From the NCBI RefSeq assembly GCF_021028995.1, contig NZ_JAJJZG010000016.1, positions 1 through 64,000 on the forward strand: 64,000 nt of DNA, written 5' to 3'. Below, one piece after another: positions 1 to 64,000 of the stretch. This DNA is from Halobacterium sp. KA-4 (GTDB taxonomy: Archaea; Halobacteriota; Halobacteria; Halobacteriales; Halobacteriaceae). The translations under genes were made by a program, and so were the position numbers. The notes beneath the pieces are model-generated. The model had not been told where the DNA came from and did not search any database. It saw only the letters and a list, made by a program, of their open reading frames with translations. How positions within the stretch are numbered: position 1 is the first letter of the stretch; the number at the start of each line of letters is the position of its first letter.

Positions 1-2
1 GC

Positions 3-95
3 TTCGCCGTGCGAGCGCGCTCCTGGTTCCGTGAGTTCCGAGAGATCGCTCTGATGTGTGCGGTCTACAACATCAAGCGCTTCGTGAAACAGTGA
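3..95 (+). CDS. IS5/IS4-like transposase, C-terminal end only
   Basis: The window opens inside a gene. The open frame from base 3 reads for 30 residues to a TGA at 93-95, and contains WFREFREIALMCAVYNIKR. The WxREFREIxLMCxVYNIKR pattern is familiar from the C-termini of haloarchaeal IS5-group (DDE) transposases, so this is most likely the 3' end of an insertion sequence that lies mostly outside the window. Whether the rest is intact cannot be told. The 250 bases up to 348 hold no convincing gene. Confidence 0.6.
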   Translation, partial: FAVRARSWFREFREIALMCAVYNIKRFVKQ

Positions 96-348
96 ATTCG
101 AACGCCGTATGGCGATTCAACACAGCCCCCCGAAGTCAAATGAAGCTTCCGCGCTTGCTCCCACCGCTACAGGGGTGGGCTTCCGCGCTGGTACCGCTGA
201 TGACGTCGTCGGTCTCAAATATGTGGGATTTCTCGCGTGTGTCGTAAGAATAGTACTGGGTGCTGCTGCTGGTGGGTGTAGTGCGCGAAAGAAAATACGG
301 ATGGGGGATGTCGGGTGACCGCCTTACGGGCGGTCAGGTCGTATTAGA

Positions 349-3006
349 TTAGTTCTGGCGGAGTGCCAGCAGGGCAGCGCCGAGCATGGCGATGAGCGCG
401 ATGCCCATGCCGAAGCCGGGGATGCCGCTACCGGATTCGCCAGACGTGGTCTCCTCAGCTGCGGTCGTTCCTTCAGCCGAGGTGGTTTCCGGAGCCGTCG
501 TCGACGGACCTTCCGTGGTGGACGGACCTTCCGTGGTGGACGGACCTTCCGTGGTCGTCGGCTCTTCGGACGGTTCGACGACAGTGATCGACTGCGTCGC
601 GGACGCCTCGTCACCGTCAACCGTCAGGGTGTAGTCGCCGAGTTCGACGTTGCTGAGGTCAAGTTCCGCGGACCAGGTGCCCCCGGTGTCGTCGACTTCA
701 GCTTCCGTGCTGGTCACGGACTGGCCGGAGCTGTCAGTGACATCCACGAAGAACGTGGTGTCAGCCTCACGGTTCGTCGTGCCAGTCAGGTTAACCTCTG
801 TCTGCTCGAAGTCACCGGACTGGTCGATCGAGAGCCGCGCGTCCTGTGCACTGATGTTAGTGTTGACGAGCACGTCGTCAGCACCAGCACCAGTGTGGGC
901 GTCCTCGATGATTTCGAGGGCCTGGGACTGCGTGGAGCTACCTACGTCGACCGGATTGCCGTCGTCGGTGTCAAGGCTGCCGTCGCGGCCGGCACCGACA
1001 ACAACGAACTCGTACTGGCCGTTGTTATCGAAGTCGTCGCTGGTGTAGGTCTCTTCGAAGTCGTTGTCGGACTCGATCGTGGTCGACGTGGGAACCATGT
1101 GGCCACGCGGGCCGACCTGGTAGATGGTGACCTCTTCACCCTGACCGACTGCGTAGCCGGAGAGGGTGACTTCGTCACCGAGACCTTCGTCGTTGGCGAT
1201 CTCAGTGCTGTCGAAGGCAGCGCTCAGGTTGCCTTCGCCAGTGTTGATCGTCGTCGATGCGGTAGTGTAGTCGCCCCAGTCGTCCTGGGAGATTTCCGTG
1301 GCGTCGCCCGGGTTCGCAACCACGCCGAGGCGGTAGGAACCGGGGATGTTGAGCACGCCGCCATCGTCGCTAGCGGAGAGTTCCAGCTCGTAGCTGCCGT
1401 CTTCAACTTCGACGGGGTTGTCCTCGCCGCTCTGCGCGTCGACGTGGTACCACGTGCTATCGAGCTTCACGAAGGCGCCAACGTCATCAATTTCGGGTGC
1501 ACTCCCGTTAAGGATGAAGTCGCTACCGACAGCGACCGTCCCCGGGGAGTCCGAGATCGAGATTGCCTGCTCGTTGACGCGGAGGTCAACGGAGTCGTCT
1601 TCGCTCGTATCTGCCACATCACCAGCGACTTCGAAGGCCGACGTAGCGTCGGCTTCGAGGCCGTTGGTGTTGATGCGAACCTGACCCTCACCGTCGTCGC
1701 CGAGGCTCACGTTCGCGTAAACGTACTCGTTCGCGATGGCGCGGTCTTCCACGTCGCCAGTGTTGTCGAAGACCTCGGACGCGGGCGTGGCGTCGTTGAA
1801 CCGAGAGTCAACGTCGACACGCACGTCGACGTAGTCACCGGGTGCGCCGGTGACCGTTCCGGTCACCTTCTCGCCGCGCGTCACTTCAGTCTCGGAGAGA
1901 CTGATCGACGAGTCAGTGTCGCCGACCGTGAACGAGACCGTGTGGGATGCGGAGTCGAGCTCGTCACCTTCGAGGGTGACGTTGTACTGCTCGCCGGTGT
2001 CGAGCGACGAGATGTCGAGCGCGAAGCTGTCACCGGACTCGAAGGGGAACGTGTCACTGCTGAGACTATCCGAGTCCTCAAGGATGGACTCGGTGATGTC
2101 GAAGCCCTCACTGTCCTCGATGGACAGGACGAGGTCGTCGGCGCTCTCGAAGTTGAATTCGGGCTCAACAACGAGGTCCTCCCCTTCGACGATGCGGGCG
2201 TTCGTGATGTCTGCGCCGCCCGTGCTACCCTGGTAGAGGGTCACGTCGTTGATGTTCGGATTCCGAACGCTGATGTCGCCCTGGCCGTCAGAATTACCGC
2301 TGACGTTGTAGGTCGCACCAGCGTCGAAGCCGTTGTTGGACGTGAAGTCGACGTCCTCGGTGTCGTCAACGACGACGGACGTCCCAGTGTCACCGGTCGG
2401 TGCGAGCGTCGCGGACGTCCCGTCCGTAACCGCACTGATGTCGACGCCTTCCTCACCCGTCAAGACCGTCACCGGGGTGTCGTACACCGTAGTGTGGTCA
2501 CGAGTGACATCAGGCTCAGGCTCCGTCGGCGGCTCCTCGCCGCCGGTTTCGACCGTGATGGTGGAGGACGGAGTAGCGACCGTGCCTTGCTGGTCACGCG
2601 CGAGATCAGCGTTGAGCGTGTAGTCGCCCGCGGAGGCGTCACTCGGGACGTCAACGTGGACGGTTGCGGTCACCGTCTCGCCGGCGTCGATGTCGGAGTA
2701 GACAACCTCGTTGGAGTTATTGTTCAGGACAACTGCGAACTGGCCGCCGTTGGGGTCATTACCCTGAACGCCAGTCACAGCCCATGACGATGGGAGCGAG
2801 GATTCCGTGACATTGAGAACTGCCTCGCCTGTCGTGTCTCCATTATTTGTAATCTCATACGTTACTGTTGTCGAATCCCCTGGAGCAGCTGTTGTGCTGC
2901 TACCGGATGCACTCAGGGTCACTGCGGCCGCGGCGGGAGCCGTCAAGACCGAGAGAACCATGAGCGCAGTAAGGAATACTGCCAGGGGGCGCTTGTAGTC
3001 TACCAT
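349..3006 (-). CDS. ArtA-dependent S-layer-type glycoprotein (PGF-CTERM)
   Basis: A secreted, acidic 885-residue protein likely to be cell-wall lattice or lattice-associated. Residues 1-27 form a Sec signal (KRPLAVFLTALMVLSVLTA, then AAAA). Residues ~30-150 are an Ig-like domain with a GGQFAVV...NEVVYSDI motif, which recurs in the 3845-4822 protein. The middle (~190-780) is a series of beta-rich, Asp/Glu-rich segments resembling haloarchaeal S-layer (BGTF/DUF7827-like) proteins. A threonine-rich stalk with three TTEGPS repeats leads to the C-terminal GIPGFGMG motif, a hydrophobic stretch and a basic end. This is the PGF-CTERM signal that archaeosortase A cuts and lipidates. Many N-x-S/T sequons are present. 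The start is the ATG just before the signal peptide. Whether it is the main S-layer protein of the cell cannot be judged. Confidence 0.85.
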   Translation of the reverse strand: MVDYKRPLAVFLTALMVLSVLTAPAAAAVTLSASGSSTTAAPGDSTTVTYEITNNGDTTGEAVLNVTESSLPSSWAVTGVQGNDPNGGQFAVVLNNNSNEVVYSDIDAGETVTATVHVDVPSDASAGDYTLNADLARDQQGTVATPSSTITVETGGEEPPTEPEPDVTRDHTTVYDTPVTVLTGEEGVDISAVTDGTSATLAPTGDTGTSVVVDDTEDVDFTSNNGFDAGATYNVSGNSDGQGDISVRNPNINDVTLYQGSTGGADITNARIVEGEDLVVEPEFNFESADDLVLSIEDSEGFDITESILEDSDSLSSDTFPFESGDSFALDISSLDTGEQYNVTLEGDELDSASHTVSFTVGDTDSSISLSETEVTRGEKVTGTVTGAPGDYVDVRVDVDSRFNDATPASEVFDNTGDVEDRAIANEYVYANVSLGDDGEGQVRINTNGLEADATSAFEVAGDVADTSEDDSVDLRVNEQAISISDSPGTVAVGSDFILNGSAPEIDDVGAFVKLDSTWYHVDAQSGEDNPVEVEDGSYELELSASDDGGVLNIPGSYRLGVVANPGDATEISQDDWGDYTTASTTINTGEGNLSAAFDSTEIANDEGLGDEVTLSGYAVGQGEEVTIYQVGPRGHMVPTSTTIESDNDFEETYTSDDFDNNGQYEFVVVGAGRDGSLDTDDGNPVDVGSSTQSQALEIIEDAHTGAGADDVLVNTNISAQDARLSIDQSGDFEQTEVNLTGTTNREADTTFFVDVTDSSGQSVTSTEAEVDDTGGTWSAELDLSNVELGDYTLTVDGDEASATQSITVVEPSEEPTTTEGPSTTEGPSTTEGPSTTAPETTSAEGTTAAEETTSGESGSGIPGFGMGIALIAMLGAALLALRQN

Positions 3007-3222
3007 GCTGCAGTCGATATGTACCTCTGCCTTCTGTAAATGCTTTGTGTTTCCTATGGTGTTATTGCGGGGGAAAACCGCAGAAGGGCGCCGGAGACTG
3101 CTATTTTGATCGGCCTGCTCTTCTCTATGCTGCGTTTTCTCGAAGAGGAACTCTAGTACTGAATGAGGAAAGAGTAGTCGGGGTGAACCGCCTCGGGGTC
3201 AAGCCCCGAGGCTTCCCGTGGG

Positions 3223-3474
3223 TTAGTCGGACACTCCCATCCGACCATCGGCCTGATAGCCTCGGGCAGTCGGGTGGGTCACGGTCGGGACGTCCACGGC
3301 CCCCGATGCCTGCCGTCGCACCTTCCTGACTTGGGGAAGGCTGTTGAGAGCAGGTACATTCCAGTCCTGATGCTTCTCGATGCCTTTGACGGCGATATTG
3401 ACGCTTGCAGTACGGTCGCTGTGGTCTTGATGTTCACAGTCCCGGTCGCTACACATCTCGCCTGACCACGTACA
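3223..3474 (-). pseudogene. tnpB: tnpB fragment (C-terminal zinc ribbon)
   Basis: The minus-strand frame reads CTWSGEMCSDRDCEHQDHSD, then TASVNIAVKGIEKHQ, to a stop at 3223. The Cys pattern followed by DRTASVNIA matches the zinc ribbon and last RuvC motif of haloarchaeal IS1341-type TnpB. An in-frame stop lies just upstream of the preserved Cys, and everything N-terminal is lost, so no active nuclease can be made. Confidence 0.65.
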
Positions 3475-3745
3475 CCTGTTTGTCTCCGCTCACCCGAAGT
3501 GGTTCGAAAGACGGAGTCTTTCGTCATCACGAGAATCGAAGATTCTCGACCGACACGCCCCGAGCGAGATTGTACGGACGGTCAAACGCATCAGGGCGCG
3601 GGAGATGTGCGAACAGCACGAACTGTTCTTGGAAGACTACCTGTGGGGCGGTGGATTCTGGGAGGAATCGTACTACGTTGGGACGGCAGGCGATGTTTCG
3701 ACCGACACTATTGAACAGTGTATCGAGCGAACGGAACACGTTTAG
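3464..3745 (+). pseudogene. tnpA: tnpA (IS200/IS605 Y1 transposase) fragment with hairpin insertion
   Basis: Frame 2 is open from 3464 to the TAG at 3743 and reads DHVHLFVSAHPKW, then a 19-residue insert, then PSEIVRTVKRIRAREM, YLWGGGFWEESYYVGTAG and IEQCIERTEHV. DHVHLF is the HUH metal-binding motif, and the rest matches the C-terminal half of IS200/IS605 TnpA. The N-terminal half is missing. Relative to the usual HPKW-SPSEIVRTV junction there is an in-frame 57-bp insert made of two small hairpins (about 3508-3554). No start codon suits an intact product. Confidence 0.65.
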
Positions 3746-3844
3746 CGGGGCTTACGGCCTTCACCCTCGGGGTCAAGCCCCGAGGTACTCGGCCTACTCA
3801 GCCTGTAGATTGGAGTGTCTGATGCGGTGTTGGTTGTGTGGTGT

Positions 3845-4822
3845 TTACCAGGATTGAATGACTTTGAGCAGTTCAAATGATGATAGCTCTTGGGTTTTGA
3901 AGTCCGTGATCGCGTCAAGGACTTCGAAGGAATCTAAGCCATTATTATCTTGGTCGTATTTCTCGGTAACGTTCTTTGTGACGGTTACATTTGCTATCGA
4001 GTGATCAGCGACGTTTCCGTCATTTACGAGAACAGCCCCGCCAATCTGGTACGTGTCTGGTGCGGCCTGGCTTGGGACCGAAATCTCAACTGTGGCCGTT
4101 ACTGAGTTATTCTCGGATACTTCTGAGAATACGACTTCGCTCTCATTTGGGTTTGCAATCCCGTCAAACTGGCTGGTGGTATTCTCGGAGGAGCCAGTAA
4201 GACCGGTTATATTCCACCCGTCCGGAATAGTTGTCTCATTAATATCTACTACTGCCTCCTGGGGTGGTCCCGTGTTCTGGACGGAAAACGTAATCTCGGT
4301 GGTTTCCCCTTGGACGACTTCGGTATCATCAGCGGACATTTCTAGCGGACTTGAAATCGAGATCTGTGAGTGACTTGTTGTAATCACGCCCGCATCATCG
4401 GTGATGAAATCTGCGCTCAGGCTTAGTTCGTCCGTAATATTCTGAGGGAGACGTACTGTGAACGTCCCGGATACGTTCTCTCCAGGGGCAATTTCTGAAT
4501 AGACTATTTCGGTTGCGTTCGGATTTTTGATAACAGCAAATTGCCCGCCAGATGGATCTTCCCCGGAGATCTCAACGACTTCTGCTCCGGCAGGGAGGAC
4601 ACTGCTATTAAAATCTAGAACCCCCTCTTTCGATGAGTCCCCGGTATTGGAGACGGTGTATGCAACACTGAACGTCGAACCCGGCTCAACAGCGGTTGGT
4701 GCATCAGTAGAGACTGATAGCGATGTGCTATTGCTACTTGCTGAACTAGCTGTTGCAACTCCGGCCGACCCGAAAACAACGAGTACGGCGATGAGGAGTA
4801 CAACTGATTTTCGGACTGTCAT
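3845..4822 (-). CDS. Exported Ig-like protein with C-terminal dockerin-like module
   Basis: 325 residues from the ATG at 4822. An upstream in-frame extension exists but would put 51 unlikely residues before the signal peptide MTVRKSVVLLIAVLVVFGS. Two copies of a ~115-residue Ig-like domain follow. Both resemble the first domain of the S-layer-like protein at 349-3006, sharing for example DPSGGQFAV and NATEIVYSEI. The last ~40 residues read YDQDNNGLDSFEVLDAI, then a second helix ending SFELLKVIQSW. That is a Ca-binding loop plus paired F/E-L-L helices, like dockerins. No sortase signal or anchor is visible, so attachment through the dockerin-like tail is an inference. The gene lies between two tnpB relics. 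Confidence 0.75.
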   Translation of the reverse strand: MTVRKSVVLLIAVLVVFGSAGVATASSASSNSTSLSVSTDAPTAVEPGSTFSVAYTVSNTGDSSKEGVLDFNSSVLPAGAEVVEISGEDPSGGQFAVIKNPNATEIVYSEIAPGENVSGTFTVRLPQNITDELSLSADFITDDAGVITTSHSQISISSPLEMSADDTEVVQGETTEITFSVQNTGPPQEAVVDINETTIPDGWNITGLTGSSENTTSQFDGIANPNESEVVFSEVSENNSVTATVEISVPSQAAPDTYQIGGAVLVNDGNVADHSIANVTVTKNVTEKYDQDNNGLDSFEVLDAITDFKTQELSSFELLKVIQSW

Positions 4823-4910
4823 ACTAAACAGCATACGCAGACATCTACTAAAAGATACCTGATGAATCAATGCGTTGGTGACCGTGATTGGAGCGTGAAC
4901 CACCTCGGGG

Positions 4911-5309
4911 TCAAGCCCCGAGGCGTCCCGTTTCGATGACGCGACTTGCGGGAACCGGCGAAGACCGGCTTCCATCCGTTCCCACAGCGGTCGCAGTCTC
5001 CACGCGCGTCACTTCGGCCCGTCCTAGACCTACCTCCTGAAGACCGCGAGCAAGAACGTTGTACGACGCATTCGCGTCTCTGTTCGCCTCAAACCCATAC
5101 GACGGACACGGGTGTTCGCGCACCTACAGCGGTTTGTCCGTCTTAACGCCACACTCGGCGCACTCTTTGGTCGTCCCCGCAGGATTCAGGATGACGTGCG
5201 TGCCGTACAGATCGCTCTTGTGTTCTAACATCTCGATGAATTCACGCCACGCGGCGACCTGCTTGTGCCGAGCGTTCCCACGCTGTTGAACCATCCCAGC
5301 AACATTTAG
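4911..5309 (-). pseudogene. tnpB: tnpB remnant with nonsense mutation
   Basis: The frame begins at LNVAGMVQQRGNARHK (the usual preceding Glu-Asp is gone) and ends at the stop at 4911. It contains GTTKECAECGVKTDKPL, then an in-frame TAG, then VREHPCPSYGFEANRDANAS. It is clearly related to the tnpB genes at 34145 and 51717. It is dead for three reasons: missing N-terminal two thirds, premature stop, and the second zinc-ribbon Cys pair changed from CPAC to CPSY. The element's right-end hairpin (4904-4922) is preserved next to it, ending in GTTCAC on the minus strand at 4895. Confidence 0.75.
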
Positions 5310-5335
5310 TGGTTGGTATCACAGGTTGCCGGCTT

Positions 5336-5470
5336 CAACCCCGGAGTCAAGCCCTGGGGTATTCGCCTCGATAGCCTGTAAAATTATCCCACGCTCCTCC
5401 CGTGTGCTTCCGCTGGGGCTGGAAGCCCCGGCGGTCTTCGGGGCGGGGAGCTTCCGCTCGAAGCGAGGAA
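5336..5470. repeat. Decayed insertion-sequence end
   Basis: CCCCGGAGTCAAGCCCTGGGG is a degenerate form of the CTCGGGGTCAAGCCCCGAG hairpin seen at 3192, 3766, 4904, 45257 and 58491. It is followed by a similar downstream string (TATTCGCCTCGATAGCCTGTA). The GC-rich palindromic stretch to 5470 carries no gene. It is probably an old tnpB-element end. Confidence 0.4.
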
Positions 5471-5481
5471 CTGTCTTGGGG

Positions 5482-8259
5482 TCAGATAGGTGGTTTCCGC
5501 TGTGGTGTTGCTGTCGAATTCGAGTTAACGCTTATATTGTCTTTATAGTGGTTGAGTATCTCGAGGAGGGTGAATGAGTCGAGTTGGTTGTCCCGATAGT
5601 CCGTGATAGCAGCTAGCACTTCAAAACTCCCGATCTGGCTATCATTATTCGCGTCATATTGCGCTATTGGGTCCTTGGGTGATGTCTCTTCGTCGGGGTG
5701 AATGCTCAGCGGTGCCGAATATTGATCAGTCGTCCCTGTACTATCCGTAGTGGCAATCACAACCGCTGTGGTTGTCTCCGAGTTCATACGTGGGGTTTGA
5801 GCGGTTACGTTTGCCGTAATTGCAAGCGTCTGAATCGTACTGTTCGGGCTTGGCACGATATCGACGATGAATTTGTCTCCGTTAATTCGCCAGTTATCTA
5901 CCGCAACAGTTTGGGTGCTATCGACGGTGTTGGGCTCTATGGTGGCACGTTCAACTGAGTGATTAGGGAAAGTCACCGATAACGAAGTCCTTGTACTGAT
6001 ATTTTTGAGTGTTCCAGTTAGGGTGTAGTTCACTTGACTTTGCTCTGTAACCACCTGTGGGTCAATAGTAACATCCTCAATCCGACCCGTCTCTTCCTCA
6101 GAGACCGTGACCTGGGTTGTGTTCACGTTGTTAACGGAGATCTCGTGCGTGCCGGGCTCGGAGAGCTGAACCGTCTTCGAGATGACGCGCTTCTGGCCCG
6201 CGTTAACCACTACCTCCTGGGATCCCACAACCTTGGTACCAATCGAGTAGGTAACGGTGACTGTATCTCGTAGCTCCCCGGAATTATTGATGGTTGCCAT
6301 CACCGCAACCGATTGATTTGGTGCGATGGCCGTGGTGTTCACGGTAACATTCGAAACGCGAGCTCCGTCATCGGGATTTACAGTAAGTTGTCCGTTCTGG
6401 ACGGGAGCGAGTTGGTAGCGCTCCCCATTTGTCGTCAAGATTGGGCCGGGAGAACTCAGATTCAGTGCTGCTGTGCCAGCACCAGTTGGCGTCACATTGA
6501 TCGTTCCAAGAACGAACGAACTCCCCTCAATCCGTGTTCCTTCAGCGGGCAGACTGAACTGGAGGGTGGATCCATCAGGACTACGTTCACTCGTCATCTC
6601 AGGCAGCGTCTCGTTTGGAGTTACTCCCGTGAGTTTTGCAGTCCGTGTATCGTTTATCGAAACCGTCAGTGCTTCAAAGCCGCCGAGCCCCCCTGTTGCA
6701 TTCGATAGTACGACTTCGTAGGTCGTCGTAGACTCGTTTCGCACGGTCTTATTTTGCGGGCGGAGCGCTAGTGAGGCCGTTTCAGGCGATATCCTATCCA
6801 TAGCGGCCTCTGCTTGGATTAAGCCATAGCCTGCGGTGTTGTCAACCCCCTTTTCGTCGATGTCGACTGCTGTTTCACGCAGTATCGTCCGGAGTTCTGC
6901 ATTTGTATAGTCCGTAGCGTCAGAACTTCGATCTTCTGCCATTAACAGCGCCAGTGTTCCGGATACGATTGGAGCGGCTGCTGACGTTCCACTAAAGTAC
7001 TGAATACCTTCTCCTCGGGCGGTGGTGGAGAGGCTGTTCCCGGGTGCACTGATCGTGACTTCCGCACCTTCGGAACTCCACATGGTTGTCGAGTCAGACC
7101 GATTTGTTGCCGCAACAGCGATTGTTTCCGGATACTTTGCCGGATACCCGACCTCATTCGTCGCGGGATCACCGTCGCCACGGTTTGATGCGGAGGCGAC
7201 AATAATGGCGTGTTCGCTTGCTGACTCGATTGTATCCTCTAATAGATAGGAGTTAGATTGTCCACCTACACTCATCGACAGGATGTCTGCATCATCGCTG
7301 GTTCCAAGCGTCCGGTCCGGGCCCCGTAGTGCGGCGTCAATCCCCTGTATCCACCAACTATAATACCCATAGTTATTTTGATTTAAGATTTTAATTGAGT
7401 AGAGCTCGGTATGGGGGGCGACACCGACAATCCCCTGTGAGTTGTCTTCAGCTGCGATTAACCCAGCGACAGCTGTCCCATGACCTTGGTTATCGCCAGC
7501 CATGGATAAGCCGTATTTCATCGCCCCATTTGAGAAATTCGCACCCCACTTAACATTCCCATCTAAATCCGGATGCGAATAGTCAATGCCACTGTCCAAG
7601 ACAGCGACGGTGATATTCGCTTGAGCGCTCTCTGGGACCGCTTGTGCAACATTCCGCGCACCGATTCGTTCGATACCCCATGGCGTCCATTGGCCGTAAT
7701 TGGCTGCTTGCACACCCTGTTGATCCGATGAATTTGGGTTCGGCGGCCGCTGGAACTTCCGGACTCGATCCGGGGTGACATACTCAACACCAGCCAATTC
7801 ACTAGCAGCGTCTGCCTCCACTGCCGTCCCAGTCGCAAACAACACCGGCATAACCGTGATTGATTCCCCACCCACAACAGTCAGCCCGGTCGCAGCAATC
7901 CGGCGCTCCTCTCGCGCTGACTGATTCTCGAAAACAATTATGTATCGGTGCTGTCCGTCTCTCGCACTCGTATTATTCGCGGCTGAGGATGATGCAACCA
8001 AACCATCCGGTCTTGATGTCTGGCCTATTAGGATTGCACTCCAATTTGACGACCGTCCCTCTTGGAGCGTTGTTTCCCTCGCCATTTTGGAATAATCACT
8101 CTGAGCAAGTGATTCCACTGGAGCGGATCCGGACTCAACGTGGCCGGCCATGGGAGCCTTGGTTACTACCCCAGCTGTAACCCCAGCGGTCAGAGCTACA
8201 CTTACGATACATACCACGCTAAACGATAATACGACGGCCCGTGCTGAACCAACTGTCAT
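5482..8259 (-). CDS. Subtilisin-like (S8) secreted protease with cohesin-like and dockerin-like domains
   Basis: 925 residues. Residues 1-30 are a signal peptide; ~103-168 an inhibitor-I9-type propeptide (HRYIIVFENQ...GVEYVTPDRV); ~185-490 the S8 catalytic domain. The catalytic triad is Asp222 (VAVLDSGIDYSHPDL), His260 (GHGTAVAGLIAA) and Ser426 (GTSAAAP), with oxyanion Asn359. Residues ~495-630 have the look of an archaeal cohesin domain: TYEVVLSNATGGLGGFEAL, then a VLGTINVTPTGAGTAALNL strand pair ending QLTVNP. CARDB/Ig-like repeats follow to ~860. The tail (~870-910) is dockerin-like (YDANNDSQIGSFEVLAAI...SFTLLEILNHY). Halolysins share the pro-catalytic-extension layout but lack this tail. 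Intact and probably active outside the cell. Substrate unknown. Confidence 0.85.
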   Translation of the reverse strand: MTVGSARAVVLSFSVVCIVSVALTAGVTAGVVTKAPMAGHVESGSAPVESLAQSDYSKMARETTLQEGRSSNWSAILIGQTSRPDGLVASSSAANNTSARDGQHRYIIVFENQSAREERRIAATGLTVVGGESITVMPVLFATGTAVEADAASELAGVEYVTPDRVRKFQRPPNPNSSDQQGVQAANYGQWTPWGIERIGARNVAQAVPESAQANITVAVLDSGIDYSHPDLDGNVKWGANFSNGAMKYGLSMAGDNQGHGTAVAGLIAAEDNSQGIVGVAPHTELYSIKILNQNNYGYYSWWIQGIDAALRGPDRTLGTSDDADILSMSVGGQSNSYLLEDTIESASEHAIIVASASNRGDGDPATNEVGYPAKYPETIAVAATNRSDSTTMWSSEGAEVTISAPGNSLSTTARGEGIQYFSGTSAAAPIVSGTLALLMAEDRSSDATDYTNAELRTILRETAVDIDEKGVDNTAGYGLIQAEAAMDRISPETASLALRPQNKTVRNESTTTYEVVLSNATGGLGGFEALTVSINDTRTAKLTGVTPNETLPEMTSERSPDGSTLQFSLPAEGTRIEGSSFVLGTINVTPTGAGTAALNLSSPGPILTTNGERYQLAPVQNGQLTVNPDDGARVSNVTVNTTAIAPNQSVAVMATINNSGELRDTVTVTYSIGTKVVGSQEVVVNAGQKRVISKTVQLSEPGTHEISVNNVNTTQVTVSEEETGRIEDVTIDPQVVTEQSQVNYTLTGTLKNISTRTSLSVTFPNHSVERATIEPNTVDSTQTVAVDNWRINGDKFIVDIVPSPNSTIQTLAITANVTAQTPRMNSETTTAVVIATTDSTGTTDQYSAPLSIHPDEETSPKDPIAQYDANNDSQIGSFEVLAAITDYRDNQLDSFTLLEILNHYKDNISVNSNSTATPQRKPPI

Positions 8260-8301
8260 CGAATAGCAATACTCGACAAGAGATCCACTTGAATGTACTG
8301 C

Positions 8302-8375
8302 TTGACCTCCCCCACCGCCTGCAGGCCTTCAACGTGTGACCCCCTCCTCACCGTACACGGCGGGATTCTCTCGCT
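8302..8375. repeat. Possible insertion-sequence end relic
   Basis: CACCGCCTGCAGGCC and TACACGGCGGGATTCTCTC resemble the CCGCC...GGCGGGATTCTCTC signatures at other tnpB-element ends (45425, 38340). No gene is visible in the 294-bp gap between the protease and the next gene. Confidence 0.3.
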
Positions 8376-8553
8376 GAAAGAAGATCGTATCCGCAAAAAC
8401 AGGGTAATCGCTATTGAACCGCCTGCTTATAGAATCTGAGCGTACGCGTACGCTATCGCTATGGATTAGCAATCGACAATCTCAACGCAAGTCAGCGTAG
8501 CGTACAAAAAACGAAAGGGGGAGTTTCAGTTCAGTGCCGTTGTTCCCGCTCTC

Positions 8554-11500
8554 TTAGCTAGAGGTGGGAATCTGCGTGTTATCCTGGTAGAACTCGATCA
8601 GTTCGAGGAGTTCGAACGAGGTAACCTGGTCGTTCTGGTAGTCGTCGATCGAATTCAGCAACTCGAAGCTATCCAGTTCGCCGTTATCGTCGGCGTCGTA
8701 CTGGGCCGCGAGCTCCTCAGTCGGCGTCAGCGCAGTCTCACTGACCGTGATGTTCGCGGAGTCCGTTGCGAGTTCCGCGTCATCAGAGGCTGCGTGCACC
8801 GCTGCGGTCAGCGTCGTGTTCGCCGTGAGGTTCTGACCGAGATCAACCGTGAGACTGGTCTGCTCCTCACTCGCGTTGAACACCTGCGTGTCGACGGAGT
8901 CGATGCCCGAACCGTGGACATCGACGTAGTAGTCAACACTGGCGTTCACGGATGCGACCGTCACCGTCGAGGTGCCGTTCTGGACCGTCTGGTCGTTGAA
9001 CGTCACCGAGCCGGTCGGTGCCGCTTCCGGCGTCACCGTCAGCGTCGTGCTGCCGGTGTTGCCGGCAACCGTTGCGTTGATTATCGACGTGCCGTTCGCT
9101 TGGGCCGTCGCGAGTGCCGTTGCAACACCGGAGGTGTTGGTGGCGCCGTCTGCGTTGCTGATCGTTGCAACCGTCGTGTTGTTCGAAGTGATCGAGCCAA
9201 CGTTCAGGCGCGGCACTTCGATCGTGGTTCCGCTGTCTGTCTGGGCGACAGCGTGGACTGCAACGTCAGTGTCTGCAGCGACCGACGACTCGTTGAGCGT
9301 GACGCTCGTCTGAGTCGGGCGGTCGAAGAACGTCGCCGTACCGGTGTCTGCCGAGACAGCGTTGACACCACTGCCAGCGCTGTCAGGCGTGACCGTTACG
9401 TCGATGTCCTCTGCCGTGCCGTCCTGCAGGAAGATGTAGAAGTCCCCTGCCTGACCGGCGTCGTCGCCGTGGACGTAGTTGTACCGACCATCGTCGTCGG
9501 AATCGCCAAGTATGTTACCGCTAGCCTGACCGTTGTCGGTGATGTCGTAGTCGACTTCGGCGGCAGCGAGTTCCGCGCTGCCGGTGAGGCTGATGCCAAC
9601 GTCGACGTTACGGTTCTGGACGAGGTTGCCGCCGCTGTCCTCGATACGGACGCGGACGGCTGCAACTTCGTTCTCGTCAACGCCGGGGCCGGTTTGGCGC
9701 AGGGCGTTGTCGACAGTCGAGACGTTGAGCTGGCTCGCTTTGCCAGCGGTCACCGTGTAGGTGATGTTGACGCTCTGGCCGTTGTCGGTCGAGGCGTTGA
9801 CGATGTACTCGCCAATCGAATCACCGGCGGTGAACTCGAAGTCGGCCACGCCATTCGAGGCCGTCGTCACCGAGGTGGTGTTGAGCGACTGACCGCTTGC
9901 GCCGTCAGGCGTCTTCACGATCTCGAGGCTAACCGGAGCGGCGCCGAACGCTCCAGCGCCGTCCTCAACGTAGACGGAGCTGAAGAACGTCGAGCCGACC
10001 GTACCGGTATCGGTTGCTTCGTGGGTCCCGGTTGCCCCGTAGTCAGCACCGGCGTCATCATCGCGGTTAAGCGTGCCCTTGTTACCCTGTTCGTCGCCTT
10101 CGTCAGCTTCGACGTCATCGCTGGCGAAGGAAGCGTCACCGTAGACTCCGCCGGGTTCGTCACCTTGCGTGATGATGAACTGGTCGAAGTTCGTCGTGAC
10201 GTCGCTGTCGCCGGTGTTCGTGGTGACGCTCAGCGTGGTGTTCGAGGCACCCGACGTGCCGTTGAGGAACACCTGATCGATGCGGATGGATTCACCAGCA
10301 TCGAGGCCGTCGCCTGCATCGGAGTGAAGCCCAATAGCGAGGGTGTCCTCCGTTACCGTGGTGTTTTGAACGTCAACAGTATCCGATTCTGTGGTGTCAG
10401 CGAACATCGTTTCGCCGCCATCTCCACCAGCAGTGCCGGGTGCTTCGAACGCTTTGCTGGTGTCGAAGGTTACGCCCGTACCGCTTTCGAGCGTGATATT
10501 AACGTAGGTGTTCGCAGCAGCCTGCGTGCTGGAATCACCGTTGATGTCGATGGCATCATCGGCAATGCCATCAGAACCGACTTCGAAGCCGGTCCGACCG
10601 TCGTTGTCGATCGGCATCGTAGCGTTGTCCCCTTCGGCGTTGTTGAAGGCGACATTCGGCTTCTGATACTGGATGTTGTACGTCGAGTCCGTCTCGTTGG
10701 ATGTTGCTGTGACGTCCGGGCTATCCGTTCCAGCCTGGGTCGTCGAGATAACGTGCACGTCCGTTGCATCGGCGAGGTCGCTGGACGCGTTCAGATACAC
10801 GTCATCGAGCAGCAGCCGCTCGTTCTCCGCGGTTGCAGATCCATCCTCATCGACGAGGGAGACCTCGATCGAGTGCTCGTGAATCGTGACATCACCGACA
10901 TCAACGTCACCGGTGACTTGAGCATCGATATTCTTGCTGTCGTCTCCATCGTTATCGCCTGCATCGTAGTCCCCGTTCAGCTCGGGCGATGCATCACGAG
11001 AGGTGTCGAAGGTGACATCGCTGTTGTTCAGCGTGAGCGTCACATTCGTCCCAGCAACCATCTGGCCACCGGAGGTATCAGTGACACTCACCGCGTTGTC
11101 AGTGCCAGCTGTGGTACCACCGCTAGTACCAACTGTGTCGCTCTCGGTGACGATCTGGCCGTTCAGGCCGACCGTCTGCGTGACTGGACCAGCGTTGCCA
11201 AGGACAACTTTGGGCTTCTTGACGGTGACCGTGGTGTCCGGTGCCGTCTGTTCGGCCGTCACAGGTCCGGTTGAGTCAAGGGTCTCAGTCTCAACGTTGA
11301 AGAGCGCGCCACTGCTGGCCGTGCCCGTCGCGTTGATACTGAGAGCGCTTCCGTCAATCGTCAGCGTGTCACCAGCGGTGAAGTTCGCGGTCACCGGGAT
11401 GGTGATTTCGGATTCGGTCAGCGAGATTTCGCCATCAGTGTCGTCAACCTTCACCGTGCCGGAGTCGACGCCACTGTCAGCGACGATGTTGTCGCCGCCC

Positions 11501-13563
11501 TCTGCAGGGTCAACGCTCGTATCGAACGTGATGCCGTTCGATTCGTTGGCGTGGATGACGATGTTCGTCTGGTTCGCGATCTGATTGTCGACCGTGGCGG
11601 TCGTCACAGTCAGATCATTACCCTCACCAAGCGTGGAGGTCCCGCCAGCAGCGACCGACGGAGAACCTGCCAGCTGCGTGCCGGGCTTGTACGTGGTCAG
11701 CAGACCACTGTTGAAGTTGCCAGTCGCATAGTCAACTTCGATGTCGAGCTCTTGGCCGCCCTGACTCGCAGCGACGTCAGGTGCGGTGTCAACAACGAGA
11801 CCACTCACGCGCAGCGTCTGCCCGGACTCCGAGGAGCCGCTATGGCTGATGCGGAGCGTGTTCTCGTCGACAATCGTCGTCCCAGTAACTGCCAGGTTGC
11901 CACTCGTCGTGGTGACCAGCAGGTCCGTCTGAGACTCGTTGATCGTGACGCCATCCGGCAGGTTCAGGATCGTCCGCTCTGCGAGCGGGCTATCGCCACC
12001 GGAGATGTCCTTGACCTTGATCAGGCCAAGCTCCTGGGAGTGACTGCCAGCCAGCACGCTCTCAGTATCCGCGCTACTGATGGACGTACTGATCTCGTTG
12101 TTCGAGTCACCCGCCAGCGAGAAGCCGGACGGATACTGCAGCGTCGCCGGGGTATCAACCGGATCCGTATTCACGAAGGACCCGTCCGCCGAAATGGCGT
12201 CCGTACCGATGTCCCCGTCAGCAATATCGTTGTTTGTACTGACGGTCGTCTGTGCGGCAGGCCCGGACGGTGTCAGTTCACTGTCGAGGGCCGTTGCACC
12301 GATACCGTTGTTGTCGATATAGGTCAGCTCGTCAACAAAGTTGCCAGACGGTTCGACTGACTCCGAGAATGTGACCTGAACGGCATCAGCACCACTCCGC
12401 TTAGCAGACAGGAGCACCGGCTCGGCACTATCGGAAGCAATTACCGTCGAGTCGATGGACGGCCCAGTAGCGCCACTTTCGTCCGAGAGTGTTCCGGCAA
12501 GAGCGGTGACCTGTGGCTTGACGCTCGTGTCCCCGCTGGGGAGACCACTAACTTCCAAGGTCACAACCTTGTCATCCGTACCCGTCAAGACCGAGTCGAC
12601 AGTTGCGGACGGGTTCGAGACCGAGAAGTCGGAGGCATCAACCGTACCTTCGTCGATTTGGCCGTTGAAGGTCACGTCGATCTGATCAACAGTACCGTCA
12701 CTGTTCGAGTCAACGGTGGATGCCGACGCAAGCGACGTAGCACTCAGTGTCGACGTGCTAAGTCCAACCTCGATCGGGCCTGCCAGAATGTTCCCGTGGG
12801 GGTCACCGATTTCGCTCGGATCCGTACTGTCCCCCTCGTTGTCGAAGTGAATCGCGTCGTTGTTCAGGTCACTCGTCGTAATATCCTGATTCGTCTGTGC
12901 GACGACCGTACTGTCCGGCGTGTCTGCCGTGAAGGACGAACTCGAGAAGCCGCTCACGCCCTGGCCGTCTCCGTCGACGTATTCAACGTCGTCCTGAGCA
13001 ACTTGGGCGTCCTCATTCCCGTCATCGCCATTAACGTCGTCCTGCACGGGCTCGGAGAACGTGAACGTCAGCCACTCAGCACCAGTCTGTTCGACTGAAG
13101 TGACAATCGGAGACGCGCCGTCCGTTGCAGCGGCGACCTGTTCTCCATCCGCTAACTCTGTTCCACCGGAGTTCGTAGCAATCTCCGCTACCTCAGGCGT
13201 TACACTCTGGTCGTAGCTGACTGACGGAGTTGCGTCTGTGTCAGCGGAGCCACCTTCAACCAGAGTGAGCTCCAGAGTTCCAGTTCCTGTAGCAGCATAA
13301 TCACCGTCTGCGATGGTATAATCACTAACGCTGAGACCGGGGAGTGCATCATTTGCATTCCCGTCTGTGATATCCATCGACTCGTCAAACGTCAGTGTCA
13401 GCTGATCGATTTGACCGTTATTATTGGTATCGGCAGTTGTAGCGTCCGTCGTAGTATTCGCCGCGGCGGCGGTGCCGGTGAAGGCAACGCCGGCTGCGAA
13501 GACGGAGCCGATCATCAGTGCGGTCAGGAAGACCGCGCGGAGTTTCTCGCTCGTACTACTCAT
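8554..13563 (-). CDS. Giant exported adhesin/surface protein with dockerin-like tail
   Basis: 1669 residues with a haloarchaeal surface-glycoprotein signal (KLRAVFLTALMIGSVFAAG, then TAAAA). The body is a string of Ig-like/beta modules. Near the N-terminus, two modules open with a small DxNxDG-type loop before the strand (DTNNNGQIDQLTLTFDES at ~44; DSNSDGTVDQIDVTFNG near 285). Each alternates with a module of the form VTFSExVxxxG. Later segments (~650-1250) are Asp-rich with TFDTSxxxxP repeats, and Big-like domains lie at ~1250-1560. It ends with YDADDNGELDSFELLNSI and SFELLELIEFYQ, the same dockerin-like module as in 3845, 5482 and 21697. There is no PGF-CTERM signal, so it may be held to the cell by a partner. 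Only ~75 bp separates it from the ribbon-helix-helix gene upstream. Confidence 0.8.
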   Translation of the reverse strand: MSSTSEKLRAVFLTALMIGSVFAAGVAFTGTAAAANTTTDATTADTNNNGQIDQLTLTFDESMDITDGNANDALPGLSVSDYTIADGDYAATGTGTLELTLVEGGSADTDATPSVSYDQSVTPEVAEIATNSGGTELADGEQVAAATDGASPIVTSVEQTGAEWLTFTFSEPVQDDVNGDDGNEDAQVAQDDVEYVDGDGQGVSGFSSSSFTADTPDSTVVAQTNQDITTSDLNNDAIHFDNEGDSTDPSEIGDPHGNILAGPIEVGLSTSTLSATSLASASTVDSNSDGTVDQIDVTFNGQIDEGTVDASDFSVSNPSATVDSVLTGTDDKVVTLEVSGLPSGDTSVKPQVTALAGTLSDESGATGPSIDSTVIASDSAEPVLLSAKRSGADAVQVTFSESVEPSGNFVDELTYIDNNGIGATALDSELTPSGPAAQTTVSTNNDIADGDIGTDAISADGSFVNTDPVDTPATLQYPSGFSLAGDSNNEISTSISSADTESVLAGSHSQELGLIKVKDISGGDSPLAERTILNLPDGVTINESQTDLLVTTTSGNLAVTGTTIVDENTLRISHSGSSESGQTLRVSGLVVDTAPDVAASQGGQELDIEVDYATGNFNSGLLTTYKPGTQLAGSPSVAAGGTSTLGEGNDLTVTTATVDNQIANQTNIVIHANESNGITFDTSVDPAEGGDNIVADSGVDSGTVKVDDTDGEISLTESEITIPVTANFTAGDTLTIDGSALSINATGTASSGALFNVETETLDSTGPVTAEQTAPDTTVTVKKPKVVLGNAGPVTQTVGLNGQIVTESDTVGTSGGTTAGTDNAVSVTDTSGGQMVAGTNVTLTLNNSDVTFDTSRDASPELNGDYDAGDNDGDDSKNIDAQVTGDVDVGDVTIHEHSIEVSLVDEDGSATAENERLLLDDVYLNASSDLADATDVHVISTTQAGTDSPDVTATSNETDSTYNIQYQKPNVAFNNAEGDNATMPIDNDGRTGFEVGSDGIADDAIDINGDSSTQAAANTYVNITLESGTGVTFDTSKAFEAPGTAGGDGGETMFADTTESDTVDVQNTTVTEDTLAIGLHSDAGDGLDAGESIRIDQVFLNGTSGASNTTLSVTTNTGDSDVTTNFDQFIITQGDEPGGVYGDASFASDDVEADEGDEQGNKGTLNRDDDAGADYGATGTHEATDTGTVGSTFFSSVYVEDGAGAFGAAPVSLEIVKTPDGASGQSLNTTSVTTASNGVADFEFTAGDSIGEYIVNASTDNGQSVNITYTVTAGKASQLNVSTVDNALRQTGPGVDENEVAAVRVRIEDSGGNLVQNRNVDVGISLTGSAELAAAEVDYDITDNGQASGNILGDSDDDGRYNYVHGDDAGQAGDFYIFLQDGTAEDIDVTVTPDSAGSGVNAVSADTGTATFFDRPTQTSVTLNESSVAADTDVAVHAVAQTDSGTTIEVPRLNVGSITSNNTTVATISNADGATNTSGVATALATAQANGTSIINATVAGNTGSTTLTVTPEAAPTGSVTFNDQTVQNGTSTVTVASVNASVDYYVDVHGSGIDSVDTQVFNASEEQTSLTVDLGQNLTANTTLTAAVHAASDDAELATDSANITVSETALTPTEELAAQYDADDNGELDSFELLNSIDDYQNDQVTSFELLELIEFYQDNTQIPTSS

Positions 13564-13638
13564 AGTAGGCGATCACCTCCAAGATAATTGTGTGTCGGTA
13601 CGCCAGTCGGTGTGGCATAGCTGCCACGACTGGATTCG

Positions 13639-13842
13639 CTAGTTGTCATTTGTGGAATTGTCGTTGTTTGCGAGGCCGTAGTAGTCTTCGAGCACGACTT
13701 CGAGTTGCTCGGAGATCTTCCGGTCCTCGCGGACTGCGTTGGCGCGGAGTTCGCGCCAAACCGCTTCGTCGACTTCGATCGACGTACGGATTTTCGATTG
13801 CGCTTCATCATCGTCTTCTGTGCTGTTCATGTCGACACTCAT
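13639..13842 (-). CDS. Small ribbon-helix-helix-like protein
   Basis: 67 residues from the ATG at 13842 (longer upstream extension rejected as low-complexity junk). It reads IRTSIEVDEAVWRELRANAV, REDRKISEQLEVVLEDYY, which has the strand-helix-helix pattern of MetJ/Arc/CopG DNA-binding proteins, with acidic termini. It sits immediately upstream of, and codirectional with, the giant surface protein gene at 8554-13563, so it could be cotranscribed with or regulate it. No toxin partner is adjacent. Confidence 0.6.
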   Translation of the reverse strand: MSVDMNSTEDDDEAQSKIRTSIEVDEAVWRELRANAVREDRKISEQLEVVLEDYYGLANNDNSTNDN

Positions 13843-14460
13843 GGCGGGTGGCGTCCAATCACGGGTGGACGGTACCCACCGGGTGTGTCTGGTTCGACAT
13901 TTGGTGCTACCGCATTCGCACCCATCTTCCCGGGTAGTAAAAAACCTTGCCCAAACCGCAGGGAGTTGGGTGGGCGTCCCGACACCCACTACTTGGGACG
14001 GGTTGGTTGGTGTGGTATCCGGATATCTTCGGAAGTGGGCGTAGCACGGTATGTATCGTGGTTTTCGTGAATTACCTGACGTGTTCAGCCAGGTATTGTG
14101 GGTAGGTAGCATACACCACGTGAGTGTGGTGATACTTACCGGTAAGTTCCGGGACAGCGCGTGGTGCTAGACGGGCGCGCACCACTCAAGACGGTGGGAG
14201 ATCACTCCCCCTGGGGGTAGTCCCTGATCGAATCTGTGTTCGCACGCGCACGCAAGAAAATAACTACTATGTACTATGCAACTACAGAGCGATCAGGAGG
14301 GTGTTGCCGGATAGGGGGTTCCTCGAAGCCCCCAGTGGCGGGTATGTCATTCGATGGCGAGACCCGGCAACACGAGGGCATACTGCGATCGGCTTGGTTA
14401 TATTCTTTTTGGCAGTGGTAACACCCCACACGCTATCACGGCTAGCGAACAACAGGGTCG
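13843..14460. other. Intergenic region with palindromes
   Basis: No gene was found in these ~620 bases. They contain CACCACGTGAGTGTGGTG (a 6-bp stem with a 6-base loop, ~14113-14130) and the perfect 12-mer palindrome CTTACCGGTAAG (14134-14145), possible protein-binding sites. A long minus-strand open frame across 14282-14524 has no protein-like composition and was not called. Confidence 0.35.
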
Positions 14461-14568
14461 TTAGCCGGTCGCGTAGATGAAGAGAACACCCCCACCAGCA
14501 AGCAGGAGAACCGTGAGCGTGCAAACGAGGGTGTAGGCGAGGAGGCGACGCTGCCCTCTACTCAACAT
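14461..14568 (-). CDS. Tiny single-span membrane protein
   Basis: 35 residues, MLSRGQRRLLAYTLVCTLTV then LLLAGGGVLFIYATG. A basic cytosolic start precedes one hydrophobic helix filling the rest. The coding strand has haloarchaeal third-position GC bias. Small one-helix proteins of this kind are common in haloarchaea, but no family could be recognised and nothing nearby fixes a role. Confidence 0.4.
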   Translation of the reverse strand: MLSRGQRRLLAYTLVCTLTVLLLAGGGVLFIYATG

Positions 14569-14761
14569 TCTGGCCCCTGGACGCCAACTCACCTAATTCG
14601 AGGCGGAGGCCCCACCCGCAAGGAGCGCCGGGGTTCCGCCTCCGGCGGAAGCACGAGCGAGTAGGGTGGGGAGGAAGCCGACTCGGTGTCAATCAGCCGT
14701 CAGACTGTTGCCTGCTGCCCCTCAATCATTAAGTGACTATGCGTGTATATGTGAAAATATC

Positions 14762-15967
14762 GTGGAGTACCGTCGTACTGCTGTTATCAAGCTCGACACG
14801 CCCCAAGGCGCGGATATGCACCTTCGAGAGACTGTCGAGCAGTTCAAATACTGCGCCAACACCGCGAGCGAATGGTGTTGGCACGGCGACGATGGCTACC
14901 ACGTTACATCGAAGGCCAAGGCCGAAGGTGCACTGTACGACCAGCTACGCGAGGACACGGAGTTAACCGCGAATCTCGTCCAGAAAGGGATTCGCCAAGC
15001 CGTCGAAGCCGTCAAAAGCGGCGTCGAACGCCTCAAGAACGACCAAGATACGTCCCGTCCGACCTTCACGGCTGATACCGCCGTCTACGACAAGCGAAGT
15101 GCCACCTTCCACCACGACCATGTTTCGCTGTCAACACCGGACGGACGTATCGAGTGCGACTACATTCTTCCCGACGACACCGACATACCGCCGACAAAGT
15201 ACGTTACAGACGAGGACTACGAGTTTCGGCGGGCAACACTCCATCGACGTGACGGCGACTGGTATCTCCATGCGTCAATGCTCAAAGACGACGACACCCA
15301 CACCACGACCGAGCACAGAACAGTCCTCGGTGTGGATCTCGGTGTGAATCAACTCGCGGTCGCTTCGACCGGGCGGTTCTGGTCGGCAGACGAGTTCAAC
15401 CACTGGAAACAAGAGTACGAAAAGCGGCGAGGCGACCTCCAACAGTGTGGAACGCGAGCGGCACACGACGCGATAGAGGGCGTCAAGCGCAAAGAAGATG
15501 GACGCTTTGAGATATTTCTGCATCGTGTCGCCAACGAAATCGTCGCCGAAGCCCTCTCTCACAACTGTTCGCACATCGTGTTTGAGGACCTGACCAACAT
15601 TCGTGAGAACGTACCAGAAGCGTCGTGGCACCATCTGTGGGCGTTCCGTCGCCTCTACGAGAACGTCGCATACAAAGCCACAGAACAGGGCGTCAAAGCC
15701 GTGCAAGTAGACCCACGCAACACCTCGAAGCGATGTTCGACCTGTGGGTTTACCCACGACAATAACCGCGACGGCGAGGAGTTTGCGTGTCAGGACTGTG
15801 GCTACCAGAACCACGCCGACTACAACGCCGCGAAGAACATCGGCCTCCAGTATCTCCGTCGTCGGCAAAACGCAGACGACGGAGGCGCACCCGTAGACGT
15901 GCGCTTGAATCGCGGGACGCTGAACGTGAGCGGAGAGTACAACCTTCCCGCCTCATCCGAGGCGTAG
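14762..15967 (+). CDS. tnpB: TnpB RNA-guided nuclease (element A)
   Basis: 401 residues from the GTG at 14762. An ATG at 14666 is in frame but adds an unrelated leader that is part of the left end. RuvC-type acidic residues are all present: Asp192 ([11 protein letters not shown]), Glu275 (IVFEDLTNI) and Asp353 (HADYNAAKN). The zinc ribbon has Cys325/328 and Cys343/346. Length and motifs match intact haloarchaeal IS1341-family TnpB, known in other organisms as an omega-RNA-guided DNA endonuclease that helps its element persist. Closest relatives within the window are 57201 and 61641. Confidence 0.85.
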   Translation: MEYRRTAVIKLDTPQGADMHLRETVEQFKYCANTASEWCWHGDDGYHVTSKAKAEGALYDQLREDTELTANLVQKGIRQAVEAVKSGVERLKNDQDTSRPTFTADTAVYDKRSATFHHDHVSLSTPDGRIECDYILPDDTDIPPTKYVTDEDYEFRRATLHRRDGDWYLHASMLKDDDTHTTTEHRTVLGVDLGVNQLAVASTGRFWSADEFNHWKQEYEKRRGDLQQCGTRAAHDAIEGVKRKEDGRFEIFLHRVANEIVAEALSHNCSHIVFEDLTNIRENVPEASWHHLWAFRRLYENVAYKATEQGVKAVQVDPRNTSKRCSTCGFTHDNNRDGEEFACQDCGYQNHADYNAAKNIGLQYLRRRQNADDGGAPVDVRLNRGTLNVSGEYNLPASSEA

Positions 15968-16019
15968 AACGGGAGTCCACGCGAAAGCCCCACCCTCAAC
16001 GAGCGAGCGGAGGGTAGTT
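15880..16019 (+). ncRNA. Predicted omega-RNA / sotRNA at tnpB 3' end (element A)
   Basis: In IS1341/IS605 elements the guide RNA overlaps the tnpB 3' end and runs to the element's right end, with the guide copied from flanking DNA. Halobacterium sotRNAs have this position. Here the last tnpB codons plus the palindromic CCCCACCCTCAACGAGCGAG / GGAGGGTAG region fit. The 5' end is a guess. Confidence 0.45.
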
Positions 16020-16223
16020 TACAGCCTGGGGTGCCCCCACAATGGCGACCGTAAGGGAATGTCGGTTCCTACGAACGAGTGCGGGCGGACGAGCAAAGGG
16101 ATCGCGGCCGGCGAGGAGGGGAGCGAGTGACACTGGGAGACACCAAGCGCCTCAACATCTCTGTGCTCAGTTACAACACGCATCCCTCTCCGTAGGTGGC
16201 GTAGTATGTCCTCGCGCTGAGGA

Positions 16224-16700
16224 ATGTTGAAAGGGCTCCTCGACATATGGGATAGTATGCCACAGGGGTCGAGGGGGAATGAGACGGACCACGAACAGAC
16301 ACCGCCACCACCAGCGGGCGCAAAATCCGGCGAAGAGGACCGCGACAAGGAATCCAAGCAAGCCGGCGATAGCAACGCCAATTCGGGGGATTCTGAGTTG
16401 ACGATGATTATCGCGCGGCCAACCACTCGCAAGCGACTCCAAGAGTGGAAGCGCCAGCATGACTACAACTATGATGAGGCGATCACGCACTTGCTTGATG
16501 CCGCCCCAGACGCCAGCGAGGTCGACCCAGACAACCCAGAGGCCACACTCGCAACCGACACGACGCAGCTAGACGACGAGTATGTGAATATTGCGGCGTC
16601 CGTCGGCGTCCGGAATCGCCTGAAACTCTGGAAGACCTACCACGACTACACGTATGACGAAGCGCTACGCGCGCTTCTCGACACCTACACAGACACCTGA
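16224..16700 (+). CDS. Hypothetical protein with duplicated RxRLxxWKxxHDYxYDEA motif
   Basis: 158 residues (an alternative ATG at 16257 would give 147). A charged, disordered N-terminal third precedes two copies of one helical motif: RKRLQEWKRQHDYNYDEAI at ~70 and RNRLKLWKTYHDYTYDEAL at ~130, each preceded by a short strand and followed by LLD. The pattern strand, basic helix, YDEAxxxLLD resembles ribbon-helix-helix-like antitoxins, so a DNA-binding protein with two such units in one chain is possible. This is an inference. An overlapping minus-strand frame was judged a shadow because it lacks such motifs. Confidence 0.6.
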   Translation: MLKGLLDIWDSMPQGSRGNETDHEQTPPPPAGAKSGEEDRDKESKQAGDSNANSGDSELTMIIARPTTRKRLQEWKRQHDYNYDEAITHLLDAAPDASEVDPDNPEATLATDTTQLDDEYVNIAASVGVRNRLKLWKTYHDYTYDEALRALLDTYTDT

Positions 16701-16818
16701 CGGCCGCCTACCTCTCGGCATCGACGCGCGTCGCTACTTGCTGCCGCTATCAGCGAACGGAGTTCTGGCGGCGCGTAACCAATTGACATCCGCTTTCGCA
16801 TGAATGCGGGTCCAGATG

Positions 16819-19800
16819 CTAATCATCACGCCGTCGATGTATCATATAGGATGCGGCGATGGCGAGTGCAAGTACGGTCGTGCTACCGGTGATGCCGAAG
16901 AGATTGAATGGCATTTCGGCACCATGGCCCGCAGCTGCTGACGACGTGGTGGCTGTTGACGGCGATGTCGAGCGTTGTGTAGATTGGGGTGTTTGGCGTG
17001 GCTGATGCGTCGGTGTCGAGGGCTGATTCTCTGGATCGCGTGTGTTCATCGTCGGTGATGATGCGGTAGCACCAGTGGTCTCGACGGCGGGTTCATCGGC
17101 TGGTGGCTGGCCGGCGGTTGGATCGGTGACCGTCACGGTGGCTGTGTCGTTGTTCGTGTTGCCGGCGGCGTCGATGGCGAGGAGCCTGATTGTGTGGGCC
17201 CCGGCGCTGTCGAAAGTATGGGTGAGGTTCTGGATACTCGTGGTCGTGTTCGTGCTGTTGGTGATGGGGGCGCCGTTAATCAGCCACCACGCCGCAGAAA
17301 GGTGTGTTTCTTCGTCGGTGACTGTCATCGCGGTGATGGAAGTTGTGGTTCCGCGTGGGATGGTTGCTGGTGCATGAAGGGTTGTATTCGGGGGATTCAT
17401 ATCGACTATGATGGCGTTCGATGCATCGAGGATCTGGTTTTGTTCGCCGTCGACAGCACGCACCTGTACGGTGTATGCACCACTACTGACGGCGCCCACC
17501 GTTGCGTTCGTCGCAACGACCCCCTGCGAACGCTGGTCTAGGGTAACCGAGTCGTTGCCAAACGGCATCTGAGTGAGTTCGACGGTGTCGACATCACCGC
17601 TTATATTCACCCGGATGCGGACGCGATCGGAGCCGTTCACGATGCCGTTGCCGTCAGTTTGGTCGTGGAGTGTCACGTTGATGTCTGGCTGTCGGGTATC
17701 AACCGTCGCGTTCGCAGTCAGGTCGGGTGACTGAGTGGTACCGGAATGAGTGATTACTGACGTGAGCGTTGCGGTATACGTGCCATCGCTCGGTGGCGTG
17801 CACGTCGCCGTGTAACTGTAGTTCCCACTGGTTGGGACTTCAGTGAAGTCCTCACGCGTGGATGTATGATTTGTTGGCCCGCCGACGACGGCGTTGATTT
17901 CGGTGAGTTGCTGTGAGGCTGTGAACTGTGTCGTGAGTGTGCCATTTTCTGCGGCGAGCGTGAGATTCCAGGCGTCGAGTGCGTCTTGGATCGTAATCGT
18001 ATCCGTTAGCTGATCGTCGTCGACGTGGCTGGCCGGGGATTCACCGTGGATGAATGTCACGTCGTAGGTGCCAGTTTTGGTCGTGTTGTACGTTCCAGTG
18101 TAGGTGTAGGGAGCAGTCGTGTCCGTCGTTGTGAACTCATCAAGCGTGAGCGTCGCGTTGTCTGGGCCAGAAATCCCGACTGTAAGTCCGTTGAGTGGCG
18201 CTGTTGCGTTGAGCGTTATGGCGATGACGCCGGAGCCGTTGGTTGTCGCGTTCAACGACGCGACATCAAACGCCGTGGGTAATGTTGCGCTGGCAGTTAC
18301 CGATGGGGTTACCGTTAGGTTGCCCTTACTAGTTGCGGAGACCAGCGTTCCGGTATACGTGCCGGGCGTGGTTGCGAAATCCGCGGTATACGTATATGCG
18401 CCGTTCTCGTAGGCTTCCGTGAAGTTCGACCGTGAGAGATTGTACGTCTTGGGGCCGGTAATCGCGAGGTCGATCCCTGACAGTTGCTTCGAGGACTGAA
18501 AGCTAACCGAAAGGTTCCCGGCCATAGTGCTATTGGAGAGCGTGAGATTCCAGACGCGTAACTCGTCGATCGTTGCCGTGGCGTACAGCTGGTCAGTATC
18601 ACGCAATCCAGCTGTTGAGTTGGCTTCCGTGAACGTTACCGTGTACTCGCCGGGCGTCGTCACAGTATACGACCCGGTATACACGTACGGGCTACTCGTG
18701 TTGTTTGTCGAGAAGGCACCACTACCCAGGGTTGTGTTCTCCGGCCCGGCGATGTCGATTGTCACGGCGTCGATAGGATCTGTCGCTGTGAAATTGATCT
18801 CAAGAGCGCCGCTCTGCGATCCGGCTGCCTGCAGGGTAGTGACATTAAATCGTTGGTCGACGGTAGCGTTCACGGTGAGCGTGGGCGAATCAGTATTTCC
18901 ATCGGTCGACCGGCCAAACGTGACGGCGGCAGTGTACTCACCATCCCTGTTCGGCGTGTAGTTCGCGGTGTAGGTGTACGTGCCGTCTGAAGTGGTACGT
19001 TGGAACTCTTGGACGGTGAAAGATCGGGGGTCTGGACCGTCGATGTCCGCATCGATGGCGGCGAGGGGCTCGGTCGTCTGGACGGTCGTGACAAGTGTGC
19101 CGTTTTGGCCGGTGAGTGTCAGATTCCAGATTGTGAGTGATTCATTAATTCGTTCACTTGCTTCGAGTCCCGGGCTAGCATTTTGGCCGTCGGTTGACTC
19201 CCCACGCACGAGTGTCACGTTGTATATGCCGTCGGTCGTCCGATTGTAGGCGCCAGTGTACGTGAAGGGTGGGCTGGACGCGGTCGTTGTGAACGCCGAC
19301 CGGTTGAGCATCGCGGTTTCCGCGCCGGAAATATTGACCGTCACGTTCCGAAGGGGGTCGCTGGCGTTGAACGCGAGACCGAGGTTTCGGTCGGCTGTCG
19401 TGTTCGTGCGTAGATCGGTGATAGTGAATCGGACGTCGACCGTTGCATTCGCGGTCAGATTTGGTGACACGGACGCATTGTCGGTGGTGACAGCGGAGAG
19501 ATTCGCGGTGTAGTCTCCATCCGAGGTTGGCGTGTACGTGCCAGTGTACGTGTAGGTCCCACCAGTGCTGGTCTGTGTGAGATTGGCGGTTGTGCTGGTA
19601 TTCGAGAGTGAGAACGACTGTGAATCTGGCCCATGGACATCAAGGGTTACGCCAGTCAACTCTCGGCTCGCGTTGAAGCTCGTTGTGAGGGTTCCGGTTT
19701 CGTTGACGAGGGTGAGATTCGAGACCTGCAGTGGTTCCGTGATCGTCACCGAGTCATTCATCGTCTCGTTGTCGACTTGCCCGTCCTCGGACTCGCCTCG

Positions 19801-21312
19801 ATTGAAGGTGACGTTGTACGTCCCGTACGCGCCGGGGTCAACCGTCGTCGTATACTTGTATGGTGGTCCTGAGCCGTTGACTGAGAATGTCGATACGTTG
19901 AGTGTGTCGCTGGCTGCGCCGGAGATCGTGATGTTTAGTGAGCCGAGTTCTTCGGTGGCGGAGACGTTGATTGTGAGGTTCTGGGTGGCGGTGGCTGTGG
20001 CGTTGAGCGCATCGACATCAAAGCGCTCGTCGATCGTTGCGTTCGCAGTGAGATCAGGGTTCGCCGTCTCAGTATCTTCGGCCGCAACGCTCGTGAGCGT
20101 CAACGAGTAATCACCATCGGTAGTGGGCGTGTAATTTGTCGTGTACCGATAGTCGCTCCCGACCGTGTGCTCGGTAAAGTTGGCTTTCGACAGGGCAGTT
20201 TTCCCGTCCGGCCCGGTGAGTTCCGCGTTGATTTTCGAGAGTGTAACGCTGGAATTGAATGCACCGTACAGGGTTCCAGACTGATTGCTGAGTGAGAGAT
20301 TGGCGACGGCAAGCGGCTCCTCAGTGCCATTCACATATGCGACCCCAGCGGATTGGGTCGTATTCAACCGATTCTGATCCGCATCGGTAAGATAGCCACT
20401 CTGTGCCCCGTCTGCAGTCACAAACCGAATCTGATAGGGGGCTGAACTGTCGACATAGAGCAGTTCCGGCGTGGAGTTCCCGACGACATCTAGTGATCCG
20501 ACGGGATACTTTCCAGGATTAACCGAAACATCTACTTTGCCATCAAGCCCGACGTAATAGAGGTTTGGCGAGCTCTCGATAAGTGGAACCTCGACTTTGT
20601 CGTCGTCATCGAAGTCACGGGGAGCACCAACACCAAGCCCACCATTGGCCCCCAGTGAATAATCTTCGAAGGTTTTTCCAGAATTCATACTCGAATTATA
20701 ATAGAACTGCTCGTTAGACGTGCCAAGGTAGAGGAGTTCGTCTTTATCATCACCGGTCAGGTCTCCAACACCAAGTGCTGCGTTTCCTGCTATGCCGCCC
20801 TCAACAATTGGTTCTGAACTCCCGTTATAGTAGACTTTGCGAATCTTGTTGTTGGAGGTTGTGTAGACGACGACAGGGTTACCTTGGAACTCCGTGGCTG
20901 CGAGCGCCGTGTTTGATGACTTTGCGTCAGTCGCGAGCTCTTGTTTCTCGCCGGTTCGATCAATCGCGTAGACCTCTCCATTACTGGTGATGTACGGGAT
21001 CTCCACATACCAGTCGTCGTCAAGGTTCTCGCCTTTCCCGACGATTTCGGCGCTCACGTTGAACTCGATCGTGTGATTCCCTGAGGTCAGAGCCGTCAAG
21101 TTGTCTGACGTTTGATCAACGTAGGCAGTGGTGATAGTCTCGTTCTCGTAGGGAACAGATACATTTGTGTTCGGCTCACCGACAGTGCTGTTGGCCGTAG
21201 CCGTGGCTTGGGTGGCTATGCTCGCGACACCCGCCCCTGCTACGAGAAGACCCATGGCCACCCCGAGCAGAAGACATACCCGTAGCTGTGAGTGTCGCAC
21301 TGTCGGCCACAT
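16819..21312 (-). CDS. Large N-glycosylated repeat surface protein with C-terminal anchor
   Basis: 1497 residues from the ATG at 21312 (an in-frame ATG 14 codons upstream is less likely because MWPTVRHSQLRVCLLLGV is the signal start). Residues ~95-340 look like FG-GAP/beta-propeller units (GVGDLTGDDKDELLYLG and similar). Nine ~100-residue Ig-like repeats then alternate strictly between two types. Type A opens WNLTLxxxNGTL and closes SPxLTANATVDxRF; type B opens VxxLxAT and contains ISGPxNxTL and PYxYTGxY. A cadherin/PKD-like part (VTDPTAG end), a Pro/Ser/Thr stalk and one transmembrane helix with RRRDD follow. Sequons are very frequent, so it should be heavily glycosylated. Likely a long cell-surface fibre or adhesin. 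No ligand can be named. Confidence 0.75.
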   Translation of the reverse strand: MWPTVRHSQLRVCLLLGVAMGLLVAGAGVASIATQATATANSTVGEPNTNVSVPYENETITTAYVDQTSDNLTALTSGNHTIEFNVSAEIVGKGENLDDDWYVEIPYITSNGEVYAIDRTGEKQELATDAKSSNTALAATEFQGNPVVVYTTSNNKIRKVYYNGSSEPIVEGGIAGNAALGVGDLTGDDKDELLYLGTSNEQFYYNSSMNSGKTFEDYSLGANGGLGVGAPRDFDDDDKVEVPLIESSPNLYYVGLDGKVDVSVNPGKYPVGSLDVVGNSTPELLYVDSSAPYQIRFVTADGAQSGYLTDADQNRLNTTQSAGVAYVNGTEEPLAVANLSLSNQSGTLYGAFNSSVTLSKINAELTGPDGKTALSKANFTEHTVGSDYRYTTNYTPTTDGDYSLTLTSVAAEDTETANPDLTANATIDERFDVDALNATATATQNLTINVSATEELGSLNITISGAASDTLNVSTFSVNGSGPPYKYTTTVDPGAYGTYNVTFNRGESEDGQVDNETMNDSVTITEPLQVSNLTLVNETGTLTTSFNASRELTGVTLDVHGPDSQSFSLSNTSTTANLTQTSTGGTYTYTGTYTPTSDGDYTANLSAVTTDNASVSPNLTANATVDVRFTITDLRTNTTADRNLGLAFNASDPLRNVTVNISGAETAMLNRSAFTTTASSPPFTYTGAYNRTTDGIYNVTLVRGESTDGQNASPGLEASERINESLTIWNLTLTGQNGTLVTTVQTTEPLAAIDADIDGPDPRSFTVQEFQRTTSDGTYTYTANYTPNRDGEYTAAVTFGRSTDGNTDSPTLTVNATVDQRFNVTTLQAAGSQSGALEINFTATDPIDAVTIDIAGPENTTLGSGAFSTNNTSSPYVYTGSYTVTTPGEYTVTFTEANSTAGLRDTDQLYATATIDELRVWNLTLSNSTMAGNLSVSFQSSKQLSGIDLAITGPKTYNLSRSNFTEAYENGAYTYTADFATTPGTYTGTLVSATSKGNLTVTPSVTASATLPTAFDVASLNATTNGSGVIAITLNATAPLNGLTVGISGPDNATLTLDEFTTTDTTAPYTYTGTYNTTKTGTYDVTFIHGESPASHVDDDQLTDTITIQDALDAWNLTLAAENGTLTTQFTASQQLTEINAVVGGPTNHTSTREDFTEVPTSGNYSYTATCTPPSDGTYTATLTSVITHSGTTQSPDLTANATVDTRQPDINVTLHDQTDGNGIVNGSDRVRIRVNISGDVDTVELTQMPFGNDSVTLDQRSQGVVATNATVGAVSSGAYTVQVRAVDGEQNQILDASNAIIVDMNPPNTTLHAPATIPRGTTTSITAMTVTDEETHLSAAWWLINGAPITNSTNTTTSIQNLTHTFDSAGAHTIRLLAIDAAGNTNNDTATVTVTDPTAGQPPADEPAVETTGATASSPTMNTRDPENQPSTPTHQPRQTPQSTQRSTSPSTATTSSAAAGHGAEMPFNLFGITGSTTVLALAIAASYMIHRRRDD

Positions 21313-21696
21313 AGTAACAATTTGGCCGCCAGCACCGATAAGACTGATTGCCACATATTAGCCGATTAATCATACGACGGTGGAATTTTTACGCTTTCAG
21401 AAGGAGGAGGTGTAGGGATGAAATCTCGAAGTGAACGGCGACGGTATCCGAGAGTGATAAGCCGGTAGCATGGGGTCGGATACCCAATTTCATCGCGGGC
21501 TCCGGTGTCGCTTCTCGCTCCACAAACGCTCACTCGAAGCAGTTGCAACCTCCGGCGAGGCGGGCGATTTCTGGCATGGATCACTAGAATCTCACTCCGC
21601 CTCATCCTTCATCCTTATCTGAACACTGCCCCCAGAATCTGTTTCGTAATTGCCGTAAAGAGCGAGGGGGTCTCTCCTCGCGGAAAGATAGGGGAT
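21313..21696. other. Intergenic region, no gene seen
   Basis: About 380 bases between two minus-strand genes. An AT-rich stretch at 21355-21372 (ATTAGCCGATTAATC) lies 45-60 bp upstream of the 16819-21312 gene and may hold its promoter. Only very short open frames without signals occur. Confidence 0.4.
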
Positions 21697-24141
21697 TTAG
21701 CTCTGGAAGTTAGAGATCAGGTCAAGAATATCAATACCCGAGAGATCACCAGACTGGTAGTCGGAAATTCCCTGTAGCAACTCAAATGAGTCAATTCCAT
21801 TATTGTCTTTATCGTATTGATCCACGACTGATTGATTGTCGCCAGCAACGGTAATTTCTTGGTGGGCCTGCGAAGTTGCGCCCTCATTGTCCATGACTTC
21901 AAGACTGACACTATAGGTTCCGGAGGTATTGAAGGTGTGCGTGACGGTCATGCCGCTAGCATCGGTCGTTCCGTCCCCATCGAAGTCCCAGTTATATGAC
22001 GCGATACTCCCGTCGGAATCATCTGACTGGGACGCATCAAACGTCATCTGTTGTCCAACAGTCGGGGAACTTGGAGTCACGGTGAACGATGCGGATGGGG
22101 GAGAATTCGTTGAATCAGTACTTTCGACGATTTCCATCCGCTCAGTAACCAGATTCCGTTCCCCACTGTCTGTTGAGGCAACGATGGTCACATAGTAATC
22201 AAGGCCACTTGAGAGACCCTCTGGGATCGTGAACTGGATCTGGTTGCCCTCTTCTACCTGTTCGGAGTACAATAGTCCTTGTTCGGCCTGAGCAGCGTCA
22301 TTATCACCAGCGGCAACGATGACATTCGCAGAGACCGGTGCACTCGCAGTGGTCGAGTAGGTGAATGATACTTCCTCACCAGGAGAGTATTCGTTATTGA
22401 GGCCGTTAGTGGTGAGATCATAGGTCGATACCGTATCACTAGTAAAGGAAGAGGCGTCTTGGAATGGGCCGACGGTGGCAACCATCACTTCGCCGGTAAC
22501 GGACCCGATATCTAGTGTTGCCGTACCGACGCCGGAACTATTTGTCCTGACAGATTCACTACCGATGATCGTGGCATTAAATCCATTTTTCTCAAGGAAC
22601 ATTAGTGAAGAGACATCCGAAATGGGCTCTCCAGTCGACGCATCGGTCGCCTCAATCGTGTAGGTCACCGATGATTCACCATTGGTGGTTCGGAAATCAG
22701 AACCCGCCGAAAACGCAACATGCCCGACGTCGCCATAACTGGTTTCTGTCGACTGCTGGCCGTTAACCGTTGTAGCGGCCCGCAGTTCGAACTGCGTCTG
22801 GTCTGGTGCAGTAGACGGAATAGAGAACTGATACGTTGCCTCACCGTTGGCATTCGTCGTTACTGTTCCTTCCGTCACGACCGCGCCAGGATACCCAATT
22901 ACGCCGCTGAGGTCCACTTGTGCACCAGAGACAGGTGTACCGTCGTCTTGAACTGTTACATCAACCGTAGCTGACTCACCAGGCGCCAGTTTCGGATTCC
23001 AATCTTCATTCCGGTAGTCCAAAGAGATGTCAACAGATGACGGATCTGTGGTTGATTCTGGGCGTTCTGAGACTTCAATTTCATAGTCACTTACCGCAAT
23101 CTCCTTGCCGTCAGTCGCGTACAGATTGATCTGGAAATCTGTCTGCTCCGCTGGCGGAGTCCAGGTAGTCAGAAATTGGCCATTACTGCTAGTCGTCGTC
23201 GTGATATTCGTGAGGACAGTGCCGTCGTTTTCGACGGATACAACGAGTTCTTGGTTAGCATACCCCGCGCCCTCATCTTTGACTTGGCCAAATATCGCGG
23301 CAGTCTGATTGAAGTAGAGGTTGTCTGCCCACGGCGTGTTAAACTGTTGCTTGGCAGTCATATCACCTGCTTCAAGATAGGCTTCATCGCCAGGCTTTGC
23401 CGGATCGATATTGTACGACCCCGCCTCATTTGGGGTGTATTTGAACGTAGCAATACCATTCGCGCTAGTAGTTACATTTTTCGTCTGCTGGCCGGTAGGG
23501 GTATTGAACGTGAACTGTCGATCGGCGTTGCCCACTGGCTCCCCGTTACTTAATGCTGCTATGGCCGCTGTTGTCGGATGACCGACTTCAATAGCATTAT
23601 GCCATCCCGGGAATGCAACCGATTTAGCACCAAGATTCGCCTCACCATAGGCCTGATCGGCTACCTCCGAGGAACTGGCCCAGAACTCATATGCTCCGTT
23701 TTGGGATGGCGAAATCGATAATTCCGCTGTTCCCTGTGAACCAGTCGTGACATTCTTGGTCAGCACAGCCCCAGTTGGTTTCTCGATCTCAACCGTGATG
23801 GGAATATTGGCAACCCCGCTAGGAACTGGACTCGAAGTATTCGTCGCCCCGACCAAGATTTTGAGGCTCTCAGACCCTCCAGCGTGCGTCTGTATTGAGC
23901 CGACACTTAGTGTGAGCTCTATATGGGAGCTTCCCGCTGCGGCAGTTGAGCCGGATTGGTCCGTTGAATCACCGTCGGAGGGGGAAGCGGAAGATCCATC
24001 TGGATTCTGTGTTTCATCAGCACCAGGCTCTGTTGGCGGATGTGAATCAGTATCTGCTACCGCGATACCACTTGCTCCAACACTCAGTACCACCAAAATT
24101 ACTACACCGAGCGTAGCCATCCGGTGTGATAGCCGTGACAT
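21697..24141 (-). CDS. Exported Ig/PKD protein with dockerin-like module
   Basis: 814 residues. The signal peptide is at 1-30 (VVILVVLSVGASGIAVA), followed by an acidic Ser/Thr-rich linker. About five Ig-like domains of the invasin/Big type follow (for example GEATYQFSIPSTA and GTATLDIGSVTGEV). A clear PKD domain lies at ~690-770 (NWDFDGDGTTDASG...VTHTFNTSGTYSVSLEV). The C-terminus reads YDKDNNGIDSFELLQGI, then DILDLISNFQS, the dockerin-like module shared with 3845, 5482 and 8554. No anchor is visible. The domain make-up suggests an extracellular adhesin or polymer-binding protein. Confidence 0.75.
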   Translation of the reverse strand: MSRLSHRMATLGVVILVVLSVGASGIAVADTDSHPPTEPGADETQNPDGSSASPSDGDSTDQSGSTAAAGSSHIELTLSVGSIQTHAGGSESLKILVGATNTSSPVPSGVANIPITVEIEKPTGAVLTKNVTTGSQGTAELSISPSQNGAYEFWASSSEVADQAYGEANLGAKSVAFPGWHNAIEVGHPTTAAIAALSNGEPVGNADRQFTFNTPTGQQTKNVTTSANGIATFKYTPNEAGSYNIDPAKPGDEAYLEAGDMTAKQQFNTPWADNLYFNQTAAIFGQVKDEGAGYANQELVVSVENDGTVLTNITTTTSSNGQFLTTWTPPAEQTDFQINLYATDGKEIAVSDYEIEVSERPESTTDPSSVDISLDYRNEDWNPKLAPGESATVDVTVQDDGTPVSGAQVDLSGVIGYPGAVVTEGTVTTNANGEATYQFSIPSTAPDQTQFELRAATTVNGQQSTETSYGDVGHVAFSAGSDFRTTNGESSVTYTIEATDASTGEPISDVSSLMFLEKNGFNATIIGSESVRTNSSGVGTATLDIGSVTGEVMVATVGPFQDASSFTSDTVSTYDLTTNGLNNEYSPGEEVSFTYSTTASAPVSANVIVAAGDNDAAQAEQGLLYSEQVEEGNQIQFTIPEGLSSGLDYYVTIVASTDSGERNLVTERMEIVESTDSTNSPPSASFTVTPSSPTVGQQMTFDASQSDDSDGSIASYNWDFDGDGTTDASGMTVTHTFNTSGTYSVSLEVMDNEGATSQAHQEITVAGDNQSVVDQYDKDNNGIDSFELLQGISDYQSGDLSGIDILDLISNFQS

Positions 24142-24341
24142 GTTACACGGCAGGGGTTAATATCCCTGATATATATAGGTTTGCATGTGGCTAGCTATGA
24201 GCTGATGGATGAGCTTTCTCACCTCAAATATTCCTGAATTCGTGCTCTCAACAGACTCCGGCTGACTAACTTGCAGCCAGTGTAGTGTTCCAGCAGCGGA
24301 GACAACCGAGGAGCAATTTGGCTGTGTTGAACCTGAGACGT

Positions 24342-25964
24342 CTACTTGAGCGCGAAGACGAGCAGGAAGATAGCGGCGGCAGCTCCAACGAGGGCGGCTG
24401 GAATGGTGGTTGGGTCGATGAACGAGAGTGTTGTGGCGTAGTTGAGGGCGATGAGTGCGATGGCGCTGGCGGCACCGCCGATGGTAAGGGTGGCAGCGAG
24501 GTGGACGGCTTCGATGTTTCGCGTGGGTGTGTGCCGCCCAATTTCGTGGCCGAGTTGCCATGCAAAGTGACCACTATCCCAGGCGACGAAACTACCGACG
24601 ATTCCAGCGAACAACAACCAACCGGGGAGTGATTCAACGCCGCCAAAGGCCGACGCGACGAAAACGCCCACACTAGCTAATACAGGGCCGACGGTTTTTG
24701 ACGGGAGGAGCCGGACCCACATGCTAATCCGGAAGCCAGCGATGATACCTGCGGCACTGATGAGAGTTGCCGTCAGCGCGACGAGCGTGATAGTGGGCGG
24801 CCCGTAGAATGCGATGATGCCTTCCGAAAGCCGCTGGTAGGATGGCGCCATCGTTGTCGGGAGCGTCGTGATGATGAATGCCTGGGTGGTTTCGACGAGC
24901 GGAGTGGCGACGACGAGTGCGGCAGCGGTGAGTGTGGCACCGCTGAGCAGCGCGCTATATCGTTCGAACGGAACTGCCGCTGATGCCTGTGCAATCCGTT
25001 TGAGCACATAACTGATGGCGAGCAAACCGAGAGTCACGCTGATACTGACCGCGAGTACTATGCGGAGTGGCTCGACTTGGGTTGCGGTGATAAGGGATTG
25101 GTAGAGTGGATCGCTAACTTCTGCTCGGAATTGTTGTTGCCGGAGAAGAGCGTCGGTCAACACGCCGGCGATGATCAGCAGAACGAAAACCGAGGTGAGT
25201 TTGCGAAGCCGTGTTTGGATTGTCTGAAATGTCTCCTCGTGTGCCGTGCCGACGACCTCGAGTACTGGAAGGGCCCGGAGTGCCAGCGCTAGGGTGGCTG
25301 TCGTCGTGAAGAGGAGGAGGGCGATTGAGGACAGATTCGGCGCAGTCGCCGCAGGCGAGAGGAAATACGTTGTCACGACGGCAACCCCATCATGGACCAA
25401 AGTCGCAAGTGTTTGCTGTTGGCTTAGAGTGGCCGTGCCGAGGATGGCAGTTGTTGCGAGGGTGGTGGCGGCGAGTACTGGGATGATGAGCGTGCGGTAG
25501 GTGACATGTACGAGTGCGTGAAGTGAGGTCTGCGTGACCAGGTCAGCGATGGCGACGCAGGCACCAAATACGGCGAGCATCAGGCTTGCAACGACGATGA
25601 GTTGTGCGCTGACGGAGAGGATTGCTGTTGCGCCTTGCGCGGCTGTCGGTTGGGGGAAGCGGGTGCTTGAGAGCGATAGTGCGGCATACGTGAGGCCGCC
25701 TGCCGCTGCCAGTCCGAGTGGTGCGACCAGCAGCCCGGCAAGGTACTGGGCGAGGACGCGCCACGATGATTGTGTGGCTAGCCACAGCCCACCGGCAAAC
25801 GTGAGTGCGGCTACCCAAGCAGTCGCAAGCGGGATGAGTAAGCCGAGTGAGGCTGCGATCAGCGTCGTCAACATGATTGTGACACCGACGCTGACGAGCG
25901 TTCCCTGTCTCGTTGGTCGCCATGTCGACTCGTCGACAGCCGCTGAGTGGGTCTGTGAGGCCAT
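24342..25964 (-). CDS. Polytopic membrane protein of the DUF58/MoxR operon
   Basis: 540 residues from the ATG at 25964, one base after the DUF58 stop. The upstream in-frame extension overlaps DUF58 and is not real. Residues 1-25 are hydrophilic; the rest is a run of a dozen or so hydrophobic helices with short loops and almost no motifs. Haloarchaeal DUF58 loci regularly end in such a membrane protein (probably the family named DUF7519; recalled, not checked). It is translationally coupled to the genes upstream, so it probably acts with the ATPase/DUF58 system in the membrane. The reaction is unknown. Confidence 0.7.
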   Translation of the reverse strand: MASQTHSAAVDESTWRPTRQGTLVSVGVTIMLTTLIAASLGLLIPLATAWVAALTFAGGLWLATQSSWRVLAQYLAGLLVAPLGLAAAGGLTYAALSLSSTRFPQPTAAQGATAILSVSAQLIVVASLMLAVFGACVAIADLVTQTSLHALVHVTYRTLIIPVLAATTLATTAILGTATLSQQQTLATLVHDGVAVVTTYFLSPAATAPNLSSIALLLFTTTATLALALRALPVLEVVGTAHEETFQTIQTRLRKLTSVFVLLIIAGVLTDALLRQQQFRAEVSDPLYQSLITATQVEPLRIVLAVSISVTLGLLAISYVLKRIAQASAAVPFERYSALLSGATLTAAALVVATPLVETTQAFIITTLPTTMAPSYQRLSEGIIAFYGPPTITLVALTATLISAAGIIAGFRISMWVRLLPSKTVGPVLASVGVFVASAFGGVESLPGWLLFAGIVGSFVAWDSGHFAWQLGHEIGRHTPTRNIEAVHLAATLTIGGAASAIALIALNYATTLSFIDPTTIPAALVGAAAAIFLLVFALK

Positions 25965-25965
25965 G

Positions 25966-27294
25966 TTAGTGGAGATGGGCGAGCGAGCGGGCAAGTGCCG
26001 TGTTGATTGGTGTTTCGGGGTGCCAGTCAACGACTGAAAATCCGGCGTCGGTAAGCCGGGAGAGCCTGAGGTCGCGGTGCAGCGCAACGATGTTGCCAGC
26101 ACTGGTGGTGCGGTCCGTAACATCGGGACTGACGACCGTCACCGGATAGTTGTATGGCTGCAGTCCTCCTGCAAGTTCAAGCGGCCAATCGTCGAGCAAG
26201 GGGGTGATAATAACGACCTCGGCGCGCGGTGGGAGGCGTTGCCGGATCGCATCTCCGGAGTCTGGCATTGAGATGTCGAAGACAGCATCACGGGGTGGTT
26301 TCGGGGGTATCGATCGGTGCTTCGGGCCCTGGGTCGCGGTTTCCTCAACGGCGTCAAGGAGTTCCGTGGCGTCGGTCGGCGTCTCCGTCGTGACCCACGG
26401 CAGATCATTTGGGCCGACGGTAAGGTCTGTGCCTGCGGGCAGGCCGACCGCCGTAAGAATGGTGTCGACATCAGCTGTCTCGAGGGTATCATGCAGGCGC
26501 GCACTGACGTAGGCGTTGAGTTCTGTTGCGGTTGGATGGCCTGGTGCCGGACTTACTCGTGTTTGTTTGCGGGCGTCGACGATGAGGGCCGTGCGGGTGG
26601 CGTGTTCTTCTCGGAATTCAACTGTTGAGAGGTCGCCTGTTTTGGCGTATTGGCGCCAATTCAAGCGGTTTAATGGGTCGCCGGGTTGATATTCGCGGGT
26701 GCGGTGGAATTCAAGCCCTGGGCCGCCTTGGTCGGTTGGTTGGGTGCCTGCTCGATGGATGGGCGTCTTGGTTGGTGGAGTGTCGATTGCGCGAAGTCCT
26801 TCGAAGCTGGTGTCGCCGACTGGATCTAGGGTGGTTGTCGCTTGATCGCTGCCGGCGAACGAACGGCCACGGGCGATGGGAGCCGCAAATTCGTGGGTGC
26901 CGCGTTTGGCGACAACTTCATACGTTGTTGTTGCAGTGGTTCCGGGTCGCAGTGGGGTGGCCAGGCGTGGTGTTCCGGCGGTAACTGCAAGATCGTCTGG
27001 GACGCCGTCAATTACGCGCAGATCTGGGATCGTCGCCTCACCGGTATTCGTGACGGTGAGTGTGACGGGGACGCGGTCCCCGGGACTGGCGGCTGTCATG
27101 CCAATGTCTCGTTCAGCGTGGAGTTTAGCGCTGGCAGGAACCACCGAGAGGGCGTCGTAGGCGGCAAATGCAACTGGAATCACGGCGGCAGCGACGACAA
27201 CTGGACTAGCATAGAGGAAGCCGACCGCGACGAGTAGGAGGGCGGCAACACCGGTTGTCTGCCAGCGCCGCGTCCGAGTAACGTCTGCTGTCAT
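25966..27294 (-). CDS. DUF58 family protein
   Basis: 442 residues. Two N-terminal membrane helices (~12-48) are followed by an Ig-like domain (VPVTLTVTNTGEATIPDLRV) and then the diagnostic DUF58 block REYQPGDPLNRLNWRQYAKT at ~200-220. A vWA-like fold to the C-terminus follows (ALIVDARKQT, VVIITPLLDDWP). DUF58 proteins work with MoxR ATPases, thought to act as chaperones or insertases for cell-surface complexes. The gene overlaps the upstream gene by 4 bp (ATGA) and is followed after one base by the membrane protein, which indicates one operon. Confidence 0.85.
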   Translation of the reverse strand: MTADVTRTRRWQTTGVAALLLVAVGFLYASPVVVAAAVIPVAFAAYDALSVVPASAKLHAERDIGMTAASPGDRVPVTLTVTNTGEATIPDLRVIDGVPDDLAVTAGTPRLATPLRPGTTATTTYEVVAKRGTHEFAAPIARGRSFAGSDQATTTLDPVGDTSFEGLRAIDTPPTKTPIHRAGTQPTDQGGPGLEFHRTREYQPGDPLNRLNWRQYAKTGDLSTVEFREEHATRTALIVDARKQTRVSPAPGHPTATELNAYVSARLHDTLETADVDTILTAVGLPAGTDLTVGPNDLPWVTTETPTDATELLDAVEETATQGPKHRSIPPKPPRDAVFDISMPDSGDAIRQRLPPRAEVVIITPLLDDWPLELAGGLQPYNYPVTVVSPDVTDRTTSAGNIVALHRDLRLSRLTDAGFSVVDWHPETPINTALARSLAHLH

Positions 27295-27923
27295 TGTGCG
27301 TCCTCCTGTGCAAGGTCCGCGGCGAATGCTTCAACTTCGCGCGCCGTTACACGGACACGCCGAGCGCGCTCGCGTTCTGGATCTAACCAGAGTCGGAGCC
27401 GGCTCCAGACTGTCTGTTCGACATCATCGACGTCCGAGAGGAATGCTGCTGCAAGGTGCGTATCCGTCCATGCCCCCTCCGCAAGCACGTCCTCGGGGGT
27501 TTCGGATGTTGTCGCGACCATCGCCTGGGTTGTGTCCCGTAGTAGGTGGCGTGCTGCTGTGGCTTCGGCTTCGGTGAGCTCGGTCGCGTCAAGCTCAGTG
27601 TCAACGATGTCGTTGACTGATGTTCGATCGTCGTCGATGACGCGTTCCGGCGGCAGTTCTTGGGCGTTAGCATAGCGAGAGGTGCTAGCCGGGTTTCTCG
27701 TTGGGGTTGTGCCGCCGGCCCACGCACCGAGGAGGGCGTACAGTATGAGTGCGCCACCAACGCCCGTGAGCAGGAGGTTTGGGTCAGCGTCCTGGAGTGT
27801 GGTTTCGACGAGGGGGAGTCCGGGGAGGTGTGTGGCGGCGTCTGGTTCGAATGTGTAGATGAATCCGAATCCGAGTGCAAGCACGCCGAGGCCACCGCTG
27901 ACGAGTGTGCGGCTGCGCATCAC
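27291..27923 (-). CDS. Small two-helix membrane protein of the DUF58 operon
   Basis: 210 residues (the second Met at 27920 is an equally good start). Two membrane helices are visible (~8-25 and ~50-68), followed by a soluble, helical, acidic domain ending RRVRVTAREVEAFAADLAQED. Genes of this size sit between the transglutaminase and DUF58 genes in many haloarchaea (I believe DUF7269; not checked). It overlaps the stop codons of both neighbours by 4 bp, so it is translationally coupled. Its function is unknown. Confidence 0.7.
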   Translation of the reverse strand: MMRSRTLVSGGLGVLALGFGFIYTFEPDAATHLPGLPLVETTLQDADPNLLLTGVGGALILYALLGAWAGGTTPTRNPASTSRYANAQELPPERVIDDDRTSVNDIVDTELDATELTEAEATAARHLLRDTTQAMVATTSETPEDVLAEGAWTDTHLAAAFLSDVDDVEQTVWSRLRLWLDPERERARRVRVTAREVEAFAADLAQEDAQ

Positions 27924-30900
27924 TCCTCGCCTCCGGATTTCGAAGTATCGTCAGTTGTGTCCGTCTCTGCGTGGGCGGCCGCTTCGATCGCTTGGCTCGC
28001 TGTCTCAACGCGTTCGAGTCGGGCTGATGGCTCGCGATGCCCGTATTCGATAGCGCGGAACTCGTTGCGCAGTGTGGCAACCGCCTCACGTGGGAGGTCG
28101 TCTCTGGTGACTGCGTGTGCCGCGAGTTCGCCAGGTGTGTATCTGTTGGGCCGACGGACGGACACGTGGGTGAGCAGCGTGTCCCAGGCTTCACGGAAGG
28201 TCCGATAGTCGGATTGTGTCTTAGCCTCGTCGCCGCGCTGGATGGATTGGGCGTGGTCTGTAATATTGGCTGCCATCGCCGTTGTCCGGGTGGTGATTCG
28301 TTGCCGAAGGGTGTGCAGCCACGTGGTGAGTCGTGTGGCGAGTGCTGTCGGAGAGAGTTGTCCGCGAAGTGTTGCTAGAATCGCGAGGATTGCTGCGTGG
28401 AGCGTCTTGCTGCTGCGGGCGATCCATGCGGCTGTTGTGGTGGCAACGTACACGAGCGCGTTACTGAGCCATCGAACAGATGCGATGAGGATACCGAGTA
28501 GCCGTGTCACGAGGGTGCGGGCACTAACGGCGGATCGTCGTTTGGTGTATCCGAGTGCACCGAGCAGCACCACGAGCCCGCCGGCGGCAATCGCGATATT
28601 TTGATAGATTCCCTGTACGTTCGTGGTTGCGGTTTGCTCGAACTTGCGGACTTGGAGGGCGGCAGTCTCAGCAAAGGGGAGGCGTGTTGTGAGCGTGCCA
28701 TCTGGGCCCGTTGTGCCGACCTGATTGCCGTTGAGGTGGACTGGAGCACCGGCAACCACAGAGTCATTTAGTGTGACCGAGACGTCGACGCGAGTGAATG
28801 GGAGCGCGAGCGGTGCCGCTGGGGTTGCTTCTGCGGTGAGCTTGGGCAGTCGAATCGATGTATTTCCGGTGACTTGGCCGCGCTCGACGTGTAGTGTTGT
28901 GTTCCCGGGGTCCGCTGGCAGTGTGAGTGTCGCCATGCCAGAATTGTTGGTGCTGGCAGTGTGGTCGCCATCGAGGCTGACTGACGCATTTCGGAGCGGG
29001 ACATCATCGACGGCAGCCACGACTCGCACATGATTTCCGGTTACCGGCTGTCCGAGAATCGAGACAGAAGCATTCGTAGCTAGCGTATACCGTTTGGTTG
29101 TGTTGTTTCCAGGATCACGTATCTCAGCGTGCGTCTGACTAGTGGTTGTCGTGGGGTTTCGATTGCCGTCTCGAGTAATGCGATTGGTGGTCCGGACGTT
29201 GGGCGGCCGATAGCTCTGCTTTCCTGTGAGCGGTGCTGGCGTCGTCGCTACGTGCGATGGATTCCGCGCCGTAGACGGACCGGTTGGCGCTGTGACGGAG
29301 ATATTCAGCGTGGTGGCGTATGGTACTGCGCCAGCTACGCTCCCGGTCGTGTTAGTCACGCCAATCTGATCGCCGTTAAACGAAACGCGTGCGCCCTCAA
29401 CGGTGGTTTCCTGCTGTGTAACCGTGACAACCACTGTCACTCCCGGAACCGGCTCACGATTCAGCGTCACATTCAACGGGATGCTTTCCTCACCGCTCTC
29501 CGAGTTCTCTTGTGTCCCTGACTCGGATTGGTCCGGCTCATCGCTGGACGAACCCGACGACGTGGGATCACTACCGCCACTACTTGACCCGCTCTGGCCA
29601 CTACTGGATGAGCCTGTTTGACCCGGTGCTGTGCCTGTTGGCGCTGGTGGGGACTGGCTGTCTCCACCTGGGCTGTTACCGGGCTGGTTGCCGTTTTCTG
29701 CCTGTTGGGTACTGCTCGCTGGTGGCTCACCCGGCGACCCAGCGAGACTAGCGGGGGTGTACTCGCTTGTGGAACTCGCATCACTATCGGTTCCGATTGC
29801 TTGTGCTTCTTGGGCGTGGCGCTCGCTGGCGGGTGTCGGGTCGAACCGCACCCATCCAACGTCGGCGAAGTACACTTCAACCCACGCGTGGGCGTGGAGC
29901 GCGCGAACCGTGTACTGATTCTGGCCCGACTGTTCGCCGGGTGCATACCCAACCACGTAGCGCGCGGGGATGTCTTGTGCGCGCAGCATCGCGGTCATGC
30001 TCGTCGCGAAGTACTCACAGTACCCCGCCTCCATATCTTGGACGAACTGGCTGGCAACGCCGTCAGTGGGCGGGTCTGGAACTGAAAGTGAGTAGTTCTT
30101 GGTCGTCTCCAGCCAGGCCTCGATTCGCTTTGCAGTCGCGTACCGAGACGTCGCCCCCTCTGTAATGGTTGCGACAGCGGGGGTGAGTGCAGCGCGTTCG
30201 TCCGGCGGCAACTGCGTGTACTGCTCGGCTAACGCGGCCGGATCAGTCCCACTCGTTGCTTTCAGCACTGTGGGATCTCGCGGTGGCCGATAACTACTCG
30301 CAGTATACCGTGTACCCGCGGGGAGTGTCTTGGCGGCATGCACTGCCTGTGTGGGCGTCACCTGAAGGTCTGCACCGCTGCGAACGCGGTGTGGCCTCCA
30401 TGCTGTCGGGAGTGCTGTCGCGGCCTTCTGGAAGCGGACGTCGTAGGTGAGCTGTGACCCGCTTCGCGCCGCCTGAATTGGCGGCGAATACGCGCTTGCC
30501 GTCCCAGTCTGTTGCCAGCCGCTGCCAGTGTATCGGTCGTACGCGTTCGTCCGCCAGTACGCCGGCCGATCAGCAGTCACGACAAAATGCACGTCATCGT
30601 TCCGTGACTGGAACGCTGACTTGTTCCCCGATGAGAGGCTGCCACCAACACCCGTCTGTTGGCCGGGGGAGAGCGCGCCAAGCTGTCCACCCCCGGCTGT
30701 TGCGGCGCCGGATCCAGTCGCTGCTGTACCTTGACTCCCAGATCCACCGCTGGACGCACCGGCTGGGGGTGGCCCGGAACCGCTGCCGGTAGGGACTGGG
30801 ACAACGGAACTGGCGGGTGTTTCACTTGCGAGTGACCCCAGCGCGGGCGTTAGGCCAGTTGCTAGGACAACTGCAATAATGATGAGGAGCGTGAGCGCGG

Positions 30901-30958
30901 CATTCCCCCACTGCCGTGACCGGCCGGTTTCAACGAGCTTCGTCTGTTTGTCACTCAT
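27920..30958 (-). CDS. Membrane transglutaminase-like protein with DUF4129
   Basis: 1012 residues from the ATG at 30958 (22 upstream in-frame residues rejected). A membrane helix at ~20-40 is followed by a Gly/Ser-rich linker and a transglutaminase-core domain. The Cys-His-Asp triad is visible: Cys314 (GYCEYFATSM), His357 (HAHAWVEVYF) and Asp373 (VRFDPTPAS). A low-complexity Ser/Gly/Pro linker, Ig-like domains and further membrane helices (~800-820, ~845-880) follow. The C-terminal DUF4129 is recognised by RYTPGELAAHAVTRDDLP and FRAIEYG. The usual MoxR-DUF58 partner in archaea and bacteria; it may crosslink or process surface proteins. The catalytic residues are intact. Confidence 0.85.
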   Translation of the reverse strand: MSDKQTKLVETGRSRQWGNAALTLLIIIAVVLATGLTPALGSLASETPASSVVPVPTGSGSGPPPAGASSGGSGSQGTAATGSGAATAGGGQLGALSPGQQTGVGGSLSSGNKSAFQSRNDDVHFVVTADRPAYWRTNAYDRYTGSGWQQTGTASAYSPPIQAARSGSQLTYDVRFQKAATALPTAWRPHRVRSGADLQVTPTQAVHAAKTLPAGTRYTASSYRPPRDPTVLKATSGTDPAALAEQYTQLPPDERAALTPAVATITEGATSRYATAKRIEAWLETTKNYSLSVPDPPTDGVASQFVQDMEAGYCEYFATSMTAMLRAQDIPARYVVGYAPGEQSGQNQYTVRALHAHAWVEVYFADVGWVRFDPTPASERHAQEAQAIGTDSDASSTSEYTPASLAGSPGEPPASSTQQAENGNQPGNSPGGDSQSPPAPTGTAPGQTGSSSSGQSGSSSGGSDPTSSGSSSDEPDQSESGTQENSESGEESIPLNVTLNREPVPGVTVVVTVTQQETTVEGARVSFNGDQIGVTNTTGSVAGAVPYATTLNISVTAPTGPSTARNPSHVATTPAPLTGKQSYRPPNVRTTNRITRDGNRNPTTTTSQTHAEIRDPGNNTTKRYTLATNASVSILGQPVTGNHVRVVAAVDDVPLRNASVSLDGDHTASTNNSGMATLTLPADPGNTTLHVERGQVTGNTSIRLPKLTAEATPAAPLALPFTRVDVSVTLNDSVVAGAPVHLNGNQVGTTGPDGTLTTRLPFAETAALQVRKFEQTATTNVQGIYQNIAIAAGGLVVLLGALGYTKRRSAVSARTLVTRLLGILIASVRWLSNALVYVATTTAAWIARSSKTLHAAILAILATLRGQLSPTALATRLTTWLHTLRQRITTRTTAMAANITDHAQSIQRGDEAKTQSDYRTFREAWDTLLTHVSVRRPNRYTPGELAAHAVTRDDLPREAVATLRNEFRAIEYGHREPSARLERVETASQAIEAAAHAETDTTDDTSKSGGEE

Positions 30959-31080
30959 TCGTTCTGGGTAAGCGCCCTCACTGCCGGCCTCCAAGCATCC
31001 GGATAGCATGACATGCTCCGCCAACCATTAAAAATGTTGCCAGGTCACCCGTACTTTCTCGGGACACGAGCTGTGTGGGA

Positions 31081-32043
31081 TCAATCCTCGGTCGTGACGC
31101 CCGGCACAGCAAGCCGGTCAAGCACGTCCTCGATGATCACCGCACGCTCGACGCCTTTCGCGCTCGCTTCCGCAGTCAAGACAAGCCGATGCTGGAGGGC
31201 GGGGATGGCCATCGTCTTAATATCGTCTGGAACCACATAGTCACGGCCTGCAACTGCCGCGTGAGCACGGGACGCCTCGAATAGCTTCTGAATGCCGCGC
31301 GGACTCACACCGACGTCGACGCGGTCGTCGTCACGGGTTTGACGGCCAACCCGAACGAGGTACTCACGAAGCCGTGTTTCGACATCAACCGTCTCTGGCA
31401 CATGTTGCAGGTCAGCAACCGTTTCCACACCATCCAGAACTGGCGTGACGCTGGGGACGTGTTCGAACCGATTCGCCCGCCGATCAATCAACTCTAATTC
31501 CCCTTCCAGCCCAGGATACCCCATACTGGTTTTCACCATAAACCGATCCCGCTGGGCCTCCGGCAGCCCAAACGTTCCCTCCTGTTCGACTGGATTCTGT
31601 GTCGCAATCACGAAAAACGGACTCGGCAACTCGTGTGTCGTTCCATTCACGCTGACTTGCCCTTCCCCCATCGCCTCAAGCAGTGCCGCCTGCGTCTTCG
31701 GCGGGGCGCGATTAATCTCGTCAGCCAGAACCACGTTCGCGAACACGGGACCGGGCTGGAACTCGAATGTTTCTTCGACCTCATTATAGATATTCGACCC
31801 CGTGATATCCGCCGGCAACAAATCCGGCGTAAACTGAATCCGCGAGAACTCCAGCCCCAGAGCCGTCGCAAAACTCTGGGCAGTCAGCGTCTTCCCAGTA
31901 CCAGGCACGTCTTCAAGGAGTACGTGGCCATCCGCGAGCAGCGCTGTCACGACGCTTTCAAGGAATGCATCGTCCGCAATCACTGCCGCTTGCACCGCAT
32001 CAAGCACATCCCCCACACGATCACGCGCTGTCGACGAGTCCAT
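31081..32043 (-). CDS. MoxR-type AAA+ ATPase
   Basis: 320 residues from the ATG at 32043 (19 upstream residues rejected). Walker A is VPGTGKT (46-52), Walker B VVLADE (104-109), sensor 1 ATQNP (147-151) and the arginine-finger region EAQRDRF. The C-terminal AAA-lid contains VSPRGIQKLFEASRAHA. This is a complete MoxR. It is first in the minus-strand run MoxR, transglutaminase, small membrane protein, DUF58, polytopic protein, with a 122-bp gap before the transglutaminase gene. It is likely an ATP-driven chaperone for the membrane complex encoded downstream. Confidence 0.92.
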   Translation of the reverse strand: MDSSTARDRVGDVLDAVQAAVIADDAFLESVVTALLADGHVLLEDVPGTGKTLTAQSFATALGLEFSRIQFTPDLLPADITGSNIYNEVEETFEFQPGPVFANVVLADEINRAPPKTQAALLEAMGEGQVSVNGTTHELPSPFFVIATQNPVEQEGTFGLPEAQRDRFMVKTSMGYPGLEGELELIDRRANRFEHVPSVTPVLDGVETVADLQHVPETVDVETRLREYLVRVGRQTRDDDRVDVGVSPRGIQKLFEASRAHAAVAGRDYVVPDDIKTMAIPALQHRLVLTAEASAKGVERAVIIEDVLDRLAVPGVTTED

Positions 32044-32124
32044 ACGATGACAGGACAATCCCGATAGCAAATAACTACCGCTCCACCCCAAACCCCACAC
32101 TCTGGCAGAACGACATGGTATTCC

Positions 32125-32210
32125 TATCTTGAAACAGCGAGAGAATCCCGCCCTTCCCGCGAAGGACGAACGTTCCGGCGCTCTGTCGGAATCGAGGACT
32201 GAGCAGGGCG
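32125..32210. repeat. 86-bp direct repeat, copy 1 (insertion-element end)
   Basis: TATCTTGAAACAGCGAGAGA and the following bases to GAGCAGGGCG match 33717-33802 with only a few differences. An imperfect hairpin around CCCGCCCTTCC...GCAGGGCG suggests a tnpB-type element end. A degenerate CTCGGGGTCAAGCCTCG hairpin follows at ~32223. The two copies bracket the PIN toxin module. Confidence 0.65.
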
Positions 32211-32292
32211 AGAGCCAACGGCCTCGGGGTCAAGCCTCGTGGCAGCCGCCTTGTGCCACAATTCCTTTGACTGGCGTACACTGGGAGGAGAC

Positions 32293-32847
32293 TCAGAGGT
32301 ATTCGCTTCGGAGCCGCTCGATATAGGCTCTGTCCCAGTGTTTCGTCTCAACAAAGTACGTGAGCACGGCATCGACGTATGCCGTCGAGAGAATTCCAGC
32401 ACGTGCGAGCGAACAGAGGACATGCGGCGTAGTGAAGAGCGTGTTTCGGTCATCGAGGGCGAGCGAGACGAGGAGATAATTCGTGGTGTTGAATTCGTCG
32501 GTGAGAACCATCGCGGCTTGGAGATCGTTTGCGAGCCAGATCGCGTGTGATTCGCCTGTGTCAAGTCCATAGGTTAGCGGCGCTTCGAGTGCCGCTTCGA
32601 CATTATGCGTCGTCAGGTGGTGGGCTGCCTGGAGCACGAGGTCGGCGGCCCTAGCAAGGAGGTCGTCGCCCACAGCAGCCTCCCCAATCGCTCCCATCAC
32701 CACGTCCGGAACGTGGACCTCATACGTCGCGAGGAGTGCTTTGAGTGGATCTGCTCCCGTTGGCGCGCGGTCGCTGGCGTCGACACGGACTGTCACAAGA
32801 TTCAGCAACGAATTCGCATCAATGACAATCGTCGATTGGCCCGCCAT
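32293..32847 (-). CDS. PIN-domain toxin-like ribonuclease
   Basis: 184 residues. Acidic residues typical of PIN/VapC active sites are Asp10 (TIVIDANSLLNLV), Glu99 (DTGESHAIWLAND) and Asp116 (AMVLTDEFNTTN). The fold pattern and the position directly after an antitoxin-like reading frame (stop at 32850, two bases before this start) point to a toxin cutting RNA and neutralised by the upstream gene product. The upstream antitoxin gene is now split by a mobile element, so this toxin is either repressed in another way, untranslated, or inactive. PIN-like proteins also occur outside toxin systems. Confidence 0.7.
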   Translation of the reverse strand: MAGQSTIVIDANSLLNLVTVRVDASDRAPTGADPLKALLATYEVHVPDVVMGAIGEAAVGDDLLARAADLVLQAAHHLTTHNVEAALEAPLTYGLDTGESHAIWLANDLQAAMVLTDEFNTTNYLLVSLALDDRNTLFTTPHVLCSLARAGILSTAYVDAVLTYFVETKHWDRAYIERLRSEYL

Positions 32848-32849
32848 CT

Positions 32850-33604
32850 GTTACGCCGACTCGTCGCTGACCGACCACGTCTCGACCTTCTCTTCGTAGA
32901 ACTCGTCGTCACTGGGAAGTTCGTTGTCGAGGACGGGCCCGGGCGGCGTGCGATCAATGGAGTCGCGGAGGAGTTTCAGCAGTTTCAAGGCGGAGCCTCC
33001 GGCCTCAAGGAACGAGTGGTTCCGACACTGAGTCGGAAGGACGACGTGAGTAGGCCGGACAGGAAGCCGACACGGGAGGAAACAAACAACGCCGAGTGAC
33101 GGTGACTAACTCGCTCTCGAAACGCTTTTTCACGGGCCTACCCAATCAGCAACCAGTGATACCGTCGCACACGTCGCCGGTATCACCGGCCGCAGTAGCC
33201 CGGCCCCAAATGGTGGAGACGTCGACCCTGAAGGTCGTTCGGTACGGGCGAGGAACACCCTTCCTCCCCGGCGACAACTGACGGCGAGTCCCACATCAAA
33301 GCCCCTCCCTCAACGAGCGAGGTCACTAGACCGAGCGAACTAGGGTGGGGTCGGTTACCCGCATCGCCGCTTCCGTCCCGAGGAGATCCTCGATCGTCTG
33401 GTAGTCCGCTCGGCCGTCGTAGTAGGCTTGCTTGAGGCGAGCGCGAAACTCGTCGTTGTCCGTCAGCTCCGCGAGTTCGTCCTGTAGGGCGTCGATGAGC
33501 AGCTGCGTGCGGGAGACATCGAGGAGGTCGGCAGCCCGATCAGCACGCTCGACGAGCGACCGTGGCGCGTTAAAGTCGACGCGCGTTTTTTCCTCCGCCA
33601 TCAC
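32850..33604 (-). pseudogene. Ribbon-helix-helix antitoxin gene split by a MITE
   Basis: Two pieces of one gene. The 5' piece (33604 down to ~33357) reads TRVDFNAPRSLVERADRAAD, SRTQLLIDALQDELAELT, then TIEDLLGTEAAMR, after which the frame runs into element sequence (VTDPTLVRSV, stop 33326). The 3' piece (~32985 down to 32850) reads LKLLRDSIDRTPPGPVLDNE, FYEEKVETWSVSDES, directly preceding the PIN toxin. DNA-binding head and toxin-binding tail are both recognisable, so joining AAMR to LKLLRDS restores an antitoxin. Today the 5' piece could still give a 92-residue DNA-binding protein without its toxin-binding tail. Confidence 0.65.
32985..33356. mobile_element. ~370-bp tnpB-derived MITE inserted in antitoxin gene
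   Basis: One edge has GGCGGAGCCTCCGGCCTCAA ... GAGTAGGCCGGACAGGAAGCCGAC, the other GGCGAGTCCCACATCAAAGC, CCTCCCTCAACGAGCGAG ... CTAGGGTGGGGT. These match the left and right ends of tnpB element A (14597-16019). The interior has no intact gene; a short plus-strand frame (33096-33281) may be the decayed 3' end of tnpB. The ends are estimated from where the antitoxin reading frame breaks off and resumes. Confidence 0.6.
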
Positions 33605-33610
33605 ACCTTA

Positions 33611-33627
33611 TGTGTAGGTCCTACACA
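33611..33627. promoter_or_regulatory. Palindromic operator of the split antitoxin
   Basis: TGTGTAGG-T-CCTACACA is a perfect 8-bp inverted repeat with one central base, 7 bp upstream of the antitoxin ATG. The position and the protein family (ribbon-helix-helix autoregulator) suggest its own operator. Confidence 0.5.
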
Positions 33628-33716
33628 CAAATAAGCGTGGTGTCCCTAATTCGAGGCGGAATCGCTCATTCAGAATCCCGGCAGGCAGTGGACTGCTTGT
33701 GACCTTGACTACGAAC

Positions 33717-33802
33717 TATCTTGATACAGCGAGAGAATCCCGCCCTTCCCGCGAAGGACGAGCGTTCCGACGCTCTGTTGGAATCGAGGACTGAGCAGGG
33801 CG
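33717..33802. repeat. 86-bp direct repeat, copy 2
   Basis: Same orientation and nearly the same sequence as 32125-32210. Recombination between the copies would remove the PIN toxin and its split antitoxin as a 1.6-kb circle. Confidence 0.65.
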
Positions 33803-33840
33803 GGAATGAATCGCGTCAGCTCTGGTGAGGAACTGCCGTG

Positions 33841-33984
33841 TTACTGCTGGTCTTGGGTCTCCACCGTGTCAAGTCCGGCTTCTAACACCTCTGCATAGGC
33901 TTCCGAGAGCGTCAAATCGTTTGCTTCTGCGTAGTCTTTGACTCGACCGCCGAGCGTGTGTGTGATGTCGATGTTCGGGCGCAT
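33841..33984 (-). CDS. 47-residue helix-rich DNA-binding-like protein next to tnpB
   Basis: It reads MRPNIDITHTLGGRVKDYAE, ANDLTLSEAYAEVLEAGLDT, VETQDQQ. A short strand (NIDITHTL) followed by two helices (KDYAEANDLTLSEAYAEVLEAGL) is the compact ribbon-helix-helix pattern. It lies just outside the left end of the tnpB element at 34014, divergent from tnpB. Another tiny RHH gene precedes the tnpB at 51717, so such proteins may regulate these elements. Intact by length; function inferred only. Confidence 0.5.
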   Translation of the reverse strand: MRPNIDITHTLGGRVKDYAEANDLTLSEAYAEVLEAGLDTVETQDQQ

Positions 33985-34144
33985 GACGAAAGGACTTTTA
34001 GCGTTGTGGTGAGGGCGCTAAGCCCCCGTCCTCAACGAGCGAACGAAGTGAGCGAGTAGGGCGGGGATACAGCGCTCGCACGAGTGCCAAAAACCCGTAT
34101 CAGAACACTCAACAATCCACGCACGCTACATATACCCACGTCGC

Positions 34145-35422
34145 ATGAAGTACAGTCCACGATACCGGCTCCTTCCGACGACCGACCAACGGGAGAGCCT
34201 CGACTGGACTCGCGACATCGTGCGACAAACCTACAACCACGCCCTCCACGAATTCAACAAAATCCCTGAAGACGCTGGCACGCTCAGACAACGCGTCTGG
34301 CAAGTCCGCGACCAACTCCCCGCCCTCAAAGACTGGTGGACCAGCCTCAAACAAGTCTGGTCAACCGTCCTGCAGAAAGCCGTCGAACGAATCCGCGATA
34401 ATATCCAAAACCTCGGGAAGCTCAAAGCCAAGGGGTACAACGTGGGGTCGTTGAACTGGAAGGCACCGCGTGAGTTCAGGAGTTTCACGTACCGGCAATC
34501 GGGCTTCGAACTCGACAAGAAGAGTGGCCCGAAAGACCGAGCAATTCTCCAACTCAAGAAAGTCCATGGCGAAACCATCGACATTCCAGTTCGGTTTCAC
34601 CGGGACCTCCCCGACCACGACACTATCAAAGAGGTCACGGTCAAGAAAGAACCCACGGGCGCGTGGTACGCCAGTTTCTGCATCAAAACCGACACACCAG
34701 ACAAACCAGACCCTGAGAACATCGACCCGGATGACACTGTGGGTCTCGACCTCGGCATAGTGAACTTCATCCACGACTCAGACGGCCGCTCGGTCAACCG
34801 TCTCGACCTGTCCGACGAGCGCGAGTGCTTGGAACGCGAGCAACGCTCGCTCTCCCGGAAAGAGTACAAGTCGAACAACTGGGAGAAGCAGCGCCAGCGC
34901 GTCGCCGAAGTCCACGCGGACATGTCGAACAAGAAGCGTGATTACAAGCACAAGCTCGCTCACGCGTATACGACCGCGTACGACGCGGTGTTCGTCGAAG
35001 ACCTGAATGTGAAGAGGATGCTTGAATCCCGACAGAACGTGCGGAACAAGGCCGAGGTCGGTTGGCGTGACTTCATCACGATTCTCAAACATCATGGCCG
35101 CAAACACGGCTGTCACGTAGTGGAAGTCGAAGCGCGGGGCACCACGAAAGAGTGTGCGGAGTGCGGGGTGGAGACGGCGAAGCCGTTGTGGGTGCGAGAG
35201 CATTCGTGTCCGGCGTGTGGCTTTGAAATCGACCGGGATTGGAATGCTGCATTCAACGTCCAGCAGCGCGGTTGGAATAAACTAGGAGTGGTTCACTCCG
35301 AAGCAACGCCTGCGGAGACTGCGACCGCTGTGGATGCTCTCGAAGTATCTGCAAGTCGCGTCGTCGAAACAGGAAGCCCCTGCCTCAAGGAGTCGCCGAA
35401 GGCGACGAGTAGGCAGGGGTAG
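34145..35422 (+). CDS. tnpB: TnpB RNA-guided nuclease (element B)
   Basis: 425 residues. Helix-turn-helix-like N-terminus (YRLLPTTDQRESLDWTRDIV), then RuvC pieces with Asp202 (VGLDLGIVNFI), Glu285 (VFVEDLNVKRM) and Asp365 (IDRDWNAAFN). The zinc ribbon is Cys337/340 and Cys355/358. All catalytic and zinc residues are present, so the protein should be functional. The C-terminal ~60 residues (SEATPAETATAVDAL onward) are encoded by the right-end/guide-RNA region and are low in structure. The sequence belongs to a different tnpB subfamily from 14762/57201/61641. Nearest relative in the window is 51717. Confidence 0.88.
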   Translation: MKYSPRYRLLPTTDQRESLDWTRDIVRQTYNHALHEFNKIPEDAGTLRQRVWQVRDQLPALKDWWTSLKQVWSTVLQKAVERIRDNIQNLGKLKAKGYNVGSLNWKAPREFRSFTYRQSGFELDKKSGPKDRAILQLKKVHGETIDIPVRFHRDLPDHDTIKEVTVKKEPTGAWYASFCIKTDTPDKPDPENIDPDDTVGLDLGIVNFIHDSDGRSVNRLDLSDERECLEREQRSLSRKEYKSNNWEKQRQRVAEVHADMSNKKRDYKHKLAHAYTTAYDAVFVEDLNVKRMLESRQNVRNKAEVGWRDFITILKHHGRKHGCHVVEVEARGTTKECAECGVETAKPLWVREHSCPACGFEIDRDWNAAFNVQQRGWNKLGVVHSEATPAETATAVDALEVSASRVVETGSPCLKESPKATSRQG

Positions 35423-35427
35423 TTCAC
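35290..35427 (+). ncRNA. Predicted omega-RNA (element B)
   Basis: Overlaps the tnpB 3' end and reaches the right end at TTCAC. A stable stem forms between AAGCCCCTGCCT and AGGCAGGGG, with a CGCCGAAGGCG inner hairpin. The guide would be read from the bases after 35427, which lie in the 3' end of the HNH gene. The 5' end is estimated. Confidence 0.45.
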
Positions 35428-35882
35428 TTGAGGTCGTAGTTGGTTCCGGGTGTGGCGTTGGTTGTGAAGTTGTCGGGGTCGAAGTTCTCGCGTTCGTGTT
35501 TGAGGTACTTCACGCTCTCTGGGGTGCCTTCTTCCTCACTGAATCGCCGGGTCGCTTCTTCACGCGTGAGACGTGGCCCTTCGTAGTATTCGTGGTGGTA
35601 TTCATTCCAGGCGTGGCGGTGTTCGCTGGGGAGTTGGCGGTGCCACATGCGGTATGGGGGTTTGTCGACGCGATGGATGTGAATATGACAGCTTTGGCAG
35701 AGCGGGATGATGTTCTCGACGCGGTCGTCGGTGTCGTCGCCGTTGACGTGATGGAACGACAGTTTATCCTGTCGGCGCTCGCCAAGGTTTGTTTCGAGCC
35801 ATTCCTCGGGATGTCGTCCACAGACGACACATGCGTCCCCCCAGCGGTCAAACACCGCTTCCTCCAACTCTTCGGACCGCAT
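35424..35882 (-). CDS. HNH endonuclease
   Basis: 152 residues from the ATG at 35882 (the 32-residue upstream extension is not protein-like). A four-Cys zinc site frames the HNH core: Cys18/Cys21 (ACVVCGRHPEEW), His44-His45 (LSFHHVNGDD), Cys62/Cys65 with His68/His70 (LCQSCHIHIH). Its stop codon coincides with the TTCAC end of tnpB element B. The closest relative in the window, 54187-54894, carries an extra C-terminal RRIRF domain that this one lacks. An almost identical C-terminal domain is encoded separately just upstream at 36253-36546. A nicking or homing-type nuclease of mobile DNA is likely. Confidence 0.8.
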   Translation of the reverse strand: MRSEELEEAVFDRWGDACVVCGRHPEEWLETNLGERRQDKLSFHHVNGDDTDDRVENIIPLCQSCHIHIHRVDKPPYRMWHRQLPSEHRHAWNEYHHEYYEGPRLTREEATRRFSEEEGTPESVKYLKHERENFDPDNFTTNATPGTNYDLK

Positions 35883-36252
35883 CAGACACCCACCCCGAAT
35901 TGGCCGTTGCAATCTCGCCGACGGACGCCCTGTTGAGACGGGACACCAGCGTCTCGCTGTTCGACAACCTGTAAGCAACGCCGGCTGTGGACTCCTCGAT
36001 GCGGTTCTTCGGTGCTCTTGTGGCGATGGTGCTGTGTCCGCCGGGATTCCCTTTGTGGCGTGCGTCTGTTCGGTCGCCGCCTGTGGACTGTGGATTGATG
36101 GCTCGTGTGTGAGTGGTTCTTGCAGGGTTGCCTACTCGGTGAATGTGCTTGTTGCATATGTTCTCGGGGTCGAATCAGACTGCTTGCTGGGATCTGTTTC
36201 CACACGTTGCGCGATGAATTGAGGCTCCGCGGCCGTCACCTCCGTCTGGTGA

Positions 36253-36546
36253 TTAGGGCGTTTGGACTGGTCGCGACCAGTGGTCGACATCGGTGACGGT
36301 ATCTTGACCGACGAGCTGCCAGTCCCGGTTCCGCCAGACTTCTTCAATCCGCTGCCACTCGTCGCTGTTGTTCGACTGAGGGACGAACCGGATGCGACGT
36401 CGCGTCCCAGAGTGATCAGTGAACTCAATGACTTCCTCACAGCGAGTCCCGGGCGTCATCGGCTGCGTGGGTGTCGCGGTGCTCTGTGGCGTGGGACAAC
36501 TGCTCTGGGCGGATCGATCGCCGCTCTTCGTGTTCTCATTGGACAT
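36253..36546 (-). CDS. Small protein with RRIRF domain
   Basis: 97 residues from the ATG at 36546 (54 upstream residues rejected). The N-terminal 30 residues are polar and disordered. The remainder reads VIEFTDHSGTRRRIRFVPQ, IEEVWRNRDWQLVGQDTVTD. The same compact domain ends the HNH protein at 54187-54894 (RRRIRFVERDDGPGWWQ...DPVTDVD) and survives as a fragment at 47543-47675. Strand-rich pattern with conserved RIRF, a W and a terminal VTDVD. No function is known to me. Confidence 0.6.
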   Translation of the reverse strand: MSNENTKSGDRSAQSSCPTPQSTATPTQPMTPGTRCEEVIEFTDHSGTRRRIRFVPQSNNSDEWQRIEEVWRNRDWQLVGQDTVTDVDHWSRPVQTP

Positions 36547-37518
36547 TCTTTCACCGGCACGCTCAACACGTGCCCTCCACCCAAACCCCGGGGGGTACAA
36601 ACAAATCCAACCGCAGCATCCCCAGCTTCCCCTTCGGTTGCCGTTCCTAGACCACGCCGGCGTTACCATAGCAGTCGAAACCTCTGCATCCAGAGAGTCC
36701 AGCGGCACCGGTCACACGGCTTGCTCGTGGTGGGGATGTTCTCAGTGGCGAGCTTCGGATTGACGGGACGAGGGTTGGCGTTCGTCACGTCGCGGCGAGA
36801 GTTGTTGAGTCCGGTCAGTCGCCGACGAATAAGGATTTTGGTACTGCCATCCACCGCAGCATCGGCAGCAGCACATCAGTCCACCTTGTGTTGTCAGCGG
36901 GAATTACATGCTAAATCGCCGGACGGGGTGGTAACAGCAGCACCAGTTACCGACTAAGATAGTGATTGTCGTCATAGTAGTGATTGTAGCGGGGGGCGTG
37001 AGAAAGACAGGAGGGACCCAACGAACAGGGGGAAGGAAACGAGTGGCCCGCTGAAGATGGACAGCCATCAGTGGCTGAAGCGCTCTGAAAAGCCGCGGTT
37101 TCGGATGGTTTCTGGACTGGCGGTGGCACTGTTAGCAAGGTCTGATTGTCAGGTACTCACTCGTGAATGGGCTTCAGGGTGGGGTTCTCGGTGGTGCGGT
37201 GCAGAGAGTGCGTAGGGGTTTCTCAGTCAGCCGAAGACTAGTTCAACACGGTAGATGTATCCACGCTCGTACTGATGTGGTTCGGAATGTTTCTGCGATC
37301 TTTCGGTTACGTTACTCGGTGATAGGGGAATTTGGGGGTTTTTATACTGGCACCCATCGTAGATCGGCGAGCTTGGTCGATTCTTGAGGATCTGGTGAGA
37401 GATGAGAGTGGACACTTCTTGAGATTATTATACGCTGAACAGGCGCAATACCACGGCGTTCACGCCGTGGATACGCGCCGTCACCTGGGACAGTATCCAC
37501 GTTCGCCAGCACTCTGAG

Positions 37519-37950
37519 TTTCAGAATGCTGGCGTTTAAGTGACAGGCAACCCTACTAATAGGTAGGAATCGGTCGGAACGGAGCGGATTCCGAACCGTC
37601 CTTCGGAGGCGGCCTGTCCGCCCTCGTAACAAGGCAGTATCCGAAAGAACAGCCGGTGAACGCCACATTCCAGAAGAGTGTGGGCGCGTGCCGACTGTTC
37701 AAAGCAAACCAGACGATACCCCCAAGTCCGCTGATGCCTGCTGGCGTCCCCGTGGCAAAAACAACACGTCGGGACGCCATACACGGTCAAGGATAGGGGT
37801 AACGGCCACTTGGCATGGCCAGCAGTCCACCAGTCCGATACCGTGGGCCTACCCGTGCCCGAAAGGGCTGGTAGTCCGGTGATTGGACTGCACACCTGAA
37901 ACTCCCACCGCTCGGGATTCCTCCGCGTTTACGCGGAGGAGGATGTCAAA
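37519..37950. repeat. Degenerate repeat, copy 1 of 3
   Basis: Shares TGACAGGCAAC...TAGGAATCGG...GGAACGGAGCGGATTCCG with copy 2. With copy 3 it shares CCGTGGCAAAAACAAC, CAAGGATAGGGGT and ACACCTGAAACTCCCACC. It ends in a perfect hairpin CCTCCGCGTTTACGCGGAGG. The origin is probably one insertion-element family. Minus-strand frames have scattered matches to copy 3 (RRVVFA) but carry stops. Confidence 0.5.
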
Positions 37951-38175
37951 TTGTCTCAGGCTTGCTGGATGTCGGTTAGGGTTCGTCCACAGTATTGACG
38001 TTGGCACCGCTGTTTCGGTATGTTGTTCGGGGTTTGAACGGCTTAGTCTCCCGGCTATTGCGTCAGGTGATAGTTATACAGATTCGAGGAGAATACCTGC
38101 GGCCTGTAGCCGCAGGCAGGATGAATCCGACAACACGGACACAATCCACGCTTCGATAGCCCGTACTAGATTTCT

Positions 38176-38300
38176 AATCTATCCTTTGAAGTGGCAGGCA
38201 CTCATACTCAAGAGTAGGAATCAGGCTGGAACAGAGTGATTCCGCCTAGTCCTACAATGGCGGCCTGCCCGTCCCAAGCAATCAAACAATAATCGGAACC
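38176..38300. repeat. Degenerate repeat, copy 2 of 3
   Basis: TGGCAGGCACTCATACTC, AGAGTAGGAATCAGGCTGGA, GTGATTCCG and the later CAGTCGGGTGAACGG line up with copy 1. Only the first part of the unit is present. Confidence 0.45.
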
Positions 38301-38559
38301 AGTCGGGTGAACGGTCGGTTCCTATCTGTCTTCGAGGAGAGAATCCCGCCGTTTACGGCGTTGACGACACGCGTTGGGTCTCGTTCGCACACCAAAACGC
38401 TCCGCGTTTTGGGGACGGGCGTGAATCCGACAATTCCTCCACGAATCACGTGCTGACGCCGATACGGCTATTTACGTAGCAGCAACTCGGAGCATGACGT
38501 ACACCGAGGCGGTTCGCCGCCACCTAAATGCACAATATCGGGACTCCGAGACCCAGAAC

Positions 38560-38830
38560 GTTCGAGACACCCTCTCGAAGGGCTGTGGTGTCTCACCCAG
38601 GATAACTCCGAGTCCAGTGAAGTCTGGGGGACTTCCGTGAGGCAAAAACAACCCTGGGAGTCCCGATCTGACCGAGGATAGGAGTTCCCGGGGCTTGGCA
38701 CTCCCAGCACTCCCACTCGCTATAGACCGCGAGCATCCCCTCAGATTCGCACTGATTGGATGCTCGGTGGAACTGCAAACCTGAAATCTCCAGCACTCAG
38801 GATTTCTCCGGCTTTAGTAGTTCACAGAAG
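38560..38830. repeat. Degenerate repeat, copy 3 of 3
   Basis: TCCGTGAGGCAAAAACAACC, GAGGATAGGAGTTCCCGGGG, ACCTGAAATCTCCAGCAC and GGATTTCTCCGG align with the second part of copy 1. A minus-strand frame (38593-38796) reads EWECWECQAPGTPILGQIG, perhaps a remnant zinc-finger coding sequence. I do not recognise it. Confidence 0.45.
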
Positions 38831-39404
38831 TTTTGGGTACTCCACGTGCCAGAGATAAGGTGGAGAGGCTTTCTTCGACTGAGTCTTCATCCCAGTTCAC
38901 CCAGAAGTTTCGTTGGTCACTATAGCCGGAGGGAGATGTCAATTTGTGCGGTTGTGTGGCTCGCTGAGCATCTACTACGCCATTTCATTGGTGTTCGGTG
39001 TGTGATCGCTTCCGGCTATCGTTGTCTCTCCCGGCAGCGGCCGCCAGTCGTTTGCAGGGCTATGGGTCCCTCCTGAGTGGGTGGCCACACTCCATGTTCA
39101 TAACAGCTATTTTTGCATACAACATCTACTATGTTAGTCGGGGATTGCTGCTGCTGTGTTGCTGCCTGCTTGCGGTTTCTGGTGGTGCTGGTGCGGTGGA
39201 AAATTGGTGCTGCATGGGGTGCTGCTGGTGGTGGTGCGGTCCGAACACTGTCGCTACTGAGTGGGTCCAGCACGGGTTGTTCATTCACCTTGGAGACGAC
39301 GATTGGACCAGCTCAGGGTGGGGCGCTCGTTTGGGGTGGGTTCTGTCAGTACGCCCTCAAGTCGGGGGTGATGACCGTGAGCGCTACTGAAGTGGCGTCC
39401 AACA

Positions 39405-39487
39405 CCCCAGTGTCGGCAGAACGGGAGTCCACCGACAAGCACACCCCTTCAGCCCTGTCTCTTACCCGTAAGTCCGGGGTGCGCTAG
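39405..39487 (+). repeat. Solo tnpB-element right end
   Basis: GGCAGAACGGGAGTCCACCG then ACAAGC is the right-end signature found just after the tnpB genes at 14762 (AACGGGAGTCCACG), 57201 (AACGGGAGTCCACTGACAAG) and 61641 (GGGAGTCCACG). No tnpB is attached. Confidence 0.5.
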
Positions 39488-39873
39488 AACAGCATTTGGA
39501 CCGCTCTCGGTAGCGACTTGGAACTGGTAGAGACACACGGGGATACGAAACGCGATCGGCGATCGGCTCCCAGCCACGGGGGTGTTCAAACTACCCTGGG
39601 AACACAACAGGAATCCCGTCCTATACCCGGTGAAACCGTAGAATCATGGATCTCTATCTTTTCTCGACACTGGGACGGTTCATTCTAGTGACACGAGTTG
39701 TGGGTAAGAGACAGCGCTTCAGCCGTGGGTCACTGACTTAGTGGGGATTGCGTTATCGACTGTCGGCTTCCTCCCCGGCCTCAAGGGTCTGGGTATCCGC
39801 CTCGACTGCCGATGAAATCGGACACTACTGGCAACACATCCGTCAGTAGTGTACTCGCTGGCGGGGCTGATGG

Positions 39874-41871
39874 TTACGGCGGCTCGTAAGGTGGATACCG
39901 CCACTGGCGAAGGTCGTCAATCATGTAGGCGATCCTGTCGCGATCAAGGTCGAACTCGAGCCCGTAGGGATCAATCGTTCGCAGCCACGTACAGAGCCGG
40001 GGAAAGACTTGGTCAATCTCTAGCGGGTCGGCGTCTGTTGCGACGGTGTACTGATCGAGAAATCGCTCGATGACTTCTCGAGTGAACGATGGCGATCGAT
40101 ACCGGGGGTCGTCGTTCGTAACCCACGCTGGCCGGTGGTGATACTCTTGAAATCCGCGGGCTGTTGGCGTTAAGATGGTTCCATAATACAGCCCGGTTGC
40201 GAGAAATGCGGGGGCAATGGGCGTTTGGAGCGGTGCCCAAGACGCTGCGAGGGCGTCTGCCGTTTGGAACTGCGTGCTGTGGTCGCCGTTGGCGCCACAG
40301 ATGACAAGCTCGTCATTAACGCGGTGACAGGTCGGAAGCGACGCGACGAGCGCCTCGGGTGTCCATGGCTGTGTCCAGTGTGCGAGCTGCTCATTACCGC
40401 CCCATAACTCGAGGGAGCCGTCAGGCGTTAGCCACCACGTAGGAGCGGCAGCCGACCGTGGGTACACCACAGCTGCGCCATTGGCTTTGAGCGGCTGTGA
40501 GGTTGTGTACAGCCGTACTTTCTTTGGTGTTGTGTCGTGAAATGGGTGGGCTAGCAGAGCGGCGACACGATCGGCAGTTTCGTCGGTGTCGGCAACGATG
40601 TACGCGGTCGTCTTTTCACGGGCAGCGGCGCTTACAAGTGCAATGAGATCACCGGCCCCGAGCGTTTCGTCGGTGACGACGAGGACTGGCTGTACGCCTT
40701 TCTCCCGGACAAGTTCGAACGTGGCAGAGGGGTACCAGCGCGGGTCTTGGAGCGTCCCCCGTGTCTGTAACCACGTTATCGCAGCCTGCGTGTGTTCGTT
40801 GTCGGCATCAACGTCGAGGGTTTCGATTGGGTCGACCGACGATGCGATTCGGTCATTCGTCGTCCCGGGGACCGTACCTGGGGCCTCACGAAGGATAGAC
40901 TCGACACTGTATGTGAACGGCTCCCAGCCAGCGCGTGGTGGCCATTGGTCGCGGTCGTAGTAGGCGGGTGCGTGAGTAAGAAACACCGGGAGCGTCTCTG
41001 CGTCGACGGGGAGCCAGGGATCGACGTCGAGCACGTCGTATTCGCGCAGTTGGGATTGGCTTGGCGTTCGTTCTCGTAAGGCATCGAACGCCGCAGGGCT
41101 GCGTGCGAGTCGCCGGCGGATATCCGGCTGGTGGTCCTCGTCGCGCTCGAGTGCACGAATTTTGTCGGTGTCGAGATACAACCGCGGGGTCTCGCGGTCG
41201 TCACCGATCACGGGCGCGTCTGCTGCGGTATTCCACGTCCCTGTAAGCGGCAACCGCCATGACGACGTGATTGCGTCATCGGTGAAATACGTCGCCGGAT
41301 CGATGGTGCCGTCATTGAGTGCGGTGGCATGGTCACTGTCGCTCACCCACTGGCGGTTGGGATCGTAGATTGCTGCCCGAACTGACACCTCTCGATCGGA
41401 GCCAGCGTTCCGGACGAGAATCCGAATGACGTGTGCCAGTCCGTTGTTGATGAGTGTACTGAGATACTGCCGAAGCGCCGTTCGTGGATGGGAGCGATCT
41501 GAATTCCGGGAGGGCTGAGAGTAGGTGATGTCTGCGTCCGGTGTGTTCGGGCCGAGCAGACACGCCGTTAGTGCGGGTGTCGCTCCTAATTTTGTTGCTT
41601 CTACGATCTCAAACCCAATCTGTCGGGGTAACTCTTCTTGGGCGGCCCGGATAAGTGGATAGTTCGCCTTGAGTGTTCGGTCCCCTGCCGCCAGCAGCAA
41701 CTCTTGTGACTGTGCGCCGGTATGAATGGTCGCCTCAACGAGATCATCCGGCTGGCGGGTCGCGGTGTACACTGCTCGGGCGAGATCATCACTCAGTGAT
41801 GTCTTCCGTCGCTCATCGGGAGTGTCGACGCCCGGCCAGCGAAGTCGAAGGAATGTTTGCTGTAGTGACAT
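39874..41871 (-). CDS. Unknown protein, D5-like winged-helix C-terminus (operon partner 2)
   Basis: 665 residues from the ATG at 41871 (a TTG two codons upstream is less likely). No Walker, RuvC, HUH or primase motifs are seen. A central segment, DPWLPVDAETLPVFLTHAP, AYYDRDQW, resembles FWIPPATIGYFTKRYAHYY, EIDPW in the upstream gene product, so the two are distant relatives. Next comes an alpha/beta segment (VLVVTDETLGAGDLIALVSA, ETADRVAALLAHPF) ending in WWLTPDGSLELW. The last 100 residues read TREVIERFLDQYTVATDADP, LEIDQVFPRLCTWLRT, similar to the D5-type winged helix of P4-like primases. Transcribed 21 bp behind 41893-44157. Function unknown. Confidence 0.7.
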   Translation of the reverse strand: MSLQQTFLRLRWPGVDTPDERRKTSLSDDLARAVYTATRQPDDLVEATIHTGAQSQELLLAAGDRTLKANYPLIRAAQEELPRQIGFEIVEATKLGATPALTACLLGPNTPDADITYSQPSRNSDRSHPRTALRQYLSTLINNGLAHVIRILVRNAGSDREVSVRAAIYDPNRQWVSDSDHATALNDGTIDPATYFTDDAITSSWRLPLTGTWNTAADAPVIGDDRETPRLYLDTDKIRALERDEDHQPDIRRRLARSPAAFDALRERTPSQSQLREYDVLDVDPWLPVDAETLPVFLTHAPAYYDRDQWPPRAGWEPFTYSVESILREAPGTVPGTTNDRIASSVDPIETLDVDADNEHTQAAITWLQTRGTLQDPRWYPSATFELVREKGVQPVLVVTDETLGAGDLIALVSAAAREKTTAYIVADTDETADRVAALLAHPFHDTTPKKVRLYTTSQPLKANGAAVVYPRSAAAPTWWLTPDGSLELWGGNEQLAHWTQPWTPEALVASLPTCHRVNDELVICGANGDHSTQFQTADALAASWAPLQTPIAPAFLATGLYYGTILTPTARGFQEYHHRPAWVTNDDPRYRSPSFTREVIERFLDQYTVATDADPLEIDQVFPRLCTWLRTIDPYGLEFDLDRDRIAYMIDDLRQWRYPPYEPP

Positions 41872-41892
41872 ACTCAAAGCTGGTGGAAGTGG

Positions 41893-44157
41893 CTATAGTG
41901 TGAGGTCAGCGTCAGCGTCGATACCAGCGAGATGTGGCGAGACGAGCCCGCGGGGAAACACCCAGGTGTAGCCAACAAGTGCTTTCTTCCCCCCGGACAT
42001 GTCTTTTCGGTCGATCTCATCGGGCAGGCCTTTACTGAACCAGCCCGTGTTCGGGGCGTCTTTACTGGTACACCACCGGTAGAGACCCATCATCGCCGTG
42101 TGACACTTATTAACGGGGAGTTCTGCGTCGGGAGTCTCGGTGAGGAACGCTTCTGTGATGTCCATCCCGAACTCCTCGTACCGGTCCATTTTGCCCCCGG
42201 CGCGCTCCCACTTCGGTGTGGCGTCGTACTCGACGAACTCACCGGTGTCTTTGCTTTTTGCGCCCGTCTCGTGCATGATTGTCACGTACTGGAGATAGCT
42301 AATATCAATCGGGACGTGTGGCGTTGTGACGCGAGTCCATTCCCGTGTGAACGCGATTTCGTTCTCGTAAGTGAGCGTCTCACCGTCACGGGTAGTAACG
42401 ACGTATTTACCGTCTTCTTTCTGTGCAGTCGCACAGCCATGGGTGACCTCGGTGAGATCCGCCTCAGCCGGACAGCGAGTGACGACCTCGCCGTCAATGA
42501 CGTGGACGAGCATGCCATCAGGCGTGAGATACCAGGTTGACTCGGATTTGGCGGTGACGAGCATTTCACCCTCAACTTCGGGAATCGCGTCTCCCTGAAA
42601 CGTTCGTACTCCGTACTCTGTCCGTTCACTGTACGTCGCATAGAGGAGTTCGTAGGCGCGGTCAGCAGCCGATTCGCTTTTGAATACGAGAATGACGTGG
42701 CGGTCCGCAGCTATCGCGCGTTCGACGTTCGTGAGAATGTTCGCTGGCTTGGACTCGTTTTTCCACTCCGGTTCGACGTTGACCACGTCGCTATCGACCT
42801 GTTTTTCGAGGATATTGATGTATCCATTATCCGGATCGAGTTCTTGGTCCGGCAGCGACGCTCCGTCCTGTTCGACACGGTTGATCTCGTCGCCCCGAGC
42901 ACGCGCAAATGTCATGAAATCGTCGCCGAGTGTGAGGTGACTGTCACTTCCATCAGTGGGATGTCTGCGTTCGGCGTCGATGGTTGACTCTGGTGTCTCC
43001 CAGTCGGTCCGGACGTCGATGTCGTGTATCTGGCGTGGCGTAAATGTCGGCGCATCTCGAACCGGAGAGTGTCTCCACGGATCGATCTCGTAGTAGTGTG
43101 CGTACCGTTTCGTGAAGTAGCCGATCGTCGCCGGGGGAATCCAGAACCGGCCGTAGTAGCCGTGGTCTTTTGCCGTTGGCTCCCAGCCAGTTGACCCGTT
43201 AAGCAGTCGTGGAAAATCATTATGGCCGAGAATGATCTCTTTCAACTTCTCGACTTTCAGTCGGTGTTGGAGTTTCGTATCATACCGTTTTCGCATTGCG
43301 TCCCTGATGGAGACGGTGTGGACCGTTTGCCCGTTGATCTGCCGGTCATAGTCGATGTGGAGGTAGTCTTCGATGTTGATGTCGAAATTCGACGTAAGAC
43401 CGGTGGATGTAAACGCCCGCCCGAAATCTCCGGGCGCGCCTTCTTTGACGAGTCGGGCGAGTCCGCGATCACCTTGGTGTGTGTGGTCGCCTGACAGCGT
43501 TGCCAGCCGGGAGGTCATATGGAGCTTTCCGTCACCGGGCTCAGTGATGAGCTGGTGAACGAACGGCTCACGCGCGTGTGTGAGTGCGTCGAAGACTGTT
43601 TCCATCGCATCCGGGTCGACTTTGCCAACGCCGGAAACCTCCTCAGTGTCTTCGTTGACTAACCGGCACGTGGAGGTGGCTCCCCCAGCCGAGATTGGGT
43701 CCAGATTGAAGTCACCAACCTCGATATTGTACACATCGGGGAAGGCCGTATTTACTGTCTCGTACGCTACGTTGAGGATGCTTTCTATAACCTGCTCGTT
43801 GAAGTCGGTAATCTCAGGCTGGATTGCGCGGCCATCGACGAAGTGCGGGTTGATATGGAACGCGTGACATGTGACCGCCGCAACGTCAATATCCGGACAT
43901 GGAATCGGCCGCGGATACGTTAGCGCCTCGACTGGCGCCTCAAACTTCTTTTTGAGCTTCGTTATTGATTCCGCGACTGCATCGCCCGTTTTTTCTGTGA
44001 GTTTATTTTTGTAATCCGGGTCCACTGGCGGTGTTGCGTGGACGGCACCGCGTCTAACGTATCCATCATCGTTTGTGGCGATCCACAAATTGGGGCGCTG
44101 TTCGTGTCGTTTAAATTGCTGTTCGACGGTGTCCAGCGAGAACGTTTGCTGGCTCAT
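41893..44157 (-). CDS. Unknown protein, D5-like winged-helix C-terminus (operon partner 1)
   Basis: 754 residues from the ATG at 44157 (a GTG five codons upstream is possible). The N-terminal half (~1-330) has an alpha/beta look (VFDALTHAREPFVHQLITEP; FGRAFTSTGLTSNFDINIED) that I cannot place. At ~330-380 come GYYGRFWIPPATIGYFTKRY and HYYEIDPW. An alpha/beta segment ends in STWYLTPDGMLVHV, matching WWLTPDGSLELW downstream. The C-terminus (~650-730) reads DITEAFLTETPDAELPVNKC, GLYRWCTSKDAPNTGWFSKG, the spacing of a D5-like winged helix. No nucleotide-binding motif. Divergent from the membrane winged-helix gene at 44399 across a 241-bp promoter region. Confidence 0.7.
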   Translation of the reverse strand: MSQQTFSLDTVEQQFKRHEQRPNLWIATNDDGYVRRGAVHATPPVDPDYKNKLTEKTGDAVAESITKLKKKFEAPVEALTYPRPIPCPDIDVAAVTCHAFHINPHFVDGRAIQPEITDFNEQVIESILNVAYETVNTAFPDVYNIEVGDFNLDPISAGGATSTCRLVNEDTEEVSGVGKVDPDAMETVFDALTHAREPFVHQLITEPGDGKLHMTSRLATLSGDHTHQGDRGLARLVKEGAPGDFGRAFTSTGLTSNFDINIEDYLHIDYDRQINGQTVHTVSIRDAMRKRYDTKLQHRLKVEKLKEIILGHNDFPRLLNGSTGWEPTAKDHGYYGRFWIPPATIGYFTKRYAHYYEIDPWRHSPVRDAPTFTPRQIHDIDVRTDWETPESTIDAERRHPTDGSDSHLTLGDDFMTFARARGDEINRVEQDGASLPDQELDPDNGYINILEKQVDSDVVNVEPEWKNESKPANILTNVERAIAADRHVILVFKSESAADRAYELLYATYSERTEYGVRTFQGDAIPEVEGEMLVTAKSESTWYLTPDGMLVHVIDGEVVTRCPAEADLTEVTHGCATAQKEDGKYVVTTRDGETLTYENEIAFTREWTRVTTPHVPIDISYLQYVTIMHETGAKSKDTGEFVEYDATPKWERAGGKMDRYEEFGMDITEAFLTETPDAELPVNKCHTAMMGLYRWCTSKDAPNTGWFSKGLPDEIDRKDMSGGKKALVGYTWVFPRGLVSPHLAGIDADADLTL

Positions 44158-44297
44158 ACAGACCCCCTCCACTGCGGCAGGTGGGACGGTAGTCGTGCCG
44201 TGGTGTATCTACGACAGGTCTCGTGTTCGCTCATCCTGTACCGATGACTGACGAGGGGGGTATAGAATGAGATTTCTCGAATTCGAGACTCGAATCT

Positions 44298-44372
44298 CCA
44301 AAAGAAATATATATGAGGAAGGAGGACCCCTCTCCAAACTATCAATACTAGCATTTTATGAAGAACAGATTA
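44298..44372. promoter_or_regulatory. AT-rich promoter region for 44399
   Basis: AAAAGAAATATATATG (44299-44314) and GATTATAAC (44364-44372) are archaeal TATA-like. The second is ~30 bp before the ATG at 44399, consistent with a leaderless transcript. The divergent gene starting at 44157 must have its own promoter in the same gap. Confidence 0.4.
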
Positions 44373-44398
44373 TAACATTCGATGCAATCGAACTCACC

Positions 44399-45154
44399 AT
44401 GAGTGCCGCCACGGAGACGAATCGAGACCAAGAGAACGGTCCTTCGACTGTCAAGGCGATTCAAGATGCGATCAATACTGATGATCGCATCGGCTCCGAT
44501 CAGCAACCGATCTCCACAATGAAACCGCGTGCACGAGAAATCATTAAAATCATCGGCACTCGGGGAGACCACCGCAGTCGGGGGACGGTAGATCAGGAGT
44601 CCACGGGAATTAGTGCCCCGGAGTTAGCTGAACGTGAGGAGTTCGGCGTTGGGGTCGACACGCTGCGTAATGACCTGCGTACACTCGTCAAGTGTAGCTA
44701 TCTCAATGCCGATGAGTCTGAACGACCCTACCGGTATACGATCGCTGACTCTTGGATTACTCCAGCCACGACTGACGCAGTTACCGATGGATCTAGTACC
44801 TCTTCGCAGGGCTCGGCTATCGACGAGAGGATATCGACCCACGAAACTGAGTACGCAGAGCCGAGTAAACCAATCAAAAACTATCAGCGGGTATCTATGC
44901 TGGTATCGGCGGCTCAAGCGAATCTCACACCCATCAAGCACACCGTAGCCTCGATTTTTGGAATCGGTGGATGCGTGGTAGGGCTGTTTGGGGTACTTCT
45001 CTGGGTCAGTGGCCTGTATCTCAGCCCGCATCTTGTTGCTGCTGGCGACTCCAGCATCCAAGCAGGTCTGGCACTTCTCTTCGGGTGGTTTTGGATACAT
45101 TTCGTTGGACTGGTGAATGCTATGTCGGACGATGAGGAAGCCACGCTATCCTGA
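44399..45154 (+). CDS. Winged-helix protein with C-terminal two-helix membrane anchor (pair 1)
   Basis: 251 residues from the ATG at 44399. A longer frame from 44267 would read through the promoter. Residues ~40-125 look like a helix-turn-helix (AREIIKIIGTR...ISAPELAEREEFGVGVDTLR, NDLRTLVKCSYLNADES). A polar linker precedes two hydrophobic helices (~195-215 and ~222-245: GIGGCVVGLFGVLLWVSGLY and AGLALLFGWFWIHFVGLV). A DNA-binding domain tethered to the membrane is the direct reading. It stands head-to-head with 41893-44157. The same design recurs at 46916-47542 beside 45731-46705. Confidence 0.7.
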   Translation: MSAATETNRDQENGPSTVKAIQDAINTDDRIGSDQQPISTMKPRAREIIKIIGTRGDHRSRGTVDQESTGISAPELAEREEFGVGVDTLRNDLRTLVKCSYLNADESERPYRYTIADSWITPATTDAVTDGSSTSSQGSAIDERISTHETEYAEPSKPIKNYQRVSMLVSAAQANLTPIKHTVASIFGIGGCVVGLFGVLLWVSGLYLSPHLVAAGDSSIQAGLALLFGWFWIHFVGLVNAMSDDEEATLS

Positions 45155-45745
45155 TTCACCGAAGAACTCCCGCTAATCACGGCGAGCGATAACACCCCAC
45201 AGAATGGGAGTGACAGCGCCGCGGCCCCACCAAACAGAGCTACCCACGGTGAACGCCTCGGGGTCAAGCCCCGAGGCACTCGGCCTGCTCCGCCTGTAGA
45301 TGGCGCTCAGAGGGGCTGGGTTGCAACCCACTATTCTGGGAGGGGTTGGTGGTTTGCAGTCTCTGTGCTATCCGACCGACAATTCTAAGTCATTATCACA
45401 GTAATCATTATGTAGAGTATGACATCCTCCGCGCCGTGAACGGCGGAATTCTCTCCTCGAAGAAAGATGGAACGAGACAGGCCGGCAAAATCGTGTCCTG
45501 CTTCGTCACGCGTTCCTCGTCTTCGTACTCGCGTCTATACGGCGCTCGTTGCGGAAGGCGGCTCCGTGCTACCATCAGACGCTGACTACCGCGGCGATGT
45601 CGTCTGGGGATCCCATCTGTTCAGTTAATCGAGCAGATTTTGTACTCGATTTTTTAATCCTCCTCCACGTGAATGCGGAGGGAGATGTCAAGTGTCGGTA
45701 GAACGAGAGTCCACCGACAAGCCCACCCCTTTACAGGCGGGTAGC
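45155..45745. repeat. Cluster of solo insertion-element ends
   Basis: There are three parts. The first is GTGAACG plus hairpin CTCGGGGTCAAGCCCCGAG (45257-45275), followed by the CACTCGGCCTG...CGCCTGTAGAT string also seen at 3785. The second is CATCCTCCGCGCCGTGAACG, GCGGAATTCTCTCCTCG (45422-45462), an end like those near 8340 and 38340. The third is GGTAGAACGAGAGTCCACCG (45694) with ACAAGCCCACCCCTTTACAG, a right end like 39405. No intact gene lies between. Confidence 0.5.
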
Positions 45746-46705
45746 TGACGTGCGGCGGTTCACGACGGGGTTCCACCGCCAGACGCGATTACACAGCACT
45801 CCCGAGTCTCCAGCCTCACCATCAGCGATGCGCTTGATGTTGCCGTGGTTCTCAAGCTGTCGGCCGAACGTTGATTGACTGTCGGGCTTGCCTGCGAAGC
45901 CAGCTTGCCATGCCTGATATCGTGCGAACACATCCGCGATCGGCAGATGTTCACCTTCAGACTGGATTGTTGTCTGCTTTAGGAACGTCGCGAGTGCCTC
46001 CGTGCTCTGGTTCTTGTGTGGTTGCTTTCGGTACGTCGCCAGATCCTTGCCGTTGTCCGATTTTGGATAGTGGATGGTGACATCACTCCCAAAGGTGATC
46101 CTATCCGGCTGGAGCCAATCCCAGACCGTCACGTACTCGTCGTCGAGCGCGGCCGTCGTGGCAGTCCGTTCGAGTTCTTCACCAGCGTCGTCTTCGATAA
46201 CCCAGCCATTCTCATCACCGTCTTCTTGGCGGGCGGTAAACACGCCAGCCGGCAGATCCGTGAACTGCGCTTGCTCACTACGGTTACTGAACGGCACTAG
46301 GACGGTGTCATCTTCCCACGCGAGCTCAGTTCCCTCGCCGGCGACGAACTCGACCTTGGGCTGGGACTTGCTCGACTCTTGGACGACGCAACCATCACTC
46401 GGCGTCTGCAGTGGCTTCACGGAGCGGTATGGCACCGCACCCCGTGGCGTCTGTTCTTTGACCGGACATGAGACGATGTCATCGATCATCGCCGCACTTT
46501 GCTTTGACGGCGCGAACACGCGTGCGTGCCCTGTGTTCTGGCACACTGTCATCAGTTTCCTGCCGAGCGTCGCCGGCCGGTACTGATTCCCAGTCACCAC
46601 CACATGCGACTCCGGGCCCGTCACGAACTCACCCCCATTTTCGTCGTGGGACGCGTCAGTTGTACTCGATACCACATCGCGATGCCGATTTATGCGACCG
46701 GACAT
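45731..46705 (-). CDS. Unknown protein with D5-like winged-helix C-terminus (pair 2)
   Basis: 324 residues from the ATG at 46705. An alpha/beta segment at ~30-130 (VVVTGNQYRPATLGRKLMTV, ARVFAPSKQSAAMIDDIV) is followed by an acidic beta region. The C-terminal ~90 residues read STEALATFLKQTTIQSEGEH, LPIADVFARYQAWQAGFAGK, STFGRQLENHGNIKRI. This spacing (long helix, acidic loop, LPxxxVFxxYQxW, FGRxLxxxGxxKR) is that of the D5/P4-primase winged helix. The same tail ends the two larger proteins 39874 and 41893. There is no primase or helicase core. The stop codon lies inside the TTTACAGG of an insertion-element end, so the last residues may be foreign. Confidence 0.7.
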   Translation of the reverse strand: MSGRINRHRDVVSSTTDASHDENGGEFVTGPESHVVVTGNQYRPATLGRKLMTVCQNTGHARVFAPSKQSAAMIDDIVSCPVKEQTPRGAVPYRSVKPLQTPSDGCVVQESSKSQPKVEFVAGEGTELAWEDDTVLVPFSNRSEQAQFTDLPAGVFTARQEDGDENGWVIEDDAGEELERTATTAALDDEYVTVWDWLQPDRITFGSDVTIHYPKSDNGKDLATYRKQPHKNQSTEALATFLKQTTIQSEGEHLPIADVFARYQAWQAGFAGKPDSQSTFGRQLENHGNIKRIADGEAGDSGVLCNRVWRWNPVVNRRTSATRL

Positions 46706-46915
46706 TGCGAGTGGGGCTTCCGGGGGGAGGGAGGTAGCCCTCGTGGAGATTTGGCAGCCCCAAACCACCAACACATTCATAATGTGAGCGAGCGCCGGAC
46801 ATCGAGGTATATTCGGGTGATTTCGAGGGCATTGGGGCGGCTAGTCTGAATACTCGAGATGCAAAGTATAATCCAGCATAAGTACTAAGTGAAGAACGGT
46901 CAATAGTCAGGTAGG

Positions 46916-47542
46916 ATGAACCCGAAGGACGAGATGTTCAAGTCCCTCCCCTCAAATATACAAGAGACGCTTCGGGCTATCGATGACTTTGAGAAGCAAA
47001 TGGCCCTTGCAGAAGTCATCTACCATATCCTTCCTGGACCTGATAGACAACTGGATAAGGTATGTACCGCCACCGAAGTGCATGAGGTTGTACCTGGGAC
47101 AAAACAGACTGCGAGAAACCACCTGAATGACTTAGTCGACCTAAACATCCTTGAGGATACCAACCCAGAACAGAAAACATTCCACGTCCACCCCCACATT
47201 CAGACTGATCGAAACGTCTCCAATCGTTCTAATACCCTCGTCCACGATGGCGGAAGCATCCACGAACAGCTACCTGACTTCGACAACCCACTGTTTAACC
47301 CCGCAGACGGCAATCCAATCAAACCCACTATCGCAACCATCTTCCTCCTCATCTTCTCTGCGCCTACCGCGACCATCACGACCAGCCTCGGCGCAGTAGA
47401 CCCCTCAAGCGCACTCATCGCCGGTCTCCTCCTCACCAGCACCTGGCTCACCTACGAACTCGCGAAAATCCCCACCGAGTACCCACGACACACCGCCCAC
47501 GAGCTTCACTCCCGACTCCAACGACTCAACCTCACCCCCTAG
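46916..47542 (+). CDS. Winged-helix protein with C-terminal two-helix membrane anchor (pair 2)
   Basis: 208 residues. Residues ~15-100 form a winged-helix-like unit (FEKQMALAEVIYHILPG, TATEVHEVVPGTKQTARNHL, NDLVDLNILED). After a polar stretch two membrane helices occupy ~140-157 and ~165-182 (IATIFLLIFSAPTATITTSL; LIAGLLLTSTWLTYELA). Design and orientation mirror 44399-45154: it is divergent from a D5-tail protein across a 210-bp gap that holds TATA-like AAGTATAATC (~46864). Sequence similarity to its counterpart is weak, so convergence of architecture rather than recent duplication is possible. Confidence 0.7.
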   Translation: MNPKDEMFKSLPSNIQETLRAIDDFEKQMALAEVIYHILPGPDRQLDKVCTATEVHEVVPGTKQTARNHLNDLVDLNILEDTNPEQKTFHVHPHIQTDRNVSNRSNTLVHDGGSIHEQLPDFDNPLFNPADGNPIKPTIATIFLLIFSAPTATITTSLGAVDPSSALIAGLLLTSTWLTYELAKIPTEYPRHTAHELHSRLQRLNLTP

Positions 47543-47675
47543 CACCCGGACCGACACCGAATTCGGTTCGTCGAACGCGACGACGGCCCCGGCTGGTGGC
47601 AACTCCATGAAACCTGGACCGGCCACCGCTGGCAACCCCTCGACCGCGACCCCGTCACCGACATCACCCACCTAC
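47543..47675 (+). pseudogene. Fragment of an RRIRF domain
   Basis: Directly after the stop at 47542 the frame reads RHRIRFVERDDGPGWWQLHE, TWTGHRWQPLDRDPVTDIT. This is nearly identical to the last 45 residues of the HNH protein at 54187-54894. It has no start and runs into the RelE gene's 3' end. It is probably a piece moved by recombination between repeats. Confidence 0.6.
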
Positions 47676-47683
47676 GGCTTTGC

Positions 47684-47968
47684 TCAGTCGTTATCAGCTG
47701 TGTATGCGCCGCCACGACGTTTGATTCGAGCGATGACGAGTCGCTGTTCGTCTTGCCGGAATGTCGCGGAGAGACGGAATCCGCCGACTCGAATTTTCTT
47801 GTGCGGGCTGTTCTGGAGTGGTTCGCCGTAGTCCGGTGGGTCACGCCACGGGGAGGTGATGATTTCATCGAGCTTGTCGAGGATTCGATCTTGTTCGGTG
47901 GGGGACAGCGAGTCAAGATCGGTTTGGGCCGTCGAAGAGAGTTCCCACGTCCACTCCTCGTCACTCAT
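47684..47968 (-). CDS. RelE/ParE-family toxin
   Basis: 94 residues: WTWELSSTAQTDLDSLSPTE, QDRILDKLDEIITSPWRDPP, then KKIRVGGFRLSATFRQDEQR, LVIARIKRRGGAY. The pattern L-x-x-x-A-x-x-D-L-x-x-L, with the R-V-G-x-x-R-L strand and the late I-K-R-R-G-x-x-Y, is that of RelE/ParE toxins (RelE cuts mRNA on the ribosome; ParE targets gyrase). The antitoxin gene upstream overlaps by 8 bp. The downstream edge meets the RRIRF fragment. Appears intact. Confidence 0.8.
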   Translation of the reverse strand: MSDEEWTWELSSTAQTDLDSLSPTEQDRILDKLDEIITSPWRDPPDYGEPLQNSPHKKIRVGGFRLSATFRQDEQRLVIARIKRRGGAYTADND

Positions 47969-48242
47969 CGCTTATGCCGAACGTCTCGCGCGCTTGCTCG
48001 GCGTCCATCGTCGTTCCCTCACGGGCGTCCGCCTCAGCGGCCAGCAGTGCGATCAGCTCGTCGCGGTCGAACGTCGGGTTCTCGACAGCGTCGCGGAGCG
48101 TGTACCGAATGAACTCGCTTCGACTGTTGAACCCACGACCTTGCCACGCCTCGTCGATTTCCTCGAGGAACGACTGCGTGGCCTTGAAATTCACCGTGAC
48201 AATCTCGTCCTCCTCGCCTCCTCCCGTGGTTGCTTCAGACAT
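47961..48242 (-). CDS. Ribbon-helix-helix antitoxin of RelE-like toxin
   Basis: 93 residues from the ATG at 48242 (34 upstream residues rejected as non-coding). EIVTVNFKATQSFLEEIDEA, RGFNSRSEFIRYTLRDAVEN is a canonical ribbon-helix-helix DNA-binding head. The tail (ELIALLAAEADAREGTTMD, ARETFGI) should bind the toxin encoded downstream with an 8-bp overlap. Autoregulation is likely through the palindrome at 48257-48269. Confidence 0.75.
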   Translation of the reverse strand: MSEATTGGGEEDEIVTVNFKATQSFLEEIDEAWQGRGFNSRSEFIRYTLRDAVENPTFDRDELIALLAAEADAREGTTMDAEQARETFGISDE

Positions 48243-48256
48243 ATAGACGTAATACG

Positions 48257-48269
48257 ATAGTAATACTAT
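48257..48269. promoter_or_regulatory. Operator palindrome of the RHH-RelE module
   Basis: ATAGTA-A-TACTAT, a perfect 6-bp inverted repeat around one base, 15-27 bp upstream of the antitoxin ATG and within an AT-rich TATA-like stretch. Confidence 0.5.
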
Positions 48270-48298
48270 TAATTGTTGTCCCGGGTTCAAAAGAAAAC

Positions 48299-48548
48299 CA
48301 AGGCGGATTCCCCGCCCCACCGTGGGCGGAGAGGAAGCCGACACTCACTGCATCATACCAGTCTGTTAGTGAATGGCACCCCACTAGTCTGGTAGTGGTC
48401 GGCGGCCAACAGGTGTCGCCGGCCACGGGCCGCGGTCAACCGGCCCCCAAGGTCAGGGATGGCGACCCGTGAACGCCCGAAAACCCTTCGGGTATGACGC
48501 GGTGAGTCCACTGACAAGCCACGGGCCACCGTGCCCCTGGCAGTTGAC
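48299..48548 (+). mobile_element. ~250-bp tnpB-derived MITE with guide-RNA-like end
   Basis: The left part AGGCGGATTCCCCGCCCCAC, CGTGGGCGGAGAGGAAGCCG is nearly the same as the left end of the tnpB element at 60035. The right part GTCCACTGACAAGCCACGGG ... GGCAGTTGAC matches that element's end at 61364-61408. Between them a frame QQVSPATGRGQPAPKVRDGD resembles the last TnpB residues. So left end, tnpB 3' tip and right end remain, and the nuclease gene is lost. Confidence 0.65.
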
Positions 48549-48557
48549 TCCCGACTG

Positions 48558-49004
48558 TTACCCGGTCCAGAAGCCACGTTGGCGGGCTTCGATGTCTGCG
48601 AGCGCCAGCGAGAGGACATCACGCCAGTCAATGGGATGTGTTGTATCATCGCCGGGTGTCGGTGCGTCTGGGCCTGGATGGATATGGTCGCGGGTGTTGT
48701 GATTGGACGGGTGTCTGTCCCATCGGTGATCGAATGCGGTTGTCTCGTGGGCTTCGTGGTAGTGCAGCGAGAAATCGCCGTTTTCGAACCAGACAATCTC
48801 AAGACGAGCACGTCGAACGCGGTCAGGATAGAATCGGTGGTCGTACCGACAGACCAATCGTTCGGGAGCGAACGCTGGTTGGTCCTCAATCTTGGTGAAG
48901 CGATCGTCCGTTGCGAGGCGTTCTCGGATGGCGTCCAGCCGGTCGAAATCAATCGGCCCACCAGAAAGCGAATCGGACGGCTCATTCTCGCTTCCGTCCG
49001 TCAT
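48558..49004 (-). CDS. TumE-like (DUF6516-like) protein, putative toxin
   Basis: 148 residues. ERLVCRYDHRFYPDRVRRAR, LEIVWFENGDFSLHYHEAHE, DHRWDRHPSNHNTRDHIHPG: a beta-rich protein with a His-rich segment. It resembles haloarchaeal proteins of the DUF6516/TumE type (compare RHHYHTPTG in 51061-51360), though longer. The C-terminus is ALADIEARQRGFW. It overlaps the helix-turn-helix gene upstream by 4 bp (ATGA), an arrangement usual for toxin-antitoxin pairs. Toxicity is an inference. Confidence 0.55.
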   Translation of the reverse strand: MTDGSENEPSDSLSGGPIDFDRLDAIRERLATDDRFTKIEDQPAFAPERLVCRYDHRFYPDRVRRARLEIVWFENGDFSLHYHEAHETTAFDHRWDRHPSNHNTRDHIHPGPDAPTPGDDTTHPIDWRDVLSLALADIEARQRGFWTG

Positions 49005-49576
49005 GCGACGGATTCGAGATCTGTAGCGTCGCCAGACTGAGTAGTAAGTGCTCGTTCAAGCAGTGAGATGCGACGGCGAGCAGTTTGCCATGCCGTGAGT
49101 TGCTCCCAGACGTCCTCGATGGCTTGGTCGGTCGCGGCGGCATACCGTGTGAGCGAGATCGCCGTTGGAGACTCAGCGTCGAATTCGCGTGCGAGTGCGG
49201 TTGCTCGTTCGGATTCGGATTCCAGCAAATCGAGTAACTCCTCGGCCGTGTATTCGCTGCGTAACGTCTGGACGCGCCGCCAATTCAGGTATTCTTGGTT
49301 CCGTTTGTACGTGGCTGGTGCGGTCGTCACTTGGATGACGATACCCATCTGTTCGAACCAGTCCAAGTATTCACGTGCGGCATCAACACCATGCCCTGCA
49401 CGGTCGGCGACTTCACTGGCGGTTGCTGGACTGTCGAGTCCGAGCACGGCATCGAAGAAATCATCGCGTGTTCGGTCACCACGGACGACATCTTCTGGTG
49501 GGGTTAACTCGTCAAAATCCGGCGCTGCTGCGCGTTCGCTGGCATCAGCTTGCAAGTCCGAACGCGGGTCTTCCAT
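49001..49576 (-). CDS. Winged-helix regulator, partner of 48558
   Basis: 191 residues from the ATG at 49576 (the ATG at 49588 adds four residues). Winged-helix at ~35-90 (TRDDFFDAVLGLDSPATASE, VADRAGHGVDAAREYLDWFE, MGIVIQV), then a long helical C-terminus (SEYTAEELLDLLESESERAT; EDVWEQLTAWQTARRRISLL). Such proteins precede TumE-like genes in haloarchaea (I think the name is DUF7342; unchecked). The overlapping start/stop with 48558 indicates cotranslation. Probably the antitoxin or autorepressor of the pair. Confidence 0.65.
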   Translation of the reverse strand: MEDPRSDLQADASERAAAPDFDELTPPEDVVRGDRTRDDFFDAVLGLDSPATASEVADRAGHGVDAAREYLDWFEQMGIVIQVTTAPATYKRNQEYLNWRRVQTLRSEYTAEELLDLLESESERATALAREFDAESPTAISLTRYAAATDQAIEDVWEQLTAWQTARRRISLLERALTTQSGDATDLESVA

Positions 49577-49684
49577 ACACCAACCCACGACCCAAAACGC
49601 GATAAATCTTGCTAGAACGGATTATTCCGTGCTCGATCAACACCACGCTGCACAGACCAGACCGCTTTCACGGGCAAACCCCGG

Positions 49685-50272
49685 CTATCCGTCCATTCGT
49701 TCATCTACGTCGGCGTCAAGCCCCTCGATATCGAGACTCGGAGAGATGTCGGGCTCAGTCTCCAGAATGATCTCTTGGAGTTCCTGAAGGATGGTCTCTG
49801 CCTCGAGAACGGGTATCTCTTGTTCACGGGCCATGATTCGCGCGTTCATTTTCGACTGTGTGTATGCCCGAGCATACTCAATCGCCGTCGCGAGTCCGCT
49901 GACGCCGTGGCGGTCAATATAGAGTCTGAGGTTCTCGTTCGACTGGCTTTCCGCAAGGGCGACAAGTAGCGTCGGGGTGATCTGGAACGTCTCCCCACCC
50001 GCCTGGATAGTCATATCGACCTGACGGGCCCGGTATCGGTGCGGCTGTGTATCCGTAACACGCTCAATTAGACCGATGTCCACGAGGTGTTTGACATCCT
50101 CATAGACTGTCGTCGTCGAACTCTCGAGCCCTTCACCCAACTCCTCGACAGTCGGCGAGTCGAGTTCAAGGACGCGAGTGTAGAGTTGAGCGAGTCTCTC
50201 ACTCTGAACCACGTCGGAGACTGCCAACATTGTATCAAGCGGGTGTGAACGCGATACAGCGGATTCTGCCAT
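49685..50272 (-). CDS. Winged-helix transcription regulator
   Basis: 195 residues. ELDSPTVEELGEGLESSTTT, VYEDVKHLVDIGLIERVTDT is a clear winged helix at ~35-80. The C-terminal part (TPTLLVALAESQSNENLRLY, AREQEIPVLEAETILQELQ) is helical and may be a sensing or dimer domain. It stands alone and probably represses itself through the 25-bp palindrome at 50276-50300 directly upstream of its start. Confidence 0.7.
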   Translation of the reverse strand: MAESAVSRSHPLDTMLAVSDVVQSERLAQLYTRVLELDSPTVEELGEGLESSTTTVYEDVKHLVDIGLIERVTDTQPHRYRARQVDMTIQAGGETFQITPTLLVALAESQSNENLRLYIDRHGVSGLATAIEYARAYTQSKMNARIMAREQEIPVLEAETILQELQEIILETEPDISPSLDIEGLDADVDERMDG

Positions 50273-50275
50273 GTG

Positions 50276-50300
50276 TTTTAGTTTCCGCGGAATACTAAAA
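50276..50300. promoter_or_regulatory. Operator-like palindrome
   Basis: TTTTAGT-TTCCGCGGAA-TACTAAAA: a perfect TTCCGCGGAA core with near-perfect flanking arms, starting 4 bp from the ATG at 50272. Probable autoregulatory site. Confidence 0.5.
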
Positions 50301-50372
50301 ATCTGGTGGTGGGATAGTGACGACCCGAGTATCTACAGAAACAACGAGAATCCCGCCGGTGGTAGACCAGGG

Positions 50373-50459
50373 TCAATCCCCCAACTTCGTTCCTCTGCGG
50401 AGATTCTCCCGATACTCCGCCCACGCTTGATACATCTCCACCTTTTCTTCCTCCGTCAT
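50373..50459 (-). CDS. Possible 28-residue protein or remnant
   Basis: MTEEEKVEMYQAWAEYRENL, RRGTKLGD: an amphipathic helix with charged ends, preceded in frame by further codons (GCQADEYNT) that lack a start. It lies between insertion-element end-like sequences (GAGAATCCCGCC at 50348; CCTGAAGACGCGGGATTC at 50495), so it may be the tail of a lost gene. Confidence 0.25.
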   Translation of the reverse strand: MTEEEKVEMYQAWAEYRENLRRGTKLGD

Positions 50460-50532
50460 CGTGTTGTACTCATCCGCTTGACAACCTTCCACGCCTGAAG
50501 ACGCGGGATTCCACTACGGGAATCGAGGTTGG

Positions 50533-51054
50533 TCAGGCGGGGGCGGCGTCGTCGGCCGAGGTCGGGGCCGAGATTTCGAGACTGACCTCGATGGAGTCGT
50601 AGGGGACGAACGGGCGCTTCGCCCGTCCGGCCTGCTCGAAGTGGACAATATCGTAGTCAGCGAGGACCTGCAGGTCGTCGTGGACGCTCTTGACGTCACG
50701 GTCGAGACGCTCGGCCAACTGGCGAATGCTATCCGGGCGGTCAGCCATGATGCTCCGAAGGAGCTCAACGCGGCGGTCGGTGAGCAGCGCTCGGAGATCG
50801 CTGGGGTTCTGGAAGTTGATGACGTGTGGGACCTCCTCGCCGGCTTCCCAGCGGTCGAGGCGGTCGAGCGCGTCCTGGCGGTGGGCCTCGTCGGAGTCGG
50901 ACGTGATTCGTAGCACCGCGGGGTAGTCCTCGGGGTTGCGGTCCTCAAGGAAGCCTGCCTCGGCTTCGACGTCGTCCATCACGATCTCCTCGGTCTCGGA
51001 GTCGGTGCTGTTGACGTCGTCGGTGTCGTCGGACGTGTTGGATTTGTCAGGCAT
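50533..51054 (-). CDS. HVO_A0114/TumA-like winged-helix antitoxin-regulator
   Basis: 173 residues. An acidic N-terminus (~1-45) precedes the DNA-binding part: VINFQNPSDLRALLTDRRVE, LLRSIMADRPDSIRQLAERL, DRDVKSVHDDLQVLADYDIV. The basic linker GRAKRPFVPYDSIEVSLEIS follows. The pattern L-x-x-R-x-E-L-L-x-x-I...R-D-x-K-x-V-H-x-D-L recurs at 52970 and 55667. It follows the TumE-like gene after 6 bp, as in TumE-TumA pairs. Intact. Confidence 0.75.
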   Translation of the reverse strand: MPDKSNTSDDTDDVNSTDSETEEIVMDDVEAEAGFLEDRNPEDYPAVLRITSDSDEAHRQDALDRLDRWEAGEEVPHVINFQNPSDLRALLTDRRVELLRSIMADRPDSIRQLAERLDRDVKSVHDDLQVLADYDIVHFEQAGRAKRPFVPYDSIEVSLEISAPTSADDAAPA

Positions 51055-51060
51055 GGTGGG

Positions 51061-51360
51061 TCACCTCTCGCGGCGGTCGTCCATTTCGTCGTAGAACGTC
51101 TGGGCGTGGGCTTTGAGGGCGGTGTATTCGATGTCGTCGTAGACGCCGGTGGGCGTGTGGTAGTGATGGCGGTTAACGCCCGGGTGGTCCGGGAAGTTGT
51201 CGAACCGGAGCAGCGTTCGACCGTCGTCGGCCATGTACTGGAATCGATACTTGACGCCCTCGGGGTAGTCGTCGCTTTTTGGGATGGCGGTCGCGATCAT
51301 CTCGTATCTGGAGCCGTCGGCGAACGTGTCTTCGTCTTCGTAGATGATCGTCGATCCCAT
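51061..51360 (-). CDS. TumE-like (DUF6516) putative toxin
   Basis: 99 residues: DTFADGSRYEMIATAIPKSD, YPEGVKYRFQYMADDGRTLL, RFDNFPDHPGVNRHHYHTPT. A compact beta protein with an HHYH cluster, typical of the TumE/DUF6516 family, which in plasmids acts as a toxin with a winged-helix antitoxin. It is first of a two-gene operon with 50533-51054. A perfect 10-bp inverted repeat lies 10 bp upstream (51370-51395). The toxic action has not been deduced from sequence. Confidence 0.75.
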   Translation of the reverse strand: MGSTIIYEDEDTFADGSRYEMIATAIPKSDDYPEGVKYRFQYMADDGRTLLRFDNFPDHPGVNRHHYHTPTGVYDDIEYTALKAHAQTFYDEMDDRRER

Positions 51361-51369
51361 CTGTACTCC

Positions 51370-51395
51370 CTATGTTGGTGTATGAACCAACATAG
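51370..51395. promoter_or_regulatory. Operator of the TumE-like module
   Basis: CTATGTTGGT-GTATGA-ACCAACATAG: a perfect 10-bp inverted repeat, six-base centre, 10 bp upstream of the ATG at 51360. The likely ligand is the winged-helix antitoxin. Confidence 0.6.
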
Positions 51396-51593
51396 AATAA
51401 ATCTTTCCGCTGGTGTAGGGGTCGTGTTTAGCTGAATTGAGGCGCTAAGCCCCCTCCCTCAGCGAGCGACCCACGGGAGCGAGCAGGGAGGGGATACAGC
51501 GCCGCGTGAGACTCAAACATGTTCGGCACTCGGCCCACAGGCCAACGCCTCACCCAAATCATTATGCGTGTAGAGTGCATAGTGTGCATTACG

Positions 51594-51713
51594 GTGAAAC
51601 GGAAGACAATCACCATCCGGGAGGACCAAGACGAGTGGATTGAGGACCAACACCTCAACCTCTCGTCGTTCGTCCGCGAGCAATTGGACGAACTAATTGA
51701 GGAACGAGAGTAA
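51594..51713 (+). CDS. Small ribbon-helix-helix protein upstream of tnpB
   Basis: 39 residues from the GTG at 51594 (an ATG at 51564 adds ten). RKTITIREDQDEWIEDQHLN, LSSFVREQLDELIEERE is a bare ribbon-helix-helix. It aligns with the head of the MazF antitoxin at 54997 (RKNVTIREDQKEWVNEQDIN), including the start position. It ends 3 bp before tnpB, inside the element, so it is probably an element-borne repressor. Two similar GTGTAGAGTGCATAGTGTGC repeats upstream may be operator half-sites. Confidence 0.65.
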   Translation: MKRKTITIREDQDEWIEDQHLNLSSFVREQLDELIEERE

Positions 51714-51716
51714 CGG

Positions 51717-52958
51717 ATGTATTACGCCTACAAGTACCGTCTCAAGCCGTCCGACTCCCACCATGAGGAGTTGGACCGCCACCGAGACATTTGTAGGCAA
51801 CTCTACAACCACACGCTCTACCGTCTCAACGAGTACCAAGACGAACACGGCGAACTGCCGTCCATGACCACCCTGCGGTCGGAACTCCCCGACCTCAAGC
51901 AGTGGTGGGACGACCTCGACGACGTGTACTCGAAGGTTCTCCAAACCGTCGTCGAACGGCTGTTCGACAACCTCAAAGGCCTCTCCAAGCTCAAGGAGAA
52001 CGGCTACAGCGTTGGCCAACTCAAATGGAAGCCGCCACGAGAGTTCCGCAGTTTCACGTACAGTCAGTCTGGCTTCAAGCTCGACAAGAAGGGCGGTCAG
52101 ACTGTCCTGTCGCTCTCGAAACTTGCGGACATACCGATTCGGCTCCACCGCGCCATCCCCGACGACGCCAAACTCAAACAGGTCACGATCAAGAAGGAAC
52201 CGACGGGCGAGTGGTTCGCCACCTTCGGGGTCAAAATGGACCGTGAACCACCCGAACCGCCTGAGAACCCCGAGAAGTGCGTCGGTATCGACGTTGGGAT
52301 TCTCACGTACGCACACGACACCGACGGCGCGGCGGTCGGGTCGCTTGACCTCTCAGACGAACGTGACCGCTTGGAACGCGAGCAACGGAAACTCTCGCGC
52401 AAACAGCACGGGTCGAACAACTACGAGAAGCAACGGCGGCGCGTCGCGGAGTGTCACGCCGACCTCCGACGGAAGCGCCGCGACTTCCTGCACAAGCTCT
52501 CGGCGTACTATGCTCGGGAGTACGACTTCGTGGCGGTCGAAGACTTGAACGTGAAGGGGATGCTCGAATCACCGTCGAACAGTCGCAACACGGCGTCTGC
52601 CGCGTGGCGAACGTTCCTCTCGCTGCTCGAATACAAGTGCGACCGCGAAGGCACGCACTTCGTAGCGGTGGACCCGAGAGGGACGACCAAAGAGTGCGCG
52701 GCGTGCGGCGTCTCGACGGAGAAGCCGCTCTGGGTCCGTGAACACTCCTGTCCTGCCTGCGGGTTTGAGGCTGACAGGGACGCGAACGCGGCGTGGAACA
52801 TCCTTTCTCGCGGTCTCGAAGTTGTAGGAGTGGGACACTCCAAATCAACGCCTGTGGAGACTGCGCTCCCTGTGGATACGCCTGTATCTGCAAAGCGCGT
52901 CGTGGAAGCAGGAAGCCCTACCCTCAAGGAGCGAACGGCGTCAGCCGTGAGCGAGTAG
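51717..52958 (+). CDS. tnpB: TnpB RNA-guided nuclease (element C)
   Basis: 413 residues. Catalytic Asp192 (VGIDVGILTYAH), Glu275 (VAVEDLNVKGM) and Asp355 (EADRDANAAWN); zinc-ribbon Cys327/330 and Cys345/348. Same subfamily as 34145 and the dead copy at 4911, with which it shares GTTKECAxCGVxTxKPLWVRE. All functional residues are present. Coupled to the RHH gene upstream by a 3-bp gap. Confidence 0.88.
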   Translation: MYYAYKYRLKPSDSHHEELDRHRDICRQLYNHTLYRLNEYQDEHGELPSMTTLRSELPDLKQWWDDLDDVYSKVLQTVVERLFDNLKGLSKLKENGYSVGQLKWKPPREFRSFTYSQSGFKLDKKGGQTVLSLSKLADIPIRLHRAIPDDAKLKQVTIKKEPTGEWFATFGVKMDREPPEPPENPEKCVGIDVGILTYAHDTDGAAVGSLDLSDERDRLEREQRKLSRKQHGSNNYEKQRRRVAECHADLRRKRRDFLHKLSAYYAREYDFVAVEDLNVKGMLESPSNSRNTASAAWRTFLSLLEYKCDREGTHFVAVDPRGTTKECAACGVSTEKPLWVREHSCPACGFEADRDANAAWNILSRGLEVVGVGHSKSTPVETALPVDTPVSAKRVVEAGSPTLKERTASAVSE

Positions 52959-52973
52959 GGTAGGGTAGTTCAC
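52830..52973 (+). ncRNA. Predicted omega-RNA (element C)
   Basis: Overlaps the tnpB 3' end and continues to TTCAC at 52973. Stem AGCCCTACCCT with AGGGTAGGGT and inner hairpin around GGCGTCAGCC. The guide would come from the bases following 52973, inside the 3' end of the regulator gene 52970-53374. Confidence 0.45.
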
Positions 52974-53374
52974 GGGGCCGCTGTGCTGGCGCTCCCGTTC
53001 GATCCTGCAAAGGGGATGTCGATTTCGAGGCCATCATAGGCCAGCTTCGGCTGCTTCGCTTGGCCGGTGTCACTGTGTTCGAACGTGATGACGCCGATAT
53101 CTTCGAGTTCAGAGAGGTTTTGATGAACTTGTTTGTAGTCTCGGTCCACCAGTTCGGCGGCTTCGCTGATGCTCTCTGGGTCGTGCTCGGCGATTGTCTC
53201 CAACAGCTCGAGGTTCTTCGGGCTGAGGAGTCGACTGAGTTCAGTATACGACTCGAAATTCAGTACCGGCTGGGCGTCATCGAGATCGTCGCCCTCTTGG
53301 GCAGCCTTGATGCGACTACGCGTACGCTGATCGAGGCGGTCGCATTTGCCGACGGTAACTTTGAGTGTGGGCAT
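52970..53374 (-). CDS. HVO_A0114/TumA-like winged-helix protein
   Basis: 134 residues from the ATG at 53374 (14 upstream residues overlap the previous gene). PVLNFESYTELSRLLSPKNL, ELLETIAEHDPESISEAAEL, VDRDYKQVHQNLSELEDIGV. Same family as 50533-51054 and the fragment at 55667. It follows the broken TumE-like gene at 53398-53703 after 23 bp. Its TGA stop is part of the TTCAC at the end of tnpB element C. The protein is intact and could act as an orphan antitoxin. Confidence 0.75.
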   Translation of the reverse strand: MPTLKVTVGKCDRLDQRTRSRIKAAQEGDDLDDAQPVLNFESYTELSRLLSPKNLELLETIAEHDPESISEAAELVDRDYKQVHQNLSELEDIGVITFEHSDTGQAKQPKLAYDGLEIDIPFAGSNGSASTAAP

Positions 53375-53397
53375 GGTGTGTCCCTCCTGGATGCGTC

Positions 53398-53703
53398 CTA
53401 CTCCGGCCAGTCCCATGAGACAGGCGACAGCTCCTCGGCCTCGCGTTTGAAGCGGTCGTAGAGCGCCAGCATCCCGAGGAAGTCGATGCTTTCGACGGTA
53501 TCCTGGGTGTGGCGCTCGTGGCCTTTCGTCTGTTCGTGAGCGTTGTCATAGCGGAGGATTGTGTCGCCGCCGATGTCCCCGAGATGCAGGCCCTGGTCCC
53601 ACCAGCTCGGGTAGTGCTTGTCCTCCGTTTGTCGGATGGTGATATCGATGACGGAGTCGTCTTTGACATCTCGCTAGTCTTCGATGGTGGTGTAGGACGC
53701 CAT
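53398..53703 (-). pseudogene. TumE-like (DUF6516) gene with in-frame stop
   Basis: From the ATG at 53703 the frame reads MASYTTIED, then TAG (53674-53676), then RDVKDDSVIDITIRQTEDKH, DIGGDTILRYDNAHEQTKGH, ERHTQDTVESIDFLGMLALY, to the stop at 53398. Apart from codon 10 the frame is uninterrupted, with the H-x-x-H/LRYDN features of the family. So one nonsense change seems to have silenced the toxin. Downstream re-initiation looks unlikely. Confidence 0.65.
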
Positions 53704-53734
53704 CCGCCACCATATGTTATCACCTCCATACATA

Positions 53735-53749
53735 TGGTCCTATGGACCA
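53735..53749. promoter_or_regulatory. Operator-like palindrome of the broken TumE module
   Basis: TGGTCC-TAT-GGACCA, a perfect 6-bp inverted repeat centred on TAT, 32 bp upstream of the ATG at 53703, flanked by CATATG and AGATAC. Confidence 0.45.
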
Positions 53750-53799
53750 GATACAATAATTCGGGAGTTGGAAAGCTATCGGCTCGTGGAATATGTCGT

Positions 53800-53885
53800 G
53801 AGTGACGGCTTCCCCCGGCCGACTCACTTCGCGCGTCCGACCAGTCGGAAGCCCTCGCTCGTTGAGGTCGGGGGCTCCGCCTCAA
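53800..53885 (-). repeat. Solo tnpB-element left end
   Basis: GTGACGGCTTCCCCCGGCC ... CGTTGAGGTCGGGGGCTCCG, CCTC is the reverse complement of the left-end signature GAGGCGG...GGAAGCCGAC seen at 14600, 57066, 60035 and 48301. No tnpB is attached. Confidence 0.45.
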
Positions 53886-53938
53886 AACTGCTGAATTGTG
53901 GGGTGGTGCTGGATCTGTTTGTATCCCTCGATGTGAGT

Positions 53939-53981
53939 GAGAGAGACTTGGTGAGTCAGTTCACCCACAATCGTCTCTCTC
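53939..53981. repeat. Long hairpin
   Basis: GAGAGAGAC (53939-53947) pairs with GTCTCTCTC (53973-53981). Inside it GGTGA-GTCAGT-TCACC pairs again. It could be a transcript stem, a terminator or an element end. No gene overlaps it. Confidence 0.4.
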
Positions 53982-54186
53982 GATAGTATGAAACCGAATA
54001 CAACTAGGCCCACAGCTGTGGCCGGTACCACTTCGACTGTCCGATGGTCGATGTGGGGTTCGGTCGCTGGTGTGGCACGGACAGCGGTATTGTCGCAAGC
54101 TATCCACCGCCTGCAGCCGGTGCACGAATCATCCGGGACGCACGGACACGGTGTTGGCCGACTCGCTTGCCAGGAGGCTGGTTGCG

Positions 54187-54894
54187 ATGAGTGATGATGG
54201 TTTCCGGGAGGCGGTTTATGCGGCGTGGGAGCGGGAGTGTCTGGTGTGTGGGCAGTGCCCCGAAGAGTGGGTTGAGAGTGAGACGCGAACGCAGACGACA
54301 CTCTCCTTGCATCACATTAATGGCGACGACACTGACGATCGTGTTGCGAACGTCATCCCGCTGTGCCAGAAATGCCACATCCACATCCACAAAGTCGACG
54401 AACCGCCCTACCGGCAATGGCACCGCCAACTCCCGGTTGAGCACCGCAACGCCTGGAACGCCCACTACAAGGAATACTACGAAGGCCCACGCCTGAACAG
54501 CAAGCAAGCCGAGTGGTTCTTCGGCGACAACACCTCAAGAATCGAGAAATACCGACGCCACGAACGAACTATCCTTCGTCGAAAAGCCGGCCGCGAGGAC
54601 GACTCGATACCAGCGACGCTCCACGATGGTCGTCGTAGCGAGTCGAACGCTGTGTCCAACGAGCCCGAAGTGGACACTAATAGAGGAGAGCCGCGCCGCG
54701 GTGTGGACCCAGATCTCGATCCGGAAACCGTCAGCATCGAGTTCACGCCGGCTAACGCGGACCGTCGCCGGATTCGGTTCGTCGAACGGGACGACGGCCC
54801 CGGCTGGTGGCAACACCACGAAACCTGGACCGGCCACCGCTGGCGACCCCTCGACCGCGACCCCGTCACCGACGTCGACATCACGACTTACTAA
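54187..54894 (+). CDS. HNH endonuclease with C-terminal RRIRF domain
   Basis: 235 residues from the ATG at 54187 (39 upstream residues rejected). HNH core: Cys18/Cys21 (CLVCGQCPEEW), His42-His43 (LSLHHINGDD), Cys60/Cys63 with HIHIH (LCQKCHIHIHKVD). A region similar to the nuclease at 35424 runs to EYYEGPRL. A linker (~120-180) leads to the terminal domain ANADRRRIRFVERDDGPGWW, HRWRPLDRDPVTDVDI, shared with 36253-36546 and the fragment at 47543. The fusion here suggests that the small protein at 36253 works with the HNH protein at 35424. Intact. Confidence 0.8.
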   Translation: MSDDGFREAVYAAWERECLVCGQCPEEWVESETRTQTTLSLHHINGDDTDDRVANVIPLCQKCHIHIHKVDEPPYRQWHRQLPVEHRNAWNAHYKEYYEGPRLNSKQAEWFFGDNTSRIEKYRRHERTILRRKAGREDDSIPATLHDGRRSESNAVSNEPEVDTNRGEPRRGVDPDLDPETVSIEFTPANADRRRIRFVERDDGPGWWQHHETWTGHRWRPLDRDPVTDVDITTY

Positions 54895-54996
54895 AACGTA
54901 GCAGTAGTTCCTAATGCGGATTTATTATTTATTCCTCTATTGAAAATAAGTCGGTCCAGCGGTGGGTTTAACAATACACACTCTATACACACTCAT

Positions 54997-55233
54997 ATGG
55001 ACCGCAAAAACGTCACCATCCGAGAAGATCAAAAGGAGTGGGTTAACGAGCAAGATATCAACCTATCGCAACTCGTCCAAGACGCAATCGATGAAGCGAT
55101 GAGTCCGACGGAGGACGAACTCGCAGCGGCATATCAAGCAAACGCCGACCACGCAGCGGAAACGAATGAGGAGTGGGCAGCGGTCAGCACGGAAGCAACC
55201 CAGCATCTCGGTGAGCCTCCACGAGACGAATGA
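54997..55233 (+). CDS. Ribbon-helix-helix antitoxin of MazF
   Basis: 78 residues from the ATG at 54997 (19 residues upstream rejected). RKNVTIREDQKEWVNEQDIN, LSQLVQDAIDEAM is the ribbon-helix-helix. The tail LAAAYQANADHAAETNEEWA, STEATQHLGEPP should bind the toxin. The same tail type ends the AbrB-headed antitoxin at 62908. The stop overlaps the toxin ATG by 4 bp. CACACTCTATACACACTCAT directly before the start contains a direct repeat that may be the operator/TATA. Confidence 0.8.
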   Translation: MDRKNVTIREDQKEWVNEQDINLSQLVQDAIDEAMSPTEDELAAAYQANADHAAETNEEWAAVSTEATQHLGEPPRDE

Positions 55234-55586
55234 ATATTCAGCGCGGAGATATCGTCCAAGTCGATCTCGGAGGCAAACACGATGACGACACCCGCGGCAG
55301 TGAAATATACAAACCACGCCGTTCGGTGGTGATTCAAAACGATATGGGCAACCAGAATGCCCCGACGACGATTATCGCCCCGATCTCTGACGGGTACACA
55401 GGATACCCGTTCCACGTGAATCTACCCGGATCGATGCCCGAACTCAAGAAAGACTCCCACATCCAACTTGACCAGATTCGCACCGTTGATATCGGTGCAC
55501 GAATCACGAAAAAGTACGGGAGCCTCTCTCAGTCACAAATGGAAGCTGTTGATGAAGCAATTCGCATCTCTCTCGGATTGCGATAG
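55230..55586 (+). CDS. mazF: MazF/PemK-family endoribonuclease toxin
   Basis: 118 residues: IQRGDIVQVDLGGKHDDDTR, SEIYKPRRSVVIQNDMGNQN, TTIIAPISDGYTGYPFHVNL, KDSHIQLDQIRTVDIGARIT. The RGDIVxVDL start, RPxxVIQND and QIRTVD motifs match MazF, which cuts mRNA. Length is typical and no defect is visible. Cotranslated with the antitoxin at 54997. Confidence 0.88.
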   Translation: MNIQRGDIVQVDLGGKHDDDTRGSEIYKPRRSVVIQNDMGNQNAPTTIIAPISDGYTGYPFHVNLPGSMPELKKDSHIQLDQIRTVDIGARITKKYGSLSQSQMEAVDEAIRISLGLR

Positions 55587-55666
55587 GAGATCCGCCGCAC
55601 ATATTTTCATGAGTATACTGAGTAAGTGTAGTAAACCTCTCTCCAGTACACTACCGGCTGCAGGGG

Positions 55667-55870
55667 TTACGGCGCGGCAGTGGCCGTGTCGCCGGCCTCT
55701 GGATCGAACGGGAGGGTGATAACGAGTTCGTCGAACCAGACGACCGGGCGCTTGCTCTGGCCGTCTTCCTCGAAGAAGATGATGCCCAGTTGAGCGAGGC
55801 GACTGAGTTCTTCGTGGACATTCTTCACGTCTCGGTCGCCCACCCGTGCGGTCTCGTTGATATTCAGTTC
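55667..55870 (-). pseudogene. Truncated HVO_A0114-like regulator (3' end only)
   Basis: The frame reads ELNINETARVGDRDVKNVHE, ELSRLAQLGIIFFEEDGQSK, PVVWFDELVITLPFDPEAGD, to the stop at 55667. It matches the C-terminal half of 50533 and 52970. At 55871 the frame is cut by TTAACCAACA, the first arm of an inverted repeat, which supplies an in-frame stop. No start exists. Confidence 0.7.
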
Positions 55871-55912
55871 TTAACCAACACCAGTAAGGAATTGGTGGAT
55901 GCTGTTGGTTAA
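55871..55912. repeat. Inverted repeat at the truncation point
   Basis: TTAACCAACA (55871-55880) and TGTTGGTTAA (55903-55912) are exact complements around a 22-base centre. The TTAACCAA/TTGGTTAA halves recur as the palindrome TTGGTTAACCAA at 59147. Confidence 0.5.
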
Positions 55913-56389
55913 CGACGAAAGGGCAGTTCTCAATTCGTCGCTGCTGTTCTTCTCCCCCACCCCACTGTGTCGAGTGTTCTGCGGGTGGCTCTGTTGTTGG
56001 TTCTGTTCGTGCCTCGATTGCTTGTCGGTTCTCCCACCCCACTGTGTCGAATGTTCCTTGACAACCAGCTCTGCGTCTATTCAATCAGAACTCCGTCATT
56101 TACCAGCGAGAAAGCCGAAACCTCGGGCAACGTTTCTACCCCGTTCTGGTCTTTGAAAACGATAGCCAGTGCTGGGAGTGAAACCGGTCGGACTGACTCC
56201 GGAAACGGGTAGCTGACCGGCGCGCGCTCCCAGCATGCTTTGACGGGCAGCGGGATTCGACGCGTGACCAACACCCCAGCGTGAGTGCGCACTCGGCGAA
56301 CGCGAGCCCACCCGGGTCACCCACCCTGAGGCCGACGACGTGTGCACGCTGCCGCGCCAGCTTGACCGTGACGGATGACGCTGTCGCGG
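55913..56389. other. Intergenic region with a 23-bp direct repeat
   Basis: CCCACCCCACTGTGTCGA is present at 55956 and 56033, each followed by G/A-TGTTC, 77 bp apart. The region otherwise shows no convincing gene. Short overlapping minus-strand frames at 56077-56347 have no recognisable features. Confidence 0.35.
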
Positions 56390-56959
56390 TTAGAACCGGA
56401 CAGTGGCGGGCTCGTCCGGCCTGTAGTCGTCGGGCCCGCCGCCGCCTCGCTCGCCGAGGAAGACGATTGCGTCGAGGTTGCCGCGCGTGAACCGCGCCTC
56501 GTACGACCAGTAGAACCCGTCCTCGATATCGTCGCTGCTACCGTGGAACTCGAAGCTTCCGTGCATGTTGTGGTTGAGCCAGAGTTCCTTGTCGACGGTC
56601 GACTCGTCCGGCCCGGCGACGCCAATTCCGCGCTGGAGCAGTTCCTGAGGCTGCGCGTCCTCGCAGAACGAGGCGTACTCGTCCCACGAGTCGAAGCCGT
56701 GTTCGGCGGCCTCGGCGTGTTTCTCCTCGGGGGTTTTTTCGCGGTATTCGCGTTCCCGCCGCAGCAAGCGGCCGCCCGTGGTGAGCTTGTACGCTTGCAT
56801 GGCTGGCCGACCGATCTCTTTCGTCTGCCACTCGATCTCGGACGGGTTCCGTTCGCGTGGGAACTTCGGCAACTCGACGCCGTCCTCGACGAGCAGTTCG
56901 TCGAACACCCCCATCGGTACCAGCTCTTGGAACCGTGATGGCAAAAACGTCCACCCCAT
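56390..56959 (-). CDS. Conserved haloarchaeal hypothetical protein
   Basis: 189 residues (a start at MGVFDELLVEDGVELPKF, 56914, is equally likely). EIEWQTKEIGRPAMQAYKLT, RREREYREKTPEEKHAEAAE, FDSWDEYASFCEDAQ, then NHNMHGSFEFHGSSDDIEDG, YWSYEARFTRGNLDAIVFLG. The charge and motif pattern of a genuine cytosolic protein; I have the impression of a family seen in many haloarchaeal accessory regions but cannot name a function. Longer overlapping frames on both strands lack such patterns. Confidence 0.65.
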   Translation of the reverse strand: MGWTFLPSRFQELVPMGVFDELLVEDGVELPKFPRERNPSEIEWQTKEIGRPAMQAYKLTTGGRLLRREREYREKTPEEKHAEAAEHGFDSWDEYASFCEDAQPQELLQRGIGVAGPDESTVDKELWLNHNMHGSFEFHGSSDDIEDGFYWSYEARFTRGNLDAIVFLGERGGGGPDDYRPDEPATVRF

Positions 56960-57200
56960 TCGTCAATGCTTGTTACTGGCTCGGCGAAATAGTTGGGAAT
57001 GTGAGAGATACCCGTCGAGGATTGCCGACGAGAACAGTTGCTGGTGGTTAATTCACAGGCGGTACGAGGCGGATGCCCCGACCCTTGAGGTCGGGGAGGA
57101 AGCCGACATTCGATGAAACTCACCACGCTCGATAGCAGGGCCGACTCCCCACCCTACACCTAAACTTTTATTAAGCAACAGGCGTACATGTGAACCACGG

Positions 57201-58469
57201 ATGGACGACGCGCCACGACGCACCGTGCCCATCAAACTCGATGTGCCCGAAGAGCGTCGTGGCGACCTCCATCAAACCAAAACCCAATTCCTGCACTGCG
57301 CCAACCGAACGAGTGAGTGGGCATGGCGCTACGATGACTACTGTGTCACCAGCAAGAGCAAAGCCGAAAACGCCCTATACGACGAGTTGCGCGAAGAAAC
57401 CGACCTCACCGCCAACCTCGTCCAGAAAGGCATCCGACGCGCCATCGAAGCCGTCGATGCAGGCGTTGAGAAACTCAAGGACGGCGAGAAGACGAGTCAA
57501 CCCGATTTCGACTCGTGGAGCGTCGTCTACGACAAACGCTCCGCGTCGTTCAACGATGACCACGCCACGCTCTCCACGCCGAACGGCAGAGTCACCGCGG
57601 AATACGTCCTTCCACCAAAAGAAGAGCGAGAGGAAACACCGTTCGGAAGGTACTACGAGAGCGACGACTGGAATGCCTCCAGCGCCACGCTCCAGTACGA
57701 CGAGCAGGATGACACGTTCTCCCTGCACATCACGCTGAAGAACCCCGACTACACGGTTGACGCAAGCGGACGCCAAAAAGCTGGTCACGATGATGATGGT
57801 GCCGAGAACGGAGTGGTTCTCGGTGTTGACCTGAACGTGACTGGCGCGTTCGCCGTCACCTCAACGGGCGAGTTCATCGGCAGTGCAGACTACCTCACCC
57901 ACAAGCGCAACCAATACGAACAACGCCGCGCCAAACTGCAACAGGCTGGCACTCGTTCCGCGCACCTCACGATGCAGTCCATCGGCAGCCGCTTCTCGGA
58001 TTGGTCGCTGGACTGGTTGCACAACAGAGCGAACGACCTCATCGCGGAAGCCCAAGACGCGGATGTAGACGGCATTATTTTCGAGAACCTTGACCATATC
58101 CGCGAGAACATCGCTAATGGGTCGAAGTTCCAGCAGTGGGCGTATGCGAAGTTCGTGGAACTCGTGGAGTACAAGGTCGAATCCACCGAGTTGTTCGTGG
58201 ACACGGTGAATCCTGCGTACACGAGTCAGCGGTGTTCGCACTGTGGGTTTACCCACGAGGATAATCGTGACGACAAGGCGTTCGAGTGCCAATCATGTGG
58301 GTATGAGGTGAACGCGGATTACAACGCGGCGAAGAACATCGCCGTCCGATACTGCGGGTATATCCATCGCGGGCAGACGTCTCGCGGTGGATGGGCCACC
58401 AGTCAACTGGCCCTCAAGTCAGGGACGTTGAACGTGAACGGCGAGTACACGCCTGCCCAATTGGGTTAG
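57201..58469 (+). CDS. tnpB: TnpB RNA-guided nuclease (element D)
   Basis: 422 residues. Asp210 (LGVDLNVTGAF), Glu295 (IIFENLDHI) and Asp373 (NADYNAAKN); Cys345/348 and Cys363/366. Same subfamily as 14762 (shared TANLVQKGIRxAxEAV and YNAAKNI). Where other copies read VDLGVN, this one has VDLNVT, but the catalytic Asp is kept. Full length and probably active. Confidence 0.87.
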   Translation: MDDAPRRTVPIKLDVPEERRGDLHQTKTQFLHCANRTSEWAWRYDDYCVTSKSKAENALYDELREETDLTANLVQKGIRRAIEAVDAGVEKLKDGEKTSQPDFDSWSVVYDKRSASFNDDHATLSTPNGRVTAEYVLPPKEEREETPFGRYYESDDWNASSATLQYDEQDDTFSLHITLKNPDYTVDASGRQKAGHDDDGAENGVVLGVDLNVTGAFAVTSTGEFIGSADYLTHKRNQYEQRRAKLQQAGTRSAHLTMQSIGSRFSDWSLDWLHNRANDLIAEAQDADVDGIIFENLDHIRENIANGSKFQQWAYAKFVELVEYKVESTELFVDTVNPAYTSQRCSHCGFTHEDNRDDKAFECQSCGYEVNADYNAAKNIAVRYCGYIHRGQTSRGGWATSQLALKSGTLNVNGEYTPAQLG

Positions 58470-58518
58470 AACGGGAGTCCACTGACAAGCCTCGGGGCTT
58501 GACCCCGAGGCGGTTGAC
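58390..58518 (+). ncRNA. Predicted omega-RNA (element D)
   Basis: Runs from the tnpB 3' end through the right-end hairpin CTCGGGGCTTGACCCCGAG to GGTTGAC. It is the only intact element here that carries the same hairpin as the solo ends at 3192, 3766, 4904 and 45257. 5' end estimated. Confidence 0.45.
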
Positions 58519-58610
58519 TAGGTTAACATCCTCTTCCGCCTGAAGGCGGAGCAATCTCGAAATTGGGATATTCCGCTCCGGCGTTGAGAACGGTGCTATT
58601 CGACGACGAG

Positions 58611-59099
58611 CTAGCGGTCTATGTTACGATCACCGGCGTCGAGTTCGGGCTCGTCAAAGTCAAGTGCGTTCGCGACACCGTCCGGAAGCTCCGGGCGGGG
58701 TGCCGATTCGTGGCGCTCGATTTTCTCGGTTTTCCGCGTGTTTTCGTAGAAGGCGCGTGTGACCGGAAGCCCACGGAGATACTTGTAGTCGTGGAGGACC
58801 TCGACGCCTCGCTTGGTGAAGCCGTAGAACTGAGCGGGGAGATCACGTGTGCGCTCACTCGGTTCGTACGTGTAGCGTGCGAGGAGCCCGGCGTCGATCA
58901 GTGTCTCCAGCTGGTCTTTGATGGCCGCTTGGCTCTTCCCGGTCATATACTCGAGTTCGGCGAGCGACATCAGATGGGCGGGGTGGCCCAGTAGCTCCTG
59001 GATGATGAGATGGCGCGTATCCTGGGATAGCAACTTGAACAGCCGCTGCTGTTCCGCAAACGGCCCCGCATCGGCCGCGCTAGTGTCGGTCTCGCTCAT
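58611..59099 (-). CDS. ArsR-like winged-helix regulator
   Basis: 162 residues. RLFKLLSQDTRHLIIQELLG, SLAELEYMTGKSQAAIKDQL, ETLIDAGLLARYTYEP: winged helix at ~18-85, then FYGFTKRGVEVLHDYKYLRG, an effector or dimer extension. Divergent from 59215-60015, with the perfect palindrome TTGGTTAACCAA in between, so it probably controls both itself and its neighbour. Confidence 0.75.
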   Translation of the reverse strand: MSETDTSAADAGPFAEQQRLFKLLSQDTRHLIIQELLGHPAHLMSLAELEYMTGKSQAAIKDQLETLIDAGLLARYTYEPSERTRDLPAQFYGFTKRGVEVLHDYKYLRGLPVTRAFYENTRKTEKIERHESAPRPELPDGVANALDFDEPELDAGDRNIDR

Positions 59100-59146
59100 A
59101 CGTGGGGTTACGTGGGACGATGCTATAACAGTTAGGGTAGTCCAAG

Positions 59147-59158
59147 TTGGTTAACCAA
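59147..59158. promoter_or_regulatory. Shared operator palindrome TTGGTTAACCAA
   Basis: A perfect 12-bp palindrome 48 bp upstream of the ArsR-like start and 57 bp upstream of the divergent start at 59215. Its halves also form the inverted repeat at 55871-55912. Confidence 0.5.
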
Positions 59159-59214
59159 GAAAATACCAAAGTGGTTCAGAAGGGATAAGGTGTTGTAGTT
59201 TGAATCGGCAGCTA

Positions 59215-60015
59215 ATGACCGATCCAAGCCCGCCGCCGGATGCTGCAGACATTATGACAGTCGTGCACGAGGCTGTCGGAGGCATCGAACTTGAACCAGC
59301 AGAGAAACGGGAGATCTGGCGATTCACACAGCGCGAATTACCGTATCTCTGGAGTCAGCGGACGTCGTATTTCATCCTCGGGAGCTATCGCGACCCCTAT
59401 CTCCGCCGGCTTCGCGCCGTCCAGAACGAACTCACGAAGCAACTCGGCGCCTATCCGTTCATCATGGGTGACCTCCTCGAGCTCCCGACTGACCGCCTCA
59501 ATACGTTCGATATCATGTTTTCGTTGCTCGCGACGTACAGCGACTACATCGTCGGTGTCTTCGAGAAGGAGAGCGGCGGGGAGGCCTCTGAATTGGGGGA
59601 GATCGATGACCCGCCGTATTTCGACAAGTCGTACGTGTTCCCGCGTGATTACGCGTGGGTGACTGACGAGAACCTTGCCTCGAAACAACACGTCATTCAG
59701 GCCGCCCTCGAGATTGCATTCGCGGACGAGTTATCGACGGATGAAATCCAATCAAAGGTCGAGTCCCTCGTTGATCGTGCCCAAGAGAGCGGTCTCGACA
59801 TCGACGAACAGGAGGTTTGGAAGGTGATCGACGACCGGGCAGATGAGGACGAAAAGCCGGCAACGTACAGTTGGGTCCATCTCAACAAGTTCCGCAAATT
59901 CGAACTCCACGATCGATGCGTCCCGTGGACGACAGAGAACGAACTTCGAACTCTGGTTGACGAACTCCCGTCCCCGACACCACGCCCAGAGTGGGAAGCA
60001 CGCGGTGATAGCTGA
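59215..60015 (+). CDS. Possible nucleoside-deoxyribosyltransferase/TIR-like protein
   Basis: 266 residues from the ATG at 59215 (a TTG five codons upstream is weaker). The central part reads YFILGSYRDPYLRRLRAVQN, ELTKQLGAYPFIMGDLLELP, then SLLATYSDYIVGVFEKESGG, EASELGEI. A first strand with a GSY loop, then a strand and SD-x-I-V, then a GGEASELGE loop resembles nucleoside 2-deoxyribosyltransferase/TIR-like folds. There the last Glu region takes part in cutting N-glycosidic bonds. The C-terminal third (DEIQSKVESLVDRAQESGLD) is helical. Divergent from an ArsR-like regulator. A defence effector that degrades NAD or nucleosides is one option. No close family recognised. Confidence 0.6.
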   Translation: MTDPSPPPDAADIMTVVHEAVGGIELEPAEKREIWRFTQRELPYLWSQRTSYFILGSYRDPYLRRLRAVQNELTKQLGAYPFIMGDLLELPTDRLNTFDIMFSLLATYSDYIVGVFEKESGGEASELGEIDDPPYFDKSYVFPRDYAWVTDENLASKQHVIQAALEIAFADELSTDEIQSKVESLVDRAQESGLDIDEQEVWKVIDDRADEDEKPATYSWVHLNKFRKFELHDRCVPWTTENELRTLVDELPSPTPRPEWEARGDS

Positions 60016-60130
60016 CCGTTCAAACTAGGTAGCGAGGCGGATTCCCCGCCCCACCGTGGGCGGGGATGAAGCCGACACCCGCTGCCACAAACCACCAACT
60101 ACTAACTACCATAATCTTCTATTGAAAGAC

Positions 60131-61348
60131 GTGGCGGACGACTACCTGAGACGCACCGCAATCACCCGCCCCATCCTCACCGACGAGCAACAGCAACTAC
60201 TCGACACCACCATCAACGAGTGGCAAACTGCCTGCAACATCAGCAGCCAGATCGGATGGGAACACGGTGAAACGCGGAAGACCTACCTCCAAGACCTCGC
60301 CTACGACACAGTGTTGGAGGAAACACGTCTCGGGAGTCAACACGCAATCCTCGCCGCCCACCAAGCCGCAGCCGCGCTCTCCGGCGTCGACGAACTCGAA
60401 GACTTAGACGAGGAGTACAAGACCTCGCGTCCGGAGTTCACCGCCGAGACGGTGAAATACGACACGCGGACGATGACGCTGTTCGACGACGAGACAGTCT
60501 CACTCGCAACGGTCGATGACCGGATTCGGTGCGATCTCGCGTTGCCGGATGAGGAAGACGGCTACCAATACCAGTACCTCGAAGACGAGGACTGGGAGGT
60601 CACCGAATCCACGCTTTCTCGGCGTGCTGGCGACTACTACCTCCACCTTGGCTTTCGCAAACCGAAGCCCGAGAAACAGGTCGAACAACAGGGCGACGAC
60701 GAGGACAGGACAGTTCTCGGCGTCGACCTCGGCATCGTCAACATCGCTACCACCAGTACAGCATACTTCGCGTCCGGTCGGGAACTCAGGCACCGGCATC
60801 GGGAGTTCGAGCGGATACGTGGCAACCTTCAGCAGACTGATACACAATCCGCTCATCGGACGATTCAGCAGATGAGCGGCAGGGAATCGCGGTACGTTCG
60901 AAATGTCCTCCACCGCGTGGCCAACGACATCATCGAAGAAGCACTCACTCACGACTGCGAGTACATCGCCTTTGAGAATCTGCGCCATATTCGAGAGCGT
61001 GCGCCGCCAGTCAAAGAGTTCCACCAGTGGGCGCACCGCCAGATCGTTGATCTCGTGGAGTACAAGGCTGACGCGGAAGGCATCTGTGTAGAGTTCGTTA
61101 ATCCGGAGAACACGAGTCGACGGTGTCCGGAGTGTGGCCACACGAGCGAAGGCAATCGCGTCAAGCAGGCGGAGTTTGAGTGTGAGCAGTGTAGTGCAAC
61201 GGCAAATGCGGACTATATTGGAGCGAAAAACGTTGGATGGCGGTACGTCCGTCGTGGCCTCCAGTCGTCGCGGCGGACGGGCGACAGTCAACTCGCCCTG
61301 AAGTCAGGAATGGTGACGCCGAAGCGGGGATTCGTCCCGTCCCCCTAA
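60131..61348 (+). CDS. tnpB: TnpB RNA-guided nuclease (element E)
   Basis: 405 residues from the GTG at 60131. An ATG at 60056 is in frame but lies in the left end. Asp199 (LGVDLGIVNIA), Glu282 (IAFENLRHI) and Asp361 (NADYIGAKN); Cys332/335 and Cys351/354. The third motif is DYIGAKN rather than DYNAAKN, a variation in the flanking residue, not in the catalytic Asp. Most divergent of the five A/D/E/F-type copies by N-terminal sequence. Confidence 0.86.
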   Translation: MADDYLRRTAITRPILTDEQQQLLDTTINEWQTACNISSQIGWEHGETRKTYLQDLAYDTVLEETRLGSQHAILAAHQAAAALSGVDELEDLDEEYKTSRPEFTAETVKYDTRTMTLFDDETVSLATVDDRIRCDLALPDEEDGYQYQYLEDEDWEVTESTLSRRAGDYYLHLGFRKPKPEKQVEQQGDDEDRTVLGVDLGIVNIATTSTAYFASGRELRHRHREFERIRGNLQQTDTQSAHRTIQQMSGRESRYVRNVLHRVANDIIEEALTHDCEYIAFENLRHIRERAPPVKEFHQWAHRQIVDLVEYKADAEGICVEFVNPENTSRRCPECGHTSEGNRVKQAEFECEQCSATANADYIGAKNVGWRYVRRGLQSSRRTGDSQLALKSGMVTPKRGFVPSP

Positions 61349-61408
61349 CCGGGGGTAGAGGCCGAGTTCACTGACAAGCCCCGCGCCACCGTGCACGGGG
61401 CAGTTGAC
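61270..61408 (+). ncRNA. Predicted omega-RNA (element E)
   Basis: tnpB 3' tip plus right end, with stem-forming CCCCGCGCC / GGGGC around CACCGTGCACGG. Ends at GTTGAC. 5' end estimated. Confidence 0.4.
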
Positions 61409-61640
61409 ACCGCTCGAAGCATATGCGCTCGGTCCCGGCCGTGTTTTTTCTGCGCCCGCGGAGCGGTGGAGGCGCACTCGCGCCTTCACCGAATCAATAC
61501 CTGGGAGTCATAGCGGTAACAGCGCGGAAACCCATCCGTTTACGGGTGGGAGGAAGCGCGTTCGCTCCGTGCAACAACCCACCGACAATGGCAGGGTCGA
61601 CTCCCTAATGCTTTTCAACCATCAAACACCCATATGAAGT

Positions 61641-62870
<1,230 letters not shown>

Positions 62871-62907
62871 AAGCCCACGGCTTTAGCCGTGGGTTCGCTT
62901 ACTCGCT

Positions 62908-63168
62908 CTAGTCGGGTGTATCGCCAAGATGCTCGGTTGCTTCTGACGACGTTCCGTCCATTTCCTCGGCCAGCTGGCGGGATCGATTGGCGTGCTTCTG
63001 GTATCCTTCCGCTAGCCGTTCCTTGTCTGTCGGCGGCTTGATGAGGATCTCGTTGTTCGCTTCCATGAACTCGATTTCGTCGCCGCCCTCGATGCCGCGC
63101 CGGTCGCGGAGGTCTTTGGGGATGGTGACCTGCCCACGGTCGCCAACTTTGCGTTTGAACTCGGGCAT
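62908..63168 (-). CDS. AbrB/MazE-type antitoxin, orphan
   Basis: 86 residues from the ATG at 63168 (an ATG at 63189 adds seven). PEFKRKVGDRGQVTIPKDLR, GGDEIEFMEANNEILIKPP is an AbrB/SpoVT swapped-hairpin DNA-binding domain. The tail RLAEGYQKHANRSRQLAEEM, SSEATEHLGDTPD resembles the tail of the MazF antitoxin at 54997. No toxin follows; the gene abuts tnpB element F at the place where a toxin would be expected. Confidence 0.75.
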   Translation of the reverse strand: MPEFKRKVGDRGQVTIPKDLRDRRGIEGGDEIEFMEANNEILIKPPTDKERLAEGYQKHANRSRQLAEEMDGTSSEATEHLGDTPD

Positions 63169-63328
63169 ACGAGTCCATACATTTTTCATACTCTTGGAGG
63201 TGGTGGTAGCTATCCGATATCTGATGTGTGGGATAAACCGGCATAGAGTAGGCTCAACTGGTGCCTATGTTGGTACTGTGGCCGTGACGAAGTGCAATTG
63301 ACGTCCACTTTACTACATCAAACAGAGC

Positions 63329-63428
63329 CAGACACCGCTGTGTCTGCAAAGCGCGTCAACGAAACAGGAAGCCCCGCCCGCAAAGAGCGAATCCCGTCAG
63401 CGGCGAGCGAGTAGGGCGGGGTGGTTCA
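63329..63428 (+). ncRNA. Solo guide-RNA-like right end (elements B/C type)
   Basis: CTGTGTCTGCAAAGCGCGTC, AACGAAACAGGAAGCCCCGC ... GAGTAGGGCGGGGTGGTTCAC matches the region after tnpB at 52870-52973 and 35330-35427. No tnpB remains beside it. If transcribed it would be an omega-RNA with a guide from the hicA 3' end, usable only by a TnpB made elsewhere. Confidence 0.5.
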
Positions 63429-63667
63429 CAGAAGGTCGTCGATCCAGTTGCACCACGCTTGGAAGTCGTCCGCGCCACACTGGCTGGCAATATTGCGGAG
63501 TGTATCGCCGCTGATCTCTTTGCCCATCGGAACCGTCACATTTCGAATCTCGTCGGTCTCCGGATGCACGTATCGAAGTTTGAGATGGCTGCCGGCCCGG
63601 TCGACCGGCTGGTACCCATCTCTGCGAGTGCTGCAACGAGTTCCTTGGACGAATACGGAGCCGGCAC
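63426..63667 (-). pseudogene. hicA: Frameshifted hicA toxin
   Basis: From the GTG at 63667 the frame reads VPAPYSSKELVAALAEMG. After a one-base shift near 63612-63617 it continues YQPVDRAGSHLKLRYVHPET, NVTVPMGKEISGDTLRNIAS, to the stop at 63426. The G-S-H-L-K motif holds the catalytic His of HicA mRNA interferases. The joined length (~80) is normal. Either the gene is broken by a one-base deletion or the sequence has an error there. Confidence 0.65.
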
Positions 63668-63669
63668 AC

Positions 63670-63951
63670 CTACTCAGAAAACCACGGCGCATCAGGTTTC
63701 TGGGGCTCGTCTGGGACTGTGTCGGGGTCAAGCCCGAGGTCACGCAGATCAGCATCCGTTACCGGCTCGCCAATCTCGCCCTCATGGAGTGCCACGGCCT
63801 CGTCGAGGTTCGCCAGTGCTTCGGCCCGCGTTGTCCCCTGGCTGGCCACCCCGGCACCCTCATCGATGGCGGACCATGTTCCATCAGCTTCCTCAACGAG
63901 GTGAATTTGTCGCCGCGGTGACTCCCCATTACCAGCATCCGCTTGCGCCAT
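63670..63951 (-). CDS. hicB: HicB-family antitoxin
   Basis: 93 residues from the ATG at 63951 (nine upstream residues rejected). RRQIHLVEEADGTWSAIDEG, AGVASQGTTRAEALANLDEA is the HicB partial RNase-H-like fold; an acidic tail follows (DADLRDLGLDPDTVPDEPQK). The hicA GTG lies two bases after its stop. Intact. Confidence 0.8.
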   Translation of the reverse strand: MAQADAGNGESPRRQIHLVEEADGTWSAIDEGAGVASQGTTRAEALANLDEAVALHEGEIGEPVTDADLRDLGLDPDTVPDEPQKPDAPWFSE

Positions 63952-64000
63952 ACTCCGTCTTAGGCCGGTGAATGACAAAACACTTCGGGGGCAATTGGTA

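Follow-up and report, generated by a model that had tools for sequence, protein, structure and literature searches.

Motorless relatives of conjugative coupling proteins in haloarchaea, divergently paired with membrane proteins: a possible role in guarding or processing DNA at the membrane

The window analysed here covers the opening 64 kb of an 82.9-kb haloarchaeal contig (G000:C7) and contains a gene set with a possible part in protecting or processing DNA at the membrane; its main divergent pair is a member of a module conserved among haloarchaea. Two of its products, A and B, look like conjugative coupling proteins without a motor, since VirD4-like ATPases share their nuclease-plus-tail half, and they are encoded head-to-head with a membrane protein, M1; a shorter relative, C, faces a second such protein, M2. 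The anatomy of the set is well supported, and its function we infer.

Gene layout and domain composition of A, B and C

The five genes are arranged as two divergent pairs, as the first-pass annotation had claimed, and all of them are present. They and the features discussed below are as follows.

39874-41871, minus strand: B, 665 aa, full-length paralogue of A in which the nuclease site is lost
41893-44157, minus strand: A, 754 aa, predicted VirB4-type N-terminal domain, PD-(D/E)XK-like core, beta domain and winged helix
41953-42189, minus strand: A residues 657-735, predicted RFX/D5-type winged helix
42622-42957, minus strand: A residues 401-512, apparent VRR-NUC-like PD-(D/E)XK core
43093-44088, minus strand: A residues 24-355, predicted VirB4/TrwK N-terminal-domain-like fold, EccE-like too
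44275-44295, no strand: inverted repeats between A and M1, candidate operator
44399-45154, plus strand: M1, 251 aa, N-terminal winged-helix-like unit and C-terminal transmembrane (TM) hairpin, divergent to A
45731-46780, minus strand: C, paralogue lacking the N-terminal domain, with an apparently dead nuclease core, beta domain and winged helix
46916-47542, plus strand: M2, 208 aa, helix-turn-helix (HTH) and C-terminal hydrophobic pair, divergent to C

None of the five proteins (A, B, C, M1 and M2) matches Pfam above the cut-off, and A and B have no match in NCBIfam or PADLOC either. C measures 349 aa when read from 46780 and about 323 aa from the next ATG; coding signal alone places its start at 46489, and homology reaches further upstream.

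By phmmer and by profile comparison alike (hhalign E 5e-59 over 626 columns), the paralogy of A and B extends along almost the entire length of the two proteins, and their tails compared alone give 98 % probability. C matches positions 447-706 of the A profile (E 3.1e-18). This paralogy establishes that the common ending noticed in the three proteins by the first-pass annotation is real, and on these comparisons C is a shortened member of the family, with a seemingly dead nuclease core plus the tail.

The core of A is apparently of the VRR-NUC-like PD-(D/E)XK type, with its DNA-cutting site intact. When a profile of the core was compared with all PDB chains, the best sequence match (E 0.0033, 76 positions) was to 4qbn, which we take to be a VRR-NUC-type PD-(D/E)XK nuclease, and the PD and ExK columns of 4qbn line up with the PD and ExE of A. 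The order of helix, PD, E-x-(K/E), helix and strand is the same in both, and the predicted secondary structure of the core agrees with the alpha-beta-beta-beta-alpha-beta order of PD-(D/E)XK enzymes. The core of A differs from VRR-NUC nucleases in having E-x-E for E-x-K, and in an extra invariant His and Asn. PD and ExE are invariant, and the replacement of the usual catalytic Lys by Glu may mean that A does not cleave; BamHI, however, uses an E-x-E site, so that this change need not abolish catalysis. Residues H407, D437, E462, E464 and N477 are identical in 35 of 35 A rows and in 39 of 39 VirD4-type rows, counts that include duplicate records of the same genomes, whereas in every B member examined H407 is missing, D437 has given way to H, Q or W, and another residue stands in place of N477. 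The strict retention of these residues in A and their loss in B point to catalysis in A. Iterated profiles of the core unite A, the VirD4-like proteins, B and the product of a small third gene (T) found in some operons. The core is poorly modelled within the full structure prediction of A (low pLDDT at 420-466), and a dedicated model of low confidence (mean pLDDT 61) gave no fold match at Z 5 or above.

The two ends of A are better served by the AlphaFold2 model (mean pLDDT 67.8, moderate confidence), which was compared with known folds using VIA-align. Residues 24-355 are predicted to form a VirB4-type N-terminal domain: they match TrwK/VirB4 at Z 10.1-10.3 over 227-247 residues (7o42, Z 10.2, 227 residues, 4.1 Å; 8rtd, Z 10.3) and the ESX-3 chain 6umm_A at Z 10.2, all well above unrelated rows. 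The matched 6umm chains are presumably of the EccE type of type VII systems. In contrast to VirB4, A has no P-loop after this domain. By sequence the link to the VirB4 N-terminal domain is weak and only suggestive; no direct link to haloarchaeal VirB4 was found by sequence profile, and against long VirD4-like proteins (about 1450 aa) the match, to their N-terminal extension, is weak and colinear (hhalign 13 %, E 0.002).

At the other end, residues 657-735 are predicted to fold as an RFX-type winged helix (1dp7, Z 8.1; 8zjr, Z 8.0). The first-pass annotation had proposed that the large proteins keep the D5-type winged helix of P4-like primase-helicases without the helicase or primase. The winged helix stands, and so does the absence of the enzymes, since no SF3 helicase or primase domain was found in the large proteins by Pfam or NCBIfam, and the Walker A motif [AG]x4GK[ST] is present in none of 44 A/B proteins nor in C (it is seen in three of three VirD4 relatives checked). 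The D5 assignment fares less well: Pox_D5 matches C only below the cut-off (E 0.018-0.032), as do all matches of Pox_D5 and P4-primase C-terminal profiles (including TIGR01613) to C or the coupling ATPases. Descent of the tail from a primase-helicase is not supported either, the closest full relatives being VirD4-like conjugative coupling ATPases, and the D5-tail reading had missed both the predicted VirB4-type N-terminal domain and the PD-(D/E)XK-like core.

The same C-terminal half in conjugative coupling ATPases

VirD4/TraD-like ATPases of 1000-1680 aa, encoded by haloarchaeal conjugative elements, end in the core-plus-tail half of A. An example is a protein of Natrinema pellirubrum (NC_019967), annotated as a 'type IV secretory system conjugative DNA transfer family protein', that has the same core, invariant residues, beta domain and winged-helix tail. 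The genes for these long proteins, which are frequent on plasmids, have as neighbours VirB4 and a primase-like gene of the NrS-1 type; in a second, shorter group (about 640-750 aa) the order is again ATPase, then nuclease. The A profile finds matches in 151 of 391 genomes, mostly to this module of VirD4-like ATPases. A and B differ from VirD4/TraD in that they lack an ATPase domain, occur as pairs of an active and an inactive member (as judged from their sites), have no VirB4 alongside and are paired with M. With known folds and a shared C-terminal half, the A/B module is best regarded as a motorless derivative of the coupling-type proteins of type IV secretion systems (T4SS), and there is a fair chance that it is a new kind of system.

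No relaxase has been recognized in archaeal conjugation (PMC9905601), and the nuclease core fused to archaeal coupling ATPases is a candidate relaxase substitute. Fused, together with a DNA-binding tail, to the coupling ATPases of many haloarchaeal genomes, this core is a concrete candidate that can be tested. A, B and C might alternatively be read as a relaxosome-like or accessory set that nicks a chromosomal or element origin or hands it over to a T4SS in trans, with M as the membrane dock, and both the half shared with VirD4-like ATPases and the VirB4-type N-terminal domain would suit such a role, as would the absence of recognizable relaxases from archaea (PMC9905601). We consider it unlikely, if still worth attention: neither a VirB4-like nor a VirD4 ATPase gene was seen in the flanks of the A/B loci, tRNA genes are absent there too, and a clear nuclease-bearing coupling ATPase occurs in only three of the 23 A genomes (G000, G166 and G345). 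A and B thus do not depend on one, and the co-occurrence is too low for an accessory of a resident T4SS.

The core with its conserved H, PD, ExE and N is found at the C-terminus of VirD4-like ATPases at L060:6933-10010, L065:7442-11809, L083:6518-8437, L093:6267-9320 and many other places, and the winged-helix tail occurs additionally in VirD4-like ATPases of 1000 aa or more. A protein of 320-395 aa is encoded just before the short VirD4 (L059:4448-5635, L061:4022-5155 and L083:8434-9411) and shares homology with the extension that precedes the rest of the long VirD4 proteins of L065, L064 and L066 at their N-termini (hhalign 96.5 %, E 1e-9), which indicates gene fusion or fission.

The divergent membrane partners

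In M1 two TM helices begin towards the C-terminus, at residues 183 and 224, whereas in M2 only the helix at 138 is clear and a second, weaker one was read by eye. The first-pass annotation had given both proteins an N-terminal HTH-like unit and a C-terminal pair of membrane helices; the pair is thus plain in M1 and partly so in M2. The HTH match of M2 is weak: M2 matches HTH_20 below the cut-off (E 0.0015), and M1 itself has no Pfam match, its orthologue at L033 matching HTH_DeoR above the curated cut-off (E 2e-4).

The association of such proteins with the A family is not peculiar to the window. Of 223 genes in the window and related loci that encode proteins of 150-360 aa, with TM helices called by hydropathy window, 13 specify two TM helices and no more, both lying in the C-terminal half, and every one of the 13 is the head-to-head partner of an A/B/T operon or of a tail gene. 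A membrane winged-helix gene is linked in this way in several genera, and we found no description of a system with this layout in the literature, in agreement with the first-pass annotation. In Natrialba sp. SSL1 (L044 = L078) a second divergent pair, of a 204-aa tail protein and a 341-aa protein with a winged HTH (wHTH) and two TM helices, adjoins the main operon and mirrors C:M2 beside A/B:M1.

The M proteins fall into at least three sequence families (the window type, that of L044 and L046-L050, and that of L039 and L040) that have in common only a short wHTH stretch (m18-m63, 83 %, E 9e-6), from which it appears that M may be replaced rather than inherited. A common origin of these families was considered and set aside, there being no detectable homology beyond that stretch. 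M also changes faster than its partners, with 31-55 % identity between window-type families where A and B have 61-75 %. The M position is taken by a different, soluble protein in three loci and, on a reading by eye, by a small VapBC-like pair in the group of L038, L042 and L071.

Inverted repeats lie near the middle of the A-M1 intergenic region (44275-44295) and are kept in L033 and L034, and at the same aligned place between A and M1 L035 has a different sequence that is again palindromic. Each repeat by itself mostly stays within chance expectation (the L035 palindrome was reached by 8 of 300 shuffles), although the exchange of one palindrome for another would fit a candidate operator read by a changing wHTH. 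An operator shared by the A-M1 and C-M2 regions is unconvincing, with only one 10-mer in common.

A divergent promoter with palindromes and two wHTH-bearing partners raise the possibility that the set is a membrane-linked transcription regulator, in which the tails and M bind DNA, the core is a mere binding fold (ExE rather than ExK) and the output is gene control. Loss of the catalytic site in B and C would agree with this; the strictness of H, D, E, E and N in A, set against their loss in B, argues for catalysis in A, and we regard a purely regulatory role as improbable.

Distribution and possible role

Full-length A is present in about 23 of 391 haloarchaeal genomes, several of them with two copies, and none was found outside the class among the sampled genomes of the phylum. 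Tandems of A and B in the same direction occupy about 27 loci, essentially every A locus with intact flanks; the B-type neighbour is full-size in 24 of these and about 310-340 aa in three (L052, L054 and L067), and one further A locus (L069) has a broken one. The gene T is part of the operons at L044, L045, L048, L049 and L051, and a lone nuclease-like gene is added to those at L039 and L040. The A protein of the window is 74.5 % identical to a copy from another family (G256) and 69 % identical to one from the same genus (G013), a relationship that points to horizontal transfer between families. Profiles of A, B and the C-terminal module would give names to many 'hypothetical proteins' in haloarchaeal islands.

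The first-pass annotation had described the set as plasmid-borne, which is not borne out, as no plasmid match was found for A, B or C and many A/B copies are on Mb-sized contigs. Its suggestion that D5-like tails and a membrane regulator serve in plasmid replication control, DNA anchoring or segregation could call on the weak relation of the tail to D5/P4-primase C-termini and on the membrane wHTH partner. The A/B/C tail, however, is not attached to a primase or SF3 helicase as it is in Pox_D5 and P4 proteins, A has neither a plasmid nor a viral match, and the nuclease core is left unexplained; we think this very improbable, and a plasmid replication system as such was rejected, there being no plasmid matches for A, B and C and no replication domains. 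Two origins were likewise considered and dropped. A viral one found no IMG/VR match for A or the coupling ATPases and none for C in phage records (collection searches with A used the Halorubrum/Natrialba/Halobiforma subset of a 21-row alignment), and tRNA-targeted integration found no tRNA gene in 28 loci.

Some copies are broken: A of L034 has an in-frame stop, L054 and L069 are split or truncated, and L053 and L055 hold orphan tails. These might be taken to show that the whole set consists of decaying relics of conjugative elements without present function, yet most A-B pairs are intact and the active-site residues are invariant across 20-75 % identity, so that we give this little credence. 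The A gene of G286 (L034:7815-10070) is divided by its in-frame TGA into 541 and 203 aa, and is either a broken copy or a sequencing error.

The reading that we prefer, tentatively and as a good possibility, is that M anchors an A/B complex at the membrane and that A cuts foreign or transferring DNA bound by the tails. In the R388 secretion system the VirB4 dimer contact is made through the N-terminal domains, and the two-TM protein VirB3 wraps the VirB4 N-terminal domain (PMC9259494). By analogy with these, we propose that A and B would associate through their VirB4-type N-terminal domains, and that the TM hairpin of M would take the role of VirB3 and hold the complex at the cytoplasmic membrane. 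Small two-TM partners of VirB4-type systems include both VirB3 of T4SS (PMC9259494; compared with M by description) and CedA1/CedA2 of the crenarchaeal Ced system (PMC9905601), although M is unlike these in having a DNA-binding wHTH and in being divergently encoded. The winged-helix tails and the wHTH of M would bind DNA, the PD-(D/E)XK core of A would cut it, and B, as a subunit without catalytic activity, would serve in structure or recognition; the shared divergent promoter may in addition be repressed by M or a tail protein. The likeliest use would be in conflict with mobile DNA at the membrane, by destroying or blocking incoming or transferring DNA, and the neighbours of the A/B loci (which include SoFic, Mrr-type nuclease, ParE/RHH and TnpB-like genes), the patchy spread and the fast change of M would all fit it. 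Membership of a known anti-phage defence family was looked for and rejected: PADLOC-DB 2.0 has no match for A, B, C or M1, and M2 gives only weak matches (Csa3, AbiEii and SoFic; E 4e-4 to 0.009).

Taken at its fullest, the preferred reading would describe a new archaeal system, a membrane-tethered heteromeric nuclease built from motorless conjugation parts, with an active/inactive pair and a fast-changing M, that excludes foreign DNA, together with a relaxase-replacing nuclease in the parent coupling proteins; this larger claim we put forward with some doubt. The motorless pairs would then be another case of archaea domesticating conjugation parts, after crenarchaeal Ced/Ted DNA import, in this case perhaps to form a barrier against foreign DNA at the membrane.

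Several smaller features recur around these loci. A gene for an HNH-domain protein and one for a small protein (about 68 aa) form a recurrent pair near A/B loci (window 35424-35882 and 36253-36459; L035:16428-17074; L043:5076-6151; L045:906-1465). A repeated cassette at L033:1126-4839 and L034:2170-5931, also near A/B loci, encodes a protein of 939-953 aa, one of 85 aa and an Mrr-type nuclease (Mrr_cat, E 1.5e-7). The same RHH/ParE toxin-antitoxin pair is found beside C:M2 (window 47684-48242) and at L055:4661-5210 (L055 = L082), near an orphan C-like tail gene of Halorubrum aquaticum. Finally, the hairpin CGGGGTCAAGCCCCG occurs nine times with up to 2 mismatches, against 0.2 expected, at sites that include window 45259-45273 (between M1 and C), 3194, 3768, 4906, 32225 and 58493, and perhaps represents the ends of IS200/IS605-type elements or a repeated terminator.

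Follow-up and report, generated by a model that had tools for sequence, protein, structure and literature searches.

Neighbouring Halobacterium proteins apparently built from the non-motor parts of conjugation pumps

Background

Three neighbouring minus-strand open reading frames of Halobacterium sp. KA-4, P0001, P0002 and P0003, raise the question of how their products are related and from which known machinery, if any, they descend. They lie in the window (the whole stretch of DNA that was analysed, 64,000 nucleotides), and their coordinates are correct:

39874-41877, minus strand: P0001, the small subunit of 667 aa, probably starting at M3 (41871)
41893-44172, minus strand: P0002, the large subunit of 759 aa, probably starting at M6 (44157)
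45731-46780, minus strand: P0003, stand-alone relative of the C-terminal half, 349 aa; start uncertain; profile match to the large family

Orthologues of P0002 in Halobacterium and Halorubrum have 69-76% identity, and those of P0001 62-73%. Neither protein was assigned to a family by Pfam, NCBIfam or PADLOC, and P0002 gave a single weak PHROG match (E 0.029). The ATPase motif GK[ST] is absent from all three sequences, in which the Pfam scan found no ATPase either. Searches of plasmids with P0001 and with P0003 as queries gave no match. A viral origin was considered and dropped, because relatives were found neither in viral contigs (queries A3 and P0003) nor in phage records (query P0002).

Kinship among the three proteins

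The first-pass annotation described internal stretches common to P0001 and P0002, and these are present. DPWLPVDAE...AYYDRDQW (residues 286-312) and the end of the alpha/beta segment, TWWLTPDGSLELW (residues 480-492), in P0001 have as counterparts FWIPPAT...HYYEIDPW (residues 343-366) and TWYLTPDGMLVHV (residues 546-558) in P0002. The corresponding positions are:

40942-41022, minus strand: P0001 DPWLP...YY...DQW stretch, residues 286-312
43075-43143, minus strand: P0002 WIP...YY...DPW stretch, residues 344-366
40417-40428, minus strand: P0001 TPDG
42313-42630, minus strand: P0002 beta domain, about residues 515-620, with the TPDG hairpin at 42514-42525; predicted strands, block pLDDT mostly 62-84
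46016-46609, minus strand: P0003 alpha/beta and beta segment, about residues 58-255, without TPDG and without PD...ExE; profile matches start at residues 85-91, the start at 58 was set by eye

Residues 427-609 of P0001 align with residues 495-679 of P0002 at a BLASTP E-value of 9e-9, and the Smith-Waterman score of 131 compares with a maximum of 73 after shuffling (0/300 shuffles). This alignment includes the alpha/beta-TPDG part, whereas the WLP/WIP part is recovered only by aligning the profiles of the large family (20 rows) and the small family (14 rows), which match over 652 columns (Prob 100, E 1.4e-61). For P0003, which had been credited with a comparable alpha/beta segment lacking TPDG, pairwise scores alone are borderline: E 0.034 against P0001 (BLASTP, residues 425-479 of P0001 and 86-141 of P0003; one of 300 shuffles as high) and E 0.09 against P0002 (six of 300). 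It is the profiles that establish the similarity, over residues 91-340 with the large family (Prob 98, E 1.7e-13) and also with the small family (Prob 93, E 2.6e-7). The profile alignment that had been suggested as a check thus links all three proteins and supports the suggestion that they are ancient paralogues sharing one fold: homology spans most of the length of P0001 and P0002 and, in P0003, residues 91-340. The structure model of P0001 is too poor (mean pLDDT 48) for a sound comparison of predicted folds, and gave no fold match with a Z-score of 5 or more.

A search for conserved surface residues around TPDG had been suggested; no catalytic surface emerged there, and the invariant residues lie upstream (H412...R485 of P0002). 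Conservation of at least 90% in the TPDG region of the large family (20 members) is confined to the preceding tryptophan (W547). All 13 members of the small family have this tryptophan and the proline, which are W479 and P483 in alignment A2 and residues 481 and 485 in P0001. The variation of the TPDG letters led to the rejection of an active site there; the feature is a tryptophan with a beta turn.

A C-terminal module common to conjugative coupling proteins

The fold had been called one of unknown type, a description that can be replaced. The profile comparisons identify the C-terminal part of P0001-P0003 as the non-ATPase module, with a predicted nuclease-like core, a beta domain carrying the TPDG hairpin and a D5-type tail, that ends haloarchaeal conjugative coupling proteins of the VirD4/TraG/TraD type, among them WP_226043166.1 from Natrinema sp. 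DC36. The large-family profile matches those of eight mid-length coupling proteins (E 1.1e-22, 304 columns), five long ones (E 4.5e-23) and three short ones (E 1e-12), and the small-family profile matches the mid-length and long ones at E 4e-7 and 4e-9, respectively. P0003 alone reaches only Prob 26 against the mid-length group. With P0002 as query, tblastn picked up 15 plasmid records at E-values between 5e-5 and 3e-3; for 11 of them the matched gene is annotated as a TraM-recognition or type IV secretion protein. P0001, for its part, hits three frames, each some 1475 aa long, at E 3e-4; one of these (G024, L097) is a coupling protein. The KA-4 genome itself also contains a VirB4 and a 1536-aa frame, a coupling protein, with the same core and tail.

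Unlike P0001-P0003, the coupling proteins have a TraG/TrwB-type ATPase: Pfam TraG-D_C matches the ATPase half of these relatives at 1.8e-5 and 7e-8, and a Walker-A-like motif is present in 18 of the 19, the exception being a 633-aa piece. The ATPase part of the coupling protein P0004 also matches the PADLOC model mad8 (2.7e-16). In the tree the 19 coupling proteins, a count that leaves out the row L080_7828 (a large subunit), form a clade of their own (100/100) and are not scattered among the pairs; no use was made of the placement of P0003 and of the tail-only rows, which sit on long branches.

The third element of the module is the tail:

41938-42159, minus strand: P0002 tail, a predicted winged helix of D5 type, approximately residues 672-745; supported by the alignment of family tails and by relatives that match Pox_D5
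39895-40086, minus strand: P0001 tail of D5 type, approximately residues 598-661; modelled as helical, with block pLDDT 59-78 across model residues 591-630
45836-46000, minus strand: P0003 D5-type tail, residues 261-315; sub-cut-off Pox_D5 match and coupling-protein tail match

That all three proteins carry a D5 tail, as had been claimed, is supported through their relatives. The poxvirus D5-type C-terminal winged helix (PF03288) is matched at some level by 11 of 54 family tails (best E 1.5e-8), and in L098 Pox_D5 scores 29 bits, above the gathering score. The Pfam D5 model matches P0003 weakly (17.9 bits against a gathering score of 21.4; E 0.032 for the whole protein and 0.0042 for the tail alone, both below cut-off) and neither P0001 nor P0002. 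The P0003 tail also matches the ends of long coupling-protein frames (E 4.5e-6 and weaker). In contrast to poxvirus D5, the family tails have no D5-type helicase domain alongside according to Pfam. Two further sets of P0003 matches were judged to be due to chance, namely four weak PHROG matches and the unrelated model DNAJC11_beta-barrel, which scored better than Pox_D5 (E 0.0044 for the whole protein, 0.00088 for the tail).

A nuclease-like core in the large subunit

42673-42975, minus strand: P0002 PD-(D/E)xK-like core, residues 400-500 (H412, G427, P441-D442, E467xE469, N482xxR485); invariant in 20 large proteins, common to coupling proteins, weak nuclease profile matches
40543-40794, minus strand: P0001 degenerate core, about residues 362-445, without PD or ExE; sequence reading, motif in 0/21 small subunits

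The residues H412, G427, P441, D442, E467, E469, N482 and R485 (P0002 numbering) are invariant in all 20 large proteins of alignment A1. PD...ExE was found in 23 of 25 large open reading frames or pieces, the other two being C-terminal pieces that end short of the motif, and in none of the 21 small subunits; P0003 lacks it as well. Among the coupling proteins, read partly by eye, ExE is present in 19/19 and PD in 18/19, and the flanking H and N are likewise kept in both the large subunits and the coupling proteins. Since the motif is retained in these two groups and absent from the small subunits, the pattern is that of an active and an inactive subunit.

The P0002 core has features of PD-(D/E)xK nucleases, namely the PD motif (P441, D442) and the acidic E467. 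The nuclease of PDB entry 4qbn, which we take to be of the VRR-NUC type, aligns at the PD and the first glutamate with E 0.063, below the accepted threshold. An AHJR-like REase (E 0.0025) and Mrr_cat (0.16) were each matched by one of 21 rows, and unrelated families also occur among the sub-threshold matches of the nuclease search. The core differs from these nucleases in having ExE instead of ExK and an additional N..R after it: the canonical lysine is a glutamate in 20/20 rows of A1 and in 21/21 rows of A7. The core invariance seen in A7 is by construction, because the pattern used to pick its rows contains those residues; evidence free of this selection comes from A1 and from reading the full set of 19 coupling proteins. 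As the AlphaFold model of P0002 has pLDDT below 50 over residues 376-474 and leaves the core unresolved, the proposed nuclease fold rests on the motif and the sub-threshold profile matches.

The N-terminal half of P0002

43087-44076, minus strand: P0002 N-terminal domain (approximately residues 33-362), with a predicted likeness to that of VirB4 (VIA-align of the predicted structure)

Structure prediction suggests a likeness between this half of P0002 and the N-terminal domain of VirB4/TrwK. The four top VIA-align rows are TrwK/VirB4 (Z 10.0-10.5), with 7o43_A at Z 10.5 over 236 residues (4.6 A); VIA-align realigns only candidates supplied by Foldseek, in which the top row, a chain of the R388 VirB4 complex, was not significant (E 0.015). 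Lower rows were ESX-3 (Z 8.5-9.0) and FAD-oxidase (Z 7 and less). The domain matched neither VirB4, haloarchaeal VirB4 included, nor P7 profiles, and in P0002 the nuclease-like core stands where the ATPase would be. A match to the N-domain of the long coupling proteins (Prob 16, E 0.0017) is weak and was not counted as proof.

Gene pairing and neighbourhood

An adjacent same-strand relative without the motif accompanies the large gene in all 23 loci examined, a count that leaves out the G072 gene (split over contigs) and two C-terminal frames, G248:C60 of 265 aa and G008:C4 (at 201 kb) of 247 aa. In the gene-caller view some large genes were single, which was discarded when a six-frame search placed a partner beside each. 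In one close group (L089, L090, L092, L093) the small gene can begin on the last base of the large frame. The large and small families show strong coevolution (mirror r 0.964 over 20 pairs; r 0.881 over ten non-redundant pairs; 0/5000 permutations each), which may reflect joint inheritance alone.

44267-45154, plus strand: divergent protein encoded upstream of P0002, wHTH-like on visual inspection and with two TM segments according to simple hydropathy; related gene in other loci
36845-37130, minus strand: conserved non-coding block downstream of P0001, 78-81% DNA identity

The divergent protein has no Pfam hit. Its relatives occupy the same place in L064, L065 and L066, with E-values of 6e-38 to 2e-125 among the four. 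Matches to the non-coding block at E <1e-40 were confined, among 292 genomes, to the four with close P0002/P0001 orthologues; Rfam reported nothing at the gathering threshold over 35.4-48 kb.

Proposed function and alternatives

By architecture and kinship, the three proteins are very probably built from the non-motor parts of conjugation pumps and lack the ATPase. Tentatively, we take P0002 and P0001 for the two subunits of one ATPase-free, heteromeric, DNA-binding and nuclease-like complex that derives from parts of conjugation (type IV secretion) ATPases and is possibly relaxase-like. The complex seems rather likely to bind DNA, in which case the winged-helix tails would contact a site on a resident replicon. 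The replicon context is backed by Orc1/Cdc6 homologues, which lie no farther than 10 kb from 8 of the 21 cassettes where 1.2 would be expected (P 1e-5; the model is uniform and leaves accessory-region bias uncontrolled). That the complex cleaves DNA in a relaxase-like or mobilisation role is more doubtful, a glutamate standing in place of the canonical lysine. In such a role P0002 would supply the single active site and P0001 would be a catalytically dead partner, and one DNA strand would be nicked or cut to start processing or mobilisation of the replicon. The VirB4-like part of P0002 might then act as a docking surface for a transfer channel from elsewhere, and the divergent HTH gene, whose product is apparently membrane-anchored, might control the complex.

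A complex that only binds DNA, to control the transcription, partition or replication of an Orc1-type replicon, with PD...ExE serving DNA or metal binding, is a fairly unlikely alternative. It would agree with the replacement of the catalytic lysine by glutamate in all aligned members, with the D5-type tails and with the Orc1/Cdc6 homologues near 8 of the 21 cassettes, but it fits poorly with the fact that large and coupling proteins retain PD and ExE together with the flanking H and N, against 0/21 small subunits with the motif.

We also regard as unlikely a role in immunity or exclusion, in which the pair would mimic parts of conjugation ATPases and cut or block incoming plasmid or conjugative DNA, the HTH gene acting as sensor or regulator. 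The distribution is sporadic, with large subunits or fragments in at least 18 of 292 genomes (sorted by hand); the surroundings look island-like, with RHH/PIN-like pairs recognised by eye, and a Mrr-type gene lies near one cassette (L065). VirB4 (E 1e-30) was found in at least 7 of these 18 genomes and in at least 185 of the 292 overall, all these genome counts being lower bounds as only part of the first-look candidates were scored per genome. This deficit may not be specific, since VirB4 is likewise missing from pair-less genomes of the same genus (g9), for example G011, G013 and G038. PADLOC, moreover, has no match to any of P0001, P0002 and P0003 or to two of their relatives.

It is very improbable that the proteins are decayed leftovers of coupling proteins after loss of the ATPase. 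The missing GK[ST], the truncation of P0003, a stop-interrupted relative (G278) and a fragment (L108) could be read in this way, but differences across genera are in excess at third codon positions (0.16/0.11/0.35 at positions 1/2/3 for P0002 against L084, 0.19/0.12/0.34 for P0001), both genes are kept in 23 loci, and the coupling proteins form their separate clade; the idea is thereby largely refuted for P0001 and P0002, while P0003 remains a candidate. Chance or composition-driven similarity between three unrelated folds is hardly credible, being refuted for P0001 and P0002 by the pairwise and family-profile E-values and for P0003, whose pairwise scores some shuffles reached, by the profile match.

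Relevance to archaeal conjugation

The literature describes archaeal conjugation as having no known relaxase (PMC12857230, PMC9905601), and archaeal genomes and conjugative plasmids as lacking, to the authors' knowledge, apparent homologues of bacterial relaxases (PMC9905601). The coupling-protein core is therefore of interest, and the presence of the nuclease-like core both there and in P0002 makes P0002 a candidate for the DNA-cutting enzyme missing in archaeal transfer. A precedent for a PD-(D/E)xK-type relaxase exists in the MOB-C group (TraX of pAD1, MobC of CloDF13; PMC12857230). No sequence link to these relaxases was found, and P0001 and P0002 had no hit in the general libraries Pfam and NCBIfam. 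All 15 plasmid records matched by P0002 are typed non-mobilizable; of seven inspected, six are labelled MPF_T and none has a relaxase listed, in a typing that may not know archaeal types. No title among the papers listed in literature searches concerned a nuclease domain in haloarchaeal coupling proteins, and PMC11078007 yielded nothing on the subject either.

No VirB4, PrimPol-like, P7 or VirB6-like gene was found among the called genes of the cassette loci; together with the presence of VirB4 in at least 7 of the 18 genomes, this indicates that a resident transfer machine is not required. A speculative extension, to which we give only a small chance, would have the nuclease-like domain of coupling proteins do the job of the missing archaeal relaxase, and P0002/P0001 act as a free-standing, ATPase-less two-subunit mobilisation nickase with which Orc1-type replicons travel on the transfer machine of another element.

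Coupling proteins thus carry, fused to them, a nuclease-like core whose acidic residues are conserved, and it recurs in an ATPase-free two-subunit family; this offers defined targets for mutation. If the core cuts, it would answer which enzyme opens the DNA in archaeal transfer; if it does not, the family would still represent a new use of conjugation parts.

Kinship and gene layout

The three proteins with a predicted D5-type winged-helix tail belong to a real, conserved haloarchaeal family, to which the libraries searched gave no name. In the window they are encoded together with one divergent gene:

45731-46780, minus strand: P0003, C-terminal-half relative, 349 aa
44267-45154, plus strand: divergent protein between P0003 and P0002; winged-HTH-like by eye, two membrane segments by hydropathy, no Pfam match
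41893-44172, minus strand: P0002, large subunit, 759 aa
39874-41877, minus strand: P0001, small subunit, 667 aa, starting 15 bases past P0002

The first-pass annotation had proposed segments shared by P0001 and P0002 and a comparable one in P0003. The former are borne out by BLASTP (E 9e-9, a score reached by 0 of 300 shuffles) and by the profiles of the large (20 sequences) and small (14) families, which can be aligned across 652 columns (E 1.4e-61). The pairwise scores of P0003 are borderline (one shuffle in 300 does as well against P0001, six in 300 against P0002), but its residues 91-340 match the large-family profile at E 1.7e-13, and the small-family profile is matched at E 2.6e-7; since the family profiles settle the borderline scores, we accept the kinship of all three. 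The TPDG motif singled out in the same annotation holds in part: the letters are limited to the clade of the window and to some of the small subunits, whereas the conserved elements are the preceding Trp in large proteins (at least 90% of 20 members) and a Trp with a Pro in all 13 small ones.

P0003 may be a remnant of a second cassette (adjacent large and small genes). Stand-alone C-terminal frames like it occur at G248:C60:10326-10964 (265 aa) and G008:C4:201069-201716 (247 aa), and match P0002 residues 539-754. An HTH-like protein (46916-47542, plus strand; HTH_20 E 0.0015, below cut-off) is encoded divergently from P0003, which parallels the arrangement of 44267-45154 and P0002. The close relatives of the window are from Halobacterium and Halorubrum, which marks it as haloarchaeal DNA.

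Elsewhere in the window, four TnpB/IS605-like ORFs lie on the plus strand (14666-15967, 34145-35422, 51717-52958 and 57201-58469), the first confirmed by Pfam and the other three forming one sequence cluster joined to it by eye. Genes for MoxR-type AAA, DUF58, transglutaminase, DUF7269 and DUF7519 proteins lie beside those of large PKD/Ig-repeat proteins at 16-32 kb (minus strand). The seemingly gene-poor 36-39.9 kb region holds a frame (36253-36711, minus strand) that is probably a small gene, with 47% identity over 114 residues (E 2e-30) to Halobacterium salinarum DSM 3754.

Two-subunit organisation

Besides being related, the large and small proteins are demonstrably encoded in pairs and differ in their core. 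A six-frame search of 24 loci, picked for large-subunit matches and including some near-copies of one another, found a large gene with an adjacent same-strand relative in 23; the remaining locus, L108, holds a fragment. The order is large to small in 12 loci, small to large in 9 and tail-only to large in 2, and in L089, L090, L092 and L093 the small gene has a possible start at the final base of the large frame. The core motif (PD...ExE, P0002 residues 400-500) is present in 23 of the 25 large ORFs or pieces (the other two are C-terminal pieces that do not extend to the motif region) and in none of 21 small ones. Large and small protein distances are correlated, with r 0.964 across 20 loci and 0.881 in the non-redundant set of 10, values reached by none of 5000 permutations in either case; joint inheritance alone could explain this.

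In Halorubrum sp. Hd13 (G278; L066 8713-11067, L087) the large gene carries one in-frame stop and the small one has an unbroken frame. On the same strand, directly before small-large pairs, L073 (12439-13107), L074 (6951-7667) and L077 (about 4931-5614) encode a third, short protein of 160-227 aa; the three are mutually related, and those of L073 and L074 match the family tail by profile.

Relation to coupling proteins

The family is built from known conjugation parts in a new form. A tblastn search of plasmids with P0002 matched 15 records, all haloarchaeal, below 60% identity and aligned between residues 371 and 738; 11 matches fall in genes annotated as TraM-recognition or type IV secretion proteins, one is in a hypothetical gene, and three lie where nothing is annotated. 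In the records opened, the match is the C-terminal part of proteins of about 1010 aa. P0001 and P0003 had no plasmid matches. The ATPase half of the coupling-protein relatives is confirmed by Pfam TraG-D_C (P0004 1.8e-5 and L109 7.2e-8, both above cut-off; L098 0.011, below it), and L098 has the D5 tail at 29 bits against a cut-off of 21.4. The large-family profile matches eight mid-length (E 1.1e-22), five long (4.5e-23) and three short coupling proteins (1e-12, core only), the small-family profile the same classes at 4.2e-7, 3.9e-9 and 0.2. An unrooted tree built on the shared region unites 19 coupling proteins in a single clade (100/100), with large and small subunits outside. The window's own genome (G000, with the window on contig C7) encodes, on contig C3, VirB4 and a 1536-aa coupling-protein frame with matching core and tail.

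A gene of about 420 aa, PrimPol-like by eye (L003 10471-11733 and relatives), follows the coupling protein in plasmid loci, with homologues at 10 loci among those searched and beside the G000 coupling protein.

The nuclease-like core

Twelve residues are invariant in 20 large proteins: R170, R222, H412, G427, P441, D442, E467, E469, N482, R485, W655 and P746. H, G, PD, ExE, N and R are kept in a joint alignment (12 large, 9 coupling proteins), whose 21 rows were chosen by a pattern built from those same residues; coupling proteins outside the pattern keep H, ExE and N, with N..K mostly replacing N..R. ExE occurs in all 19 coupling proteins (18 by pattern, L107 in the alignment) and PD in 18; L110 has AD for PD, and L098 Cys for Gly. 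Sub-threshold profile matches point to nucleases: 4qbn at E 0.063, ranking behind a designed protein (0.041), and AHJR-like at 0.0025 and Mrr_cat at 0.16 in one of 21 rows each. Unrelated families also turn up, from 0.028 downwards in significance. As the Lys of PD-(D/E)xK nucleases is a Glu here, we call the core PD-(D/E)xK-like and not a member.

The N-terminal half

A VirB4-like N-terminal fold is predicted for P0002 and carried to P0001 by homology (N-domain profiles, E 5.6e-35). In the AlphaFold model of P0002 (mean pLDDT 58.6, pTM 0.45) the N-domain is mostly at 60-80 and most of the core below 50. VIA-align, which realigns Foldseek's candidates, placed four R388 entries with TrwK/VirB4 on top (Z 10.0-10.5, 230-236 residues, 4.5-4.9 A), followed by ESX-3 chains (Z 8.5-9.0) and FAD oxidases (Z 7 or lower); by Foldseek alone the top match was an R388 chain at E 0.015, and none reached 0.001. 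The fold stays a prediction for one subunit and a transfer for the other, because N-domain profiles gave no link to VirB4 of haloarchaea or P7, a 395-aa gene that precedes the coupling protein, and the P0001 model (pLDDT 48) had no fold match. Against the N-domain of long coupling proteins the profiles gave Prob 15.6, E 0.0017.

Distribution and genomic context

P0002 has matches (E 0.01) in at least 33 of 292 Halobacteria-class genomes; sorted by frame length and score, at least 18 hold large subunits or their fragments, and the others have coupling proteins or weak matches. P0001 matches at least 23 genomes and P0003 28, with 18 of its 32 matches in frames of 1147-1536 aa; the two such frames checked (G000, G019) are coupling proteins. 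VirB4 (E 1e-30) is present in at least 185 of the 292 genomes and at least 7 of the 18. VirB4, P7, PrimPol-like and VirB6-like proteins (the last two named by eye) had no match among the called genes of cassette loci, some of whose genes the caller misses.

Upstream divergent neighbours are membrane HTH-like proteins in the window and L064-L066, another such type in L072, L075 and L077, a different family in L067, L070, L079 and L088, and RHH plus PIN-like proteins in L068, L069 and L071. As these types are unrelated and were not seen at the remaining cassette loci, there is no universal upstream partner. Of 21 cassettes, 8 have Orc1/Cdc6 homologues, some of them in broken frames, at a distance of up to 10 kb (1.2 expected under uniform placement); the query itself was a neighbour of a cassette, and such genes may be present in accessory regions regardless.

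Downstream of P0001 lies a non-coding block of about 280 bases (36845-37130, minus strand), possibly a cis site or an RNA. It is 78-81% identical across the four genomes with close P0002/P0001 orthologues, with no match below E 1e-40 in the other 288 (two short matches near 1e-3), no ORF open across all four and no Rfam match; in G248 the block and the large/small pair are on separate contigs.

Possible function

We propose that the tails of both subunits would bind DNA, that P0002 would cleave it with P0001 as an inactive partner, and that the pair would serve to mobilise or process a replicon. Alternatively, the pair may be an immunity system, or may exert non-catalytic control. For a relaxase link, PD-(D/E)xK-type MOB-C relaxases offer a precedent (PMC12857230), and section 23 of that review states that no relaxase has been identified on those archaeal plasmids that it discusses. 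Archaea are described in one account as having no apparent relaxase homologues, with NurA-HerA proposed instead (PMC9905601); another describes integrated elements of haloarchaea that carry VirB4 and TraG/VirD4-type genes (PMC9259645). The family offers a testable link to the question of the missing archaeal relaxase.
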